From the NCBI RefSeq assembly GCF_013376005.1, contig NZ_JABMJK010000012.1, positions 1 through 64,000 on the forward strand: DNA of 64,000 nucleotides, given 5' to 3'. The DNA is from Duganella sp. SG902. GTDB lineage: Bacteria > Pseudomonadota > Gammaproteobacteria > Burkholderiales > Burkholderiaceae_D. Below the pieces are notes generated by a model. That model did no database searches. It was not told where the DNA came from and was given only the letters and a program-made list of their open reading frames with translations. Positions 1 through 64,000 of this stretch are shown piece by piece (the stretch's first letter is position 1; each line of letters begins with the position of its first letter). The position numbers were made by a program, and so were the translations under genes.

Positions 1-58
1 GCATGTGTAAGGCATGCCGCCAGCGTTCAATCTGAGCCAGGATCAAACTCTTTAGTTT
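1..58 (-). rRNA. rrs: 16S ribosomal RNA, 5' end only (partial)
   Basis: Read on the minus strand, the first bases of the window contain the universal 16S start GAGTTTGATCCTGGCTCAG, followed by ATTGAACGCTGGCGGCATGC, a stretch typical of betaproteobacterial 16S. Counting back eight bases from GAGTTTG, as in E. coli, puts the mature 5' end at about 58. The rest of the gene and operon lies outside the window to the left. Confidence 0.97.
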
Positions 59-176
59 AATCTCTGTTTGTGGTCATTTCTGACCAGGTTCGCTCTTACT
101 CAAAATACTGACAGTATTTCTTTGTTTGAGCATTTAATGCTTTTTGTTGCAGCACCAAATGCCCACACTTATCGAC

Positions 177-194
177 TGTTAATTTTTAAAGATC
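177..194 (-). promoter_or_regulatory. boxA-like antitermination site in the rRNA leader
   Basis: On the minus strand the leader reads GATCTTTAAAAATTAACAG, close to the boxA-type sequence (CTTTAAnAATT) in rRNA leaders, where NusB/NusE load to make RNA polymerase resist termination. It lies between the proposed promoter and the 16S start. The functional assignment rests on family knowledge. Confidence 0.6.
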
Positions 195-327
195 TTGTGC
201 AGCTCGCTGAGAAGCGTTTTGTTCATCAGCACAGAAGCGAGATTATGAAGCGTTTCGTTTATCTCGTCAACCCCTCGTTTCTTCATCGTTTCGCTTTGCA
301 GCGTTGCGGTGTTTCGCGAGGGACCGA

Positions 328-357
328 ACTATAGCAAAGCCTCCGACGGCTTGGCAA
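328..357 (-). promoter_or_regulatory. rRNA operon promoter
   Basis: On the minus strand, TTGCCA (357 to 352) and TATAGT (333 to 328) are separated by 18 bases, followed by a GC-rich discriminator (TCGGTCCCTCGCG). That is typical of stringently controlled rRNA promoters. Transcription would begin near 321, giving a leader of about 260 nt before 16S. The 59-471 stretch holds only this leader, the promoter and the upstream region of the next gene. Confidence 0.7.
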
Positions 358-471
358 GTACTTCCTTTCACTTTGCCGTCCAATCCCCGTTTTTTGCAGA
401 CTGTCGCAATCGCATGGCGCGCAAGGGCGTGGCTCGTTACACTTGCATCATGTTAAGTGTGAAAGCCGTTC

Positions 472-1779
472 ATGTTCCCTACGCCTAAAGTGCAAGACAC
501 CCTGAAGACCGCCGGCAGCCTGCTGCATCGCGGCTTTGATGCGACCGCCACCTGGGTCACCCAGCTGTCGTGGTGGAAGTTCCTGGTGTTTGCCGCCCTG
601 ATGCTGGCCGCCGGCTCCATCCTGCAGGACGAGCTGTTCTCCTCTGGTCCGGTACAGGACGAGATTGACCGCGGCGCGCACATGCAGAAGCGCAAGAGCG
701 GCGATACCAACATCCTGATCGACGACAGCGGCATCCACTTCAACCCGCGCGGCAAGATCCGCAACAAGAATAGCGAAGAAACCACCCCGCCGGTGGCGGC
801 GCCGGAAGCGCCCGAGGCGCCGGCGGCACCGGAAGCCCCCGAAGCCCCTGCTGCGCCGGCCAAATCCGGCAAATCCGGCACCGCCTCGGTCCCCGCGCTG
901 CCGACGTTGCCGGGTGAGGAAGTCCACATCGACCTGCCGCCGCAAATTGGCGAGGAACTGTCGAACGCGATTGAAGAAGCGGTGGACGATGCCGCCGAGC
1001 AGAAAGTGGCCCGCTACCACGGCCAAGCCTCCACCTGGTTCAAGAGCTTCATCACCCTGCTGGTGCTGGCCCTGTTCGGCACCAAGTTCCTGATGGGGAG
1101 TAAAAAACGCGCCGAGGCCGAAACCCAGACCGCCAACGCCGCCGCCGAGCGCGAATCCATGCAGCGCCAGCTGAGCGAAGCCAAGATGCAGATGATGCAG
1201 GCGCAAGTCGAGCCGCACTTCCTGTTCAACACCCTGGCCTCGGTCGAACACCTGATCGAGACCGATCCGCCGCGCGCTTCCGCCATGCAGCGCAGCCTGA
1301 TCAAATACCTGCGCGCGGTGTTGCCGCAAATGCGCGACAACGCCCTGATCACCAACCTCGGCCGCGAAGCCGACATGGTCGAGGCCTACCTCAACCTGCT
1401 GAAAATGCGCATGGAAGAGCGCCTGACGGTGGACTTCGACATCCCGGACGGCCTGCGCACCGCCGCCTTCCCGCCCATGATGCTGCAGTCAATGGTGGAA
1501 AACGCCATCAAGCACGGACTGGAAGGCAAGCCGGAAGGCGGCACCCTGAAGGTGCGCGCCGACGTGGCCCACAACAAGCTGCGCGTGATCGTCTCCGACA
1601 ACGGCCTCGGCTTCGGCGCCAAGCCCAGCGACGGCACCGGCCTCGGCCTGAGCAACATCCGCGAGCGCCTCAAGCTGCTGCACGGCGAGCAGGGCCAGTT
1701 GCTGATCGCCGCCAACAGCCCGAGCGGCGTGATCGTCACCATCGAAGTGCCCTACCAGTTGGCGGCGAAATCAAGTTAG
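472..1779 (+). CDS. LytS/AlgZ-type sensor histidine kinase
   Basis: Membrane sensor kinase of the His_kinase (PF06580) class that phosphorylates a LytTR response regulator. The 435-residue product has a membrane segment near residues 35-51, then a Pro/Ala/Glu-rich stretch (about 105-130, with APEAP-type repeats) in a presumably periplasmic loop, and a second membrane segment near 190-208. A short coiled coil leads to the phospho-acceptor box QVEPHFLFNTL (His249). The ATPase part shows the N-box MVENAIKHG (Asn344) and a glycine-rich DNGLGFG...GTGLGLSN stretch. The regulator gene follows 43 bases downstream, so the two form a pair. The stimulus is unknown. No strong ribosome site precedes the ATG. 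Confidence 0.9.
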   Translation: MFPTPKVQDTLKTAGSLLHRGFDATATWVTQLSWWKFLVFAALMLAAGSILQDELFSSGPVQDEIDRGAHMQKRKSGDTNILIDDSGIHFNPRGKIRNKNSEETTPPVAAPEAPEAPAAPEAPEAPAAPAKSGKSGTASVPALPTLPGEEVHIDLPPQIGEELSNAIEEAVDDAAEQKVARYHGQASTWFKSFITLLVLALFGTKFLMGSKKRAEAETQTANAAAERESMQRQLSEAKMQMMQAQVEPHFLFNTLASVEHLIETDPPRASAMQRSLIKYLRAVLPQMRDNALITNLGREADMVEAYLNLLKMRMEERLTVDFDIPDGLRTAAFPPMMLQSMVENAIKHGLEGKPEGGTLKVRADVAHNKLRVIVSDNGLGFGAKPSDGTGLGLSNIRERLKLLHGEQGQLLIAANSPSGVIVTIEVPYQLAAKSS

Positions 1780-1822
1780 AATTATTTAAACAATTATTTA
1801 GACAACCTCACACCCAAACACG

Positions 1823-2590
1823 ATGCCTACAGCAATCATTGCAGATGACGAACGTTTAATGCGCGACCAGTTGCGCATGCGCCTGGGCCAGGTCTGGCCC
1901 GAGCTGGAAATTCTCGGCGAAGCCAAGAACGGCGACGAGGCCATCGAGCTGGTCGACCAGCTCAAGCCGGACTTCACCTTCCTCGACATCCGCATGCCGG
2001 GCAAGACCGGCATGGAGGCGGCCGCCATCATCGGCAACAAGAGCAACATCGTGTTCGTGACCGCCTACGACGCCTACGCCGTGGAGGCGTTCGAGCGCGG
2101 CGCCATCGACTACGTGCTGAAACCACCCGAGCAGGAGCGCCTGCAGATCACGGTCGAGCGCCTGAAAGGCCGCCTGAACAAGCCGGCCGCCGCCGGCGAC
2201 GTCAACGCCAGCGTGACCGCCATGCTGGCCCAGCTGACCGAGAAAATCGCCGCGCCCAAGCCGCAGCACCTGCAGTGGATCCAGGCCAGCATCGGCCAGG
2301 ACCTGCGCATGATACCGGTCGAGGAAATCCTGTTCTTCCGCTCGGACGAAAAATACACCTGCGTGCAGACCGAGAAATACGAGGCGCTGATCCGCAAGCC
2401 GGTGCGCGACCTGGCCGAGGAGCTGGACCCGGCGCTGTTCTGGCAAATCCACCGCGCCACCCTGGTCAACGTCAACGCCATCGAGGGCGTGACGCGCGAC
2501 ATCCGCGGCCGCCACCTGGTGATGATCAAGGGCCGCTCCGACAAGCTGGAAGTCAGCCGCAGCTTCCTGCATCTGTTCAAGCAGATGTAA
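1823..2590 (+). CDS. LytTR-family response regulator
   Basis: Cognate regulator of the kinase just upstream. The receiver domain fills residues 1-120: acidic pair Asp8-Asp9, phospho-acceptor Asp55 in FLDIRMPG, a Thr in FVTAYD and a Lys in YVLKPP. A linker of about 30 residues leads to a LytTR DNA-binding domain at about 150-255, marked by EILFFRSDEKYTCV and FWQIHRATLVNV. Length (255 aa) is normal for the AlgR/LytR class. Such proteins bind paired direct repeats about two helical turns apart. Target genes cannot be named from this sequence. Confidence 0.92.
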   Translation: MPTAIIADDERLMRDQLRMRLGQVWPELEILGEAKNGDEAIELVDQLKPDFTFLDIRMPGKTGMEAAAIIGNKSNIVFVTAYDAYAVEAFERGAIDYVLKPPEQERLQITVERLKGRLNKPAAAGDVNASVTAMLAQLTEKIAAPKPQHLQWIQASIGQDLRMIPVEEILFFRSDEKYTCVQTEKYEALIRKPVRDLAEELDPALFWQIHRATLVNVNAIEGVTRDIRGRHLVMIKGRSDKLEVSRSFLHLFKQM

Positions 2591-2632
2591 ACGCCTGAGT
2601 TACATCAACGTCCCTGCCGGACGGCTGAATTA

Positions 2633-2672
2633 GTGTGACTCCAGGCGGCCCGTTGGCCGCATGGAGTCACAC
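2633..2672. repeat. 40-bp hairpin at the start of the PAS kinase gene
   Basis: GTGTGACTCCA (2633-2643) and TGGAGTCACAC (2662-2672) are perfect inverted 11-mers. Between them GCGGCC and GGCCGC pair around a CGTT loop. Only one G-A mismatch interrupts a 17-bp stem. No T-run follows, so it is a poor intrinsic terminator. It covers the first possible ATG (2661) and ends one base before the second (2673). It may be an operator or a translation-control hairpin. Confidence 0.75.
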
Positions 2673-3833
2673 ATGGGCCGCCGCCTTCCCCCGCTTCTGC
2701 TGATCGCCGCGCTGGCGCTGACCGCGCGCCTGTCGTGGCGCATGGGCTGGTCCTGCGCGCGCGCCGCCGCCAACACCCGGCGCAGCCGCGGCATCATCCA
2801 ACACGCCACCGACGCCATCATTTCCACCGACGAGCACCAGCGCATCCTGCAGGTCAACCCGTCGGCGGCCGTCATGTTCGACACCACCGCGCAAGCCATG
2901 CAGGGCGCCTCGCTGGCGCAATACATTCCGCGCGACCAGCGCCAGCGCGCGCCCAACGGCGCCGAACAATACTTCGGCGCCACCGGCATCCGCATGCGCG
3001 CCAAGGGCCGCCGCACCAGCGACTACGCCGTGACCGGACTCAAGGCCGGCGGCCAGCACTTCCCGCTCGAAGGCAGCATTTCCTCGCTGAGCGAGAACGG
3101 CAAGCGCATCTACACCATCATCCTGCGCGACATCACCGAGCGCAAACAGGTGCAGGAGCGGCTCGAGCAATCGTATTCACAGCTGCGCGAGCTGTCGGCG
3201 GCGCTGCAAACCATCCGCGAGGAAGAACGCAAGCACATCGCGCGCGAGCTGCACGACGACCTGGGCCAACTGCTGGCCACGCTGCGCGGCGACCTGGCGC
3301 TGCTGCAACGGCACAGCGGCAACAGCGCCGCCGCGCGCAAGCTGCAAAAAGGCATGGATGAGCTGCTGATGTCGGCCATCACCTCGCTGCGGCGCATCGC
3401 CAGCAACCTGCGGCCGCGGGCGCTGGATGAAGGGGGGCTGTATTTCGCGCTGGAGAGCTTGCGCCACGATTTTGAAACGCGCAACGACATCCGCTGCACG
3501 CTGGACGCCAACGAGGAGGAGTTGATCCTGGACGATGCCTACAGCACCGCCATCTTCCGCATCGCGCAGGAAGCGCTGACCAACATCACGCGCCACGCCG
3601 AGGCGCGCAAGGTGGCGTTGTCGCTGTACCGCAAGGACGGGGCCTTGCACATCACCATCCATGACGATGGCCGCGGCATCGCCGAGCAGGACATGGACAA
3701 AGCCTCGTCCTTCGGCCTGATCGGGATGCGCGAGCGCGTCTGGGCGCTCGATGGCGATATCGCCATCGTCAGCGACGGCGGCACGCGGATCATGATCCGC
3801 CTGCCACTGCCGCAAACCGATCAGAACGCGTGA
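2661..3833 (+). CDS. PAS-domain sensor histidine kinase, NarX/DegS class (orphan)
   Basis: The 390-residue protein has a short hydrophobic N-terminus (about residues 9-22), one PAS domain (about 45-160, ending in the usual LRDITERKQ), a coiled coil, and a HisKA_3 dimerisation/phosphotransfer region with ERKHIARELHDDLGQ (His198). A C-terminal HATPase_c domain shows EALTNITRHA and DDGRGI. Kinases of this class signal to NarL/FixJ-type regulators, but none is adjacent; the upstream regulator is LytTR-type. The start is uncertain: ATG 2661 lies inside a 40-bp hairpin, ATG 2673 lies just after it, and neither has a clear ribosome site. The 3' end overlaps the convergent porin gene by 13 bases. Confidence 0.88.
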   Translation: MESHMGRRLPPLLLIAALALTARLSWRMGWSCARAAANTRRSRGIIQHATDAIISTDEHQRILQVNPSAAVMFDTTAQAMQGASLAQYIPRDQRQRAPNGAEQYFGATGIRMRAKGRRTSDYAVTGLKAGGQHFPLEGSISSLSENGKRIYTIILRDITERKQVQERLEQSYSQLRELSAALQTIREEERKHIARELHDDLGQLLATLRGDLALLQRHSGNSAAARKLQKGMDELLMSAITSLRRIASNLRPRALDEGGLYFALESLRHDFETRNDIRCTLDANEEELILDDAYSTAIFRIAQEALTNITRHAEARKVALSLYRKDGALHITIHDDGRGIAEQDMDKASSFGLIGMRERVWALDGDIAIVSDGGTRIMIRLPLPQTDQNA

Positions 3834-4906
3834 CGAATGCCCAGGTTGAAGGCTTTGTCGCCGCTACCGGCTTCGTTGTTGTTGCCAACGGTGTAGCCGG
3901 CGCCGTTCTTGTTCTTGATCTTGGCGTAGGCGACGTAGGCGCCGGTACGCTTGGACAGCGAGTACAGGTAGCCCAGCGCCCACTGGTCGGCGTCCTGGTT
4001 GTTGACGGTCTTGTCGTTCTTGCGGATGTACGACGCCATCACGGTGCCATTGCCGGCCGGGATTTGCGCGCCGATCAGCCAGTCGTTGCTGTCCAGGCTA
4101 GGCTTCGGCGCCACGGTGTAGCCGTAGGCGTTGGCGACCGGGATCTGGGCGCTGTTCACGCCTTTGTTGGCGCCGTAGGCGAAGTAAGCCTTGACCACCT
4201 GGAAGTCATAGTTGGCGGCGAACATGGTGGTGCGGCCGGTGTCCTGGATCTTGGCCGGGGTGGCGCCCACCGCGGCGGTGTCGTTGTTCTTGTTGTTGTA
4301 TACCAGGCGCGCGTTCAGCGGGCCTTGCGCGAAGTTCAGGCCGAAGCCGAACTGGCGGCCGGCGGTCGAGCTGCCAGCCTGCTCGCCCAGGGCGTACAGG
4401 GCGTCGGCGCTGAAGCCCTCCATCACCGGGGTCGAGTACACCAGCGCGTTGCTGACGCGGGTGTTGGCGCCGGCCGACGGGAACAGGTTCTTGATCGAAC
4501 CGGCATAGCCGGCGCCGAACGGGTCGGCCACCTGGCTTTGCGCCAGGTACAGCGGGGTGTACTGGCGGCCGATGGTCAACTGGCCGGCATCCTTGCTTTT
4601 CAGGCCGACGAAGGCCTGGCGGTTGAAGATGGTGTTGGCGCTGTCCAGCGCGCCGTCGTCGGCCTTGAAGCCGGTTTCCAAGGTGAAGATCGCCGACAGG
4701 CCGCTGCCCAGGTCTTCCGTGCCCTTGAAGCCGATGCGCGACTGGCCGCCGATGCCGCTGGTCACTTTGGTCAGCGAACCGGCCGCACCGCCGCGCTCGC
4801 TAACGATGCCGGCGTCCACCAGGCCGTAGATCGTTACGTTCGATTGAGCTTGTGCCTGTGCGGCGAAGCCGCCGATGATCAATGCTGCCAGAGTAAGTTT
4901 TTTCAC
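3821..4906 (-). CDS. Outer-membrane porin, Burkholderiales general porin type
   Basis: Trimeric beta-barrel diffusion channel of the Gram-negative porin family (Porin_4 / OmpC-like). The product is 361 aa. It has a clear Sec signal peptide cleaved after AQAQA, a mature start SNVTIYGLVDAG typical of Burkholderiales porins, a KGTEDLGSGLSAIFTLE strand pair, the loop-3 region around RQYTPLYLAQ, and the C-terminal strand ending ...LGIRHAF. A final Phe is needed for recognition by the Bam machinery. The gene is monocistronic; 124 AT-rich bases upstream must hold its promoter, though no convincing boxes stood out. Its last 13 bases are antisense to the end of the PAS kinase gene. Confidence 0.95.
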   Translation of the reverse strand: MKKLTLAALIIGGFAAQAQAQSNVTIYGLVDAGIVSERGGAAGSLTKVTSGIGGQSRIGFKGTEDLGSGLSAIFTLETGFKADDGALDSANTIFNRQAFVGLKSKDAGQLTIGRQYTPLYLAQSQVADPFGAGYAGSIKNLFPSAGANTRVSNALVYSTPVMEGFSADALYALGEQAGSSTAGRQFGFGLNFAQGPLNARLVYNNKNNDTAAVGATPAKIQDTGRTTMFAANYDFQVVKAYFAYGANKGVNSAQIPVANAYGYTVAPKPSLDSNDWLIGAQIPAGNGTVMASYIRKNDKTVNNQDADQWALGYLYSLSKRTGAYVAYAKIKNKNGAGYTVGNNNEAGSGDKAFNLGIRHAF

Positions 4907-5030
4907 TTGATGTTCTCTACTGAAGGTTGATAGAAACTGCGTGTTGATTCCACGGCCGGAATCATGCCTATCAATTACTTCAACAATGTGACAAACATCA
5001 TTTGTTGTAAATCAACATCAAGCTTGCAAG

Positions 5031-5684
5031 TTATTTAAGGCGGCAGCTCAGCAGGTAGTAGTACTCGAGACGCTCGATGCGGATCTGCCTGGCGTGGTTG
5101 GCGAACCGCTTGCGCAGCGTGCTGTCGGTCAGGTAATTCTTCATGATCTCGTAGCGCTCGCCGTCGTCGGCGGTGACGATCTGGAAGGTGTTGCCCTCCG
5201 CATCGGTGCGGGCGATCACGGTGGAGTTGCCGTCCACATAGGATTCATCGAGGATCACCAGCAGGATATCCTTGCCCAGCTTGGCGCGCAGGGTCTTCAG
5301 GTATTTTTCCTGGTCCTCGCGGCGCACGTGGCACCACAGGTTGCCGATGAACACGGCGGTGTACCGGCCTTCCATGCCGTCCGGCAGGTTGAAGGCGTCC
5401 AGCAGGCCGAAGGTGACCACGTCCTCGTCCAGGCCGCGGGTTTCGGCCAGGTCCAGCATTTCCTGCGAGATATCGGTGGCGTAGACCGATTCGGCGGTTT
5501 CCGAGATCAGGTCGGTCCAGTAGGCGGTGCCGCAGCCCAGCTCCAGCACCCTGTGGTCCTGGAACAGCTCGGCGACCATTTCCTGCAGATCGTCCAGGTC
5601 GTCGTAGCGCTCTTCCTGGGCGTAGACCTGGTCGTAGTTGTCCGCGTTGACGGCGTAATATTGTGTCAACTGGTTGGTAATCAT
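5031..5684 (-). CDS. SAM-dependent class I methyltransferase
   Basis: Small (217 aa) soluble protein with a Rossmann-type methyltransferase fold. Motif I is VLELGCGTAYWTDLI (about 46-60). An acidic residue after the second strand (VYATDISQEML) binds the SAM ribose, and a motif IV-like strand is AVFIGNLWCHV. The substrate cannot be deduced. It starts 14 bases after the cysB stop on the same strand, so it is probably co-transcribed with cysB and may act on a sulfur-related or unrelated small molecule. Confidence 0.82.
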   Translation of the reverse strand: MITNQLTQYYAVNADNYDQVYAQEERYDDLDDLQEMVAELFQDHRVLELGCGTAYWTDLISETAESVYATDISQEMLDLAETRGLDEDVVTFGLLDAFNLPDGMEGRYTAVFIGNLWCHVRREDQEKYLKTLRAKLGKDILLVILDESYVDGNSTVIARTDAEGNTFQIVTADDGERYEIMKNYLTDSTLRKRFANHARQIRIERLEYYYLLSCRLK

Positions 5685-5697
5685 GATGATGCTTTCT

Positions 5698-6639
5698 TTA
5701 TAGTTCGTAGTTTTCTTTTTCGCCGCTCATGGCCTGCTCGATCAACTTGCGGTTGAGCGTCGGCGTCAGCAGTTCGATAAAGGTGTAAATATAACTGCGC
5801 AGGTAGGCGCCCTGCTTGACCGCCACCCGCGACACGTTCATGCCGAACAGATGGCCCACGGGGATGGCGCGCAGGTTCTTGTCGCGCTCCGGATCGAAGG
5901 CCATGCCGGCGATGATGCCTATCCCCATGCCCAGTTCCACGTAGGTCTTGATGACGTCGGCGTCGATGGCTTCCAGCAGCACGTCCAGCTTCAAGCCGCG
6001 CAGCGAGAACGCGTGGTCGATCTTGCTGCGGCCGGCAAAGGCGCCATCATACGTGATGATGGGGAAAGCCGCGATCTCTTCCAGCGTCGGCTGCTTGTTG
6101 CGCAGCAGCGGATGGTCGGGCGGCACCACCACCACATGCTCCCACTGATAGCATGGCAAAGTGACAAGTCCGGTCACGCCGGCGATCGACTCGGTGGCGA
6201 TGCACAGGTCGGCCTGGTCGCGCTGCACCATCTCGGCGATCTGCTGCGGATTGCCTTGCAACAAAGACAATCTTACTTTTGGGAATTTCTGCATGAACGC
6301 CTGCACCACCTTGGGCAGCGTGTAGCGCGCCTGGGTGTGGGTGGTGGCGATGGTGAAGCTGCCGCTGTCCTGGGCCGCGTACTCCTTGCCGATGCGCTTC
6401 AGGCTGTCGATTTCCTGCATAATCAACTCCACCGACTCCAGCACCAGCCGCCCCGGCTCCGTCAGGCCGCGGATACGCTTGCCGTGCCGGGTGAAGATAT
6501 CGACCCCCAGTTCCTCCTCCAGCTCGATAATCGCCTTGGACACGCCCGGCTGCGAGGTAAATAGCGCCTTGGCGGCGTCGGTCAGGTTGTAGTTCTGGCG
6601 TACTGCTTCGCGCACGAAGCGCAACTGGTGAAGGTTCAT
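5698..6639 (-). CDS. cysB: CysB-type LysR regulator of sulfur assimilation
   Basis: LysR-type regulator that activates sulfate assimilation genes when sulfur is limiting, classically with O-/N-acetylserine as inducer. The 313-residue protein has the N-terminal winged helix (MNLHQLRFVREAV...TSQPGVSKAIIELEEELG) characteristic of the CysB/Cbl subgroup, a long linker helix and a periplasmic-binding-protein-like effector domain with TTHTQARYTLP, the CysB signature. It is divergent from cysI across 153 bases, the normal place for a CysB-controlled promoter, and is followed by a methyltransferase. CysB versus Cbl cannot be settled by sequence alone; its location next to the reductase genes favours CysB. 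Confidence 0.93.
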   Translation of the reverse strand: MNLHQLRFVREAVRQNYNLTDAAKALFTSQPGVSKAIIELEEELGVDIFTRHGKRIRGLTEPGRLVLESVELIMQEIDSLKRIGKEYAAQDSGSFTIATTHTQARYTLPKVVQAFMQKFPKVRLSLLQGNPQQIAEMVQRDQADLCIATESIAGVTGLVTLPCYQWEHVVVVPPDHPLLRNKQPTLEEIAAFPIITYDGAFAGRSKIDHAFSLRGLKLDVLLEAIDADVIKTYVELGMGIGIIAGMAFDPERDKNLRAIPVGHLFGMNVSRVAVKQGAYLRSYIYTFIELLTPTLNRKLIEQAMSGEKENYEL

Positions 6640-6792
6640 TGCAGGTCTTGGCCCATCTTAAAATTATTAGCTTCCATGCTTATGCCCAATCCTTATATAA
6701 GCAAATAAAGACTAAGTCGTATGGAATAAAGACGAAGTTTATTACTATTAGCGCTAGTTTGGGGAATCAGCGACTATCCAGGAAGAATATTC
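6640..6792. promoter_or_regulatory. Divergent cysB / cysI control region
   Basis: This 153-bp gap is clearly AT-rich against the flanking genes (for example the stretch 6655-6755). It must hold both the cysI-operon promoter and the cysB promoter. CysB sites are poorly conserved, so no operator can be pinned down by eye. The AT-rich half-sites around AATAAAGAC, which occurs twice (near 6705 and 6726), are the best candidates. Confidence 0.5.
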
Positions 6793-8487
6793 ATGTATCA
6801 ATACGACCAGTTTGACCACCTCATCATCCGTGAGCGCATCGCCCAGTACCGCGACCAGGTACGCCGCCGCCTGGCCGATGAGCTGACCGAAGCCGAATTC
6901 CTGCCGTTGCGCCTGCAAAACGGCCTGTACATGCAGCGTCACGCCTACATGCTCCGTATTGCCGTGCCTTACGGTTTGCTGGCAAGCAAGCAAATGCGTA
7001 TGTTCGCACATATCGCCCGCAAATACGACCGCGGCTACGGTCACTTCACCACCCGTCAAAACATCCAGTTTAACTGGGTTGAGCTGGAACAGACCCCCGA
7101 CATCCTGACCGACCTGGCGTCGGTGGAGATGCACGCCATCCAGACCTCGGGCAACTGCATCCGCAACACCACCTCCGACCCGTACGCCGGCGTGGCCGCC
7201 GACGAGATCATCGATCCGCGCCCGTACGCCGAGGTGCTGCGCCAGTGGTCGACCTTCCACCCGGAATTCATCGCCCTGCCGCGCAAATTCAAGGTCGCCA
7301 TCAACGGCGCCGTGGAGGACCGCGCCGCCATCGCGATTCACGACATCGGCCTGACCGTGGTGCGCAACGAGGCCGGCGAGATCGGCTTCAAGTTCATGGT
7401 CGGCGGCGGCATGGGCCGCACCCCGATCATCGGCAGCGTGATCCGCGAGTTCCTGCCATGGCGGCACCTGCTGACCTACACCGAGGCCGTGATGCGCGTG
7501 TATAACCAGTACGGCCGCCGCGACAACAAGTACAAGGCCCGCATCAAGATCCTGCTGAAAGCCATCGGCGTGGAAGAATTCGCCCGTCAGGTCGAGGAGG
7601 AATGGGCCGACCTGAAAGATGGTCCGGAAACCCTGACCGTGGAAGAGATGCAGCGCGTGATCGACTACTTCCAGCCGCCGGCCTACAAAACGCTGGAGGA
7701 CAGCGACGTGGTGGCCGCGCAAGCCGGCAACAAGGCCTTCGCCAACTGGGTCAACCGCAACGTCAAGCCGCACAAGGTGCCGGGCTACGCGGCCGTGGTG
7801 CTGTCGCTGAAGAAGACCGGTGTGCCGCCGGGCGATGCCACCGCCGAGCAGATGGATTTCATGGCCGACCTGGCGGACCGTTACAGCTTCGGCGAGCTGC
7901 GCGTCACCCACGAACAGAACGTCGTGCTGGCCGACGTCGAGCAGTCGCAATTGTTCGCGCTGTGGCAGGAAGCCAAGGCGCACGGCCTGGCGACGCCAAA
8001 TATCGGCCTGCTGAACGACATGATCTGCTGCCCTGGCGGCGACTTCTGCTCGCTGGCCAACGCCAAGTCGATCCCGATCGCCGCCGCCATCGCCGAGCGT
8101 TTCGACAATCTCGACTTCCAGCACGACATCGGCGAGATCGAGCTGAATATCTCCGGCTGCATCAACGCCTGCGGCCACCACCACGTCGGCAATATCGGCG
8201 TGCTGGGCGTGGACAAGGACGGCAGCGAATGGTATCAGGTGTCGATCGGCGGCGCGCAAGGCAACAACGCCGCCATCGGCAAGATCATCGGCCCGTCGTT
8301 CTCCGCGCTGCAAATGCCGGAAGTGATCGACCGCCTGCTGCAGGTCTACCTGCGCGACCGTTTTGAGGGTGAGACCTTCGCCGAATGCGTGGCACGCATC
8401 GGTGTCGCCCCGTTCAAGGAATTTGTGTACGCCACGCCGATCGCCGAAAAGGGCGGCCGCCTGGTTGGAGAGGATGAATATGTCTAA
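6793..8487 (+). CDS. cysI: Sulfite reductase hemoprotein (nitrite/sulfite reductase family)
   Basis: Reduces sulfite to sulfide with six electrons using a siroheme coupled to a [4Fe-4S] cluster. The 564-residue protein shows the two-fold ferredoxin-like/siroheme repeats (GHFTTRQNIQFNWV in the first, LRVTHEQNVVLADV in the second). The cluster cysteines fit C-x5-C...C-x3-C: Cys413 and Cys419 in CCPGGDFC, Cys456 and Cys460 in SGCINACG. The family includes nitrite reductases, but position at the head of cys genes and next to cysB makes sulfite the likely substrate. No flavoprotein partner (cysJ) is present here, so the electron donor is unknown, perhaps ferredoxin or the DUF934 protein's context. 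It overlaps the next gene by 8 bases. Confidence 0.93.
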   Translation: MYQYDQFDHLIIRERIAQYRDQVRRRLADELTEAEFLPLRLQNGLYMQRHAYMLRIAVPYGLLASKQMRMFAHIARKYDRGYGHFTTRQNIQFNWVELEQTPDILTDLASVEMHAIQTSGNCIRNTTSDPYAGVAADEIIDPRPYAEVLRQWSTFHPEFIALPRKFKVAINGAVEDRAAIAIHDIGLTVVRNEAGEIGFKFMVGGGMGRTPIIGSVIREFLPWRHLLTYTEAVMRVYNQYGRRDNKYKARIKILLKAIGVEEFARQVEEEWADLKDGPETLTVEEMQRVIDYFQPPAYKTLEDSDVVAAQAGNKAFANWVNRNVKPHKVPGYAAVVLSLKKTGVPPGDATAEQMDFMADLADRYSFGELRVTHEQNVVLADVEQSQLFALWQEAKAHGLATPNIGLLNDMICCPGGDFCSLANAKSIPIAAAIAERFDNLDFQHDIGEIELNISGCINACGHHHVGNIGVLGVDKDGSEWYQVSIGGAQGNNAAIGKIIGPSFSALQMPEVIDRLLQVYLRDRFEGETFAECVARIGVAPFKEFVYATPIAEKGGRLVGEDEYV

Positions 8488-9058
8488 GCATTTGATTATC
8501 AAGGGCCGTGAAGTAGTGGAAGACGACTGGCAGGTGCTGCGTCTGGCCGAGCCGGTGGACGGCGCGCCGCCGCACGATCCGGCTACCGTGTCGGTCCCCG
8601 CCGGCAAATTCATCGTGCCACTGAGCCTGTGGCTGGTGCAGCGCGAGGTGCTGGCCGCGCGCACCGCCGCCGGCGAGATCGCCGTGTGGATCGCCTCCGA
8701 CGAGCGTCCCGAAACGCTGAAAGGCCTGCTGGACCAGTTCCCGCTGATCGCCGTCGACTTCCCGAAATTCACCGATGGCCGCGGCTATTCGATCGCCTAC
8801 AACCTGCGCACCCGCCTGGGCTGGACCGGCGAACTGCGCGCCATCGGCGACGTGCTGCGCGACCAGCTGTTCTCGATGCGGCGCGTGGGCTTCGACGCCT
8901 ACTCGGTGCGCGCCGACCGCGATCCGCACGACGCGCTGAAAGGCCTGTCCGATTTCTCCGAAACCTATCAGGCGTCGGTCGATCAGAAAGTGCCGCTGTT
9001 CCGCCGCCACGCGCGCCCCGCGCCGGTGGTGGCCAACAACGACGGCGCCGGCATTTGA
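8480..9058 (+). CDS. DUF934 protein, sulfite-reduction accessory
   Basis: A 192-residue soluble protein of the DUF934 (PF06073) family, found almost only between cysI and cysH in proteobacteria. Characteristic blocks are the WIASDERPETL strand-loop, FPKFTDGRGYSIAYNLRTRLGW and the conserved RAIGDVLRDQLFSMRRVGFDAYSV split across two helices. The biochemical role is not established; context suggests help in assembling or feeding electrons to CysI. I chose the ATG at 8480 because GGAGAGG sits 6 bases upstream. It overlaps the cysI stop, suggesting translational coupling. Confidence 0.88.
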   Translation: MSKHLIIKGREVVEDDWQVLRLAEPVDGAPPHDPATVSVPAGKFIVPLSLWLVQREVLAARTAAGEIAVWIASDERPETLKGLLDQFPLIAVDFPKFTDGRGYSIAYNLRTRLGWTGELRAIGDVLRDQLFSMRRVGFDAYSVRADRDPHDALKGLSDFSETYQASVDQKVPLFRRHARPAPVVANNDGAGI

Positions 9059-9069
9059 TTGGAGTAGTG

Positions 9070-9783
9070 ATGAGTGACCTGAGCAAGCTGATTGCGGACA
9101 CGCGCGCCACGCTGTCCCGCATCGCCAGCGATTTCAGCCCCGCCGTCTTCGCCTCCTCGCTGGCGGCCGAGGACATGGTGCTGACCGACCTGATACTGAA
9201 GGGCGGCTACGACATCGGCATCTTCTCGCTTGAAACCGGCCGCCTGCACAAGGAAACGCTGGCCATGCTGGACAAGGTGAAAGCGCACTACGGCTACGAG
9301 ATCGCGGTGTTCAAGCCGCAGGCCGAGGCGGTGGAGGCCTACGTGGCGCAGCATGGCCTGAACGCCTTCTACAACAGCGTGGAGATGCGCAAGGAATGCT
9401 GCCGCATCCGCAAGGTCGAGCCGCTGGGCCGCGCCCTGCTGGGCAAGAAGGCCTGGGTCACCGGCCAGCGCCGCGCGCAAGCCGCCACCCGCACCTCGCT
9501 GATGGTGGAGGAGGACGATCCGGCGCACTTCATGACCAAGTTTAATCCGCTGGCCGACTGGTCGGAGGAGGATGTGTGGAACTACATCCGCGAGAATAAC
9601 GTGCCGTACAACGCGCTGCACGATCAGGGTTATCCGTCGATCGGCTGCGAGCCCTGCACCCGCGCCATCCAGCCAGGCGAGGACGTCCGCGCCGGCCGCT
9701 GGTGGTGGGAGAATCCGGAATCGAAGGAATGCGGCCTGCACGTGGTCGACGGTAAACTGATACGCATTAAATCCGTGGCCTGA
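9070..9783 (+). CDS. cysH: Adenylyl-sulfate (APS) reductase, CysH family
   Basis: Reduces activated sulfate to sulfite using thioredoxin. The 237-residue protein starts at ATG 9070 after GGAGTAGTG. It has the PP-loop-like N-terminal fold (FASSLAAEDMVLTDL, SLETGRLHKETL). It also carries the four cysteines that bind a [4Fe-4S] cluster in APS reductases: Cys110-Cys111 (KECCRIRKV) and Cys193/Cys196 (IGCEPC), plus the C-terminal catalytic ECGLHV motif. Enterobacterial PAPS reductases lack the CC/CxxC pairs, so the substrate is most likely APS rather than PAPS. That fits the lack of a cysC kinase nearby and CysN ending without a kinase domain. A palindromic repeat begins two bases after the stop. 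Confidence 0.94.
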   Translation: MSDLSKLIADTRATLSRIASDFSPAVFASSLAAEDMVLTDLILKGGYDIGIFSLETGRLHKETLAMLDKVKAHYGYEIAVFKPQAEAVEAYVAQHGLNAFYNSVEMRKECCRIRKVEPLGRALLGKKAWVTGQRRAQAATRTSLMVEEDDPAHFMTKFNPLADWSEEDVWNYIRENNVPYNALHDQGYPSIGCEPCTRAIQPGEDVRAGRWWWENPESKECGLHVVDGKLIRIKSVA

Positions 9784-9784
9784 T

Positions 9785-9862
9785 GTCATTCCCGCGAAGG
9801 CGGGAATCCATAGGCCACGTCCGAAGTTACTCAGCATGGATTCCCGCCTTCGCGGGAATGAC
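9785..9862. repeat. REP-like bipartite palindrome, copy 1 (cysH-cysD gap)
   Basis: Two perfect inverted 27-bp arms (9785-9811 and 9836-9862) surround a 24-base spacer. Each arm begins or ends with GTCATTCCCGCG or its complement and is itself a small hairpin (CCCGCGAAGGCGGG). The spacer, read on the minus strand, begins GCTGAG, as in the other copies. It fills most of the gap between two co-directional cys genes. Confidence 0.9.
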
Positions 9863-9883
9863 GATAACAAATAGGTTAGTTCA

Positions 9884-10813
9884 ATGAACGCTCTAGTAGA
9901 TAACAACGCGCACATGAATTCGCGCCACCTCGACGCACTGGAATCGGAAGCGATCCACATCATGCGTGAAGTCGCCGCCGAATGCAGCAACCCCGCCCTG
10001 CTGTTCTCGGGCGGCAAGGACTCTGTGGTCCTGCTGCGCATCGCGGAGAAGGCTTTCCGTCCTGGTAAATTCCCGTTCCCGTTGGTGCACGTCGACACCG
10101 GCCACAATTTTGAGGAAGTCATCACCTTCCGCGACAAGCGCGTGGCCGAACTGGGCGAGCGCCTGATCGTCGGCTCGGTGGAAGAGTCGATCCGCAAGGG
10201 CACCGTGCGCCTGCGCAATCCGCAAACCGATTCGCGCAACGCCGCGCAGGCCGTGACGCTGCTGGAAACCATCGCCGAACACGGCTTCGACGCCTGCATC
10301 GGCGGCGCCCGCCGCGATGAGGAGAAGGCGCGCGCCAAGGAGCGCATCTTCTCCTTCCGCGACGAATTCGGCCAGTGGGATCCAAAGTCGCAGCGCCCCG
10401 AACTGTGGGACCTGTATAACACCCGCGTGCACCCGGGCGAGAACATGCGCGTGTTCCCGATCTCGAACTGGACCGAGCTGGATGTGTGGCAGTACATCGC
10501 CCGCGAAAAGCTGGAACTGCCGCCGATCTACTTCGCGCACGAACGCCAGGTCATCCCGCGCAACGGCCTGCTGGTGCCGCTGACCGACCTGACCCCGGCG
10601 CGCGAAGGCGAAACCGTCGAAACCCAGGTGGTGCGCTTCCGCACCGTGGGCGATATCTCCTGCACCTGCCCCGTGTCCTCGGACGCGGCGACCGTGGAGC
10701 AGATCATCGCCGAAACCGCGATCACGCAAGTGACCGAACGCGGCGCCACCCGCATGGACGACCAGACGTCCGAAGCCTCGATGGAAAAACGTAAAAAAGC
10801 AGGATACTTCTAA
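9884..10813 (+). CDS. cysD: Sulfate adenylyltransferase subunit 2 (ATP sulfurylase small subunit)
   Basis: Catalyses ATP + sulfate to APS + PPi together with the GTPase CysN. The 309-residue product has the PP-loop FSGGKDSVVLLRIAEKAF (SGGKDS at 42-47), LHVDTGHNF-type strand (PLVHVDTGHNFEEVI), the conserved GGARRDEEKARAKER stretch and FPISNWTELDVW, all typical of CysD. ATG 9884 is used; an alternative ATG lies at 9914. The stop codon overlaps the cysN start by one base (TAATG), so the subunits are translationally coupled. Confidence 0.96.
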   Translation: MNALVDNNAHMNSRHLDALESEAIHIMREVAAECSNPALLFSGGKDSVVLLRIAEKAFRPGKFPFPLVHVDTGHNFEEVITFRDKRVAELGERLIVGSVEESIRKGTVRLRNPQTDSRNAAQAVTLLETIAEHGFDACIGGARRDEEKARAKERIFSFRDEFGQWDPKSQRPELWDLYNTRVHPGENMRVFPISNWTELDVWQYIAREKLELPPIYFAHERQVIPRNGLLVPLTDLTPAREGETVETQVVRFRTVGDISCTCPVSSDAATVEQIIAETAITQVTERGATRMDDQTSEASMEKRKKAGYF

Positions 10814-12105
10814 TGACTACGACTACTACCGAACAAAGCCTGCTGCGCTTCATCACCGCCGGCTCCGTCGATGATGGCAAGTCCACCCTGATCGGCCGCC
10901 TGCTGTTCGACAGCAAAGGCATCTTCGCCGACCAGCTGGACGCCATGTCGCGCTCCAAGCACAAGCGAACCGTGGGCGACACCGTCGACCTGTCGCTGCT
11001 GACCGACGGCCTGGAAGCCGAACGCGAACAAGGCATCACCATCGACGTGGCCTACCGCTACTTCGCCACCCCCAAGCGCAAGTTCATCATCGCCGACACG
11101 CCGGGCCACGAACAGTACACCCGCAACATGGTGACCGGCGCCTCGACCGCCGATGCGGTCATCATCCTGGTGGACGTGTCGAAAGTGAAGCTGCGCGAGG
11201 ACGGCGGCGTCGATCTGCTGATCCAGACCAAGCGCCACTCGACCATCGCCCACCTGCTGCAGATCGAGCACGTGATCGTGGCCGTCAACAAGATGGACCT
11301 GGTGAACTACGACCAGGATATCTACAACCGCATCGTCAAGGCCTACGGCGAGTTTGCGGCGTCGCTGGGCCTGAAGGACATCACGCCGATTCCGCTGTCC
11401 GCCCTGACCGGCGACAACGTGGTGGAAAAGAGCGAGAAGCTGGGCTGGTACCAGGGTCCTACCCTGATCGAGCTGCTGGAATCGCTGTCGGTGTACGACG
11501 AATCGCACGACGCGCCATTCCGCTTCCCGGTGCAGCTGGTGGCGCGCCACAACGGCCACGAAGCCAACGACTTCCGCGGCTACATGGGCCGCATCGAATC
11601 CGGCAAGGTGTCGGTGGGCGACAAGCTGGTGGTGCAGCCATCGGGTCAGAGCGCGACCGTGAAGGATATCGTCACGCTGGAGGGTTCGCACCAGTCGGCG
11701 GTGGCGGGACAGTCGGTCACGCTGCTGCTGGAAGAGTACCTGGACATCTCGCGCGGCGACCTGCTGGCCAGCGCCGACCAGCCGGCCACGCAGCTCAAGC
11801 AGCTGAAGGCCGACGTGTGCTGGATGTCCGACGAGCCGCTGGACGTGCGCCGCAAGTACTGGATCAAGCATGGCACCAAGCAGACCTCGGCGAAGATCAA
11901 GACGATCGAGTCCCTGCTGGACATCAATACCCAGCAGCGCCACAGCGCCGATGGCCTGAAGCTGAACGACATCGCCACCATTGAGCTGAGCGTGCAACAG
12001 CCGCTGGCGGCCGACGCCTACAGCGACATCCGCGCCACCGGCGCCTTCATCCTGATCGATGAGGTCACGCACCAAACCGTCGCCGCCGGCATGATCCGCC
12101 TGTAA
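10813..12105 (+). CDS. cysN: Sulfate adenylyltransferase subunit 1 (GTPase)
   Basis: Elongation-factor-like GTPase that drives CysD-catalysed APS synthesis. G-motifs are visible: GSVDDGKSTLIGRL (G1), EREQGITIDVAYRYF (G2), DTPGHEQYTRNM (G3) and NKMDLV (G4). EF-Tu-like beta-barrels follow, ending near residue 430. The length is that of a stand-alone CysN; the fused C-terminal APS kinase (CysC) found in some bacteria is absent. That agrees with an APS-reducing CysH. It is the fifth gene of the cys run and is followed by a palindromic repeat. Confidence 0.96.
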   Translation: MTTTTTEQSLLRFITAGSVDDGKSTLIGRLLFDSKGIFADQLDAMSRSKHKRTVGDTVDLSLLTDGLEAEREQGITIDVAYRYFATPKRKFIIADTPGHEQYTRNMVTGASTADAVIILVDVSKVKLREDGGVDLLIQTKRHSTIAHLLQIEHVIVAVNKMDLVNYDQDIYNRIVKAYGEFAASLGLKDITPIPLSALTGDNVVEKSEKLGWYQGPTLIELLESLSVYDESHDAPFRFPVQLVARHNGHEANDFRGYMGRIESGKVSVGDKLVVQPSGQSATVKDIVTLEGSHQSAVAGQSVTLLLEEYLDISRGDLLASADQPATQLKQLKADVCWMSDEPLDVRRKYWIKHGTKQTSAKIKTIESLLDINTQQRHSADGLKLNDIATIELSVQQPLAADAYSDIRATGAFILIDEVTHQTVAAGMIRL

Positions 12106-12121
12106 CAGCAACCCCACCCCC

Positions 12122-12199
12122 GTCATCCCGGCGCAGGCCGGGATCCATGCTGAGTATCCCGCCCAGCGTTCCATGGATTCCGGCCTGCGCCGGAATGAC
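12122..12199. repeat. REP-like bipartite palindrome, copy 2 (cysN-cobA gap)
   Basis: Same 78-bp architecture as copy 1: 27-bp arms (12122-12148, 12173-12199) with two mismatches and a 24-base spacer starting GCTGAGTA. The arm core is GTCATCCCGGCGCAGGCCGG, a diverged version of copy 1. It lies between two co-directional genes. Confidence 0.88.
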
Positions 12200-12228
12200 G
12201 ACGCCACAGCCAACAAAAGAATCACGCC

Positions 12229-12948
12229 ATGGCCACTTTTGGAAAAGTGTATCTGATCGGCGCCGGCCCCGGAGCGCAGGATCTCATCACCCTGCGCGGC
12301 GCGCGCCTGCTGGCGCAGGCCGACATCGTGCTGCACGACGCGCTGGTGACGCCGGAAATGCTGGAACTGTGCCCGCAGGCCGAGAAGATCCCGGTCGGCA
12401 AGCGCAGTGGCCAGCGATCGGTGGCGCAGCAGTTCATCAACCAGCAACTGGTGGAAGCGGCCCAGCGCGCCCGGCTGGTGGTGCGCCTGAAAGGCGGCGA
12501 CCCCATGATGTTCGGCCGCGCCGACGAGGAACTGCGCGCGCTGGAGGAAGCCGGCATCGAGGTCGACATCGTCCCCGGCATCACCACCGCGCTGGCCGCG
12601 GCGGCCGCCACCAAACAGCCGCTGACCAAGCGCGGCATCGCCCGCAGCGTGGCCTTCTTCACCTCCTCCACAGCGCCGGAACACTCCGACCACGACGCCA
12701 TCCCGGAAACCGACACCCTGATCCAGTACATGGGCGGACGCGAAGCCATCGCCACCGCCGAACGGCTGCTGGCCCACGGCCACGCGCCGGACAAGCCGGT
12801 GGTGGTGATCGAAAACGTCAGCCGCGCCGACCAGCAGATCCAGCGCATGACCATCGCCCAGCTGACGCAGGGCCTGGGCACACCGCACGGCCCGGTGCTG
12901 GTGATGATCGGCGAAGCCATGCGCCCACGCGAGCATCAACGAGATTAG
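12229..12948 (+). CDS. cobA: Uroporphyrinogen-III C-methyltransferase
   Basis: Makes precorrin-2 from uroporphyrinogen III with two SAM-dependent methylations, the committed step to the siroheme used by CysI. The 239-residue protein is the single-domain (SUMT) form: GKVYLIGAGPGAQDLITLRGARLL at the start, then VRLKGGDPMMFGRADEEL, VVPGITTALAAAAA-type loop and a C-terminal GPVLVMIGEAM. The N-terminal CysG dehydrogenase/chelatase domain is missing. A separate CbiX chelatase is encoded at 15902-16276, so siroheme synthesis is split. It ends the sulfate cluster. Confidence 0.95.
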   Translation: MATFGKVYLIGAGPGAQDLITLRGARLLAQADIVLHDALVTPEMLELCPQAEKIPVGKRSGQRSVAQQFINQQLVEAAQRARLVVRLKGGDPMMFGRADEELRALEEAGIEVDIVPGITTALAAAAATKQPLTKRGIARSVAFFTSSTAPEHSDHDAIPETDTLIQYMGGREAIATAERLLAHGHAPDKPVVVIENVSRADQQIQRMTIAQLTQGLGTPHGPVLVMIGEAMRPREHQRD

Positions 12949-13028
12949 CAGGACAATAGTCATCCAACTCCGCGCCTGACTTCCATTTTTCGGTATTAGA
13001 ATAGCCATTCCCACCAATAGAGGTAGTA

Positions 13029-13730
13029 ATGGACATCGTTCAACGACTGGAAAGCGCCTGGCAAACCCACGCCGAGGGCCATTTTGAAGCCGCCTTGCGG
13101 GAATATCGCGCGCTATTCGATGACGCCGAGGCAGCCTCGCTGCGCCTGTCCTACATCCTGGCAGCCTGGGCCAAGCTGGCGGAGGAATACCTGCCCGCCC
13201 ACCATGCGCTGGTGGACCTGCGCAACCGCCTGACCAACGAACTGCCATCCGCGCCGCAGCTGTTCCACGATATCCGCATCATCAACGACAAGCTGGGCGA
13301 CCTGCAGAACACCTACCACTTGTTCCAGACCCTGCCGGAAGCGCAGGCGCAGCAGAACGCGCGCGCCGCCCTGCCCTCCATCATGGCTTGCGGCGACTAC
13401 GCGCTGGCACGCCGCTACCTGCCGCAGCCCGAGCACCATCTGGCGCTGGCGGCCATGCAGCTGAATGAGCTGAAGAACAACATCAACGTGCTGACCAACG
13501 AAGGCATGGCCGACATGCTGGCCGAGGTATTCAACTACACCACCGAAGTGGCGCTGGTGCTGGACTTGCTGAACGGCTGCGGCGATACTGATGCGGCGGC
13601 GATCGCGCGCCAGCAAGCCGTATCGCTGGTGCAGTCGCCGGAAGCGCGCGCCTGCGTGCAGGCGGAGCTGGATGCTCCCGGCACCACGCTGGATGCCATG
13701 GTTGAACTTCAAAATTCGGTAACCGCATAG
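13029..13730 (+). CDS. Hypothetical helical protein
   Basis: I do not recognise a named family. The 233-residue product is soluble and almost entirely alpha-helical in composition, rich in Ala and Leu with aromatic residues at TPR-like spacing (FEAALREYRALFDDAEAASLRLSY and similar), so it may be a helical-repeat protein. There is no signal peptide or membrane segment. GAGGTAGTA precedes the ATG. The TAG stop overlaps the GTG start of the next gene by one base, so it is probably coupled to the glutaminyl cyclase-like protein. Confidence 0.75.
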   Translation: MDIVQRLESAWQTHAEGHFEAALREYRALFDDAEAASLRLSYILAAWAKLAEEYLPAHHALVDLRNRLTNELPSAPQLFHDIRIINDKLGDLQNTYHLFQTLPEAQAQQNARAALPSIMACGDYALARRYLPQPEHHLALAAMQLNELKNNINVLTNEGMADMLAEVFNYTTEVALVLDLLNGCGDTDAAAIARQQAVSLVQSPEARACVQAELDAPGTTLDAMVELQNSVTA

Positions 13731-14494
13731 TGAAAAAGATTGTCGCCCAAGCCCTCCTCCTCGCCTCCCTGCTGCCATCGGCCCATGCGGCCATTCCCAC
13801 CTACGACTACAAGGTGGTGCGCAGCTACCCACACGATACGCAAGCGTTCACCGAAGGCCTGCTGTACCGCGACGGCTTCCTGTACGAGAGCACGGGCCTG
13901 AACGGCAAATCCTCGATCCGCAAGGTCGATCTGGCGTCTGGCAAAGTCCTGCAGAGCAAAGACATTCCGCCGCAGTATTTCGGCGAAGGCCTGACGGTAT
14001 GGGGCGACACCCTGGTCGGCCTGACGTGGCAAACACAGACCGGTTTCGTGTTCGACCTGAAGACTTTTGAACTGAAAAACCAGTTCGCCTATCCCGGCGA
14101 GGGTTGGGGCCTGACCCACAACGGCAAAGAATTGATCATGAGCGACGGCACCTCGACGCTGCGCTTCCTCGATCCGAAGACCTTCCTCGAGGTGCGCCGC
14201 ATCAAGGTGACGGCGGATGGCATCGCGGTCGATCAGCTGAATGAACTGGAGGTGGTGGAAGGTGAAATCTACGCCAACATCTGGCACACGAATACCATCG
14301 CGCGCATCGATCCCGCCAGCGGCAAGATCACCGGCTGGATCGACTTCGGCAAGCTCTATCCCGATGCCGGCAAAGGCCAGAACGCCGAGAACGTCATGAA
14401 CGGCATCGCCTACGACGCCGAGAAGAAGCGCCTGTTCGTCACCGGCAAGCTGTGGCCGAAGATCTACGAAGTGAAGATCATTCCCCGGAAGTGA
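13730..14494 (+). CDS. Glutaminyl-peptide cyclotransferase, exported
   Basis: Member of the plant-type glutamine cyclotransferase family (PF05096), a five-bladed beta-propeller that converts N-terminal Gln of peptides to pyroglutamate. The 254-residue protein has a signal peptide ending near AHAAIP. It shows the family blocks SYPHDTQAFTEGLLYRDG, YFGEGLTVWGD, LTWQTQTGFVFD, GEGWGLTH and LNELEVVEGEIYANIW, and should act in the periplasm. It starts at a GTG that shares one base with the preceding stop codon. The last 17 bases overlap the convergent LysR gene. Confidence 0.9.
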   Translation: MKKIVAQALLLASLLPSAHAAIPTYDYKVVRSYPHDTQAFTEGLLYRDGFLYESTGLNGKSSIRKVDLASGKVLQSKDIPPQYFGEGLTVWGDTLVGLTWQTQTGFVFDLKTFELKNQFAYPGEGWGLTHNGKELIMSDGTSTLRFLDPKTFLEVRRIKVTADGIAVDQLNELEVVEGEIYANIWHTNTIARIDPASGKITGWIDFGKLYPDAGKGQNAENVMNGIAYDAEKKRLFVTGKLWPKIYEVKIIPRK

Positions 14495-15329
14495 ACAAGG
14501 CGATGATCTCGTCCGCGACAGCGCGCACCGGCGCGGCGCGGCGCACGTCCTCGTGCATGACGATCCACAGCTTGCGCTTGACCGGACAGGCCGGCGCCGC
14601 GATGTCCACCAGCACCCCGGCCGGGAAATAGTCGGGCAGCACCGCCACCCCGCAACCCGCCACGGCCGCCTGATACAAGGTGCCCAGATCATTCGACCGC
14701 AGGCAGTAACGGCGTTCGCCGCGCACCTTTTCCAGCCACAGATGCTGCGGCGTGTGCTGCAGCAGTTCGTCATAGCCGAGAAATTCCCATTGTTCCGGCG
14801 CGCGCCGCGCCAGATAAGCCTCGCTCGCGCACAGCCGGTACGCCACCGTCGTCAGCGCGCGCACGGTCAGCCCGGGCGCGGTCGGCCGGTTGTAGCGCAG
14901 CGCGATATCCGACTCGCGCCGCATCAGGTCCGTCTCGCGCGCCTCTCCCCGCAAGTCCAGCTCAACCCCGGGCAGGCGATGCAGCGCCGGCTGCAAACGC
15001 GGCGCCAGTAGCCAGGACGTCAATGCCGGCGGCGCCGACACGCGCACCTTGCCATGCAGCGCCGCCGCGCCGCTGGCCGCGCGCATCAATCCGTGCATGT
15101 GGTCCTCCATCTTGCGCGCATGCGGCACCAGCGAGCGGCCGGCGGCGGTCAGCGACCATCCCTTGGGGAAGCGATCGAACAGCTTGACGCCAAGCGCCGT
15201 CTCCAGCGCGTCGATGCGGCGCGCCACCGTGGTGTGCTCCACCGCCGCCGCGCGCGCGGCGCCGGACAGCGTGCCGGCATCGTGCAGGGCAAGAAAAAAA
15301 CGCAGGTCATCCCAGTCTGGTTGGTTCAT
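14478..15329 (-). CDS. LysR-family transcriptional regulator
   Basis: A 283-residue regulator with an N-terminal winged helix (DDLRFFLALHDAGTLSGAARA...TTVARRIDALE) and a LysR substrate-binding domain. The subgroup resembles the AaeR/GcvA-like set that often controls a divergent neighbour. I prefer ATG 15329 because the only upstream alternative, 15344, lies inside a palindrome (15330-15345) that looks like its own operator. The divergent lipocalin-like gene starts 89 bases away and is the likely target. It is convergent with and overlaps the cyclotransferase gene. Confidence 0.9.
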   Translation of the reverse strand: MNQPDWDDLRFFLALHDAGTLSGAARAAAVEHTTVARRIDALETALGVKLFDRFPKGWSLTAAGRSLVPHARKMEDHMHGLMRAASGAAALHGKVRVSAPPALTSWLLAPRLQPALHRLPGVELDLRGEARETDLMRRESDIALRYNRPTAPGLTVRALTTVAYRLCASEAYLARRAPEQWEFLGYDELLQHTPQHLWLEKVRGERRYCLRSNDLGTLYQAAVAGCGVAVLPDYFPAGVLVDIAAPACPVKRKLWIVMHEDVRRAAPVRAVADEIIALFTSGE

Positions 15330-15345
15330 TGTGCAATTATGCACA
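15330..15345. promoter_or_regulatory. Palindromic operator candidate between LysR gene and divergent gene
   Basis: TGTGCA-ATTA-TGCACA is a perfect 6+6 inverted repeat with the T-N(11)-A shape of LysR-binding sites. It directly abuts the preferred LysR start codon at 15329. It would allow autorepression and control of the divergent gene. Function is inferred from position and symmetry. Confidence 0.5.
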
Positions 15346-15418
15346 CAAAACGCGCGAATTTAGGGAATTTCGCTCAGCGCTCGACAGCGCTATCGTGTCT
15401 TTATTTAAGGAGATGACG

Positions 15419-15910
15419 ATGAAACTGTTGAACCGAATGTTTTGCCTGTTTATGTGGGTGCCCGCCCACCACGCCGCGATGGCCGCCCAGCCCTTTCCGT
15501 TGGCCGGTACATGGACGCTGGTGGTCGCCGACCGCCTGCTGCCGGACGGCACGCGCGTGCCGGACTACGGCGATGCGCCGGCCGGCCTGATGATGATCGA
15601 TGCCGACGGCCGCTATACGGTGCAAATCTATCAGCACGGACGCCCGCGCTTCGCCAGCGGCGACAAGAAAAACGGCACGGCGCAGGAGTTGCGCGCCGCC
15701 GTGGAGGGATCGAGCACGCACTTCGGCCGGCTCGCCATCGACGAGCCTTCACGCACGCTGACCTTCATCATTGAAAGCGCCGCCTTTTCAAACTGGGAAG
15801 GCACGCGGCAGGAACGCCGCTATGAACTGAACGGCGATGAACTGAGATACCGTGTGCCGGCGCGGCCGGACGGGCAGGTGCCGCTGTCCGTGTGGCGCAG
15901 GTTACGCTAA
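15419..15910 (+). CDS. Lipocalin-like domain protein, exported
   Basis: A 163-residue protein with a hydrophobic N-terminal signal (about residues 1-24, ending near AAMAAQ), then a small beta-rich domain resembling the lipocalin-like PF13924 family: LAGTWTLVVADRLLPDG, GLMMIDADGRYTVQIY, FGRLAIDEPSRTLTF and RYELNGDELRY. It may bind a small hydrophobic ligand; none is known. AAGGAG lies exactly six bases upstream of ATG 15419, which decides the start over 15413. It is divergent from the LysR gene and probably controlled by it. It overlaps the end of cbiX by nine bases. Confidence 0.8.
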   Translation: MKLLNRMFCLFMWVPAHHAAMAAQPFPLAGTWTLVVADRLLPDGTRVPDYGDAPAGLMMIDADGRYTVQIYQHGRPRFASGDKKNGTAQELRAAVEGSSTHFGRLAIDEPSRTLTFIIESAAFSNWEGTRQERRYELNGDELRYRVPARPDGQVPLSVWRRLR

Positions 15911-16276
15911 GGCGCCGACGCAGTAGTCGGACAGCGCTTGCAGGACGGCCGCGTTTTCGCCGGCCGCCTCCACCACCTTTAGTTTCACCTGCGGGTAAGC
16001 CACGCGCAGATCGTCCAGCATCACCGGCAGGTCGCGCAGCACATGGCCGCCCTGGCCCAGGAACACCGGCACCACGGTGATGTCGTCGATGCCGTCGGCG
16101 CTCAGCGCGGCCACCAACTCCGGCAGGCGTGGCGACATCAGCTCGAGAAACGCCAGTTCCACCCTCACCTGCGGCTCACGTGCCTGCGTCATATCACGCA
16201 GGCGCTCGAACGGCGCCGCCCACGAGGCAGCGCGGGCGCCGTGTGCAAACAAGATCAATGCGCGTTGAGTATTCAT
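15902..16276 (-). CDS. cbiX: Sirohydrochlorin chelatase, short CbiX type
   Basis: Inserts Fe2+ (or Co2+) into sirohydrochlorin, the last step to siroheme. The 124-residue form is the small homodimeric CbiX(S)-like chelatase, with the metal/substrate His in LILFAHGARAASW and the second in VPVFLGQGGHVLRDLP. It would complete siroheme synthesis begun by CobA at 12229. Its start codon shares a base with the lptG stop (TGATG), so it is translated as the third gene of lptF-lptG, an unrelated function. The oxidase step (precorrin-2 dehydrogenase) is not in the window. Confidence 0.92.
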   Translation of the reverse strand: MNTQRALILFAHGARAASWAAPFERLRDMTQAREPQVRVELAFLELMSPRLPELVAALSADGIDDITVVPVFLGQGGHVLRDLPVMLDDLRVAYPQVKLKVVEAAGENAAVLQALSDYCVGALA

Positions 16277-17445
16277 CAGTGTCGCTCCACCCACCACATG
16301 GCCCATATCGCCAGCAGCATGAACAATAAACTCGGGGCGATCGCGGTCAGGATCGCCGGCCAGGTACTCAGCACGCCGAGGTGCGAGAACAGGGTATTCA
16401 CCAGCAGGAAGCTCACGCCCAGCATGATGCCTAGGAAGATCTTCAAGCTCACGCCGCCGCTGCGCGTGTGCAGGTAGCCAAACGGCAGCGCCAGCGCCAT
16501 CAGCACAAAAATCGCCAACGGATCGAACAGCTTTTTCCAGAACGCGATCTTGAAGCGCTCGGTCTCCTGCTTGTTCTCCTGCAGGTGGCGGGTGTACACC
16601 GCCAGCTCGTTGGCCGACATGCGCTCCGGGTCCGAACGCGACACCGACAAAATCTTCGGCGTGATCTCGGACAGCAGATCCTTGGTGGCGCTGCGGCGGG
16701 TCTCGATCATGCTCGATTCCTGCGCGTAGTTGTTCGCCAGCGTGGCCTCGATGCCCGGCTTGAGCAATTCCGGATTGCTGAAGATATTCTCCGTCACGTC
16801 CTTCAGCAGCCACTTGTTATTGCCCTGGAAGCTGCCCGACTTGGCCAGCGTGATGGAGCGCAGGCGGAAGCTGGTGTCGAATTCGTACAGCTTCACGTCG
16901 ATCAGCGTGCCGTCCGGACGCACCTCGCGCACATTGAAGAAGCGCGATCCCAGCACCGTGCCGGTCATGCCTTCGGACTTGACGATATCCTTGGTCCACA
17001 GGCCCGAGCGGAACTCGGTGGAGATGGCGGCGCCGCGCGCGGTCAGCTTGAACTTCTCCGCCAGCGGCGCCGTGCGCGGCACCACCAGCTCGCCGACGAT
17101 AAAGGTCAGGATCACCAGCACCAGGCCGATCTTGGCCAGCATCCACGCCACCATCCCGGTCGACATGCTGGACGCGCGCATGATGGTGAATTCGGAAGTG
17201 GCCGCGAACTGCGCCATGGTGTAGATGGTGCCGATCAGCGCCGCCAGCGGCATCACTTCATACACGTGGCCCGGCAGCTGCACCAGCACGTACATGAACG
17301 CATACTGGACCGCGTAGCCGTTCTTGCCGACCTTGGGCAGTTCGCCGGTCAGGTCCATGAACGCTTGCAGCGCCAGGAAGGCCACCAGCACAAAGGCGAC
17401 CGCTTGCAGTATCGAGACCGCGAAATAGCGTTGCAGGATTTTCAT
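16276..17445 (-). CDS. lptG: LPS export ABC transporter permease LptG
   Basis: Inner-membrane half of the LptB2FG complex that extracts lipopolysaccharide and passes it to the LptC-A-D bridge. The 389-residue protein has an N-terminal pair of membrane helices ([27 protein letters not shown]), a further one near MPLAALIGTIYTMAQ, a large periplasmic beta-jellyroll (about 130-270), and three C-terminal helices ending WAMWWVERH. ATG 17445 overlaps the lptF stop by four bases (ATGA), the usual F-G coupling. I rejected the longer in-frame start at 17592 because it lies inside lptF and lacks family similarity. Confidence 0.96.
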   Translation of the reverse strand: MKILQRYFAVSILQAVAFVLVAFLALQAFMDLTGELPKVGKNGYAVQYAFMYVLVQLPGHVYEVMPLAALIGTIYTMAQFAATSEFTIMRASSMSTGMVAWMLAKIGLVLVILTFIVGELVVPRTAPLAEKFKLTARGAAISTEFRSGLWTKDIVKSEGMTGTVLGSRFFNVREVRPDGTLIDVKLYEFDTSFRLRSITLAKSGSFQGNNKWLLKDVTENIFSNPELLKPGIEATLANNYAQESSMIETRRSATKDLLSEITPKILSVSRSDPERMSANELAVYTRHLQENKQETERFKIAFWKKLFDPLAIFVLMALALPFGYLHTRSGGVSLKIFLGIMLGVSFLLVNTLFSHLGVLSTWPAILTAIAPSLLFMLLAIWAMWWVERH

Positions 17446-18581
17446 TGCGATACAACCTTCTGGTCCGCGCCATGGCGCGAGCGCTTGAGCGCCGCCAGCA
17501 ACGCCAGCGGATGATAACGATGGTTCAGGTTCAGGCGCCAAGCGAACAGCGCGAACACCAGCAGCAGCGCCACCAGGTGCAGCGGCCACCACGACACCGC
17601 GAACGCCGCCTTGCCCTGGCGGACGCTGGCCTCGATCAGCTTGACGAAGTTGTTATAGCTGAAGAAGATCAGCAGCGCGATGATCAGGTTGGCCGAGCTG
17701 CCGGCGCGCGGATTCACGAAGCCCAGCGGAATCGCCAGCAGGATCAGCACCAGGCAAGTGAGCGGCGAGGCCGCGCGCCACAACAGTTCCGCGCGCGCGG
17801 CGTTGCTGGTGTCGTCCAGCAGCTGCATGGTGGGTGTGCTGTCGGTGTCGCGGTCCGCGTCCAGCTCCTGGTTCTGGCTGGTGACGCGCATGCTGTAGCT
17901 CTCGAACTCCATGGTCTGGAAGTCGGCCTGGCCCGGCGTGCCCTGATAGCGGCGGCCGTTCTTGAGCACCAGGTACTTCTCGCCTTTGGGCCCGGTGTTG
18001 ATCACGCCCTCGCGCGCGACGATGACGGCCGTGCCTTTTTCGTCGACCGTGTTGACGAACACGTTCTGCACCACCGCCGTCTTGCCGGCCACGCCTTCGA
18101 CGAAGAAGATGCGGTTGGCCGACGCCGATTCCTTGAACTGGCCGGGCGAGACCTTCTGCAGGTCTTCGCGCTTTTCAAAGCGCTCCACGTATTCCGAGCT
18201 TTTCTGCTTGGCCCAGGGCGTGGCGACAAAACTCAGCATGCCGGTCAACACCACGATCGGCAGGCCGAAAGTGAGCACCGGGAGTATCCATTTGGTGAGC
18301 GACAGGCCGGAGGCGAACCACACCACCATCTCGGAATCGCGGTAGGTCCGCGTCACCACCATCAGCACAGAAATAAAGCTGGTGAGGATGAGGATAGTTG
18401 GCAGATAATTCAGCGTTGCGAACACGATCAGCGCGATCACGTCACTGGACGCCACCTTGCCGCCCGCCGCCTTGCCGAGGACCGCGATCAGGGTCCAGGT
18501 CACGCAGATGCTGAACAGGACCGTGAAGGAAGCGCCGGCCGTATTGGCCATTTCACGTCGTAGGGCGCGTTGAAAGATCAT
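17442..18581 (-). CDS. lptF: LPS export ABC transporter permease LptF
   Basis: Partner of LptG in the LptB2FG extractor. The 379-residue protein starts [19 protein letters not shown], the standard LptF N-terminus with its coupling helix. Two membrane helices follow near residues 18-35 and 55-78, then a third near 100-122, a periplasmic jellyroll (about 130-260), and C-terminal helices around [15 protein letters not shown] and [12 protein letters not shown]. It is divergent from pepA across 85 bases, a conserved proteobacterial arrangement. It heads the lptF-lptG-cbiX operon. Confidence 0.96.
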
Positions 18582-18666
18582 TGAAGATTATAATTCGGTA
18601 GTTTGGCCCATATATAAGCTATACGGCGCCACAAGTTTTAAGTACGTACACGACACGGAGAATCAA

Positions 18667-20163
18667 ATGGACTTTAGCATAAAAGCATTCGACACAAAAA
18701 ACACCATCGCTACGGCCAAAGCCGGCGTCATCGCCGTCGCGGTCTTCGAGAACAAGAAGCTGTCGCAAGCTGCCAAGGCGCTGGACGGCGCTGGTGAAAT
18801 CACCGCTGCGCTGAAGTCCGGCGACATCACCGGCAAAACCGGCACCACCCTGCTGCTGCGCGGCGTGAAAGGCGCCGCCGCCGAACGCGTGCTGCTGGTC
18901 GGCCTGGGCAGCGACGAAGCGGTCAGCGAGAAAAGCTTTGCCGGCGGCGTGGCCGCGGCACTCAAGGCATTCTCCTCCCTCGGCGCGAGCGACGCTATTA
19001 TCGCACTGCCGATGACCGAAGTGAAAGAGCGCGACGTCAATTGGGCGATCCGCAACGTGGTGCAGAGCGCCCATGAGGCGGTGTTCCGCACCGATGGTCA
19101 AAAGAGCAAGAAAGATCCGGCGCCCGCCGGCGTCAAGAAAATCGCCCTGGCCGTGCCGAACAACGCCGACACCAAGCTGGCGCTGGCGCAAGCCGTGGCC
19201 ATCGCCAACGGCATGGACCTGACCAAGGAACTGGGCAACACCTCGGCCAACGTCTGCACCCCGACCCACCTGGCCAACGTCGCCAAGAAGCTGGGCAAGG
19301 ATTACAAGTTCGACGTCGAGGTGCTGGACCGCAAGCAGCTGGAAGCGCTGAAGATGAACAGCTTCCTGTCGGTCACCAACGGCAGCGAGCAGCCGCCGAA
19401 ATTCATCGTCATCAAGCACATGGGCGGCAAGGCCAAGGACGCGCCGGTGGTGCTGGTCGGTAAGGGCATCACCTTCGACACCGGCGGCATTTCGCTCAAG
19501 CCGGGTCCTGGCATGGACGAGATGAAGTACGACATGGGCGGCGCCGCCTCGGTGCTGGGCACCTTCCGCGCCATCGGTGAGATGAACCTGAAGCTGAACG
19601 TGATCGGCATCATCGCCTCGTGCGAGAACATGCCGTCGGGCCGCGCCACCAAGCCGGGCGACATCGTCACCTCGATGAACGGTCTGACCATCGAGATCTT
19701 GAACACCGACGCCGAAGGCCGCCTGATCCTGTGCGACGCGCTGACCTACGCCGAACGCTTCAACCCGGCCGCCGTGATCGACATCGCCACCCTGACCGGC
19801 GCCTGCATCGTGGCCCTGGGCCACCACAAGAGCGGCCTGTTCACCCGCGACGACGAGGCCCACAACAAGCTGGCCGACGAGATTCTGGCCGCCGGCAAGA
19901 ACGCCAGCGACACCGCATGGCGCCTGCCGATCGGCGATGAGTACAACGAGCAGCTGAAGTCCAACTTCGCCGACCTGGCCAACATCGGCACCCCGGGCGG
20001 CGCCTCGTGCACCGCCGCCGCGTTCCTGGAAAACTTCACCCGCAAGTACACCTGGGCGCACCTGGACATCGCCGGCACCGCGTGGAAATCGGGCGGCAAC
20101 AAGGGCGCCACCGGCCGTCCGGTGCCGCTGCTGTCGAACTTCCTGATCAATCGCTCTAAGTAA
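18667..20163 (+). CDS. pepA: Leucyl aminopeptidase (M17 family)
   Basis: Cytosolic hexameric two-metal aminopeptidase, also a DNA-binding protein in E. coli. The 498-residue product shows the N-terminal macro-like domain and the C-terminal catalytic domain. The latter has [16 protein letters not shown] (metal Lys/Asp), [13 protein letters not shown], the signature NTDAEGRL with metal-binding Asp and Glu, and [28 protein letters not shown] before the ATG supplies a ribosome site. It is divergent from lptF, which it commonly accompanies. The stop is 13 bases from the convergent lipoprotein gene. Confidence 0.97.
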
Positions 20164-20176
20164 GCGTTCGAACCGA

Positions 20177-20620
20177 TCAGAACAGGGTCACGCCGGGCGA
20201 CGGCGTCGGCCCTTCTTCCCTCTCCTGCGCGGGATGCATGACCACGGTCAGCGTGGCCGGATAGTCATAGCCCGCGCCGGTGTTCTTGTCGATGACGTAG
20301 CCCACGCCGGCCGTCAACGCCAGGTTGCCCCACAGGTTGGCGTCCGCCTTCGATTCCACCTTCTCATAGGCCCAGCCCTTGCCCGCCTTCTGGCAGTCGA
20401 TGCGCAGCGGCCCCGCGCTCTTGCGCAGCGTGACGCGTCCCGGCGTGGTCACAAACCATTTGCCGACGTCGTTGTACAGCACGCAACCCACACCAGCGAT
20501 CTCGCGGTGATCGAGCACGGTTTGCACCATGACGCTTTGTTCGGTGGATTCTGTCAGGGAGGCGCAACCGGCCAGCATGGCCAGCAGCGCGGTGACCGCA
20601 AAGGCGGGGCGGAGATACAT
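20177..20620 (-). CDS. Hypothetical lipoprotein
   Basis: The 147-residue product has a lipoprotein signal: charged start, hydrophobic core and the lipobox LLAMLAGC with Cys near position 19. The mature part is small, beta-rich and ends with a Pro/Glu-containing tail. A glycine-rich hydrophobic stretch (NLALTAGVGYVIDKNTGAGYDYP) resembles those in small envelope proteins that repeat-insert or anchor at the membrane. No named family is recognised with confidence. No Asp follows the lipid Cys, so outer-membrane sorting is likely. Confidence 0.78.
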   Translation of the reverse strand: MYLRPAFAVTALLAMLAGCASLTESTEQSVMVQTVLDHREIAGVGCVLYNDVGKWFVTTPGRVTLRKSAGPLRIDCQKAGKGWAYEKVESKADANLWGNLALTAGVGYVIDKNTGAGYDYPATLTVVMHPAQEREEGPTPSPGVTLF

Positions 20621-20676
20621 GGTCTGTCTCGGAAAATAGCGTCCGACCAGTGTACCAGCCCGCCGGCGGTTTTATT

Positions 20677-20714
20677 CGCTTGATCAAGCGGCGTAAAGCA
20701 TTGCACTTTACGCC
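20677..20714. terminator. Two adjacent hairpins downstream of a hypothetical gene
   Basis: CGCTTGATCAAGCG (20677-20690) is a perfect 14-bp palindrome. It abuts GGCGTAAAG (20690-20698) and its inverse CTTTACGCC (20706-20714) around a 7-base loop. They lie just past the stop of the minus-strand gene at 20722 and could end its transcript. No strong T-run follows either stem, so termination is not certain. Confidence 0.45.
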
Positions 20715-20721
20715 TTGCGCA

Positions 20722-21132
20722 TCAGGCGTTGTGGCGGTCCGGCGTCTTGGCGGCCACCGGGGTGTCGGCCTGCTCCTGCTGCTTCTTCTTCAGGCCCTGC
20801 ACCACTTTCAGGATGTCATCCATGCCGCGCTCACCGCCCAGCGAGGAAAACGCATCCAGCACTTCGTTCAGGACCTGATTGCGCACGGCGGCTTCATCCG
20901 GCTTGATCGCGGGCGGACGCTGCACCGCTTCGGCGGCGCGCTTCTCGGCGGCGGCGGCCTCTTTTTGCGCGGCGGTCTTGCGGCCGCCCGGCGCTTTGCC
21001 ATGCTCCAGCGCCGCTTGCCAGATGACCCAGCGGCGTTGCGTTTCGAAGACCAGATATTCATCTGGCTTGTCTTCACGGCGACGAACGATATGACCGTCG
21101 CGCTGTGCCCATGCCTCAAATGCAGATCGCAT
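20722..21132 (-). CDS. Hypothetical charged helical protein
   Basis: A 136-residue soluble protein of no family I recognise. The first 45 residues (FEAWAQRDGHIVRRREDKPDEYLVFETQRRWVIWQAAL) look like a small folded unit. The middle is a highly charged Ala/Lys/Glu helix or coiled coil, and the C-terminal part is again helical and ends without a membrane segment. Codon use matches the neighbours. An AT-rich stretch lies upstream and must hold its promoter. Confidence 0.72.
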   Translation of the reverse strand: MRSAFEAWAQRDGHIVRRREDKPDEYLVFETQRRWVIWQAALEHGKAPGGRKTAAQKEAAAAEKRAAEAVQRPPAIKPDEAAVRNQVLNEVLDAFSSLGGERGMDDILKVVQGLKKKQQEQADTPVAAKTPDRHNA

Positions 21133-21517
21133 TTTTTATTCCTTTGCAAATGCGCTAAGCGCGATTCACTGTAAAAACCACTGTTTATTTCCGTATAGTA
21201 TCATTTATTGCGTCGTCACAACACAGAAATATACAACACTTAATGTTTTCTTAGTTGCTAAATGGGAACACAAGTTTTCCACTTAATTTTTATCAGTATA
21301 TTTCTATTTTGTTACCTTGTCTTGCCTTTCAGTTCTATTTTGACAACAACGAGACAGTATTGGCAATTTTTTTTTGATTTCACACATTTTGCAACATTTT
21401 ATGCCCTGAATGTCGCGCACGAAAGGGTTTTTCATGTTTTTTCATACACCTTAGCAAGGCGACAACTACATGTGTTAAATCCGGATGCGGTAAGATGCAA
21501 GCCACCGGAACCCCAGC
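21133..21517. other. AT-rich intergenic region
   Basis: This 385-bp gap is strikingly AT-rich compared with the surrounding genes and contains runs such as nine consecutive Ts near 21367. It must contain the divergent promoters of the 20722-21132 gene and of xthA. I see no convincing gene, RNA or repeat in it. The low-GC character carries on into the first roughly 130 bases of xthA. Confidence 0.7.
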
Positions 21518-22294
21518 ATGAAAGCAAATATGAAAATAGCCACTTGGAATGTTAACTCTTTGAACGTAAGACTGCCGCACGTTATGAAGTGGCTAGAGGA
21601 AAACCCCACCGATGTGCTAGCAATTCAAGAAACAAAATTAACTGACGACAAGTTTCCGCTGGCCGAACTGGAGGCTGCCGGCTACCACGTCGCGTACACC
21701 GGGCAGAAGACTTATAACGGGGTTGCGATCATTTCCACGACGCCAATTCACGATATCGTCAAGAACAACCCCAAATTCGAGGATCCGCAGCAACGCATCG
21801 TGGCCGGCACCATCGACGGCGTGCGCGTTGTGTGCGCTTACGTACCTAACGGCCAGGCGGTCGGCTCGGACAAGTACGAATACAAGATGGCCTGGCTGAA
21901 CGCCTTCCACGACTGGATCAAGGAAGAGGCGGCGCGCTATCCGCAGCTGGCGGTGGTGGGCGACTACAACATCGCCCCGGAGGACCGCGACGTGCACGAT
22001 CCGGCCGCGTGGGAAGGCATGGTGCACGTGTCGCCGCAGGAGCGCGCGCAGCTCCAGCGCCTGCTGGACATCGGCCTGACCGACGCCTTCCGCATGTTCG
22101 AGCAGCCGGAGAAGTCGTTCAGCTGGTGGGATTACCGTGGTCTCGGCTTCCGCCTGAACAAGGGCCTGCGCATCGACCATCTGCTGCTGTCGGACGCGCT
22201 GAAACAGCGCTGCACCGCCTGCGTCATCGACCGCGTGCCGCGCAAGTGGGACCAGCCGTCCGACCACACGCCGGTGGTCGCCACCTTCGCCTAA
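21518..22294 (+). CDS. xthA: Exodeoxyribonuclease III (AP endonuclease, ExoIII/APE1 family)
   Basis: DNA repair enzyme that cuts 5' of abasic sites and removes 3' blocking groups. About 258 residues show all family motifs: MKIATWNVNSLNVRLPH, IQETKL with the metal-binding Glu, YNGVAIIS, VGDYNIAPEDRDVHDP with catalytic Asp/Asn, LRIDHLLLS and the catalytic PSDHTPVVA near the end. ATG 21518 is annotated, but ATG 21530, which begins exactly at the conserved MKIATWNVN, is equally plausible. The 5' part is unusually AT-rich. The stop overlaps the convergent GGDEF-EAL gene by four bases. Confidence 0.95.
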   Translation: MKANMKIATWNVNSLNVRLPHVMKWLEENPTDVLAIQETKLTDDKFPLAELEAAGYHVAYTGQKTYNGVAIISTTPIHDIVKNNPKFEDPQQRIVAGTIDGVRVVCAYVPNGQAVGSDKYEYKMAWLNAFHDWIKEEAARYPQLAVVGDYNIAPEDRDVHDPAAWEGMVHVSPQERAQLQRLLDIGLTDAFRMFEQPEKSFSWWDYRGLGFRLNKGLRIDHLLLSDALKQRCTACVIDRVPRKWDQPSDHTPVVATFA

Positions 22295-25200
22295 GCGCGC
22301 GGCAGCAGCAGCTGGGCCGTCCCGTGCGGCACCGGCTGCGAGAACAGATAGCCCTGCGCGTACTGGCAGCCATGCTGCTGCAATAGCGCGTACTGCCCTT
22401 CCGTCTCCACGCCCTCCGCCACCACCGACAGCTGCAGGCTGTCCGACAGCGCGATGATCGCCGCCACGATGGCGCGGTCCTCCGCGCTCTGCTCCAGGTC
22501 CTTGATGAAGGCGCGGTCGATCTTGATTTTCTTGACCGGGAAGCGCTTCAGGTAGGCCAGCGAGGAATAACCGGTGCCGAAATCGTCGATCGACAGGCGG
22601 ATGCCCATGGCGTTGATGTGGCCGAGGATTTCCAGCGTCTGCTCGCCGTGCTGCATCAGCGCGGTCTCGGTAATCTCGAATTCGATCAGCGCCGGATCGA
22701 TGCCGGTGTCGTCGAGGATGCCGCGGATCGATTCCACCAGCCCGCGATGCATGAACTGGCGCGGCGACAGGTTGACCGCCAGCGGCACCGGCGACATGCC
22801 CTGGCTTTGCCAGCGCATGCTCTGGATGCAGGCCTGCCGTATCACCCACTCGCCGATCGGCACGATCATGCCGTTTTCCTCGATGATGGGGATGAACTGG
22901 TCTGGCGTGATCAGCTCCGTGCCGCCGCGCCGCCAGCGCAGCAGCACTTCCATCGCGTGCAGGCGGCGCGTGCCGATGTCCATGATGGGCTGGAAGTGCA
23001 ACTCGAATTCATCGGCCGCCAGCGCGCCGCGCAGGCTGGACTCCAGCTCGAAGTGACGCGCCGCCGTCTGGTTCATCGCCTCCTTGAAGAACTGGTAGTT
23101 GTTACGGCCGCTGGCCTTGGCGTGATACATGGCGCCGTCGGCGTTGCGCATCAGCGTCTCGACGTCGGCGCCGTCGTCCGGGTAGACGCTGATGCCGATC
23201 GATGGCGTGATGTGCAGGTTGCGCCCCTCCAGCGGGAAGCTTTCTGACAGGGCCTCGATGATTTTCTCCGCCACCTGGCCGGCCTCCTCGGAGGTGCGGA
23301 TGCCCGGCACCAGCACCACGAATTCGTCGCCGCCCAGGCGCGCCACGGTATCGCTGGCGCGCACGGCGCGGCACAAACGGCTGGCGACTTCCTTCAGCAA
23401 CTGGTCGCCGGTCATGTGGCCGAGCGAGTCGTTGATCATCTTGAAGCGGTCAAGGTCGATGAACATCACCGCCAGTTTGCGCTCGGTGCGCTGCGCGGCC
23501 AGCATGGCGCGGTCCAGCCGGTCCGACAGCAGCGCGCGGTTCGGCAGGCCGGTCAGGCTGTCGTGGTACGCCATGTGGTGCACGCGCGCCTCGGCCTGGC
23601 GCCGTTCGACGATCTCGCCCTGCAGCTGGGCGTTGGCGCCCGCCAGTTCGGCGGTGCGTTCCTGCACCCGCAGTTCCAGCTCGTCGCGCGCGCGCGCCAC
23701 CGCCTCCGCCGCCTCGCGCCGCGTGGTGATGTCGTCCACCAGCCACACCGAACGGCCGTTGGCCTCGGCCAGGTCGAACAGCCGGCCGGACAGGCGCGCC
23801 CAGAACGTGCTGCCGTCCTTGCGCACCAGCTGATACTCGGAGACGTTGACCTGGCCTGCATGGAAATCGCGCGCGGTCTCGGCGCGGGCCTGTTCCCACG
23901 CCTCCTTGTCGGCGTAGAAGGCTTGCACGCTCAGGTGATTCATCTCGCCCGGCCCGTAGCCGAACAGCTCCTCCATCTTGCGGTTGCAGCGCAGGTTGCG
24001 GCCATTCTCCACCACCGAGATGCCCAGCACCGCGCTGTCCAGGATCGCCTGGTTCTCCAGCAGCGCATTGCGCAGCGCCTCCTCGGCGCGCTTTTGCTCG
24101 GTGCGGTCCTCGATCACCCAGATCGTGCCCTGCGTCGGATCGTCGGGATTGACCACGTAGCCGATCAGCTGCGCCCACAAGGTGGTGTCGTCCGAGCGCC
24201 GCATCTCGATCTCGGTCTGGAACGGCTTGCCGATGGAGAGGAAGGGATAGGCCTCGCTGCCCAGTTTGTCGTAGGACTCCTGCGATGGATACAGCGCGCG
24301 GCCCGGCAGGCCCAGGCCGGAAGTCTCGGTGTAGCGGAACATCTCGGCGAAGCCGCGGTTGTAGCGCGTGATGATGCGGTTCTTGGTGAACAGGATGCTC
24401 ATCGAGGCGTTGGTCATGATGGCCTCGACCTCCATCTGCGTCTGCAGCGAGTCCGTCACGTCCTCCAGGATCCAGATGGTGCCGCCGCCACGATGCGCAT
24501 CGTCCACCGCGCGGGCGCGCACGCGGCACCAGAACAAGCTGCCGTCCTTGCGCCTGAATTCGTAGGCGTCTTTTTCAAACGGCTGGCCGGAGCCCAGCAG
24601 CGGTCCGGCCTCCTGGCCGAACTCCTCGAAATGCCGCTCGGACTGGAACAGGATCAGCGAGGGCTGCCCTTCCATCTCGCCCGGTTCATAGCCAAACATT
24701 TGCGCCATGCGCGGATTGCAGCGCCACATCTGCTGCGAGCGGGTGAACAGGATGCCGACCGAGGCGTTGTCCAGGATGGCCTTCTGCTCCAGCAGCATGC
24801 GGCGCAGCTTTTCCTCATCCAGCCGGTGCTCGTTGATGTCCTCCATGATCCACATATTGCCGTCGGCGGTGTGCATCGGATCGATGGCGCGGCCATACAG
24901 GCGCGCCCAGAACAGCGAGCCGTCCTTGCGCCGCACCTGGATCTCGGCGGTGTAGGATTCTCCCTGGGCCAGCTTCGGCCCGGCGTCCTGTCCGAGCCTG
25001 ATGAAATCGGCCTCGCTGGGATAGATGATGACGCTGGAGGCGCCCTCCAGTTCATGGCGGCTGTAGCCCAGCATCTCGGCGCAGCGGATATTACATTCGA
25101 GGATGACGCCGTCCTTGCTGAACAAAATGCCGACCGCCGCATTCTCAAGAATGGCGCGCTGTTCCAGCAGCGTTTTGCGCAGCGCGCGCTGGTCGCGCTG

Positions 25201-25548
25201 GACTTCGGTGATGTCATGGAAGACGATGGTCACGCCATCGATCCCGGCCTCCGGCGGCAGGCGCCTGGACCAGGCCTGCACCGATACGTACTGGCCGTCG
25301 GCGCAAGTGAGGCAGCTGTCCCAACGTTCCGCGCCGGACAGGCTGGCCAGGCTGGCGGCGCGCACGTGGCGCGCGAACAGGTCGCCCAGCGGACGACCGC
25401 AAGGATCGAGGCCCAGCAACGCTATCAATCCGGCATTCGCGGCCAGCACGACGCCATCCGCGCCGCAGGCGCAGGCTGGCACGCCGATCAACGCCAGCGC
25501 GTCGGCTACGAAATCGGAATTGGTGGGCACTTGATACCTGGGAAGCAT
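22291..25548 (-). CDS. Multi-PAS GGDEF-EAL cyclic-di-GMP signalling protein
   Basis: Cytosolic c-di-GMP enzyme of about 1085 residues without membrane segments. There is a divergent N-terminal PAS (about 10-110) and four mutually similar PAS-PAC units of about 120 residues, each with a variant of LLExQAILDxAxxGI and RRKDGSLFWxR. A coiled coil leads to a GGDEF domain with an intact ARLGGDEFVVL active site, then an EAL domain. The EAL signature reads EVLLRW, while the DDFGTGYSS and VAEGVE metal-binding motifs are intact. Both synthase and phosphodiesterase activities are therefore possible. The start is uncertain: ATG 25548 begins near the first fold, and ATG 25590 is 14 codons upstream. Confidence 0.9.
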   Translation of the reverse strand: MLPRYQVPTNSDFVADALALIGVPACACGADGVVLAANAGLIALLGLDPCGRPLGDLFARHVRAASLASLSGAERWDSCLTCADGQYVSVQAWSRRLPPEAGIDGVTIVFHDITEVQRDQRALRKTLLEQRAILENAAVGILFSKDGVILECNIRCAEMLGYSRHELEGASSVIIYPSEADFIRLGQDAGPKLAQGESYTAEIQVRRKDGSLFWARLYGRAIDPMHTADGNMWIMEDINEHRLDEEKLRRMLLEQKAILDNASVGILFTRSQQMWRCNPRMAQMFGYEPGEMEGQPSLILFQSERHFEEFGQEAGPLLGSGQPFEKDAYEFRRKDGSLFWCRVRARAVDDAHRGGGTIWILEDVTDSLQTQMEVEAIMTNASMSILFTKNRIITRYNRGFAEMFRYTETSGLGLPGRALYPSQESYDKLGSEAYPFLSIGKPFQTEIEMRRSDDTTLWAQLIGYVVNPDDPTQGTIWVIEDRTEQKRAEEALRNALLENQAILDSAVLGISVVENGRNLRCNRKMEELFGYGPGEMNHLSVQAFYADKEAWEQARAETARDFHAGQVNVSEYQLVRKDGSTFWARLSGRLFDLAEANGRSVWLVDDITTRREAAEAVARARDELELRVQERTAELAGANAQLQGEIVERRQAEARVHHMAYHDSLTGLPNRALLSDRLDRAMLAAQRTERKLAVMFIDLDRFKMINDSLGHMTGDQLLKEVASRLCRAVRASDTVARLGGDEFVVLVPGIRTSEEAGQVAEKIIEALSESFPLEGRNLHITPSIGISVYPDDGADVETLMRNADGAMYHAKASGRNNYQFFKEAMNQTAARHFELESSLRGALAADEFELHFQPIMDIGTRRLHAMEVLLRWRRGGTELITPDQFIPIIEENGMIVPIGEWVIRQACIQSMRWQSQGMSPVPLAVNLSPRQFMHRGLVESIRGILDDTGIDPALIEFEITETALMQHGEQTLEILGHINAMGIRLSIDDFGTGYSSLAYLKRFPVKKIKIDRAFIKDLEQSAEDRAIVAAIIALSDSLQLSVVAEGVETEGQYALLQQHGCQYAQGYLFSQPVPHGTAQLLLPRA

Positions 25549-25610
25549 AGTTGGCAGATGATAAACCACATTAGTGGCCGCCGCTATCAAACCCGTTCGC
25601 GCGCACTCCT

Positions 25611-25642
25611 AAAAACGACAATGCCCGGCGAACCGGGCATTG
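25611..25642 (-). terminator. Rho-independent terminator of actP
   Basis: A perfect 10-bp stem, CAATGCCCGG (25619-25628) with its inverse (25633-25642) and a 4-base loop, is followed on the minus strand by GTCGTTTTTAGG. It ends the long prp-actP transcription unit. Confidence 0.85.
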
Positions 25643-25663
25643 TGGGTAATCTTGCTTTTTTTA

Positions 25664-27328
25664 TCAGTGCGCCGTCGCGCCGGCGGCGCCGATGCCGGTC
25701 TCGGAACGCATCTGCTGCGCCTCATAGCCGGCACGGTCGATGCGCGCTCGGCCGCTCTTGTCCAGCAGCGAGAACACGAAGATGCAGACGAAGGCCAACG
25801 GCATCGAGAAGATCGCCGGCGAGGCGTATGGGAACAGCGCGCTGCCGTGACCCAGCACGTCCACCCACACCGACTTCGACACCACGGTCAGCACCACGGC
25901 GGTAATCAGGCCGACAAAGCCGCCGATGGTGGCGCCGCGCGTGGTGCAATCCTTCCACAGCACGGACATGAACAGCACCGGGAAGTTGGCCGACGCCGCG
26001 ATCGCGAACGCCAGCGACACCATGAAGGCGATGTTCTGCTTCTCGAACACGATGCCCAGCACCACCGCCACGATGCCGAGGACGATGGTGGTGATCTTCG
26101 ATACTTTCAGCTCGCTGCCGCTTGGCGCCTTGCCCTTCTTGATGACGGTGGCGTACAGGTCGTGCGACACCGCCGATGCGCCGGACAAGGTCAGGCCGGC
26201 CACCACCGCGAGGATGGTCGCGAACGCCACCGCCGAGATGAAGCCCAGGAAGACGTTGCCGCCAACGGCTTTGGCCAAGTGCACCGCCGCCATGTTGTTA
26301 CCGCCCAGGAGCTTGCCCGCCGCGTCCTTGAACTCCGGATTGGTGCTCACCAAAACGATGGCGCCGAAGCCGATGATGAAGGTCAGCACGTAGAAGTAGG
26401 CGATCCAGGTGGTAGCCCAGAACACCGACTTGCGCGCTTCCTTCGCGCTCGGAACGGTGAAGAAGCGCATCAGGATGTGCGGCAGGCCGGCGGTGCCGAA
26501 CATCAGCGCCATGCCGAACGAGATCGCGGAAACCGGGTCCTTGATGAAGGTGCCCGGACCCATGATGGCCTCTTTATTCGCGTGCAGTTCCACCGACTTG
26601 GCGAACAGCGCTTCAGGGCTGAAGTTGAACTGCGCCAGAACGGCGATCGCCATGAAGCTGGCGCCGCCCAGCAGCATCACCGCCTTGATGATCTGCACCC
26701 AGGTGGTGGCGGTCATGCCGCCGAACAGCACGTAGATCATCATCAGCGTACCGACCAGCACCACGGCGACCCAGTATTCAAGGCCGAACAGCAGTTTAAT
26801 CAGCTGGCCCGCGCCCACCATCTGCGCGATCAGGTAGAACGCCACCACCACCAGCGTGCCGGAGGCGGAGAAGATGCGGATAGGCTCCTGCTTGAAGCGA
26901 TACGCCGCAACGTCGGCAAAGGTGAAGCGGCCCAGGTTGCGCAGGCGTTCCGCCATCAGGAAGGTGATGACAGGCCAGCCGACCAGGAAGCCGATGGCGT
27001 AGATCAGGCCATCGTAACCATTGAGGAACACCGATGCCGAGATGCCGAGGAAGGATGCTGCCGACATGAAGTCGCCGGCGATGGCCAGCCCGTTCTGGAA
27101 GCCGGTGATGCCGCCGCCGGCGGTGTAGAAGTCCGATGCGGAGCGGGTCTTGGCCGCCGCCCATTTGGTGACGAACAGCGTGAAGACCACGAACACGGCG
27201 AACATTACGATCGCGGTCCAGTTGGTCGGCTGCTTGACGGCCTGTCCAAGATCGCCGCCCGCCGCGAAAACGGCGCCGCTGGCGGCCAGCAGCGTCAACG
27301 CCGTGATGTTGCGCTTAACGGCATTCAT
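25664..27328 (-). CDS. actP: Cation/acetate symporter ActP
   Basis: Sodium:solute symporter (SSS family) for acetate and other short monocarboxylates. The 554-residue protein has a cleavable-type N-terminus ([16 protein letters not shown]) and about 13 membrane helices. SSS signatures include [32 protein letters not shown] (split over the first helices), [24 protein letters not shown] and [25 protein letters not shown]. It overlaps the DUF485 gene by four bases. Placement after prpE suggests a role in propionate as well as acetate uptake, which is inference. Confidence 0.94.
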
Positions 27329-27633
27329 GCTTTCACCTTGTCGTGGATTGCCTGGGTCAGTTCGTCGTAGCGGCTGTTCGCGCGGCGCACATACACGCCG
27401 GTAACCAGCACCGTGAAGACGATGACGAACAAGCCAATCGGCATGCCCCAGGTCATGACGCCGTCGCCCGTTTTCCTGGCGAGGAATTCCTTGTCGAATG
27501 CGATCAGCAGGATGTAGCCGTAATAGACCAGCATCATGAGCGCGGTGAGCGCCCAGCCGAAGCGGGAGCGCGATTTAACCAACTGGTGATAATTGGGATC
27601 GCGCTTTATTTTTTGTACGAGGTCGTCGTGCAT
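27325..27633 (-). CDS. yjcH: DUF485 membrane protein (YjcH-like)
   Basis: A 102-residue inner-membrane protein of the DUF485 family that almost always precedes actP. Two membrane helices are visible near residues 26-48 ([20 protein letters not shown]) and 60-82. The conserved N-terminal [19 protein letters not shown] motif matches the family. AAAGGAGACACATC precedes the ATG as a strong ribosome site. Its stop overlaps the actP start (ATGA), so the pair is translationally coupled. Its exact role in transport is not known. Confidence 0.92.
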
Positions 27634-27703
27634 GATGTGTCTCCTTTTTTAATATATGCGGCCAGATTAAAGCCGGAGACTTACCACTCGCTTACGCGCG
27701 CAA

Positions 27704-29572
27704 TTATTTTTGCAGCACCTGCTCGATCTGCCGCAACGATGAAGGATCCTCAATCGACGTGAGATCGCCAGGGTTGCGGCCTTCGCAGATCGCCTGGATG
27801 GAGCGGCGCAGCAGCTTGCCGGAGCGCGTCTTGGGCAGCTGCGTGACAAAGTACACGCGTGCGGGCCGCGCCACCGCGCCCAGTTGACGATCCACCACCG
27901 ACATGATGTCCTGCTCATTGGTGGCCGCGCTGGCATCCTTGAGAATCGCGAACGCAACGGCGACTTGTCCCTTGACCTTGTCCTCCACGCCCACCACCGC
28001 GACCTCGGAAACGTTGGGATGACTGGTGATGGATTCCTCGATCTCGCGCGTGCCGAGCCGGTGGCCCGCGACATTGATCACATCGTCGGTGCGGCCGAGG
28101 ATGAAGTAATAGCCGTCCGCATCGCGCACGCCCCAGTCGAAGGTGGAGTAAAGCATCTTGTCGCCGTGCCGGGTCCAGTAGGTGTCGACGAAACGCTGGT
28201 CGTTACCGTACACGGTCTGCATGCAACCCGGCGGCAACGGGCCTTCGATCATCACCACGCCTTTTTCGTTGGCCGCGCATTCCGCGCCGGTGGTCTCGTT
28301 CACCAGCTTGACCTTGTAGCCATACATGGCCACACCAGGGCTGCCAAGCCTGGTCGGCGCATCCTCTATGCCTTTTGCGATGGACAGGATGGGCCAACCG
28401 GTTTCGGTCTGCCAGTAGTTGTCGATGATCGGCACACCAAGTTCCCCGGCGATCCAGCTCGACGTGGTTTCGTCCAGCGGCTCACCGGCGAGGTACAGGG
28501 CTTTCAGCGACGACTTGTCATGCTTGCGCATGAATTCCGGCGGCTGCTTGCGCAGCACGCGGATAGCCGTCGGCGCGGAGAACATGCGTGTGACCTTGTA
28601 CTTCTCGACGATGCTCCACCAGATGCCCGGATCCGGAGAAATCGGCAGTCCTTCGTACATGATGGTCGCCATGCCGGCGATCAGCGGGCCGTAGACGATG
28701 TACGAGTGTCCCACCACCCAGCCGATATCGGACGTGGCGAAGAACGTCTCGCCGGCCTTGCCGCAGAAGTTATGCTTCATCGACGCCGCCAGCGCCACCG
28801 CGTAGCCGCCGACGTCGCGCTGCACGCCTTTCGGCTTGCCGGTGGTGCCGGAGGTGTACAGGATATACGAAGGCTCGTTCGATTCCAGCCACGTCACCGG
28901 CACCTGCGCGGCCAAGTGCGAAGCCCGCAGCGCGGCGTAATCGACATCACGGCCCTCGACGCGGCTCATCGGCGCCAGGCCGCGATCCACCAGCAGCACG
29001 CGGGCGGGCTTGGACGAGGACAGCGCAATCGCTTCGTCCAGCAGGGGTTTGTATGGAATGGCCTTGCCGTTGCGCGAACCGGCGTCGGCGGAGACGATCA
29101 GCACCGGCTTGGCGTCTTCGATGCGGCTGGCGAGGCTGTTGGCGGCAAAGCCGCCGAACACCACCGAATGCACCGCGCCGATGCGGGCGCAGGCCAGCAT
29201 GGCGAACGCCGCTTCCGCGATCATCGGCATGTAGATCAGCACACGGTCGCCCTTGCGCACGCCGAGCGACTGCATCATCGCCGCCCAGCGCTGGACCTCA
29301 GCGCGCAGCTCGTTGAAGGAGTAACTGCGCTCCGTGTTGGTTTCGGTGGAGATGGCGATCAGCGCGGGCTTGTCACCCTGCGCGGAACACCAGCGGTCCA
29401 CCGCGTTATGACACAGGTTGGTGCGTCCGCCCACGAACCAGCGGGCAAATGGCGGCTGCGAATAATCGAGCACCTGCGTGAACGGCGTATTCCAATCGAT
29501 GAGCGCAGCTTCGTCCCGCCAGAATTCTTCAGGCGTGACGACAGAGCGCTGATAAAAATCAGCGTACTTCAT
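27704..29572 (-). CDS. prpE: Propionyl-CoA synthetase
   Basis: Activates propionate to propionyl-CoA through a propionyl-AMP intermediate, feeding the methylcitrate cycle. The 622-residue protein belongs to the acyl-CoA synthetase (ANL) family: P-loop YTSGTTGKPKGVQRD, the adenylate motif YWQTETGWPI, DDVINVAGHRLGTREIE and the catalytic lysine near the end in PKTRSGKLLRR. The N-terminus (YADFYQRSVVTPEEFWRDEAALIDW) and position in the prp run favour PrpE over acetyl-CoA synthetase. It begins 24 bases after prpF and ends 70 bases before DUF485. Confidence 0.94.
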   Translation of the reverse strand: MKYADFYQRSVVTPEEFWRDEAALIDWNTPFTQVLDYSQPPFARWFVGGRTNLCHNAVDRWCSAQGDKPALIAISTETNTERSYSFNELRAEVQRWAAMMQSLGVRKGDRVLIYMPMIAEAAFAMLACARIGAVHSVVFGGFAANSLASRIEDAKPVLIVSADAGSRNGKAIPYKPLLDEAIALSSSKPARVLLVDRGLAPMSRVEGRDVDYAALRASHLAAQVPVTWLESNEPSYILYTSGTTGKPKGVQRDVGGYAVALAASMKHNFCGKAGETFFATSDIGWVVGHSYIVYGPLIAGMATIMYEGLPISPDPGIWWSIVEKYKVTRMFSAPTAIRVLRKQPPEFMRKHDKSSLKALYLAGEPLDETTSSWIAGELGVPIIDNYWQTETGWPILSIAKGIEDAPTRLGSPGVAMYGYKVKLVNETTGAECAANEKGVVMIEGPLPPGCMQTVYGNDQRFVDTYWTRHGDKMLYSTFDWGVRDADGYYFILGRTDDVINVAGHRLGTREIEESITSHPNVSEVAVVGVEDKVKGQVAVAFAILKDASAATNEQDIMSVVDRQLGAVARPARVYFVTQLPKTRSGKLLRRSIQAICEGRNPGDLTSIEDPSSLRQIEQVLQK

Positions 29573-29596
29573 GTCCCCTCCGTTTTTTTTGACCGC

Positions 29597-30778
29597 TTAG
29601 GCTGGTACGCGTACCCAGCCTTCCATCAGTACTCGCGCGCTGCGGCTCATTACCGCTTTTGTCACGCTCCATTCTCCGTTCTGCCGCACCGCCTCCGCGC
29701 CGACCCGCAAGGTGCCGGATGGATGGCCGAAGCGCACCGCGCCGCGTTCACCGCCGCCGGCCGCGAGGTTCACCAGCGTGCCGGGGATGGCGGCCGCGGT
29801 GCCGATGGCGACAGCGGCCGTGCCCATCATGGCGTGATGCAGCTTGCCCATCGAGAGCGCGCGCACCAGCAGATCGATATCGCCAGCGTCCACCTGTTTG
29901 CCGCTCGACGCCACGTAGGACTTGGGCGGCGCCACAAACGCCACCTTGGGCGTGTGCTGACGCGTAGCAGCCTCGCTCAGCTCTTTGATGAGCCCCATGC
30001 GCAGCGCGCCATGAGCGCGAATGGTCTCGAACATCGCCAGCGCCTTGGCATCGCCGTTGATCGGGTCCTGCAGCTCGGTGCCGGTGTAGCCGATAGCGTC
30101 GGCGTTGATGAAAATGGTCGGGATGCCGGCATTGATCATGGTCGCCTTCAGCGTGCCCACGCCGGGGACTTCCAGATCATCGACCAGTTGACCGGTCGGG
30201 AACATCGCGCCGCCAGCGCCCTCCTCTTCCGCCGCCGGGTCCATGAACTCCAGCTGCACTTCGGCGGCCGGGAAGGTCACGCCGTCCAGCTCAAAGTCGC
30301 CGGTCTCCTGCACTTCGCCGTTGGTCATCGGAATGTGCGCGATGATGGTCTTGCCGATATTGGTCTGCCACACGCGCACCACCGCCACGCCGTCGCGCGG
30401 CACGCGGGCCGGGTCAACCAGCCCGCCGCTGATGGCGAACGCGCCCACCGCCGCCGACAGGTTGCCGCAGTTGCCGCTCCAGTCGATAAAAGCCTGGTCG
30501 ATGGAGACCTGGCCGAACAGGTAGTCAACGTCGTGATCAGCACGCGTGCTCTTCGAAAGGATCACCGTCTTGCTGGTGCTGGAGGTGGCGCCGCCCATGC
30601 CGTCGATCTGCTTGCCGTAGGGGTCCGGGCTGCCGATCACGCGCAGCAGCAGTTGGTCGCGCGCGGCGCCCGGCTGCCGCGCGGCTTCCGGCAGATCCTG
30701 CAGGCGGAAGAAAACACCCTTGCTGGTACCGCCACGCATATAAGTGGCGGGGATTTTGATTTGCGGTTGATATGTCAT
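29597..30778 (-). CDS. prpF: PrpF, AcnD-accessory cis/trans isomerase
   Basis: Member of the PrpF/DUF453 family with a diaminopimelate-epimerase-like fold. In the AcnD version of the methylcitrate cycle it isomerises the aconitate product so the pathway can proceed. The 393-residue product begins PQIKIPATYMRGGTSKGVFF and has the glycine-rich IDGMGGATSSTSKT stretch typical of PrpF. ATG 30778 is preferred because AAGGGA lies eight bases upstream; a longer start at 30799 would begin inside a palindromic repeat. Together with AcnD it replaces PrpD, which is not encoded here. Confidence 0.93.
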   Translation of the reverse strand: MTYQPQIKIPATYMRGGTSKGVFFRLQDLPEAARQPGAARDQLLLRVIGSPDPYGKQIDGMGGATSSTSKTVILSKSTRADHDVDYLFGQVSIDQAFIDWSGNCGNLSAAVGAFAISGGLVDPARVPRDGVAVVRVWQTNIGKTIIAHIPMTNGEVQETGDFELDGVTFPAAEVQLEFMDPAAEEEGAGGAMFPTGQLVDDLEVPGVGTLKATMINAGIPTIFINADAIGYTGTELQDPINGDAKALAMFETIRAHGALRMGLIKELSEAATRQHTPKVAFVAPPKSYVASSGKQVDAGDIDLLVRALSMGKLHHAMMGTAAVAIGTAAAIPGTLVNLAAGGGERGAVRFGHPSGTLRVGAEAVRQNGEWSVTKAVMSRSARVLMEGWVRVPA

Positions 30779-30794
30779 GAATTTTTCCCTTACC

Positions 30795-30820
30795 GTCATT
30801 CCCGCGCAGGCGGGTACGAC
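30795..30820. repeat. Half copy of the REP-like palindrome (acnD-prpF gap)
   Basis: GTCATTCCCGCGCAGGCGGG (30795-30814) matches one arm of the bipartite repeats, but the second arm is missing. It sits entirely in the short gap between acnD and prpF and can form a small hairpin upstream of the prpF ribosome site. Confidence 0.8.
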
Positions 30821-30824
30821 GTGG

Positions 30825-33422
30825 TTAGGCTGCCTTGGCTGATTCCAAAAAATCCTGCGCGAAACGCTGCAGAACGCCGCCCGCCTCGTAGATCGACACG
30901 TCTTCCGACGAATCGAGACGACAAGTCACCGGCACATCCAAACGCTCGCCGTTACGGCGATGGATCACCAGCGTCAGCGTGGCGCGCGGCGCGCGATCGC
31001 CAATCACGTCGTAAGTCTCGGTGCCATCCAACGCCAGCGTCAAACGATTCACGCCCGGCTTGAACTCCAGCGGCAGCACACCCATGCCCACCAGATTGGT
31101 GCGGTGGATGCGCTCAAAGCCCTCGGCCACAATCGCCTCCACACCAGCCAGGCGCACGCCCTTGGCCGCCCAGTCGCGCGACGAGCCCTGACCGTAGTCC
31201 GCGCCGGCGATCACGATCAACGGCTGCTTGCGGCCCATATAGGTTTCGATGGCTTCCCACATGCGCGTCACCTTGCCCTCCGGTTCCACGCGCGCCAGCG
31301 AACCGGCTTTCACATTGCCGTCCGCATCGCGCACCATCTCGTTCTTCAGCGTTGGATTGGCGAAGGTGGCGCGTTGCGCGGTCAGGTGGTCGCCGCGATG
31401 GGTGGCATAGGAGTTGAAGTCCTCTTCCGGCAAGCCCATTTTGTGCAGGTACTCGCCGGCGGCGGAATTCATCATGATCGCGTTCGACGGCGACAGGTGG
31501 TCGGTGGTGATGTTATCGCCCAACAGCGCCAGCGGACGCATGCCTTTCAGCGTGCGCTCGCTGGCCAGCGCGCCTTCCCAGTAAGGCGGACGACGGATGT
31601 AGGTCGATTGCGGACGCCAGTCGTACAGCGGAGCCGCACGTTCGCCGCTATCTTCGCCGCGCGCGAACATCGGGATGTACACTTTGCGGAAGTGGTCCGG
31701 CTTCACGCTGGAGACGACGATGGCGTCGATCTCCTCGTCGCTTGGCCACAGGTCTTTCAACGTAATCGCCTTGCCGCTAGCGTCATGGCCCAGCACATCC
31801 TTCTCGATGTCGAAACGGATGGTGCCGGCGATGGCGTAAGCCACCACCAGCGGCGGAGAGGCCAGGAAGGCCTGCTTGGCATAAGGGTGGATGCGGCCGT
31901 CGAAGTTGCGGTTGCCCGACAGGACAGCGGTCGCGTACAGGTCGCGCTCCACCACTTCCCGCTGGATCGCCGGGTCCAGCGCGCCGGACATGCCGTTGCA
32001 CGAGGTGCAGGCATAGGCCACCACGCCGAAACCCAGCTTTTCCAGCTCCGGCATCAGGCCCGCCTCCTCCAGATACAGCGTGACCGCTTTGGAACCCGGC
32101 GCCAGCGAGGACTTGACCCACGGCTTGCGCAGCAGGCCAGCCTTGTTGGCGTTACGCGCCAGCAGGCCGGCGGCGATCATGTTGCGCGGGTTGTTGGTGT
32201 TGGTGCAGCTGGTGATGGCGGCGATGATCACCGCTCCGTCAGGCATCTTGCCCGGTTCATTCTCCACCACGCCCGCGATGCCGCGCGCCGCCAGATCGGT
32301 GGTCGCCACGCGCTTGTGCGGATTGGATGGGCCGGCGATATTGCGCACCACGGTGGACAGGTCGAACTTCAGCACGCGCTCGTATTCGGCGGTCTTCAGG
32401 CTGTCCGACCACAGGCCGGTGTGTTTCGCGTACTGCTCGACCAGCGCCACCAGCGCGTCATCGCGGCCGGTCAGCTTGAGGTATTTGATGGTTTGCTCGT
32501 CGATGGAGAACATCGCGGCGGTGGCGCCGAACTCCGGCGCCATGTTGGAGATGGTGGCGCGGTCGCCCAGCGTCAGCGCGGTGGCGCCTTCGCCGTAGAA
32601 CTCCAGGTAGGCCGACACCACTTTTTCCTTGCGCAGGAATTCGGTCAGCGCCAGCACGATGTCGGTGGCGGTGATGCCCGCTTGCGGCTTGCCGCTCAGC
32701 TCAACGCCGACGATGTCCGGAAGACGCATCCACGACGCGCGGCCCAGCATCACGGTTTCCGCTTCCAGGCCGCCGACGCCGATGGCGATCACGCCCAGCG
32801 CATCCACCATCGGCGTGTGCGAATCGGTGCCAACCAGCGTGTCCGGATAGGCCACGCCGTCGCTGACCTGAATCACCGGCGACATGCGTTCCAGATTGAT
32901 CTGGTGCAGGATGCCGTTCCCCGGCGGGATCACGTCCACGTTGCGGAAGGCCTTCTTGGTCCAGTCGATGAAGTGGAAGCGGTCCTCGTTGCGGCGATCC
33001 TCGATGGCGCGGTTCTTGTCGAAGGCATCGGGATCGAAGCCGCCGCATTCCACCGCCAGCGAATGGTCCACCACCAGCTGCGTCGGCACCACCGGATTGA
33101 CCAGCGAAGGATCGCCGCCCTGCTCCGCGATGGCGTCGCGCAGGCCGGCCAGATCGACCAGCGCGGTCTGGCCCAGAATGTCGTGGCAGACCACGCGCGC
33201 GGGGAACCACGGGAAATCCAGATCGCGCTTGCGCTCGATCAGTTGCGACAGCGAGGCATTCAGCGTGGCCGGATCGCAGCGGCGCACGAGGTTTTCCGCC
33301 AGTACGCGTGAAGTGTACGGCAGTTTGGCCCAGGCGCCTGGCTGGATCGCATCGACGGCCTCACGCGCGTCGAAGTAGTCTAGCTGGGTGCCCGGCAAAG
33401 GCTTGCGGAAATTGGTGTTCAT
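30825..33422 (-). CDS. acnD: 2-methylcitrate dehydratase, Fe/S-dependent AcnD
   Basis: Aconitase-family enzyme that dehydrates 2-methylcitrate to 2-methylaconitate. The 865-residue protein carries the [4Fe-4S] ligands: one Cys in [18 protein letters not shown] and a CxxC pair in [13 protein letters not shown]-terminal swivelling domain has [16 protein letters not shown]. The start [20 protein letters not shown] matches the AcnD subfamily rather than AcnA. Position between prpC and prpF confirms the assignment. The ATG overlaps the end of prpC by four bases. Confidence 0.95.
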
Positions 33423-34564
33423 TTGCGGTCCTTGATCGGGACGAATTGCAGGTCTTCAGGGCCGACGTAGTTGGCGCTTGGACGAATGATCTTGTTGTCG
33501 ATGCGCTGCTCGATGATGTGCGCCGACCAGCCGGATGTGCGCGAGATGACGAACAGCGGCGTGAACATGGCGGTCGGCACGCCCATCATGTGGTACGAAA
33601 CGGCCGAGAACCAGTCCAGGTTCGGGAACATCTTTTTGATTTCCCACATCACCGACTCGAGGCGTTCCGCGATGTCGTACATTTTGGTGGAGCCGGCTTC
33701 CTCGGACAGCTGGCGTGCCACTTCCTTGATCACCACATTGCGCGGATCGGAAACGGTGTACACCGGGTGGCCGAAGCCGATCACCACTTCCTTGTTGGCG
33801 ACGCGGTTGCGGATATCGGCTTCCGCTTCATCCGGATTGTCGTAGCGTTTCTGGATTTCGAACGCCACCTCGTTGGCGCCGCCGTGCTTCGGACCGCGCA
33901 GCGCGCCGATGGCGCCGGTGATGGCCGAATGGATGTCGGAGCCTGTGCCAGAGATGACACGGCTGGTGAAGGTGGAGGCGTTGAATTCGTGTTCGGCGTA
34001 CAGGATCAGCGAGGTGTGCATCGCACGTACCCACGAGTCGCGCGGCTTCTCGCCGTGCAGCAGATGCAGGAAGTGGCCGCCGATGGAATCGTCGTCGGTT
34101 TCGACTTCGATGCGTTTGCCGTTATGGCTGTAGTGATACCAGTACAGCAGCATGGAGCCGAAGGAAGCCATCAGACGGTCCGCGATATCGCGCGCGCCAG
34201 GCGTGTTGTGGTCATCTTTTTCCGGCAGCACGCAGCCCAGCACGGAAACGCCGGTGCGCATCACATCCATTGGATGAGCCGACGCCGGCAAGGCTTCCAA
34301 TGCCGACTTCACGGCTTGCGGCAAGCCGCGCAGGGATTTCAATTTGGCTTTGTAGCCCTTCAGTTCCGAGATGGTCGGCAGTTTGCCGTGCACCAGCAGG
34401 TAGGCGATTTCCTCGAACTCGCAGGTGGTGGCGACGTCCAGGATGTCGTAGCCGCGATAGTGCAGGTCATTGCCGGTCTTACCGACGGAGCACAGCGCGG
34501 TATTCCCGGCGGCGACACCCGACAGGGCGACGGATTTTTTTGGTTTGAAAGTAGCTTCAGTCAT
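33419..34564 (-). CDS. prpC: 2-methylcitrate synthase
   Basis: Condenses propionyl-CoA with oxaloacetate. The 381-residue citrate-synthase-fold protein has the catalytic His region in [29 protein letters not shown] and [13 protein letters not shown], and an active-site Asp further on. The N-terminus [19 protein letters not shown] is typical of PrpC. ATG 34564 follows GGAGATAACGAG; a longer in-frame start at 34627 lies inside the upstream repeat and is rejected. The stop overlaps the acnD start (ATGA), so the two are coupled. Confidence 0.95.
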
Positions 34565-34582
34565 CTCGTTATCTCCAGTTAC

Positions 34583-34652
34583 GTCGTTCCGGCGTAGGCC
34601 GGAACCCATAGAACGCATGCTCAGCATAGATTCCGGCTCTGGCCGGAATGAC
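34583..34652. repeat. REP-like bipartite palindrome, copy 3 (prpB-prpC gap)
   Basis: Arms of 27 bp (34583-34609 and 34626-34652) with several mismatches surround a 16-base spacer, eight bases shorter than the other full copies. On the minus strand the spacer starts GCTGAG like them. It lies between prpB and prpC, which are co-transcribed. Confidence 0.85.
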
Positions 34653-34656
34653 GGGG

Positions 34657-35544
34657 TTATTTTTTCTGTGCGGCGAACAGTGCATCCAGCTTCTGTTCGA
34701 AATCGTGATAGTTAATACGCTCATACAGCTCGGCGCGGGTCTGCATGATGTCCACCACATTCTTCTGCGTGCCATCGCGGCGAATCGCGCCGTAGACGTT
34801 TTCCGCCGCCTTGTTCATAGCGCGGAACGCCGACAGCGGATACAACACCAGCCCCACATCGGCGCTGCGCAACTCGTCCACCGTGAACAGCGGCGTCGAA
34901 CCGAATTCGGTGATATTGGCCAGCACCGGCACCTTGACGGCGGCGGCAAACCGCTTGTACATATCAAGCGTGATCATCGCCTCCGGGAAGATCATATCGG
35001 CGCCCGCCTCCACGCAAGCCACGGCGCGTTCGATGGCGGCGTCCAAGCCCTCCACCGCCAACGCATCGGTGCGGGCCATGATGACGAATTGATCGTCCGT
35101 GCGCGCATCGACGGCGGCCTTGATGCGGTCCACCATTTCATCCTTGCTGACGATTTCCTTGCCCGGACGGTGTCCGCAGCGCTTGGCGCCCACCTGATCC
35201 TCGATATGGGTGGCGGCGGCGCCGAACTTGATCAGCGATTTGACGGTGCGGGCCACGTTGAAGGCGGAAGCGCCAAATCCGGTGTCCGAATCGACCAGCA
35301 GCGGCAGATCGCACACGTCGGTGATGCGGCGCACGTCGGTCAGCACGTCGTCCAGGTTGGAGATGCCGAGGTCCGGCAGTCCGAGCGACCCCGCCGCCAC
35401 GCCACCGCCCGACAGGTAGATCGCCTTGAAGCCGGCGCGCTTGGCCAGCAAGGCATGGTTGGCGTTGATGGCACCGACCACCTGCAACGGGGACTCTTCC
35501 TGGACGGCTTTGCGGAACGCCGCGCCTGCGGAGTAATGACTCAT
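34657..35544 (-). CDS. prpB: 2-methylisocitrate lyase
   Basis: Splits 2-methylisocitrate into pyruvate and succinate. The 295-residue protein is an ICL/PEPM-superfamily TIM barrel: [18 protein letters not shown], metal-binding [10 protein letters not shown], the signature [13 protein letters not shown] and the effector-region [21 protein letters not shown] 35544 follows AAAGGTC eight bases upstream. It is the first gene of the prp operon and is preceded by a sigma-54 promoter at 35586-35601. The 3' end is five bases from a palindromic repeat. Confidence 0.96.
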
Positions 35545-35585
35545 GTTGTGACCTTTCGATGTTGCGTTGAAGTTGCGCTCTTTAG

Positions 35586-35601
35586 TGCAAAGGCTGTGCC
35601 A
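35586..35601 (-). promoter_or_regulatory. Sigma-54 promoter of the prp operon
   Basis: On the minus strand TGGCACAGCCTTTGCA gives TGGCAC-N5-TTGCA, matching the sigma-54 consensus with exactly ten bases between the GG and GC. It is about 40 bases upstream of prpB. PrpR, encoded divergently, contains the GAFTGA loop that contacts sigma-54, so the pair is coherent. Confidence 0.9.
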
Positions 35602-35644
35602 GAGCGACAAGCTATACAAATCAATCACTTACGTTGCCACGCGC

Positions 35645-35688
35645 GTTTCAAAATGAAACATTGAAACAAATTGAACTATAATTGAAAC
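35645..35688. promoter_or_regulatory. PrpR binding region and prpR promoter
   Basis: The perfect palindrome GTTTCAAAATGAAAC (35645-35659) is followed by two further TGAAAC copies (35662-35667 and 35683-35688), the last touching the prpR ATG. They lie 45-90 bases upstream of the -24 box, where enhancer-binding activators sit. A consensus TATAAT (35677-35682) within them is a likely -10 for prpR itself. Assignment to PrpR is by position. Confidence 0.65.
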
Positions 35689-37305
35689 ATGCGACATTCC
35701 ACGCCCCTGCCCTTCGACGTCAACGACAAGCCGGTGATCTGGACGGTTTCCGTCTCGCGCCTGTCCGACCTGTTCCGCGACATCACGCTGGAATACGACA
35801 GCCTGGCCACCATCGAGCCGATCAATCTGGGCTTTGACGAAGCGGCCAAACATATCCGCGAACGCCTCGCCACCGAGCGTTGCGACGCCGTGATCGCTGC
35901 CGGTTCCAACGCGGCCTATCTGAAGGGCCGGCTCTCGGTGCCGGTGGTGATCGCAAAATTCAGCGGCCTGGATGTGATGCAGGCCCTGGCGCGGGCGCGG
36001 CGCGTGTCGGACCGCATCGGCATCGTGACCTATCAGGAGCGGCTGGCGGAGCTGGCCGAATTCTCCAGCACCTTCGGCTTCGACGTGGCGCAGCGCACCT
36101 ACGTCACCGAGGAAGACGCGCGCGCGCAGATCAACGACCTGAAAGCGGCCGGCATCAAGGCGATCGTGGGAGCGGGCCTGATCACCGACCTGGCCGAGGA
36201 AGCGGGACTGACCGGCGTATTCGTCTACTCGGCGGCATCGATCCGCCACGCGTTTGACGATGCGCTGGAGATGGCGCGCCTGACGCAGCTCGAATCGAAC
36301 CGCGGCCGCGCGCGCGGTGCGGTGGTGACCGACACGCTGCGCGCCAGGCATGGCATCAATGACCTGCGCGGCGAATCGGCGGCGATGGAAGCCGTGCGGC
36401 AGTCGGTGGTGCTGTACGCGAAATCTCCCGCCACCGTGCTGATACAAGGCGAAACCGGCTGCGGCAAAGAGCTGGTGGCGCAGGCCATCCACCGCGAGGC
36501 GCCGCGCACCTTGGGCCAGAACCGGCCATTCGTGGCGGTGAACTGCGGCGCGATCGCGGAATCCCTGCTGGAGTCGGAATTATTCGGCCACGAGGAAGGC
36601 GCGTTCACCGGCGCGCGTCGCGGCGGCCATGCGGGCTTGTTTGAAGCCGCCAACCGCGGCACGCTGTTCCTCGACGAAATCGGCGAGATGCCGCTCACGC
36701 TGCAAACGCGCCTGCTGCGCGTGCTGGAGGAGCGCGAGGTGGTGCGCGTGGGCGGCACGCGGCCGATACCGGTCAGCGTGCGCATCATCAGCGCCACGCA
36801 CTGCGATCTGGAACAGCGCGTGCGCGAGGGCCGGTTCCGCGCGGACCTGTTCTACCGCCTGGCGGTGCTGCGCCTGAACTTACCGCCGTTGCGCGCCCAT
36901 GTGGAAGATGTGCTGCCGCTGGCCGAATGGTCGCTGAAGAACGCGCTGGCGTCATTGGGTGCGCGGCCGCATCCCAACCTGCACGCCGAGATGACGGCCT
37001 GCGCGCCGCTGCTGCAGCGCTACGACTGGCCTGGTAACGTGCGCGAACTGCGCAATCTGACCGAGCGGCTGGCCTTGTTCCTGGCCGCTGAGCCGCTGCA
37101 GGCGCTGACGCCCGCCTTCGTCCTCAGCGTCGCCCCCGAATTGGCCGCTCGCCCTGCCGCGCCGGCGCCGGCAGTGACGCCAGTGGCAGGCGCCGAACGC
37201 GTCACCGACGTGCTGGCCCGCTTCGGCGGCCGCCGCGACGCCGCCGCCGACTACCTCGGCATCAGCCGCACCACCCTCTGGCGCAAGCTCAAGGCCGAAA
37301 GCTAA
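35689..37305 (+). CDS. prpR: PrpR, sigma-54-dependent activator of propionate catabolism
   Basis: Enhancer-binding protein that turns on prpBC-acnD-prpFE, in enterobacteria with 2-methylcitrate as signal. The 538-residue product has a PrpR_N sensor domain (about 14-185), then an AAA+ domain with Walker A GETGCGKE, the GAFTGA sigma-54 loop, Walker [12 protein letters not shown] and arginine-finger region. It ends in a Fis-type helix-turn-helix ([18 protein letters not shown]). The TATAAT at 35677-35682 would start transcription at or next to the ATG, so the mRNA may be leaderless; there is no ribosome site. The last base of the stop codon is the first base of a MITE-like element. Confidence 0.95.
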
Positions 37306-37326
37306 CTCCGGGGTCAGGTCCTAGCC

Positions 37327-37404
37327 GTCATTCCCGCGCAGGCGGGAATCCATGCTGAGCTTATGGTCACGCGCCCTATGGATTCCCGCCTGCGCGGGAA
37401 TGAC
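37327..37404. repeat. REP-like bipartite palindrome, copy 4 (inside the MITE-like element)
   Basis: Perfect 27-bp arms (37327-37353 and 37378-37404) flank a 24-base spacer starting GCTGAG. This is the same 78-bp architecture as copies 1 and 2, but it lies within the larger inverted-repeat element. Confidence 0.9.
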
Positions 37405-37458
37405 GGCTCATCAGTTTGTGGTCGAAAAAGGCTTAACTTAGCGGCATTAGCGGCATTA

Positions 37459-37512
37459 GGGTCAGGTCCTCCATTTCTACATGAGCTCGTGTAGAAATGG
37501 AGGACCTGACCC
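37459..37512. repeat. 54-bp perfect hairpin at the right end of the MITE-like element
   Basis: Arms of 23 bp (37459-37481 and 37490-37512), starting GGGTCAGGTCCTCC, are exactly complementary around an eight-base loop that itself contains GAGCTC. There is no T-run. The outer part of each arm repeats the element's terminal motif. Confidence 0.9.
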
Positions 37513-37523
37513 CGGAGTGATGG

Positions 37524-37555
37524 CCGCTCATCACGGCGGTGAAACCACTCATCCC
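37524..37555 (+). promoter_or_regulatory. Paired direct repeats, candidate LytTR-regulator site
   Basis: CCGCTCATCAC (37524-37534) and CCACTCATCCC (37545-37555) start exactly 21 bases apart, two helical turns, the spacing at which LytTR-domain regulators bind. They lie 67 bases upstream of the alpha/beta hydrolase gene, whose operon encodes a LytTR regulator. A possible -10, TAGCAT, lies at 37586-37591. Function is inferred from spacing and context. Confidence 0.45.
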
Positions 37556-37621
37556 AAAGGCGTCGTCGCTGGCGCGGGGCGGCGATAGCATGGACTCACT
37601 TAATCACCAACGGAGACCACC

Positions 37622-38485
37622 ATGCTGATCAAAACCATCGCCGCACTGGCTATTACCTTGATGCTGGGCCATGCCGCTGCTGCGGAACACCCTGCCTTCA
37701 AGGTCGACGTCACCGGCACCGGCACCCCCATCATCCTGATTCCCGGACTGGCGTCCTCCGGCGACGTCTGGGACGGCACGGTGAAGCACTACTGCGGCGG
37801 CGGCAAGTATCAGTGCCATGTGCTGACGCTCGCCGGTTTCGCCGGCCAGCCGGCTATTCAGGAGCCATTGCTGCCGGCAGTCGGGCAGCAGTTGAGCGCC
37901 TATATCAGCGCCAATAAATTCAACAAGCCGGTCATCATCGGCCATAGCCTGGGCGGGTTCCTCGGCATGAAGCTGGCGGCGGATCACCCCGAACAGGTCG
38001 GACAGTTGGTGATCGTCGATACCCTGCCGGCGCTCGGCGCGGCACAGATGCCAAGCGTGACGCCCGCCCAGCTGAAGGAGATGGCCGCCGGCATGCGCGC
38101 CAGTATGCTGTCGCAGGACGCTGCCACCTTCAACGCGGCGCAATTGCGGACCATGCGCACCATGATCACGCGCCAGGAAGATATCGACAAGGCACTGGCC
38201 CGCGGCGGACTGTCGGACCGCCGCACCGTCATCGACGCGATGGCCGATATGATGGCCACCGATCTGCGTCAGGACATCAGCCGCATCCAGGCGCCAACGC
38301 TGGTGCTGGGCACCTGGATCGCCTACAAGGATTACGCCCCCAAGCCGGCCATCACCGCCGTCTACACCACCCAGTACGCGCAGCTCAAGGGCGCCAAAAT
38401 TGAAATGGCCGACAAGGCGCGCCACTTCATCATGTACGACGATCCGGCTTGGATGTATGATCGCATTGATAACTTCCTCAACTAA
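37622..38485 (+). CDS. Exported alpha/beta hydrolase
   Basis: A 287-residue alpha/beta-hydrolase-fold enzyme with a signal peptide (about residues 1-21, ending GHAAAA), so probably periplasmic. The oxyanion region is IILIPGLASSG, the nucleophile elbow is IIGHSLGG with Ser109, and the likely catalytic His is in DKARHFIMYDD near the end. Substrate is unknown. CGGAGACCACC precedes the ATG. It is followed four bases after its stop by a LytS-type kinase and a LytTR regulator, suggesting that this enzyme is part of, or controlled by, that two-component system. Confidence 0.88.
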   Translation: MLIKTIAALAITLMLGHAAAAEHPAFKVDVTGTGTPIILIPGLASSGDVWDGTVKHYCGGGKYQCHVLTLAGFAGQPAIQEPLLPAVGQQLSAYISANKFNKPVIIGHSLGGFLGMKLAADHPEQVGQLVIVDTLPALGAAQMPSVTPAQLKEMAAGMRASMLSQDAATFNAAQLRTMRTMITRQEDIDKALARGGLSDRRTVIDAMADMMATDLRQDISRIQAPTLVLGTWIAYKDYAPKPAITAVYTTQYAQLKGAKIEMADKARHFIMYDDPAWMYDRIDNFLN

Positions 38486-38489
38486 GTCC

Positions 38490-39524
38490 ATGAACCACCA
38501 ACGCCCACTCATCGCGCGCCTGAACTGGTACTGGATCTTCCAGCTGACCGGCTGGGGTTTCCTCCCCCTGTTTGCCGCCACCACGGGCGCGACCAGCATG
38601 CCGGGCCTGATCTGGGTGATGTGGTGGGGTGCTGGCACCGGCATCGTGATCAGCAACTGGTGGCATCACCTGCTCAAACGACGCCTCGGCAGCGGGCGGC
38701 GCATCAGCTGGACCATGCTGCTGTGCGGAGTGCTGGCGCTGGGCACGATCCACACCTTCGTGCAGTACCTCGGTTTCCTGATGTTCGCCGCGTCCATGGT
38801 GACCAAAGGCTTTGGCTGGGTACCCGGCGCGCTGCTGGCGTGGTGGGCGACTTACCTGGTCTGGAATATCTTCTACATGGCGGTGCTGTCGCTGCGGCGC
38901 GCCAATCGGGCGGAGGCGGAATCGCTGCGGCTGGAGGTCGCCGCCAAGGACGCGGAGCTGCGCGCTTTGCAGGCGCAGGTCAATCCGCACTTCTTCTTCA
39001 ACAGCATGAACAGCGTGCGCGCCCTGATTTACGAAGACCAGAACGCGGCGGCGCAGATGATCGATCAGTTGGCCAGCGTGATGCGCTACGCCCTGCAATC
39101 CGGACATCACGACACTGTTCCGCTGTCGGCGGAAATCGAGGCCGTGCAGGCTTATCTCGCCATCGAAAAAATCCGCTTTGAAGAACGCTTGCAGGTCAGC
39201 GTGGACATCGGCATCGGGCTGGAGCAGGTGCGCATTCCGCCGATGTCGCTTCAGACGCTGGTGGAAAACGCCGTCAAGTATGGCGTCGAGGCCAGTCCCA
39301 CCGGCAGCGAGATCCGCATCCGCGCACGGCGCAGGGACGATGGCGCCGTGCATATCGAAATCGCCAACCTCGGTGCCATCGTGCCGTTCGCGAACTCCAC
39401 CAAGGTGGGCCTGGTCAATACGCGCAAGCGTCTGGCGCTGGCATTGGGCGCCAAGGCGCAGCTGGATTTATCGGAAAACAGCGGCTGGGTACGCGCCACG
39501 CTGACGTTACCGGAGGCCGCGTGA
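38490..39524 (+). CDS. LytS-type sensor histidine kinase (second copy)
   Basis: A 344-residue membrane kinase of the His_kinase PF06580 class. About four membrane helices fill residues 13-135, with almost no periplasmic loop, so the signal is probably sensed in the membrane. The phospho-acceptor box is QVNPHFFFNSMNSV (His167) and the ATP-binding N-box is LVENAVKYG; a short glycine-poor G-box follows. I chose ATG 38490 because it immediately follows the hydrolase stop. The TGA overlaps the regulator ATG by one base, so the two are translationally coupled. It resembles the 472-1779 kinase only in the catalytic half. Confidence 0.9.
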   Translation: MNHQRPLIARLNWYWIFQLTGWGFLPLFAATTGATSMPGLIWVMWWGAGTGIVISNWWHHLLKRRLGSGRRISWTMLLCGVLALGTIHTFVQYLGFLMFAASMVTKGFGWVPGALLAWWATYLVWNIFYMAVLSLRRANRAEAESLRLEVAAKDAELRALQAQVNPHFFFNSMNSVRALIYEDQNAAAQMIDQLASVMRYALQSGHHDTVPLSAEIEAVQAYLAIEKIRFEERLQVSVDIGIGLEQVRIPPMSLQTLVENAVKYGVEASPTGSEIRIRARRRDDGAVHIEIANLGAIVPFANSTKVGLVNTRKRLALALGAKAQLDLSENSGWVRATLTLPEAA

Positions 39525-40222
39525 TGCGGGCATTACTGATCGACGACGAGCGCCTCGCGCGGGCGGAACTGCGACGCTTGCTGGCGGCGCATCCTGACGT
39601 AGAAATTGTTGGTGAAGCAGTCAACGCCGCCGATGGCGTGCAACAGATCGCCGCGCTCAAGCCCGACCTGATTTTCCTCGACGTGCAAATGCCCGGCGGT
39701 TCCGGCTTCGACATGTTGGCCGCGTTGGAGGAAGCGCCCGAAGTCATCTTCACCACCGCCTTCGATCAATACGCGCTGCAGGCATTTGAAGTGAACGCGC
39801 TGGATTACCTTCAAAAACCGATACAGGCCGCGCGCATGGCCTCCGCATTGCAGCGCTGCGCCGCGCGCCATCACCGCGAGGCGGCGTCCACTGCTGGTAA
39901 AAAACTGTTTATCAAGGACGGCGATCGATGCTGGTTCGTCGCCATGCAGGACATCCGCCTGTTCGAATCCGAAGGCAACTATACGCGCGTCTACTTCGGT
40001 CAACACCAGCCGCTGATGCTGCGCTCACTGAACCAGCTGGAAGAAAAGCTCGACCCGCAGCGCTTCTTCCGCGCCAGCCGCCGCCACATCGTCAATCTCG
40101 ACTTCATCGAACAAGTGGAACCCAACGACAGCGGCGGCCTCGATCTCACCCTGCGCGGCCAAACCGCCATCGAAGTCTCCCGCCGCCGGGCCCCGCAATT
40201 CAAGGCGCTGAGCGCCATCTAA
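39524..40222 (+). CDS. LytTR-family response regulator (second copy)
   Basis: A 232-residue regulator: receiver domain with Asp7-Asp8, phospho-acceptor Asp53 (FLDVQMPGGSG), Thr in FTTAFD and Lys in YLQKPI. A LytTR DNA-binding domain follows at about 125-232 (IRLFESEGNYTRVYF, FFRASRRHIVNLDFIEQV). GGAGG seven bases upstream fixes ATG 39524. It is the cognate partner of the kinase it overlaps. It ends in a four-base overlap with the convergent permease gene. The paired repeats at 37524-37555 are its best candidate target. Confidence 0.92.
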   Translation: MRALLIDDERLARAELRRLLAAHPDVEIVGEAVNAADGVQQIAALKPDLIFLDVQMPGGSGFDMLAALEEAPEVIFTTAFDQYALQAFEVNALDYLQKPIQAARMASALQRCAARHHREAASTAGKKLFIKDGDRCWFVAMQDIRLFESEGNYTRVYFGQHQPLMLRSLNQLEEKLDPQRFFRASRRHIVNLDFIEQVEPNDSGGLDLTLRGQTAIEVSRRRAPQFKALSAI

Positions 40223-42654
40223 CCACGCAAAGCCTCGGCTGGCGGGAGGCGCATGGCGATCCAGGTGTGGCGGGTGATGGCGATGAGAGCTGTTGCCAAC
40301 GTTAGCAGCAGCGCGAAGGCCAGGGTCCAGTAGCCGATTGGGGCATGTTCGATGTAGCTGCTCAGGTGCCGCTCGATCAGCACCAGTGCGATCGGCAGGC
40401 TGATGGCGGCCGAGATCAGTGTCATGACGCCGATTTCGCGGATCACCAGCACGCCAATGTCGGCGCGCCGCGCCCCGTGTAGCTTGCGCAGGACGATTTC
40501 CCTGGCGCGGCGCTGCACGGTGTTGGCGGACAGCGCATAGGTGCCGGAGGCGGCAATCGCCAGCGCGATGCCGGTCGCCACCGCCAGCAGTCTGGCCATG
40601 CGGGCGTCCTCGGCGTAATGCGCTTTCAGCACGTCGGCTGCGCGATAGATCTTGGGCAGCGCGTCGGGGAAGTATTGAGGCCATAGCGCCTGTGCGGCAC
40701 GCTCGACGTCCGCCGGCGCGCCCGCGGCGCGCACGCTCAGCACCATGCCGTTATCGCCCAAGGCGTAGGCCGTCGCGGCCGGCGTCTCGCGCAAGGAGTG
40801 GAAGCGCAGCTCCGGTGCGATGCCGACGATGCGCGCCGCGATCACGGCGTTGTCGAATCCTGTGAAGCTGACCGTTTGCCCCACCGCCTGTTCGGCGCTG
40901 GCAAAGCCCAAAGCGCGGGCGGCGACAGCGTTCAGCACCATGCTGGTGGCGTCGTTGTCTTTGTCGATAGCCGACTGGAACAGCCGCCCCGCCGCCGGCG
41001 TGATGCCGTACAGTTCAAAGAAGTTGGCGCTGACGGTTTTCATTTCCATCAATGCGCTCTCGCCGCCGGGCCGCTTGAGTGTGCGCGTCCACATCCAGTC
41101 GAGGCGACCGACCGGGTCTTCAGACACAGCGACGCCGGCCACGCCAGGTTGCGCTTTCAAGGCCGAGATCAGGCGTTTGGCCTTGTCGGCATCACGGATG
41201 TGACCCGGCATGTCCACCACCACGATCGGCGCCGGATCGAAGCCCGGCGCGGCGCGCATGGCGTAATCGGTCTGCCAGGCGATGGCGATGGTCACGCTGG
41301 CCAAGCCCATCGCCGTGCCGATCTGGATCACGGTCAGCGCACGGCGCCATTGCATGCCGCTGCGCGATTCGGTGTCCGGGCGGCCGGCCAGCACCTGCGT
41401 CGGACGCACGCCCAGCGCGATCCACGCTGGATATGCCGCCGTGGCAGCCCCCAGCAGCGCGCCAATCCCAAACGCCGCCGCGATGTTCTGCGGCGAGAAC
41501 AGACCGTCCAGCTGCCGATTGACCAGTTGCGAGAAGACCGGCAGCGCCAGCCACGCCAATAACAAGCCTATCGCCGTCGCGGCCATCGCCAACAGGATGG
41601 ACTCCAGCAGAAACTGGGTCACAATCTGCGGCACGCCGGCGCCCAGCACTTTGCGCATGGCCATCTCGCGCTGGCGGCGCAGCACACGCACGGTGGTCAG
41701 GTTGACGTAGTTGATCGCGGCCAGCAGCAGGATCAGCGAGGCCAGTACCGCCAATCCGAAGACCACGCGCGGACTGGCGCGGTCGCCCGGCAGCGCGATG
41801 AAACTGTTGGCGACCTTGTCGTCGAAATAGGCGTCGCGCAGCGGCGAGATGGCCAGTTCAATAGCTTTGCGCTGGCCGAGACGTTCGCGCACTTCAGGCG
41901 GGAACTGGTTCAGGCTCGGCGCCTTGTCGACCGCCTGCTGCAATTGTTCCAGGATGACCGGTAGGGAAGCGCCGGGTTTGAGGCGCAACAGCATCTTGGT
42001 CATCCAGCCATGTTCGCCGGTCAGCATCTCGTGGCGGATGTCCGGCTCCACCACCGCGCCGTTCACGCCAAACAGGACTTCGAACGGGATGGTGGTGTTG
42101 GCCGGCGGCGCAGCCACCACCGCGCCGACCTCCATGGTGTGACCATCCGCCACCATGGTCCGGCCCAATGCGCTGCGCGTGCCGAACAGCCGCAATGCGG
42201 CGGACTCGGTGATGACGAAGCGGTCCGGCCGCTCCAGCGCGGTGGCCAGATCACCTTGCAATGCGCGTATGCCCAGCAACGATGGGAAGCCAGGCAACGT
42301 GATCAGGCTGCGTATCGTCATCAGGTTACGGTCCACGCGCACAGTCAGCGGTGTGATTTCAGGACGCGCGGGAATATAGCTGGTGACGTCGGCCACACCC
42401 GGCGTCTTCAGCGCCACCTCGCGCAAGAACATCGGCGCCAGGTCGAACAGCGGTGACGATGGTTCGACATTGAAGTGATGCTTGACCACGTACACCTGCT
42501 CCACCTCGGGCACGTGGCTGTCGTATTCCAGCGAGTAGCGTACAAAACCCAACAGCAGCAAGCTCGCCGCCAGGCCAACACTCAGGCTGAGGATGGCCGT
42601 GAGCGTGTATGCAGGTTCTTGTATCAGCGTGCGCCAGGCGATGCGTAAATCCAT
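40219..42654 (-). CDS. FtsX/MacB-type ABC transporter permease, no ATPase nearby
   Basis: An 811-residue membrane protein made of two halves, each with a MacB-type periplasmic domain and an FtsX-type permease. One helix lies near residue 17-37, then a periplasmic domain (about 45-280), three helices (about 290-400), a second linker helix (near 430-455), another periplasmic domain and three C-terminal helices ending MRLPPAEALRG. The motif MAMRKVLGAG and its repeat EIVLRKLHGARRADIG mark the two halves. Such proteins need a separate LolD/MacB-type ATPase, and none is in the window. A sigma-54 promoter and 39-bp palindrome precede the gene. Substrate is unknown. Confidence 0.87.
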   Translation of the reverse strand: MDLRIAWRTLIQEPAYTLTAILSLSVGLAASLLLLGFVRYSLEYDSHVPEVEQVYVVKHHFNVEPSSPLFDLAPMFLREVALKTPGVADVTSYIPARPEITPLTVRVDRNLMTIRSLITLPGFPSLLGIRALQGDLATALERPDRFVITESAALRLFGTRSALGRTMVADGHTMEVGAVVAAPPANTTIPFEVLFGVNGAVVEPDIRHEMLTGEHGWMTKMLLRLKPGASLPVILEQLQQAVDKAPSLNQFPPEVRERLGQRKAIELAISPLRDAYFDDKVANSFIALPGDRASPRVVFGLAVLASLILLLAAINYVNLTTVRVLRRQREMAMRKVLGAGVPQIVTQFLLESILLAMAATAIGLLLAWLALPVFSQLVNRQLDGLFSPQNIAAAFGIGALLGAATAAYPAWIALGVRPTQVLAGRPDTESRSGMQWRRALTVIQIGTAMGLASVTIAIAWQTDYAMRAAPGFDPAPIVVVDMPGHIRDADKAKRLISALKAQPGVAGVAVSEDPVGRLDWMWTRTLKRPGGESALMEMKTVSANFFELYGITPAAGRLFQSAIDKDNDATSMVLNAVAARALGFASAEQAVGQTVSFTGFDNAVIAARIVGIAPELRFHSLRETPAATAYALGDNGMVLSVRAAGAPADVERAAQALWPQYFPDALPKIYRAADVLKAHYAEDARMARLLAVATGIALAIAASGTYALSANTVQRRAREIVLRKLHGARRADIGVLVIREIGVMTLISAAISLPIALVLIERHLSSYIEHAPIGYWTLAFALLLTLATALIAITRHTWIAMRLPPAEALRG

Positions 42655-42689
42655 GTCTCAAAATCCTGTGATGAAGTTATCGCATCAAC

Positions 42690-42705
42690 TGCAACAACCA
42701 TGCCA
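42690..42705 (-). promoter_or_regulatory. Sigma-54 promoter upstream of the FtsX-type permease
   Basis: On the minus strand TGGCATGGTTGTTGCA gives TGGCAT-N5-TTGCA with ten bases between GG and GC, a near-consensus sigma-54 site. It lies 36 bases upstream of the permease ATG and 20 bases downstream of a large palindrome that could hold the activator. Confidence 0.75.
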
Positions 42706-42724
42706 CGCGCTTGCAGGCCTGCTT

Positions 42725-42763
42725 TGTCCGGAACTGAACGCGCACGGTGTTCAATTCCGGACA
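42725..42763. promoter_or_regulatory. 39-bp palindrome, candidate activator site for the sigma-54 promoter
   Basis: TGTCCGGAACTGAAC (42725-42739) and GTTCAATTCCGGACA (42749-42763) are inverted repeats with one mismatch in 15 bases, separated by nine. It lies between the Tricorn-like stop and the sigma-54 box. Neither side has a T-run, so a terminator is less likely than a binding site. It does not resemble the PrpR region. Confidence 0.65.
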
Positions 42764-42768
42764 GTCCA

Positions 42769-45700
42769 TCATTTGACCTTGTTCGGGAAGGCCGGATGCA
42801 CAGGCCGCACCGGCGGATTCTTCGCCAGTTCGGCCTTGATGACTTCAATCGCTTTTTCCAGTTGCGGATCGCGGCCTGCGATGACGTCGGCCGGATTCTG
42901 ATCCACTTCGATGTCCGGCGCCACGCCTTCGTTCTCCACGCCCCAGCCTTTGTCGCGGGTCCAGAAGGCCAGGTTGGGCGCGGTGATGGTGCCGCCATCC
43001 AGCAGCACCGGGAAGCCGAGGATGCCCACCAGCCCACCCCACGTGCGCTTGCCGATCAGCGGTCCCATTTTATTTTGACGGAACATCCACGGCAGCAGGT
43101 CGCCGCCGGAACCCGCCGTTTCATCGATCAGCATCGCGCGCGGCCCCTGGATCGATGCCGATGGCGTTTTCATGTCGGCGCCATAGCGCATGGTCCACCA
43201 GGCGATTTCCTTCTTCTGCAAAATCTCCAGGTAGTAATCGGCCACGCTGCCGCCGCCGTTGAAACGCTCGTCGATGATGACGGCGTCCTTGTCGGCTTGC
43301 GGGAAGAAGTAGCGCTTGAAGTAGGTATGGCCCAGCGTCGCGGTGTTCGGCACGTAGACGTAGGCCACACGGCCGCCGGTTGCCGCGTTGACTTTGCGGA
43401 TATTCCCTTCGATCCAGTCGCGGTTGCGCAGCGCGTCCTCGGCGGCGACCGGCACCACGGTGATGGTGCGCGATTTGCTGCCATCGGCGTTGGGGCCGAC
43501 GGTGATGTCGATGGCCTTGTTGGCGGTGTTTTCGAAAGCGCTGTACAAATTGGTCTCCGCCCGCAGCTGCTTGCCATCCACCGCCAGCAGGTACTCGCCA
43601 GCCTTGACGTTGAGGCCCGGTTCCGTCAGCGGCGCGCGCAAGGCCGGGTTCCAGTTCAAGCCGCCGTAGATTTTCTTGAAGCGATAGCGGCCCTCGCTGA
43701 TTTCGTAGTCGGCGCCCAGCAGGCCGCCCGGCACCGGCTTGGCGTCGGTGAAGAAGTCGCCGCCGCCACCCCGATGATGGCCGACACCCAATTCGCTGCA
43801 CAGCCACTGGATCACGCGGTTCAAATCGGCGCGGCTGGACAGCTCCGGCAGGAACTGCGCGTACTTGGCGCGCATCTTGTTCCAATCGGCGCCATGCATG
43901 CCGGGATCGTAGAAGTAGTCGCGGTTGATGCGCCATGCCTCGTTGAAGATCTGCGCCCACTCCGCGCGCGGCTCTGCGCGCACTTCGATGGCCTCCGCCT
44001 TGACCTTGCCCTCGCCCGGCGTCAGCGTCTTGGCGGTGGCGCTGCCCATGGCCCAGGCCTCCTTCAAGCGGTACAGCAGCTTCTTGCCATCGGAAGAGAC
44101 TTCATATTGATCGGCTTCGGCCAGCAAGGTCTCGGCCTTGCGGTCCTTCAGGTCGAAACGCTGGATCGCCTTCTTGCCGTCGCTCTCGCGCAGGAAGAAG
44201 ATCTGGCCGGCCTCGCCGGTCTGCAGGTCGGACAGCTGAGCGGCGGGAATCGGCAGGTCGACGATGCGGGTGTCGATGCCCTCGAAGTCGATGCCGATCG
44301 GCGCCACCGGCGTCACCGTGACTTTGGGGTCGTCGCGGCCGGTCTTGGGATCGACCTTGGGCGATTCCGCCTTGGCGGAGGTGGCGCCGACCGCCGCAGC
44401 GGGTGGCGCCGGCGGCGCGCCCTTCTCCTCGTCGCTTTCCTTGATCAGTGGCGATGGCAGGTCGCGCCGCAAGGTCGCCATCCAGATCGTGCGCGTGACG
44501 CGGTTATCCTCGTTCTGCTGCGAGAACCAGTTGTTGCTTGGCCCCGCGTTGGTCGAGGCGAAGAAATACAGATACTTGCCGCTCTTGTCGAACACCGGAT
44601 CGACCACGTCGGACAGGCCATCCGTCACCTGCCACGACTTGTTCTGCTCCAGCGAGTAGATGTAGGCGCTGCGCGTGTACGTCATCGAATTGAGCGCGTA
44701 GGCGATCCAGCGCGAGTCCGGCGCCCACGCGGCTTGCAGCGTCTTGTTCACGCCGTACAGCGGTTCCGAGGCGATCTTCTTGATCGCACCCGAGGCCACG
44801 TCCAGCACGTACAACGTCCAGGAGTTATCGGTGTAGGCGATCTTCTTGCTGTCCGGCGACCATGCCGGATTGTCGTAAAAGCCCGCGCCGGTCAGTTTGT
44901 ACTTGCGCGGCTCGCTCTTGCCATCCTGCGCGCGGATGTGCAGCGCGTACTCGCCGGATTCGTCGGAGAAGTAAGCCACCGAGCGGCCATCGGGCGACCA
45001 TGCCGGCGAGCGTTCGTGCACGGCCGGAGTCTGCGTCAGATTGCGCACATCGCCCTTGTCGGCGGGGATGGTGACGATCTCGCCACGGAACTCATAGGCC
45101 ACCCGCGCGCCCGACGGCGAGATCGAGGCATTGCGGATATATTTGGCGCCGCTGACCCAGCGCGGGCGCGACAGCCCGAGGTCGGCGTTGACGCCGATGG
45201 TGAGCTTGCGCGCCTGCCCGCTGGCCAGGTCCAGCGCGTGCAGGTATCCGGCCTGCTCGTAGACGACGCGGTCGCCGGATGCCGATGCGTTCAGCACCGG
45301 GAAGTCGGTGTGGCGGGTCAGCGCGCGCACCGCCCTGGTCTTCACGTCGTAGGCGTACAGGTTGAATTCACCATCGCGGTCGGAACGGAAGTAGACGGTG
45401 TCGCCGATCCAGACCGGATCGACATCGTTGGCGCCGCCGTTCGGCTGGGGGATGCTGACCACCGTCTTGTCGCCGCGATTGAACAGCCAGAGGATGGAGT
45501 GGGTGCCGCCGCGATAGTGCTTCCACTGCAGGAAGGCCGGCGAGAACGGGTTGTAGACGATCTGCTTGCCGTCCGGCGACCATGCCGCGCGCGCGGCGTT
45601 CGGCACTTCCAGCTGGGTCTCGACACCGCCGCCGACCGGCACAGTGAACAGCTTGCGGAAGCGGTTGTTGAAGGCCGCGCGCGGCGACGTGAACATCACC

Positions 45701-46080
45701 GCCTGGCCGTCCGGCGTGAAGGACTGCACCACGTCCGCGCCCGGGTGCCACGTCAGGCGTTTTGGCACGCCGCCCTCGATGGGCAGCAGGTAGACATCGG
45801 TATTGCCGTCGACCTGCGCGCTGTAGGCGAGCAGTTTTCCATCGGGCGAAAACACCGGGTTCGATTTCTCGCCCGGATCGGAAGTGAGACGACGCGGCGC
45901 GCTGCCGTCCGCATTGGCCAGCCAGACATCGCCGGCGTAAATGAACGCCAGGTGATGCGCGGACAGCGCCGGTTCAGTGAGCATGCGGGTGTCGCTGGTG
46001 TTCGGCAAAGCCACCGCCGGTGCGGCGGCGGCCAGCGCCAGCAGAACGCCGGCCATGGCGCGCGCTATCACGTGCTTCAT
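42769..46080 (-). CDS. Exported Tricorn-like S41 protease, paralogue A
   Basis: A 1103-residue protein with a signal peptide (to about ALPN), so probably periplasmic. The N-terminal two-thirds are WD40/PD40-like beta-propellers with repeated WSPDGK/FSPDGK motifs, as in Tricorn core protease. A Pro/Ala-rich linker (about 545-575) leads to the C1 domain, a PDZ-like domain and the S41 catalytic domain. Candidate catalytic residues are His in GVGHHRGGGG, the nucleophile Ser991 in ETAGSGGD and Glu in GVENEGVAPD. The residue after the Ser is Gly, not the Asp of archaeal Tricorn. It starts nine bases after paralogue B, so the two form an operon. Confidence 0.9.
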   Translation of the reverse strand: MKHVIARAMAGVLLALAAAAPAVALPNTSDTRMLTEPALSAHHLAFIYAGDVWLANADGSAPRRLTSDPGEKSNPVFSPDGKLLAYSAQVDGNTDVYLLPIEGGVPKRLTWHPGADVVQSFTPDGQAVMFTSPRAAFNNRFRKLFTVPVGGGVETQLEVPNAARAAWSPDGKQIVYNPFSPAFLQWKHYRGGTHSILWLFNRGDKTVVSIPQPNGGANDVDPVWIGDTVYFRSDRDGEFNLYAYDVKTRAVRALTRHTDFPVLNASASGDRVVYEQAGYLHALDLASGQARKLTIGVNADLGLSRPRWVSGAKYIRNASISPSGARVAYEFRGEIVTIPADKGDVRNLTQTPAVHERSPAWSPDGRSVAYFSDESGEYALHIRAQDGKSEPRKYKLTGAGFYDNPAWSPDSKKIAYTDNSWTLYVLDVASGAIKKIASEPLYGVNKTLQAAWAPDSRWIAYALNSMTYTRSAYIYSLEQNKSWQVTDGLSDVVDPVFDKSGKYLYFFASTNAGPSNNWFSQQNEDNRVTRTIWMATLRRDLPSPLIKESDEEKGAPPAPPAAAVGATSAKAESPKVDPKTGRDDPKVTVTPVAPIGIDFEGIDTRIVDLPIPAAQLSDLQTGEAGQIFFLRESDGKKAIQRFDLKDRKAETLLAEADQYEVSSDGKKLLYRLKEAWAMGSATAKTLTPGEGKVKAEAIEVRAEPRAEWAQIFNEAWRINRDYFYDPGMHGADWNKMRAKYAQFLPELSSRADLNRVIQWLCSELGVGHHRGGGGDFFTDAKPVPGGLLGADYEISEGRYRFKKIYGGLNWNPALRAPLTEPGLNVKAGEYLLAVDGKQLRAETNLYSAFENTANKAIDITVGPNADGSKSRTITVVPVAAEDALRNRDWIEGNIRKVNAATGGRVAYVYVPNTATLGHTYFKRYFFPQADKDAVIIDERFNGGGSVADYYLEILQKKEIAWWTMRYGADMKTPSASIQGPRAMLIDETAGSGGDLLPWMFRQNKMGPLIGKRTWGGLVGILGFPVLLDGGTITAPNLAFWTRDKGWGVENEGVAPDIEVDQNPADVIAGRDPQLEKAIEVIKAELAKNPPVRPVHPAFPNKVK

Positions 46081-46089
46081 ATCGTCTCC

Positions 46090-49000
46090 TTATTTCAATG
46101 CGGGGATCACCTGCGGTTGATACGGGTTGACTGGTTTCTCTTTCAGCTTTTTCTCCAGCAGGTCCAGCGCCACTTCCAGCTGGCGATCCTGGCCCTGGTA
46201 GGTGGCGTGCGGCGGATTGTCGACCACCACGTCCGGCGACACGCCCACGCCTTCGATCAGCCACTGACCGTCCTGCGTGTTGAACTGGCCCATCTCCGCC
46301 ACGCGCGCCATGCCGTTGTCGCTGAGACCATTGTTATCGCTCAGCCAGACGCCGGCACCGGCGGTGCGCTTGCCGACCAGCGGCGCCAGTCCAAGCGCCT
46401 TGACGCCGGCCGCGAAGGTCTCGCCGTCCGAATAGGTGTATTCGTCGATCAGCACCACCAGGTGGCCGCGGAAGGTGTTCTGCATGTTCGGCGACGGCTG
46501 CACGCCCGGCGGCGCCCAGAACGCCCACGCCTTGCGCAGCAGCTTCTCGATGATCCAGCTGTCGATATTGCCGCCATTGTTGCGGCGCACGTCGATGATC
46601 AGGCCTTCGCGATTGACATTGGCGTAGAAGTCGCGCGCGAACGATGCGATGTCGTTCGGTCCCATGGCGCGCAGGTGCAGGTAGCCGATGCGGCCTTTGG
46701 ACGCGGCCTCCACCTGGCGCGCGCGAGATTGCTCCCAATCGCTGTAGCGCAGCGCCGTCTGTTTGGCCATATTCACCGGCAGCACGATCACCTGGCGCGT
46801 ATCGGACTTGCGCTTCACCTGCAGCAGCACCTGCTTGTCGGCCTGATTGAGCAGCAGATCGGCGATGTCGCGCGCCTCCAGCACCGGCTTGCCGTTGACG
46901 GCGGTGATGACATCGCCCTCCTTCACATCCACGCCAGCCTGCGCCAGCGGGCCGCGTTGCGACGGCAGTTCCGGTTCGCTGGCGTAGATGTGGTCCACGC
47001 GGTAGCCCTCGGCGGTGCGCGACAGCAGCGCGCCCAGGCCGGCCGGCGTGCCCTCCGGCGGGGAGCGGCGGATGTCGCCGGGACGGATCTGCGAGTGCAG
47101 CGCGCCCACTTCGCTGATCATCATGCCCAGCACGTCGTCCAGTTCCGCGCGGTCGGTCACGCGATCGACCAGCGGCGCGTATTTGGCGCGCACGGCGGGC
47201 CAGTCGGCGCCGCGCATCTTCACGTCGTACAGGAAGTCGCGATGCATGCGCCATGCGTCGTTGAACATCTGCTTCCACTCCAGGCGCGGATTGGAGGTGA
47301 AGCTCCAGTCATCCACCTTGACCTTGGCCTTGCTGACGTCCGTTGGCGCCTTGGCGCCCGCGTCCACCACCAGCATGTCGCCAGCGCCGGCGGCAAAGGT
47401 GCGGTAGTAGACGTGCTTCTTGTCCAGCGACAGATCGTATTCGCGCACGCCGCTCGCGAACACTTCCGGCTGCGGGCCGTTGCTGGCGATGGCCAGCGTT
47501 TTCAGATTGGCCTTGCCGTCATTGCCGTCGGCATCGAGGAAGTACAGGCGCTTGTCGTCCATCTGCAGCGCGCGATAGTTACCGGCGGCCAGCGGCACCT
47601 CGTACAGGCGCTCGGCCAGGCCGGCGTAGACGATCGCCGGCAGCGCCTTGCCATCGGCCTTGGCGGCGGCTTTGGGCGCGCTCTTGGCGACGGCTTTTTC
47701 GGCGGCCTTCTCCGCCGCCTGCTCGGTCGCGCCCTCGGCCGGCTTGTCGCCCGGCTTGCTCAGCTCATCGTCCGGCTTGAACGGGAAGCGGTTTTCCGGC
47801 TGCAGCGCCAGCGCGTAGATGCCGGTGCGCTTGTCGAACACCGGCCCCATATTGCGGTCGCCCCACGGCGAGCCGTTCGCCAGCTGGAAGTTGCGGGCCG
47901 AGAGGAAGTACAGCCATTTGCCGTCCGGCGAGAACACCGGCGAACGCGAGGTGTAGCGGTCGCTGGTGACGAAGGCCAGCTGCTTGCTGTCGATGTTGTA
48001 CAAACCGATCTGGTTGCGCTGCTCGGTGCTGGCGGCGCGCACCAATGCCAGGTTTTTGCTGTCCGGCGACCACAGGATTTCGTCATAGTCGCCAAGGCCG
48101 GATTTGCCGGCGTCGTCGATCACGGTGTTGGCCCTGGTGGCCAGGTCCAGCAGCCAGAAACGGCCCTTCTTGTCGGTGTGGCCCAGCCAGCGGCCATCCG
48201 GCGACGGATACAAGGCCCAGCGGTGGTTGTTGCCATCCTTGGTCAGCTGCTCGCCCTTGCCCGAGCCATCGGCGGCGAATTTCCAGATTTCGTTCTCGCC
48301 CGTGGTGTCGACGATGGCGTAGATCGATTTGTCGTCATGGCTGAACACCGCCTGGCGCGCCCGCGCGCCCTCCGGTATCGCGATCTCCACGCGGCGCTGC
48401 GCGCCGGTGCCGGCCACGCTCACGCGGCCGCGCGCGGTCAATACCAGGCGCTCGGTCTTGCCGGCGATTTGCACATTGGTCAGGCTGTCCAGGGGGGAGC
48501 GGATCTGGCGCGTGCGCTGCTGGTCGAAGTCGGAGACCAGGTTGATCGCCAGCGGTTCATCCTTGCCGCCCGCCAGATCCAGCACGTGCAAATCGGCGCC
48601 CAGCTGGTAGACGATGCGGCCATCGCCGAGGGCGGCGTTGCGCACGTCCCAGGCCGTATGCCGCGTCAGCTGGCGCGCGTCGCTGCCGTCGGCGGCCATC
48701 GACCATAAGTTATCCGAGCCGCTGCGGTCGCTGATGAAATAGACGCGGTCCTGCCACCACATCGGACGCTTGTTGTTGCCGGCGTCGGAAGCCAGCAGCC
48801 GCACGGCTTCCGTATTGCCATCCACCTCGTAGCGCCACAGCTGCGCGTGGGCGCCGCCGCGATAAGCCTTGACGTTATCGTTGGTCAGCGCCAGGCCGTT
48901 GCGGGTGAAGTACAAGACCTTGCCGCTGTCGTCGAGCGCGGCGTCGTTGGCGTCGGCCAGCGGGAAGATGCGGCGTTGCAGGCTGTCCGGTTTGACGGCG

Positions 49001-49410
49001 GCGATCACGAAGCTGCGCCCGGGCCCCGTGCCGCTGGCCATGCTGACCAACACCTCGCCCTGCGCGCTCCAGCCCAGCACCGTGACGGCGCCGTTCTCGA
49101 ACGTGATGCGCTTGGGCAGGCCGCCCGCCAGCGGCATCACGTACGCTTCCTGCGCGCCCTCATAGGAGGCCGAGAAGGCCACCCACCGGCCATCGCGCGA
49201 CAGCGCGGCGTTGGTCTCCGCCGACGGATGCGTGGTCAGGCGCACGGCCTGTCCGCCATGCGCGCCGGTGCGCCACAAGTCGCCTTCGGCGGTGAACACG
49301 ACGTTGTCGCCACGGATGGCGGGGAAACGGTAATAGGCATCGCCGGCATGGGCGGAGGACAGCAAACCGGCGGACATCAACAGCAGGGCAAGCGGGCGGG
49401 ACAGATTCAT
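46090..49410 (-). CDS. Exported Tricorn-like S41 protease, paralogue B
   Basis: A 1106-residue paralogue of its downstream neighbour, with a signal peptide ending SSAHAGDA. Beta-propeller repeats (WSPDSKNLAL, FSPDGKWLYF) occupy the first half, followed by an Ala/Lys-rich insertion (near 540-580), a PDZ-like domain (VKEGDVITAVNGKPV) and an S41 domain. The catalytic triad fits Tricorn more closely: His in GALHSQIRPGD, Ser994-Asp995 in YTYSDGETFAAG and Glu in LIEGVGVSPD. It should degrade peptides in the periplasm. It is the first gene of the pair and is preceded by 96 bases that also hold the clpA terminator. Confidence 0.91.
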   Translation of the reverse strand: MNLSRPLALLLMSAGLLSSAHAGDAYYRFPAIRGDNVVFTAEGDLWRTGAHGGQAVRLTTHPSAETNAALSRDGRWVAFSASYEGAQEAYVMPLAGGLPKRITFENGAVTVLGWSAQGEVLVSMASGTGPGRSFVIAAVKPDSLQRRIFPLADANDAALDDSGKVLYFTRNGLALTNDNVKAYRGGAHAQLWRYEVDGNTEAVRLLASDAGNNKRPMWWQDRVYFISDRSGSDNLWSMAADGSDARQLTRHTAWDVRNAALGDGRIVYQLGADLHVLDLAGGKDEPLAINLVSDFDQQRTRQIRSPLDSLTNVQIAGKTERLVLTARGRVSVAGTGAQRRVEIAIPEGARARQAVFSHDDKSIYAIVDTTGENEIWKFAADGSGKGEQLTKDGNNHRWALYPSPDGRWLGHTDKKGRFWLLDLATRANTVIDDAGKSGLGDYDEILWSPDSKNLALVRAASTEQRNQIGLYNIDSKQLAFVTSDRYTSRSPVFSPDGKWLYFLSARNFQLANGSPWGDRNMGPVFDKRTGIYALALQPENRFPFKPDDELSKPGDKPAEGATEQAAEKAAEKAVAKSAPKAAAKADGKALPAIVYAGLAERLYEVPLAAGNYRALQMDDKRLYFLDADGNDGKANLKTLAIASNGPQPEVFASGVREYDLSLDKKHVYYRTFAAGAGDMLVVDAGAKAPTDVSKAKVKVDDWSFTSNPRLEWKQMFNDAWRMHRDFLYDVKMRGADWPAVRAKYAPLVDRVTDRAELDDVLGMMISEVGALHSQIRPGDIRRSPPEGTPAGLGALLSRTAEGYRVDHIYASEPELPSQRGPLAQAGVDVKEGDVITAVNGKPVLEARDIADLLLNQADKQVLLQVKRKSDTRQVIVLPVNMAKQTALRYSDWEQSRARQVEAASKGRIGYLHLRAMGPNDIASFARDFYANVNREGLIIDVRRNNGGNIDSWIIEKLLRKAWAFWAPPGVQPSPNMQNTFRGHLVVLIDEYTYSDGETFAAGVKALGLAPLVGKRTAGAGVWLSDNNGLSDNGMARVAEMGQFNTQDGQWLIEGVGVSPDVVVDNPPHATYQGQDRQLEVALDLLEKKLKEKPVNPYQPQVIPALK

Positions 49411-49474
49411 GTGACAGGGTCGGAGGTTGTCGAATGGAACGGCAATTTTGGCACAGCTTGCGTCCCGCCGGGAC

Positions 49475-49502
49475 GAAAAAAAACCCGCCGTGTGGCGGGT
49501 TT
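49475..49502 (-). terminator. Rho-independent terminator of clpA
   Basis: AAACCCGCC (49481-49489) and GGCGGGTTT (49494-49502) form a 9-bp stem with a four-base loop. On the minus strand eight Ts follow. It lies five bases past the clpA stop. Confidence 0.93.
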
Positions 49503-49506
49503 GGGA

Positions 49507-51809
<2,303 letters not shown>

Positions 51810-51813
<4 letters not shown>

Positions 51814-52112
51814 ACTTCCTCCATCACGCACTGCAGGGGGTGGCCTGCCTTGCGCGCATGCGTTAAAACAAACTCCACTTTGGTACAGGCTATATCTTTC
51901 GAGAATACGCCGCACACGCCTTTGCCGTAGCGATGCACACTGAGCATGATCTGCGTCGCGGTTTCACGATCCTTGTTGAAATACTCCTGGATGATAGCGA
52001 CCACAAATTCCATCGGGGTGTAGTCGTCATTCAGCAACGCCACCTGGTAGAGAGGTGGCGGCTTCAGCGTTTGCCGCTCCAAGAGGGTTTCGGTGTCATG
52101 CTTGGTTGCCAT
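51810..52112 (-). CDS. clpS: ClpS, N-end-rule adaptor of ClpA
   Basis: Binds N-degron substrates and delivers them to ClpA. The 100-residue protein has the flexible N-terminal extension and the conserved pocket: [17 protein letters not shown] and the [15 protein letters not shown] helix that holds the Met and His of the N-degron site. Its stop codon overlaps the clpA start, the usual translational coupling. The promoter must lie in the 325-bp gap shared with the cold-shock gene. Confidence 0.96.
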
Positions 52113-52288
52113 ACGCTTATATTCTAATGCTTTCGGGGTTCACGCAATGTGCATTTCGCTGCACACATCCAATTGTTTTCCATCTTACGCGCTTTCTCAA
52201 CTTGACGCAGATGGCGACCCATTCCGCAAAATCAAGAGTTGCTTTTTCACCAATCGTCGCAAAAGTAGCAAAATGCCCACAAATCTGC

Positions 52289-52316
52289 TTGACTTTCAAA
52301 TTTGGTCCGCTAACAA
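52289..52316 (+). promoter_or_regulatory. Cold-shock gene promoter
   Basis: TTGACT (52289-52294) and TAACAA (52311-52316) are 16 bases apart. This would give a 5' leader of about 115 nt before the cold-shock gene, as is usual for cspA-type genes. The rest of 52113-52437 also holds the clpS promoter but no gene. Confidence 0.55.
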
Positions 52317-52376
52317 TGCGTTATCGGCTTCGTGCAGCAATGTACATGTTGATAAGAAGTGGGCGTGAGGAGAGGG

Positions 52377-52397
52377 GCAAGAAAGCTTCTTGCTTTT
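52377..52397 (+). promoter_or_regulatory. Leader hairpin with short U-tract before the cold-shock gene
   Basis: GCAAGAA-AGC-TTCTTGC is a 7-bp stem with three-base loop, followed by TTTT. It lies inside the proposed leader, 41 bases before the start codon. It has the shape of a weak terminator or attenuator. Confidence 0.4.
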
Positions 52398-52437
52398 ATG
52401 GCTCGTGTGATCTGTTTTAATTTTGAAAGTTCTTTTT

Positions 52438-52641
52438 ATGGCAACTGGTACTGTTAAGTGGTTCAATGATTCCAAAGGTTTTGGCTTCATCACTCCAGAT
52501 GACGGCGGCGAAGATTTGTTCGCTCACTTCTCCGCAATCAACATGAACGGTTTTAAGACCCTCAAAGAAGGTCAAAAAGTTCAGTTCGAAGTCACGCAAG
52601 GCCCTAAAGGCAAGCAAGCTTCCAACATCCAGTCGGCTTAA
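52438..52641 (+). CDS. Cold-shock protein, CspA family
   Basis: A 67-residue single cold-shock domain that binds single-stranded RNA and DNA. RNP1 is [10 protein letters not shown] and RNP2 is DLFAHFSAI; the start [17 protein letters not shown] is standard for the family. Conserved aromatic residues Trp8, Phe15, Phe17 and Phe28 are present. ATG 52438 gives the usual length; a longer in-frame start 15 bases upstream is unneeded. It is monocistronic, with a strong hairpin terminator 20 bases after its stop. Whether it is cold-induced cannot be read from the sequence. Confidence 0.95.
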
Positions 52642-52661
52642 TCATTTAAGCCCACCGATGT

Positions 52662-52690
52662 AAAAAACCTCGCCCCGCGGGGTTTTTTTT
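52662..52690. terminator. Terminator after the cold-shock gene
   Basis: AAAAAACCTCG (52662-52672) pairs with CGGGGTTTTTT (52678-52688) around a five-base loop with one T-G pair, followed by more Ts. A-run and T-run on both sides make it able to act on both strands, so it may also serve the convergent gene ending at 52715. Confidence 0.9.
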
Positions 52691-52714
52691 CGCCCGCGCT
52701 GTTGTAAATAGCCG

Positions 52715-54412
52715 TCAGGAACGCGCCCACAGCGTTTCGACGCTGGCGGTTTTTTTGCGCAGCAAATCCTTGCTGTAACTGACCACCAGGGTCTTGACCA
52801 GGCCGCTGACGTAATCCTTGTCGCGCAGCTTGTCGCGGTAGTCGAAATCCGGCGGCAACTCCTGGGTTTCGAAGTTCAGGTCGATCACCAGCCAGGCCGC
52901 CAACTCGTCCACTGTCGCGCGGAAGCGCGCCCGCTCCTCCTCGCGCCGGACATAGTCCTGCGGCCGCGCGATCATCGCCCTGCCCGCCTCGCTCAGGTCC
53001 AGTATCTTGCGCACCGCCAGCAGCATGACGTACTTGGTCAGCACATATTTGCCGAGCAGTTCGTTGCTGAGCTGGCGCAGGCCGAGCTCCAGCGCGGCGG
53101 CGATTTCGTACAGCATCACGATCTTGTCGGCGCTGACCTCCGGCCGCCCGAACACCTCGTTGTAGCGCTCGTCGAAGACCTGGTATTTCCGGTGCGTGGT
53201 CCAGGGCTCGCCCAAATCGAAGGCGATCATCATCAGGCCGGCCACCTCGTTGGAAATCGTCACGCCGCCGTTGATCGGCTCGCCGCGTTTCACCGCCAAC
53301 GCATAGCTGCCGCGGTAGTGCTTCTTGAATTCGTGCTGCAAGCGGGTCTGGATCGGATGATTGGATTTGAAGTCGCGCGCCTTGACGCCGTTCTGGTTGT
53401 TGGAATAGTTGGTGATCAACCCGGCCAGCGCGGAGCCGGCTTCCACCTGGATGAACTTGGTCAGCAGACGCAGGTCCGGCGAGATCATCGCGCGATGGTC
53501 GTACAGGCTGTTGAGGCTCTGGCAGCCGTTGACCACGTAGTAACCTTCGATCCGCAGGGTGTCCTCGTCGTGGCGCACGGTTTTCGCCAGCACCGTGACG
53601 CCATTGTGGAACAGCGGGAAGGCCTTGTGCAGGCTGTGCTGCCTGATGCTGGAGGCGATCGCGCGGTTCACGGCGGTGTTGCCCAGATCGGCCCGCACAT
53701 TCACCGAAAACAAGGACTGGTCGGCAATGCCGGAAAGTTTGATCAGGTCGCTGGCCAGCACCGGGACGATGCTGGCCGAAGTGCCGGCGTCGACCACGTA
53801 GTCGGCAACCGTCAGGCCGGAGATATCGAACTCGGCCACGCCGGACTGGATCGGATCTTTCTGGTCGGAGATGTACGACTCCGCCAACTCGGCGATGCCG
53901 GCGAACTTGATCGCCGGGTGGGCGGCAAGGAAGGCCGCGCCGTTGGCGTCCAGCTCGAGATTGCAGACAAACACGCCGCGCACCTCGTATTCGCCAAGCC
54001 TGTCGACCACGGCGAGACGCGCGATCAGCGCGTTGGCTTGCGCGTCGCCGGCGCTCGCCATCAGGTTTTGCAGGGCGGGCGCCGAGCGGAACTGGGTCAG
54101 CGTGCCAGCGAACTCGCGCAGTTGCTTGTCGCCGACGCGCGCGGCGGCGCGCTGGCTGATCTTGCTTTGGAAGACGTCGATGGTGCCGGCGCCCTCGTTG
54201 ATGTAGATGCCGTCGATGCCCTTGTCGCCGGACTGGTCGCACACGCAGTCGGTGGCTTCCAGCTCATCGAGCCGGTAGTAGTTGACCAGATACCAGATGA
54301 GGAAGGCGGCACTCTCGGAGCGCCGCGCGCTCTGGTATGGCTTGATGCGCGCAAGCAGCGCGGAATAGCGCAAATCGATAGGCATGGCGACCGGGCCTCC
54401 GGGGAAATTCAT
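52715..54412 (-). CDS. AIPR-family protein with Mrr-like nuclease motif (candidate phage defence)
   Basis: A 565-residue protein of the AIPR family (abortive-infection phage resistance, PF10592). The AIPR core is recognisable by SLHKAFPLFHNGVTVLAKTV, YYVVNGCQSLNSLYDHR and TNYSNNQNGVKARDF. The N-terminus contains Glu33, Asp67 in KGIDGIYI and Gln82-x-Lys84 in DVFQSK. That spacing resembles the PD-(D/E)xK active site of Mrr-type endonucleases, so a nucleic-acid-cutting role is plausible. It stands alone between the cold-shock gene and icd with ordinary GC. The start is uncertain among 54385, 54412 and 54424; GGAGG lies five bases before 54412. No partner defence gene is adjacent. Confidence 0.78.
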   Translation of the reverse strand: MNFPGGPVAMPIDLRYSALLARIKPYQSARRSESAAFLIWYLVNYYRLDELEATDCVCDQSGDKGIDGIYINEGAGTIDVFQSKISQRAAARVGDKQLREFAGTLTQFRSAPALQNLMASAGDAQANALIARLAVVDRLGEYEVRGVFVCNLELDANGAAFLAAHPAIKFAGIAELAESYISDQKDPIQSGVAEFDISGLTVADYVVDAGTSASIVPVLASDLIKLSGIADQSLFSVNVRADLGNTAVNRAIASSIRQHSLHKAFPLFHNGVTVLAKTVRHDEDTLRIEGYYVVNGCQSLNSLYDHRAMISPDLRLLTKFIQVEAGSALAGLITNYSNNQNGVKARDFKSNHPIQTRLQHEFKKHYRGSYALAVKRGEPINGGVTISNEVAGLMMIAFDLGEPWTTHRKYQVFDERYNEVFGRPEVSADKIVMLYEIAAALELGLRQLSNELLGKYVLTKYVMLLAVRKILDLSEAGRAMIARPQDYVRREEERARFRATVDELAAWLVIDLNFETQELPPDFDYRDKLRDKDYVSGLVKTLVVSYSKDLLRKKTASVETLWARS

Positions 54413-54504
54413 CACGCCCTCCATGATAGATACCGGTCCGGTTAGACCATTCAATCCTCATCAAGGTTCGGCGCGATGAACGGCCGGCCCGGCCGCACTG
54501 CGGC

Positions 54505-55761
<1,257 letters not shown>

Positions 55762-55879
55762 CGTGGTCTTCTCCGTTGTCCAAGTCTTCTATAAGATATA
55801 AGACGGGTGTTTCACATTATGCACGAGTATGTCGCGGCGCGCCAAGGTTTTCAAGCCTACACTACAATAGCTTTCAATA

Positions 55880-56434
55880 ATGTCCTTAATTCTATTCAAT
55901 AAGCCGTTCCAGGTGCTGTGCCAGTTTTCCCCAAAGGACGGCAAGGCCACGCTGGCCGACCACCTCGCCATTCCGAAGATTTATCCCGCCGGCCGCCTCG
56001 ACTACGACAGCGAGGGCCTGATGCTGCTGACCGACGACGGCAAGCTGCAGCACGCCATCGCCCATCCCGACCACAAGGCCGGCAAGACCTATCTGGTGCA
56101 GGTGGAAGGCGTGCCGGACGCCGACGCCATGGCGCGCCTGCAGGCGCCGCTCAACCTGGGCGACTTCACCACCCAGCCATGCCAGGCGGTGCGCATCGCC
56201 GAGCCGGAGTGGCTGTGGCCGCGCAACCCGCCGATCCGCGAACGCGCCGGCCAGCCCACCAGCTGGCTCGCCATCACGCTGCGCGAAGGCAAGAACCGCC
56301 AGGTGCGGCGCATGACGGCGGCGGTCGGCCTGCCGACCCTGCGCCTGGTGCGCAGCGCCATCGGCGCCATCTCGCTGGCCACCCACCCGCTGATGCCGGG
56401 CGAGTGGATGGCGGTCTCGCCGCAAGACCTGTAA
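55880..56434 (+). CDS. rluE: 23S rRNA pseudouridine synthase E-like (RsuA family)
   Basis: A 184-residue pseudouridine synthase of the RsuA/RluB/E/F group lacking the N-terminal S4 domain. The catalytic Asp is in AGRLDYDSEGLMLLTDD; further motifs are KTYLVQVEG, ITLREGKNRQVRRM and LRLVRSAIGAI. RluE modifies one uridine in domain V of E. coli 23S; the same target here is inference. It shares a terminator hairpin with the convergent rpsT. Confidence 0.92.
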   Translation: MSLILFNKPFQVLCQFSPKDGKATLADHLAIPKIYPAGRLDYDSEGLMLLTDDGKLQHAIAHPDHKAGKTYLVQVEGVPDADAMARLQAPLNLGDFTTQPCQAVRIAEPEWLWPRNPPIRERAGQPTSWLAITLREGKNRQVRRMTAAVGLPTLRLVRSAIGAISLATHPLMPGEWMAVSPQDL

Positions 56435-56441
56435 ACGACAA

Positions 56442-56470
56442 AAGCCGTGCTGGCGACGCCAGCGCGGCTT
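56442..56470. terminator. Shared terminator between rluE-like gene and rpsT
   Basis: AAGCCGTGCTGGC (56442-56454) and GCCAGCGCGGCTT (56458-56470) form a 13-bp stem with one T-G pair and a three-base loop. A-rich and T-rich flanks let it work from both sides of the convergent genes. Confidence 0.82.
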
Positions 56471-56496
56471 CTTGCTTGGTCTTCCGGAAGGAAGAA

Positions 56497-56763
56497 TTAA
56501 GCGGACAGTGCCTTCAGGGCAGCTGCCAGACGGCTCTTGTGGCGAGCTGCCTTGTTTTTGTGGATGATCTTCTTGTCAGCGATGGAGTCGATGGTCGACA
56601 CCGAAGCTTGGAAGATGGTCGTCGCGGCAGCTTTGTCACCAGCCTGGATGGCCTTACGCACAGCCTTGATAGCGGTGCGCAGGGTCGAACGCTGAGCCGA
56701 GTTGTGAGCGTTTTGCTTAACTGCTTGACGAGCGCGTTTGCGCGCTTGTGCGGTATTTGCCAT
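56497..56763 (-). CDS. rpsT: 30S ribosomal protein S20
   Basis: Primary 16S-binding protein of 88 residues, almost all Ala, Lys and Arg-rich helices: [16 protein letters not shown] at the start and [19 protein letters not shown] at the end. ATG 56763 gives the family length. It is divergent from murJ, a conserved arrangement in beta- and gammaproteobacteria. The upstream gap has a perfect palindrome 32 bases before the start, and a second copy further up, that may be part of its control. Confidence 0.97.
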
Positions 56764-56794
56764 GAAATTTCCTAAACAGGTAAATGATGCGTTT

Positions 56795-56896
56795 GCAAAC
56801 ATTAATGTTTGCCAAACAGGTGCGTCCTAGGTTGCCATAAGAGCGAACCGTGTGAGTCAAACTACTGCCTGCCAAACATTAATGTCTGCGCAACAG
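56795..56896. repeat. Two direct repeats with palindromic core between rpsT and murJ
   Basis: GCAAACATTAATGTTTGC (56795-56812) is a perfect 18-bp palindrome. A related copy begins with AAACATTAATGTCTGCG (56874 onward). Over 23 bases the two agree at 20, starting 77 bases apart. Between them lies a possible minus-strand -35 TTGACT (56860 to 56855) for rpsT. They look like paired operator sites. Confidence 0.55.
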
Positions 56897-56911
56897 AATT
56901 TTGTACAGCCT

Positions 56912-56953
56912 GTGATTATAGCGATATTTATCAGCAGGAGCAACTATAATCAC
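56912..56953 (+). promoter_or_regulatory. Inverted repeat and promoter-like element before murJ
   Basis: GTGATTATAG (56912-56921) and CTATAATCAC (56944-56953) are perfect inverted 10-mers, five bases before the murJ ATG. The loop contains AGGAG (56936-56940). The right arm contains a consensus TATAAT (56945-56950). It can be read either as a promoter -10 or as an RNA hairpin that presents the ribosome site in its loop. Confidence 0.5.
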
Positions 56954-56958
56954 GTCCC

Positions 56959-58497
56959 ATGAACTTGCTTAAGACACTTACCGCCATCTCCAGCATGACC
57001 ATGCTGTCCCGGATTACCGGCCTCCTGCGTGAAACCCTGATCGCCCGCGCGTTCGGCGCCGGCGGCCTGACCGACGCCTATATTGTCGCCTTCCGCATCC
57101 CCAACCTGCTGCGCCGGCTGTTTGCCGAGGGCGCGTTCTCGCAGGCGTTCGTGCCCATCCTGGCCGAGTACAAGAACAAGCAGGGCCACGAGGCCAGCAA
57201 GCGCCTGACCGACCACGTGGCCAACACGCTGGTATGGGCCACGCTGCTGGTGACGGTGGTCGGCATTATAGCCTCGCCGCTGTTCATCTACCTGATCGCC
57301 ACCGGCCTCAAGGAGTTTGACGCGGCGGTGTGGATGACCCGCGTGATGTTCCCTTATATTAGCTTCATGGCCTTCGTGGCCCTGGCCGGCGGCGTGCTCA
57401 ACACCTGGCGCGAGTTCAAGATCCCGGCCTTCACGCCGGTGCTGCTGAACTTGTCCTCGATCCTGGCCTCGCTGTTCCTGCAGCAGCACCTGGCGCAGCC
57501 GATCTACGCCATGGCCATCGCGGTGTTCGTCGGCGGCGTGCTGCAGGTGGCGATCCAGATTCCCGCGCTGATCCGCATCGGCATGCTGCCCCGGCTGTCG
57601 TGGAACCCGGCCGCCGGCCTGGGCGACCCGGGCGTGCGGCGCGTGCTCAAGAAGATGGGACCGGCGGTGTTCGCGGTCTCGGCCGCGCAGATCAGCCTGA
57701 TGATCAACACCAGCATCGCCTCGCGCCTGGTCGACGGCAGCATTTCATGGCTGTCCTACGCCGACCGCCTGATGGAATTCCCCACCGCCCTGCTGGGCGT
57801 GGCGCTGGGCACCATCCTGCTGCCCAGCCTGTCCAAGGCCCAGGCCGACGACGACAAGCAGGAATACTCGGAACTGCTGGACTGGGGCCTGCGCCTGACC
57901 TTCCTGCTGGCGCTGCCGGCGGCGGTCGGCATGGCGGTGCTGGCCGAGCCGATGATCGCCACCCTGTTCCACTACGGCGCCTTCAGCGACGAAGCCACCA
58001 CGCAATCGGCGCGGCCGCTGATCGCCTACTGCGTCGGCCTGCTGGGCATCATCCTGGTGAAGACGCTGGCGCCGGCGTTTTACGCGCAGCAGGACATCCG
58101 CACGCCGGTGCGCATCGCGCTGATGGTGCTGGTGGCCACCCAACTGATGAATTTACTGTTCGTGCCCTATCTGCAGGTCTCGGGCCTGGCGCTGTCGATC
58201 GGCATGGGCGCCTGCCTGAACGCGGCCTTCCTGTACACCGGCCTGCGCAAGCGCGACATCTACCGCCCGCGGCCGGGCTGGCCGCTGTTCTGCGTCAAGC
58301 TGGTGATCGGTTGCGGCCTGATGGGCGCGGCCGCCTGGCTGGGCGCGCGCCAGATCGACTGGATCGGCCTGCAGCACCACGCCTTCCTGCGCGCCGGCGC
58401 CCTGCTGCTGCTGGTGGGCGTGTGCGCGGCGGTGTACTTCGGCGCGCTGCTGGCGATGGGCTTCCGGCTGCGCGACTTCAAGCGCATCGCGCGCTGA
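56959..58497 (+). CDS. murJ: Lipid II flippase MurJ (MviN family)
   Basis: Flips lipid II across the inner membrane for peptidoglycan synthesis. The 512-residue protein has 14 predicted membrane helices and MOP-superfamily features: MTMLSRITGLLRETLIARAFG, AGGLTDAYIVAFRIPNLLRRLFAEGAFSQAF split over the first helices, SWLSYADRLMEFPTALLGVALGTILLP and LLGIILVKTLAPAFYAQQDIRTPV. It is divergent from rpsT. The nearest purine-rich ribosome site is 18 bases upstream, inside a hairpin loop. A terminator follows 20 bases after the stop. Confidence 0.96.
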   Translation: MNLLKTLTAISSMTMLSRITGLLRETLIARAFGAGGLTDAYIVAFRIPNLLRRLFAEGAFSQAFVPILAEYKNKQGHEASKRLTDHVANTLVWATLLVTVVGIIASPLFIYLIATGLKEFDAAVWMTRVMFPYISFMAFVALAGGVLNTWREFKIPAFTPVLLNLSSILASLFLQQHLAQPIYAMAIAVFVGGVLQVAIQIPALIRIGMLPRLSWNPAAGLGDPGVRRVLKKMGPAVFAVSAAQISLMINTSIASRLVDGSISWLSYADRLMEFPTALLGVALGTILLPSLSKAQADDDKQEYSELLDWGLRLTFLLALPAAVGMAVLAEPMIATLFHYGAFSDEATTQSARPLIAYCVGLLGIILVKTLAPAFYAQQDIRTPVRIALMVLVATQLMNLLFVPYLQVSGLALSIGMGACLNAAFLYTGLRKRDIYRPRPGWPLFCVKLVIGCGLMGAAAWLGARQIDWIGLQHHAFLRAGALLLLVGVCAAVYFGALLAMGFRLRDFKRIAR

Positions 58498-58517
58498 ACA
58501 CCAGACCGCAGGACGAA

Positions 58518-58543
58518 AAAAAACCCGCCGAGGCGGGTTTTTT
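58518..58543. terminator. Bidirectional terminator between murJ and the PEP-CTERM gene
   Basis: AAAAAACCCGC (58518-58528) and GCGGGTTTTTT (58533-58543) form an 11-bp stem with a four-base loop and A/T runs on both sides. It serves the convergent murJ and PEP-CTERM genes. Confidence 0.93.
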
Positions 58544-58557
58544 AACGCGAGCCTGAC

Positions 58558-59061
58558 TTAGGCTTTTTTGCGGCGAGCAGCAACAGCACCAACCAGTGCC
58601 AGGCCGCCCAGCATCATGCCGTAGGTGGTTGGCTCTGGAACTGGCAGGGCCGACACGGTAGCGGTGTAGGTGGTGTTTTTCAGCACGGTCGTGCCCCAGA
58701 TGTGCACGGTGTAGGTGCCAGCGCCCAGCGAACCAGCCCACGACAGGTTCTGGGTCGAACCGGTGGTGACTGCTGGGCCGAAGGTGCCGACGCCAACCAG
58801 TTCACCGCCGAAGCCGGTGATCGCGCCAGCTGGAGCAGCGAAGGTTTGCTGCGCGCCGAACGAGGTGGCCGATGGCACGTCGATGGTGAAGGTCCAGGTG
58901 TCCAGGAAGCTAACATTGGCGCCGTACTTGGCCGAACCTTCCGACACGGAGTCAAAGCCGGTCGAATCCAAGGTGCCCAGATCCTTGGTGGTGCCTGCTG
59001 CGAATGCGCCGAACGAAGCGACTGCCAGCACTGCGCCAGCTGCGAAAGATTTCAATTTCAT
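58558..59061 (-). CDS. PEP-CTERM sorting domain protein (FxDxF-like)
   Basis: A 167-residue secreted protein: signal peptide (KLKSFAAGAVLAVASFGAFAAG), a beta-rich middle with FLDTWTFTIDVP resembling the FxDxF subgroup, and the C-terminal PEP-CTERM signal VPEPTTYGMMLGGLALVGA followed by ARRKKA. That tail is recognised by an exosortase (EpsH/XrtA) and the protein usually becomes part of the cell surface or biofilm matrix. No exosortase is in the window. AAGGA eight bases upstream supports ATG 59061. About 230 AT-rich bases separate it from the pilin operon. Confidence 0.92.
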   Translation of the reverse strand: MKLKSFAAGAVLAVASFGAFAAGTTKDLGTLDSTGFDSVSEGSAKYGANVSFLDTWTFTIDVPSATSFGAQQTFAAPAGAITGFGGELVGVGTFGPAVTTGSTQNLSWAGSLGAGTYTVHIWGTTVLKNTTYTATVSALPVPEPTTYGMMLGGLALVGAVAARRKKA

Positions 59062-59291
59062 AAGGTTATCCTTAATCAAACGAATTGTGACTGTGCTTGC
59101 GCCAGCCACTTGTGGGTTAATAGGAGTGCTGCTAGGACGAACAATAACATAAAAACATTAATTACGATTGTAAATATTCTACTTTTAATTCCTTTTTTGC
59201 AATTTCTTTCGCATCGCAAAAAAAATCTATCCGCAGCGCACCATTTTGGCAATGCCTGCGTCCACTTTTTGGTGAGAAAGTTGACTTTTAC

Positions 59292-60014
59292 TCATATATC
59301 TTGCGGCTCGGCAGGGGGTGTTTCGGGGGGCGTTGGTATAACGTTTTCATAGGGAGAGGCGGGCTCTTCCTTAGGGGGCGGGGCCTCTTTTTCGGGCTCG
59401 GGCTGGTCCGTTTTGGGGGGCGATATTGGTGCGGGTAAATTTTGTTGTCGCGAGCCCAAACCTTGTTGTAAATCAGATACAGGCTTGATAGTTTGTGCTT
59501 GATTTTCCCCTTTGGGACTGTCGGCCGCCATGGCGAATTTCCATTCGGAAATTCGAGTCTTGCCCTCAAACCCAGAATATCGTACAGGAAAGTTGCTTAT
59601 TTTCACGGGTTTTGCATCGGACAGGCTGTAGACCGCCAACACCCCCACTTTGTCTCCCAGGTAGACGATGCCCCACTCCGCCTTGCGGGTCATCGGATCG
59701 ACAAAAATCTTGCGCAGATGCCGGCGCGTGCCCGGGAAGCGCGGATCCTTGAGCAATTCCTTCAACGAGGGCGGCTGCGTCGGCTGGCCTTGCGGCGTGG
59801 CGTCCGCGTAGCTCTTCAGGGCGTCGCTAAAGGCGCCGCCGATATCGAGCAATTCCTGCTCCGCCTTGCTGCGCTGCAGCACCGAACCCAGTTTAATGGC
59901 CGACGCCGTTATCAAAGCGATAATGGCAACCAGGATAATCAGGCTCAGATAGGTGAAGCCGCGCGCGTTCCCGATGCGCCGCGCCCCATTCGGCAATGTT
60001 GACGCTTCGGCCAT
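59292..60014 (-). CDS. Atypical prepilin-like protein with Ser at position 5
   Basis: A 240-residue protein with an 18-residue leader, then a class III prepilin signal NARG|FTYLSLIILVAIIALI. The prepilin peptidase would cleave after the Gly. The mature protein has Ser at position 5 where nearly all type IV pilins and GspG have Glu. A GspG-like globular domain follows (KIFVDPMTRKAEWGIVYLGDKVGV), then a long Pro/Glu-rich tail from about residue 180. A missing Glu5 in T2SS is typical of the tip pseudopilin GspK, but the fold here is GspG-like. It is the last gene of the operon, one base after the GspG-like gene. Confidence 0.85.
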   Translation of the reverse strand: MAEASTLPNGARRIGNARGFTYLSLIILVAIIALITASAIKLGSVLQRSKAEQELLDIGGAFSDALKSYADATPQGQPTQPPSLKELLKDPRFPGTRRHLRKIFVDPMTRKAEWGIVYLGDKVGVLAVYSLSDAKPVKISNFPVRYSGFEGKTRISEWKFAMAADSPKGENQAQTIKPVSDLQQGLGSRQQNLPAPISPPKTDQPEPEKEAPPPKEEPASPYENVIPTPPETPPAEPQDI

Positions 60015-60015
60015 A

Positions 60016-60387
60016 TCACCAGTCGGCGTAAGGCTTGCCGGTGCGGTCGTTGCCGGCGGCGCCGCTGCGGATGTTGTAGACGCCGCCCTTGCTGCTGTCC
60101 TCCGGCGGCACGATGATCCAGCTGCTGTCGCTTTCGGTGATCGGGTCGTAGGGCAAGGCGCGCAGGTAGCGTTTTTCCACCAGTTGGTCGAGCGAGTCCG
60201 GATAGCGGCCGGTGTCGCCGTAATATTGGTCCAGCACCTGGCGCACGTTGCGCAGGTTGTCGGCCAGCACCACCTCCTTCGACTTGTCGATGCTGGGGAA
60301 GTAGCGCGGCACGGCCAGCGTCAGCATCAGGGCCACGATGCCTAGCACCACCAGCAATTCGATCAGTGTGAATCCTTTGCGCTTCAT
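60016..60387 (-). CDS. GspG-like major pseudopilin
   Basis: A 123-residue pseudopilin with [20 protein letters not shown] and Glu5 intact, followed by RYFPSIDKSKEVVLADNLRNVRQVLDQYYGDTGRYPDSLDQLV. That matches the GspG family (major pseudopilin of type II secretion) in length and fold. It lacks the typical C-terminal DG-rich calcium loop in recognisable form, ending instead AAGNDRTGKPYADW. The start may be GTG 60396 or ATG 60387; the ATG gives the usual leader. Its end is one base from the next gene. Confidence 0.9.
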   Translation of the reverse strand: MKRKGFTLIELLVVLGIVALMLTLAVPRYFPSIDKSKEVVLADNLRNVRQVLDQYYGDTGRYPDSLDQLVEKRYLRALPYDPITESDSSWIIVPPEDSSKGGVYNIRSGAAGNDRTGKPYADW

Positions 60388-60389
60388 GC

Positions 60390-60860
60390 TCACCACTTCT
60401 TGTAAGGTACGCCGTTCAGGCCGGTCTTCTCGCTGAGGCTGTAGACGTCGTAGACGTCCTCGCCCTCCTTCGGCTGGTCGGCCTCGCTGGCGTAGCTGCG
60501 TTTGCCCCAGGTCTGGGCGTCGCTCAGCATGCCGTCGGGATTGAACGGGTCGCGCGGCACGCGGCGCAGGAAGAATATCTTGGCATGCTTGGGGTTTTGC
60601 AGGTCCGGCACGCCCTCCACCAGCGTTTCCAGCGTCTTGGGATAGCCGCTGGCGCCCAGCGTCTTGGCGATGCGGCCCTGGTCGTAGGCCAGCTTGTAGG
60701 CGTCCAGCGCGTGGCGGATCTCGCGCAGCGACTCGCGCAGATCCTGCTCCTGCCGCCGCTGCACCACCACTTGCGCGGTCGGGATCACCAGGGCGCTGAG
60801 CAGGCCAAGGATGGCCAGCGTCACCAGCAGCTCGATCAAGGTGAAACCGCGCGTGCGCAT
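60390..60860 (-). CDS. GspG/H-like pseudopilin
   Basis: A 156-residue prepilin with [26 protein letters not shown] and Glu5 intact. The globular part ([36 protein letters not shown], then PRDPFNPDG) resembles GspG-type proteins with an alpha/beta-rich domain. It ends LNGVPYKKW. The stop overlaps the possible GTG start of the GspG-like gene. It follows the secretin gene by 13 bases, so it is translated from the same mRNA. Confidence 0.89.
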
Positions 60861-60873
60861 CGTCAGGCCCGGA

Positions 60874-62880
60874 TTACTGCTGCACCGGCGGCGCGGCTTC
60901 GGTGGCAGGCGATGGCTCGGTGGCGGGCGGCTGCACGGCCTGCGGCTGCGCGCCCTGGGTGGCCGGCAGCGGCGCGGGCTGCGACTGCGACAGCGGTGTG
61001 GCCTGCACCGGCGAAGGCTGCGGCGCGGCCGGCACGCCGCCGGATGGCGCGCCCGCTGGCGCTGGCGCTGGCGCGGGACGGGCCGGCGCCGAAGCTGGCA
61101 GCGGCACGGTGGCGCGCGGCGTCAGGTCCGGGCGGCGGCGGAAGCTGGCCTCGGTGCCGGCCGAGAATTCCGAAGCCGAAGCTTCCGGACGCTGCACGTT
61201 GCGGATCAGGTGCGGTGTGATCGACAACACGATCTCGGTTTTCTGGTTGTCGTCGCGCTGGCTGCCGAACAGGCGGCTGACGATCGGCAACTCGCTGAAG
61301 CCCGGAACCTTGTTGGACGAGTTGCGCTCCTCGTTGTTGATCAGGCCCGCCAGCACCTGGTTCTCGCCGTCCTTCAGCTGCAGCATGGTGGAGGCCTGGC
61401 GCGTGCCCAGTTGATACGCGGTGGTGCCGTTCTTGGTGGTGATGGTGCTGACCAGGTTACTGACCTCCAGCTGCATGCGGATCGCCACCTCGTTATTGAG
61501 GTAGATGGTCGGCTCGGCGTTCAGGGTCAGGCCGACGTCCACGTAGGTGACCGAGTCGCTGGCGAAGCCGCCCACGCCGGAGGACACGGTGGAGGTAATC
61601 ACCGGCAGCTTGTCGCCGATGACGATCTTGGCCTTCTCCTTGTTGCGCACGCGGATGCGCGGGTTGGCCAGCAGGTTGGAGTCCGAGTCGTTCTTGTTGG
61701 CGTTGATCGACAACTGCGCGCCGGTGACGCCGATGGTGCGCTGGTTCAGGTTATTCAGGTCGCGGATGGTGATGCCGGTGCCGCCCGAGGTGGACAGGGG
61801 CGCGAAGCCCAGCGTGGTCGGCCACACCACGCCCAGGTCCATCAGGCGCGAGCGCTTCACCTCGAGGATCTCCACCTCCAGCATCACCTCCGCTTCCGGC
61901 GCGTCCTGCAGCGTGATCAAACGCTCGGCCAGGCGGATCGCCTCGGGCGTGTCGCGCACGATGATGAGGTTCAGCTTTTCATCCACCACCACGTCGCGCG
62001 ACTTGAGGATGGTCTTGAGCGTGTTGGCCACCAGCTTGGCCTCGGCGTTGGCCAGGAAGAAGGTCTTGACCGTCATCTCCTGATATTCCTTCAGCTTGGC
62101 CGCGACGTTGGGGTAGATCAGGATGGTGTTGGCGTCCATGACCTGCTGCTCCAGCTGATTGGTGAGCAGCAGGAAGTAGATCGCCGATTCCACCGTGCTG
62201 TTCTTCAGCAGCACCGTGGTTTTCTGGTCGGTCTTCACGTCCTTGTCGAACACGAAGTTCAGGCCCGAACGGCGCGAGATCACTTCAAACACCTGCTTCA
62301 GCGGCGCGTCGCGGAACTCGATGGTGATCGGCTGCTTGTAGGCTTTCGACAGGCCCGACTCCACCGCCGGCGGCGCGGTCTTCTCGGCCACCTCGCGCAG
62401 CATGGCGCGCGCCTTGTCGTTGGTCGGCGATTCGGTCAGGATGGCGTTGAGCTTTTGTTTGGCCAGTTCGTATTCGCCCTTGTTGAAATGCTGGATGGCG
62501 GCTTCCATCAAGTTGGCCTGGCGCCCGTCGCGCTCCAGCGCTCGCAGGCCGGCGACGGCGCGCTCGTTCTGCGCGTCGAGACCCAGCACGCGGCGATAGC
62601 CCTGCTCCGCCTGCGCGGTCCGTCCCTCGGCCTGGTCGCGCTCCGCCGCCTCGAGGATGCGCTGGGTGGCGCGCTCCCGTGCGCTCAGGTAGGCGCTGCG
62701 ATACTGCGCATTGGTCGGATCGGCCTGCACGGCCTCCTGGTACTTGGCGAGGCCGGCTTCGACCTGGTTCTTCGCGATCAGGTCATTGCCGTCGCGGTAG
62801 GCCATTTGCGCGGCGCAGCCGCTCAGCAGGATCGCCAGCGCAGCGCAGCTGCCGAGTTTCTTCAGAGGGCTAGCCATCAC
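60874..62880 (-). CDS. GspD/PilQ-like outer-membrane secretin lipoprotein
   Basis: A 668-residue secretin forming the outer-membrane gate. A lipoprotein signal (lipobox LLSGC, Cys22) is followed by TPR-like repeats (about 30-170), STN and secretin-N domains (about 175-330) and the secretin domain (about 335-565) ending in [13 protein letters not shown] Pro/Ala-rich tail of about 90 residues follows. The TPR-containing, lipidated architecture differs from classical GspD and is closer to MshL-like secretins. It overlaps the upstream gene by four bases (ATGATGG). Confidence 0.93.
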
Positions 62881-63437
62881 TCAAGAGCTCCAATATTCAT
62901 CTGTTGTTGCTGATTCAAAGGCAGGTAGGTCAGGGACATCATTGGCGGCGCAATCTTCTCCACGCGATAAGTGCCATCGATGACGGTCTGGTTGCGCACC
63001 GAGTAGGTCTTGTCGCCGCGCGCCAGGAACACCTCCCACGCGCCATCGGCCAGCGCCTTGCCGATGTAGGTGAACGGCACCGGCGGCGCCATCGGCGGTG
63101 GCGGCGGCGCGTTCGATGGCGGCGGCGGTGGCGGTGGCGGCGGATTCCAGTTCTGGCCCATGAACACGCCCTCGCCCGCCGCGAAGGTGGCGTCGCCGGC
63201 CTCCCCCACCAGCTGCGCGCGCGGGATCAGCGCGAGGATAGCGGTGTCGCCCGCCGGCGTGGCGTCCTTGCCGGCGGCGCGCGGCGTGGTGGACTCCGGC
63301 GCGGGGGAAGGTGCGCCGGCGCGCCCGGCGCGCGCCACCGGTTCGGCGATGCCGCCGGATGGCGAGTTATCGCCAAACAGCACCAGCCCTGCCGCGCCCA
63401 CCAGCGCCAGCGCCATCACGATCTGATATGGCTTCAT
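62877..63437 (-). CDS. GspC/PilP-like inner-membrane protein
   Basis: A 186-residue bitopic protein with one N-terminal helix (about residues 5-21). It then has a Pro/Ala-rich disordered part with a run of nine prolines near residue 100, and a small beta-domain (VPFTYIGKALADGAWEVFLARGDKTYSV) like the HR domain of GspC or PilP that contacts the secretin. Position between the PilO-like and secretin genes supports that role. It is coupled to both neighbours by four-base overlaps. Confidence 0.82.
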   Translation of the reverse strand: MKPYQIVMALALVGAAGLVLFGDNSPSGGIAEPVARAGRAGAPSPAPESTTPRAAGKDATPAGDTAILALIPRAQLVGEAGDATFAAGEGVFMGQNWNPPPPPPPPPSNAPPPPPMAPPVPFTYIGKALADGAWEVFLARGDKTYSVRNQTVIDGTYRVEKIAPPMMSLTYLPLNQQQQMNIGALE

Positions 63438-63985
63438 GGCTCGGCGTCCTTCAGGTACAACGTGAAGCGCAGGCGCGCCTCCACGGTGGGATCGGCGATG
63501 GTATCGCGGCGGAAGCCCACTTCATCCAGCGAGGCATACGGCATCGCGCGCAGTCCCTGCATGGCGAACTGCCAGATCGATTGATACGGCCCTTTCACAG
63601 GCAGGATGATCTGGTAGGTGCTGACGCGGCTGGCCTTGTCGTAGCCGGCCTTGTACTCGCCCTGGTTCAGCGTCAGGCTGGATTTGGCGGCCAGGTCGAA
63701 CAGCACTTTCACCTGCTGTTCGGCGTAGCGTTTTTCGCCCAGGGTGTCATAGAAGGCGGCCAGGTTCTGATTGGCCGACGGCGGTGGCGGCGGCGTCACC
63801 AGCGTGGACGGCGCGGGCAAAGGCTGGGCCATCACCCGCGCCTGCGCCGCCCGTTGCGGCAGCAGCCATGCCCACGCCGCCGCGCCGGCCACGCACAAGA
63901 CGATCGCCACGCAGGCCGGCACGCCGAGGCGCAGCACGGCGATGCGGGCGCGCAGCAGCAACGCCGGGACGTTCACATTGTTCAT
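63434..63985 (-). CDS. PilO/GspM-like inner-membrane protein
   Basis: A roughly 183-residue bitopic protein: one membrane helix near residues 20-43, a Pro-rich stretch, and a ferredoxin-like domain (YKAGYDKASRVSTYQIILPVKGPYQSIWQFAMQGLRAM) typical of PilO or GspM, which help assemble the inner-membrane platform. ATG 63985 is preferred because it would overlap an upstream stop in an ATGA, the coupling used by the next two genes; ATG 63997 is the alternative. Further genes of the operon must lie beyond the right edge of the window. Confidence 0.8.
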   Translation of the reverse strand: MNNVNVPALLLRARIAVLRLGVPACVAIVLCVAGAAAWAWLLPQRAAQARVMAQPLPAPSTLVTPPPPPSANQNLAAFYDTLGEKRYAEQQVKVLFDLAAKSSLTLNQGEYKAGYDKASRVSTYQIILPVKGPYQSIWQFAMQGLRAMPYASLDEVGFRRDTIADPTVEARLRFTLYLKDAEP

Positions 63986-64000
63986 CGCGCCAGCCATGTG

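What the first reader, a model, noticed from the sequence alone, without database searches (positions are those of the whole stretch)
52715..54412. Solitary AIPR protein with an Mrr-type Glu...GID...QxK motif
Seen: Glu33, Asp67 and Gln82-x-Lys84 precede a clear AIPR core. Known: AIPR proteins were linked to abortive phage infection, and QxK is the Mrr variant of PD-(D/E)xK nucleases. Inference: a single-gene defence system that cuts nucleic acid on infection. It sits between housekeeping genes with normal base composition, so it is not an obvious island.
Basis: partly seen in the sequence, partly recalled or inferred. Interest (0 to 1): 0.55.

Follow-up and report, generated by a model that had tools for sequence, protein, structure and literature searches.

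The report
Solitary two-domain nuclease-type phage-defence gene
A single bacterial gene, apparently acquired from elsewhere and dropped between two housekeeping genes, encodes a protein that looks like a DNA-cutting enzyme joined to a nucleotide-switch-like domain, most likely used against viruses; it belongs to a known family whose mechanism is unexplained.

Summary
The gene is real: 565 aa, window 52715-54412 (-), an AIPR/AbiU-family protein (PF10592 E 7.5e-27; PADLOC AbiU 2.4e-31) and the only AIPR found in its genome. Asp67 and Gln82-x-Lys84 are conserved; Glu33 is present but not conserved. AlphaFold (pLDDT 87) plus structural alignment make residues ~8-183 a PD-(D/E)xK nuclease fold (AF1548 Z 10.3, MspJI 8.7). 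The AIPR core, searched alone, aligns with ParB/sulfiredoxin proteins in 20 of 21 listed rows (top Z 6.5, below the tool's comfort level); profile comparison does not prove it. It is no core gene: of 25 relatives examined, none has it at this site. A sister branch lies near an Eco57I-type N6-methyltransferase (7 loci; 0 of 45 others). Best reading: a horizontally acquired solitary defence nuclease gated by a ParB/Srx-like sensor, working like a type IV restriction enzyme or SspE. Folds are predictions; nuclease activity, defence, gating and trigger are inferred. The nuclease-plus-AIPR architecture is already in print (PMC9708380). New member of a known family.

The parts
52715..54412 (-). AIPR/AbiU-family gene, 565 aa (possibly 556 aa from ATG 54385), stop included
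53864..54391 (-). residues 8-183: N-terminal PD-(D/E)xK nuclease-like domain, Mrr-type (Asp67, Gln82-x-Lys84)
   Evidence: model; structural alignments; conservation; Mrr_cat below its cut-off, 9 of 70 AIPRs match it at E<=0.01
54161..54214 (-). codons 67-84: Asp67 just before a predicted strand (68-72); Gln82 and Lys84 on the predicted strand 77-84
53390..53806 (-). residues 203-341: AIPR core, ParB/sulfiredoxin-like by predicted fold
   Evidence: Pfam AIPR 235-378
53513..53530 (-). codons 295-300, Asn295-Gly296-Cys-Gln298-Ser299: the place of DGQHR/DGQQR in DndB and GmrS
   Evidence: (best but not significant alignments)
53390..53401 (-). codons 338-341, Asn338-Asn-Gln340-Asn: falls on ENxQR of ParB in most of the structural alignments whose numbering I could check
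52718..53137 (-). residues 426-565: helical C-terminal region, role unknown
52642..52714 (.). 73 bp between csp and the AIPR stop codon; no room for a partner gene
54413..54504 (.). 92 bp between the icd stop and the AIPR start; GGAGGG before ATG 54412

Best explanation
A horizontally acquired, single-gene anti-phage effector of the AIPR/AbiU family. An N-terminal Mrr-type PD-(D/E)xK nuclease is joined to a ParB/sulfiredoxin-like core that acts as the sensor or switch, and to a helical C-terminus that may make it oligomeric. Because it has no methyltransferase beside it to protect the host, the nuclease is probably off in healthy cells; the core would switch it on when it meets a feature of invading DNA (for example a base or backbone modification) or a nucleotide signal, so that it cuts the invader's DNA or, if unspecific, kills the infected cell. 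It would work like SspE or GmrSD/BrxU (ParB/Srx module plus nuclease) but with a different nuclease and order of domains. Shown by computation: family, domain folds (predicted), conservation, patchy distribution and site, absence of an adjacent partner gene. Inferred: nuclease activity, ligand binding, trigger, target, and defence.
For: Family. Nuclease fold: (AF1548 Z 10.3 over 114 residues, rmsd 3.1; MspJI 8.7; FokI 8.5; a Pyrococcus repair endonuclease 7.6; also the defence nucleases Card1, HamA, Shedu, Avs3 lower down). Motif kept; 9 of 70 AIPRs match Pfam Mrr_cat at E<=0.01, best 8.2e-8. ParB/Srx core: 20 of 21 listed rows (Z 2.3-6.5; assigned by title and recall, the 21st, Atu1540 at Z 3.7, has an uninformative title), and ParB, PadC, KorB, sulfiredoxin and SspE in the full-length search; in BFVD a phage 'sulfur modification protein' ranks 5th (E 1.4e-3). 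Alignment ends put Asn338/Gln340 on the Asn and Gln of ENxQR in 7bnr and 7bnk. Acquired. Setting of relatives: bacteriophage Fels-2 between the gpA-like gene and the portal gene Q; Eco57I-type methyltransferase within 5 kb in 7 loci of a sister branch; HSDR_N, Piwi, AbiEii, XhoI, NgoFVII-type neighbours elsewhere. Analogy: in SspE the DGQQR Arg is essential for GTP hydrolysis, which the paper couples to DNA cleavage (PMC13251355, title, abstract start and passages).
Against: Foldseek itself gave no PDB match under E 0.1 for either model; ParB/Srx Z stays under 8, where the tool warns of common arrangements, and the aligner only re-ranks Foldseek's first 1000. Profile comparison of AIPR with ParB, DndB and GmrS is not significant. 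7o0n puts the ENxQR match one residue off. The position of the Arg that ends DGQHR/DGQQR is Ser or Thr in 70 of 70 AIPRs, so hydrolysis may be absent. Lys84 is Arg in 6 of 36 subfamily members and neither Lys nor Arg in 4 of 70, and one AIPR (L008) lacks Asp67 and Gln82. No neighbour recurs widely across the subfamily (families in 3 or more of 47 loci). Of the neighbours scanned in the window's own branch only one, in L021, is recognisable as restriction-like; the others are housekeeping or unknown. No defence model matched the other cargo of the icd-csp site (10 proteins scanned, PADLOC).
Confidence: 0.55

Rival explanations
1. Abortive infection by host damage: the nuclease cuts host DNA or RNA without specificity after a phage-made trigger, so the cell dies or goes dormant. 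The core senses a phage protein rather than DNA.
For: Family name and AbiU/AIPR history (PMC3506569, passages); solitary gene without an adjacent methyltransferase; structural neighbours include the defence nucleases Card1, HamA, Shedu and Avs3.
Against: The sister branch lies near an Eco57I-type methyltransferase, which fits sensing of DNA modification better. No phage or toxicity data.
Confidence: 0.3
2. Former restriction-modification companion now on its own: it once worked with an N6-methyltransferase and is now an orphan that is idle or decaying.
For: Methyltransferase within 5 kb of all 7 sister-branch loci and in none of 45 others; no Eco57I C-terminal family match in the own genome, though no control rang; reading frame split in L034, L057 and L064.
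Against: The window gene is intact and keeps the near-invariant residues; branches without the methyltransferase are large and spread over phyla, which does not look like decay.
Confidence: 0.15
3. A DndB-like regulator: DNA-binding, nucleotide-sensing repressor with a nuclease-fold domain used only for DNA binding.
For: DndB is a ParB-like ATP/GTP binder and repressor (PMC12704722, passages); PMC3506569 puts the DndB N-terminus in the AbiU1/AIPR family; Lys84 is not universal.
Against: Asp67 and Gln82 are rarely lost and residue 84 is Lys or Arg in 66 of 70; no DndB-family match in the own genome (PF14072).
Confidence: 0.1
4. Housekeeping gene of the genus, unrelated to defence.
For: Normal base composition and codon use.
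Against: No ortholog in 35 genus-mates, none at the site in the 25 relatives examined, and 3 of 397 other genomes of the phylum match the subfamily at E<=1e-60.
Confidence: 0.02

Closest known systems
AIPR / AbiU family (Pfam PF10592; PADLOC AbiU)
   Same: Family match; same conserved core; the N-terminal Asp...GlnxLys motif is in most members looked at (13-15 of 16)
   Different: Solitary; belongs to a subfamily mostly without the methyltransferase; 63% identity to the nearest relative found (Caballeronia)
PoNe-AIPR two-domain protein noted in PMC9708380
   Same: PD-(D/E)xK domain plus AIPR, shared across phyla (passage)
   Different: The passages read give no mechanism and do not mention a ParB/Srx fold
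SspE and GmrSD/BrxU (DUF262 proteins)
   Same: Would work alike: ParB/Srx module that reads modified DNA plus a nuclease (PMC4619093 and PMC13251355, passages; structural rows)
   Different: Mrr-type nuclease at the N-terminus instead of an HNH nuclease after the ParB module; NGxQ-S/T instead of DGQQR; Z only 3.8 (SspE) and 2.9 (BrxU)
DndB / DGQHR family
   Same: NGCQS pairs with DGQHR in the best, not significant, profile alignment; fold match to a phage sulfur modification protein
   Different: No nuclease domain in DndB that I know of (recalled); final Arg of the motif missing here
MzaE of the Mza system
   Same: Weak model match E 0.0025
   Different: No gene of any kind fits between it and csp or icd

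Membership tests
AIPR (PF10592) | Pfam match over the curated cut-off | tested here: met
   95.2 bits against 25
AbiU (PADLOC) | Match to the AbiU model | tested here: met
   E 2.4e-31, model positions 185-458 of 537; PADLOC's own cut-off is not shown by the tool
AbiU (PADLOC) | Blocks phage growth | not testable with these tools
   needs phage challenge
PD-(D/E)xK nuclease, Mrr-type | Restriction-endonuclease fold | tested here: met
   AF1548 Z 10.3, MspJI 8.7, FokI 8.5 over residues ~8-183 of a predicted model
PD-(D/E)xK nuclease, Mrr-type | Asp ... Gln-x-Lys active-site residues conserved | tested here: met
   Asp67 and Gln82 15 of 16, Lys84 13 of 16; L008 lacks Asp67 and Gln82
PD-(D/E)xK nuclease, Mrr-type | Pfam Mrr_cat over the cut-off | tested here: inconclusive
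   15.2 bits against 21 for this protein; 9 of 70 AIPRs match at E<=0.01
PD-(D/E)xK nuclease, Mrr-type | Cleaves nucleic acid | not testable with these tools
   biochemistry needed
ParB/sulfiredoxin superfamily | ParB/Srx fold | tested here: inconclusive
   20 of 21 listed rows are of this superfamily by title and recall, one has an uninformative title; Z 2.3-6.5, under the tool's level of 8
ParB/sulfiredoxin superfamily | Sequence-profile similarity to ParB, DndB or GmrS | tested here: inconclusive
   No significant hhalign match; the best alignments with DndB and GmrS do pair NGCQS with DGQHR/DGQQR
ParB/sulfiredoxin superfamily | Binds an NTP | not testable with these tools
   binding assay needed
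GmrSD type IV restriction enzyme | DUF262 plus DUF1524 (HNH) domains | tested here: not met
   Pfam scan up to E 1 lists neither
HEPN toxin (stated for the AIPR N-terminus in PMC3506569) | HEPN domain at the N-terminus | tested here: not met
   The N-terminal domain is predicted as a mixed alpha/beta PD-(D/E)xK fold; no HEPN match in Pfam up to E 1
Mza system | Operon with mzaA-D partners | tested here: not met
   Neighbours are csp and icd with 73 and 92 bp between; csp, clpS, clpA and icd were named by eye
Restriction-modification system | Cognate methyltransferase beside the gene | tested here: not met
   None adjacent in the window (by eye); elsewhere 0 of 45 loci outside the sister branch in the DNA held

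The most novel reading that the evidence does not exclude
AIPR proteins are nucleotide-switched DNA-clamp nucleases: the AIPR core is an unrecognised branch of the ParB-CTPase/sulfiredoxin fold that binds an NTP (or another ligand, since the catalytic Arg is replaced by Ser/Thr), closes on or slides along invading DNA, and releases the fused Mrr-type nuclease. That would turn a family called 'abortive infection' without a known mechanism into a ParB-like switch wired to a restriction nuclease, with a solitary form and a methyltransferase-linked form.
Probability: 0.25. Interest if true: 0.75.

Novelty: new member of a known kind. Interest (0 to 1): 0.43.

Why it matters
AIPR is a widespread defence-associated family for which I found no mechanism in the papers I could search. 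A residue-level model (Asp67/Gln82/Lys84 for cutting; Arg240, Asn270-Gly271, Asn295-Gly296-x-Gln298 and Asn338-x-Gln340 for the switch) makes it testable with a handful of point mutants and one NTP-binding assay. It also speaks against a printed statement that AIPR proteins start with a HEPN RNase domain (PMC3506569), at least for this protein, and offers a candidate nuclease fusion to add to the 2025 survey of the ParB fold (PMC12704722), in whose held text the word AIPR was counted 0 times.

Tried and rejected
Core-gene reading: rejected by distribution. HEPN N-terminus: rejected. Glu33 as motif residue: rejected. Toxin-antitoxin pair: no room for a partner on either side. Trans pairing with an Eco57I-type methyltransferase in the own genome: none found, but the control rang nowhere, so open; two weak N6_Mtase matches over the cut-off exist. 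Trace of site-specific integration at the window site: no direct repeat seen by eye and alignment, no integrase; one genus-mate (L178) does have a tyrosine integrase beside icd. Sequence searches against solved structures gave nothing useful. The first viral scan with the single protein found nothing. Foldseek against PDB gave no significant match for either model. Profile comparison with ParB, DndB and GmrS gave nothing significant. Pattern scans: one promoter-like site (0.4 expected) inside the gene on the other strand and one terminator-like site (2.5 expected), so nothing to build on. One AIPR of 70 matched a cold-shock domain in Pfam; a pattern search did not show which. My first codon-usage figure used clpA out of frame; one search replaces it.

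Selection effects: the 36-member set is the window protein plus 35 of the 47 loci L020-L066; 12 were left out as truncated, split, near-duplicate or distant. The genome scan that gave L020-L060 used two peptide patterns that include Asp59-Asp63-Asp67 and His269-Asn270. The 34 viral rows of the 70-member set were taken from 42 non-redundant ones that had been picked with patterns for NGxQ and NNG, so '70 of 70' for those core residues is partly by construction; L008, which lacks Asp67 and Gln82, L118 (QAD), and L006, L007 and L009 are not among the 70. The seven methyltransferases match the model by construction; the information is that the other 45 loci do not, with flanks of unequal length. 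Neighbour scans were of chosen, mostly large, genes, not of all.

Full report
What is there. The ORF at 52715-54412 (-) encodes 565 aa. It lies between csp (+, 52438-52641) and icd (-, 54505-55761; both named by eye from their translations), 73 bp from one and 92 bp from the other, with no space for a second gene. ATG 54412 follows GGAGGG; ATG 54385 follows GGAGG and fits the start of many relatives. Composition and codon use are those of the neighbourhood (GC 0.633, codon correlation 0.942). Pfam gives AIPR at E 7.5e-27 and Mrr_cat below its cut-off (E 0.024, residues 58-108). PADLOC gives AbiU at 2.4e-31. It is the only AIPR found in a 6.8 Mb genome in 47 contigs.

The motif. In 16 diverse AIPRs, the window's included, Asp67 is kept in 15, Gln82 in 15, Lys84 in 13, Glu33 in 1 (alignment); the exception for Asp67 and Gln82 is L008. 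In 36 members of the window's subfamily: Asp67 36, Gln82 36, Lys84 30 with Arg in 6, Glu33 18. In a 70-member set: Asp67 and Gln82 70 of 70, residue 84 Lys 61, Arg 5, Glu 3, Tyr 1, Glu33 14. How the sets were selected is told under Tried and rejected. The core has its own residues that are invariant or nearly so: Asn238, Arg240, Asn270-Gly271, Asn295-Gly296-x-Gln298, Asn338-x-Gln340.

The fold. AlphaFold with 36 sequences gave mean pLDDT 87.3, pTM 0.71. Asp67 sits just before strand 68-72, Gln82 and Lys84 on strand 77-84. Foldseek alone found no significant PDB match. The structural aligner, over 998 of Foldseek's first 1000 chains, gave for residues ~8-183 AF1548 (Z 10.3), MspJI (8.7), FokI (8.5), a Pyrococcus repair endonuclease (7.6), EndoMS (7.5), Card1 (6.7), HamA (6.2), and lower Shedu (4.9) and Avs3 (4.7); and for ~203-341 ParB (5.9), PadC (5.8), sulfiredoxin (5.1), KorB (4.5) and SspE (3.8). 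The core folded alone (pLDDT 86.5) gave 21 rows, one per entry: PadC 6.5, ParB proteins and Noc 6.3-4.7, sulfiredoxins 5.2-4.7, KorB 4.7 and 4.5, Atu1540 3.7, BrxU 2.9, SbnI 2.3. By their titles and my recall 20 of the 21 are ParB/Srx proteins; the title of Atu1540 names no family. Z is under 8, so this is a strong hint, not proof. In BFVD the full model matches a phage AIPR (E 1.6e-13), a separate 223-aa protein of the same phage (3.3e-5, 181 columns), and a phage sulfur modification protein (1.4e-3).

Residue register. In M. xanthus ParB (7bnr, 7bnk) the alignment ends at model residue 156 = chain residue 130; model 156 is Asn341. Numbering that sequence from the E93A mutation named in the title of 7o0n puts the Arg of ENLQR at 130. 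So Asn341 falls on that Arg and, if there is no gap, Asn338 and Gln340 fall on its Asn and Gln. 7o0n itself is one residue off. By recalled numbering 6sdk and 7bm8 agree. Profile comparison of AIPR with DndB (E 0.026, probability 1.9%) and GmrS (0.52) is not significant, yet the best alignments pair VNGCQSL with DGQHR and DGQQR. With ParB there is no such pairing. The last residue of the motif is Ser or Thr in 70 of 70 AIPRs, while the Arg of DGQQR is needed for GTP hydrolysis in SspE (PMC13251355, passages). Binding without hydrolysis, or another ligand, is therefore possible.

Acquired gene. Among 60 relatives (own genome counted) 8 match at E<=0.001; the 6 genus-mates among them, of 35, have only weak partial matches (23-33% identity). 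In 399 genomes of the order 6 match at 1e-10, own included; the other five are 25-34% identical. In 398 of the phylum 4 match the subfamily profile at 1e-60, own included; one of them has a stop inside. icd is found in 39 of 40 genus genomes, own included. I examined the icd-csp interval in 25 of the 39 relatives: 6 have a gap of 99-316 bp, one 938 bp, 16 have 1.5-5.7 kb, one (L178) has no csp within 10 kb, one ends at the contig end; no reading frame of 80 aa or more in these intervals matches the window protein. Of 20 cargo proteins scanned, 14 matched Pfam, among them acyltransferase, sugar epimerases, chromate transporter, beta-lactamase fold, peroxidase, histidine kinase, citrate synthase, and in L178 a tyrosine integrase and a primase-like protein; 6 matched nothing. 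Ten of the 20 were scanned with PADLOC and had no match. The window insert lies between the csp terminator-like sequence and the icd stop, without visible repeats. So the site is variable in the genus, not specifically a defence site.

Spread and setting. The subfamily reaches Pseudomonadota, Chloroflexota, Bacteroidota, Planctomycetota, Actinomycetota, Chlorobiota and others. The window protein groups with Caballeronia (63% identity; support 100/100). Chlorobaculum sits among Pseudomonadota on short branches, which points to transfer; the tool warns that such counts are no proof. More distant relatives occur on plasmids (81 records) and in phages (15 records), including Fels-2 between the gpA-like gene and gene Q, and relatives are in viral contigs. 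Methyltransferase homologues lie within 5 kb of the AIPR in 7 of 52 loci, the genome loci L051, L052, L053, L056, L060 and the plasmid loci L015, L016; the other 45 have none in the DNA held. L053 also has a XhoI-family nuclease. Other restriction- or defence-type neighbours: HSDR_N (L021), Piwi (L030), AbiEii (L033), NgoFVII-type (L059). The other scanned neighbours are housekeeping, mobile or unknown. In a clustering of the neighbours of 47 loci only four families besides AIPR occur in three loci, one of them that methyltransferase and two of them in near-identical loci.

How it most likely works. With no methyltransferase beside it, a constitutively active unspecific nuclease would harm the host, so the solitary form should be silent until triggered or should read a foreign mark. 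The core is the natural switch. I rate the nuclease fold at about 0.9, a defence role at 0.75, a ParB/Srx-type core at 0.6, and a nucleotide- or modification-gated mechanism at 0.4. Whether it restricts phage DNA or kills the cell is open.

What is known. AIPR is commonly encoded in RM operons (PMC2292703, figure legend passage). PMC3506569 (passages) places the DndB N-terminus in the AbiU1/AIPR family and states an N-terminal HEPN domain, which the model here does not support. PMC9708380 (passages) already describes an AIPR protein as a PD-(D/E)xK 'PoNe' domain plus AIPR, shared across phyla. GmrS and DGQHR were tied to ParB/Srx in PMC4619093 (passages). A 2025 survey of the ParB fold found a DndB-like ATP/GTP binder (PMC12704722, abstract and passages). 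I found no paper that puts AIPR itself in the ParB/Srx fold; searches: in a library of open-licence papers only, with capped lists in 17, 120 and 121 and only passages read. Since AIPR-DndB and DndB-ParB were both in print, the link could have been drawn before.

Verdict.

Noticed in passing
L178:1432-2700 and 8061-10763 (genome G029): A tyrosine integrase gene directly behind icd and a DUF927/Toprim primase-like gene further on: an integrated element at the icd end in a genus-mate.
   Followed up: partly
icd-csp interval, L167-L186, L141, L156, L162-L164: The interval is a variable site in the genus, with 1.5-5.7 kb of varied cargo in 16 of 25 relatives examined.
   Followed up: partly
L051, L052, L053, L056, L060, L015, L016: A sister branch of AIPR lies within 5 kb of an Eco57I-type N6-methyltransferase in all seven loci; L053 also has a XhoI-family nuclease.
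   Followed up: partly
BFVD A0A8S5R496 and A0A8S5R4D7 (Podoviridae sp. ct8nN1): Both match the model, one named AIPR (371 aa) and one of 223 aa aligned over 181 columns: possibly a split AIPR with the nuclease as a separate protein.
   Followed up: no
L013, L103, L107, L010: AIPRs whose QxK has become QxE or QxY: candidates for an inactive nuclease.
   Followed up: no
L034, L057, L064: AIPR reading frame split in two; real breaks or assembly errors.
   Followed up: no
42769-46080 and 46090-49410 (-): Two tandem, similar-looking genes of about 1100 aa that look like tricorn/S41-type peptidases (by eye from the translations).
   Followed up: no
59292-62880 (-): A type II secretion or type IV pilus-like cluster: pseudopilin-like genes and a secretin-like gene (by eye).
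   Followed up: no
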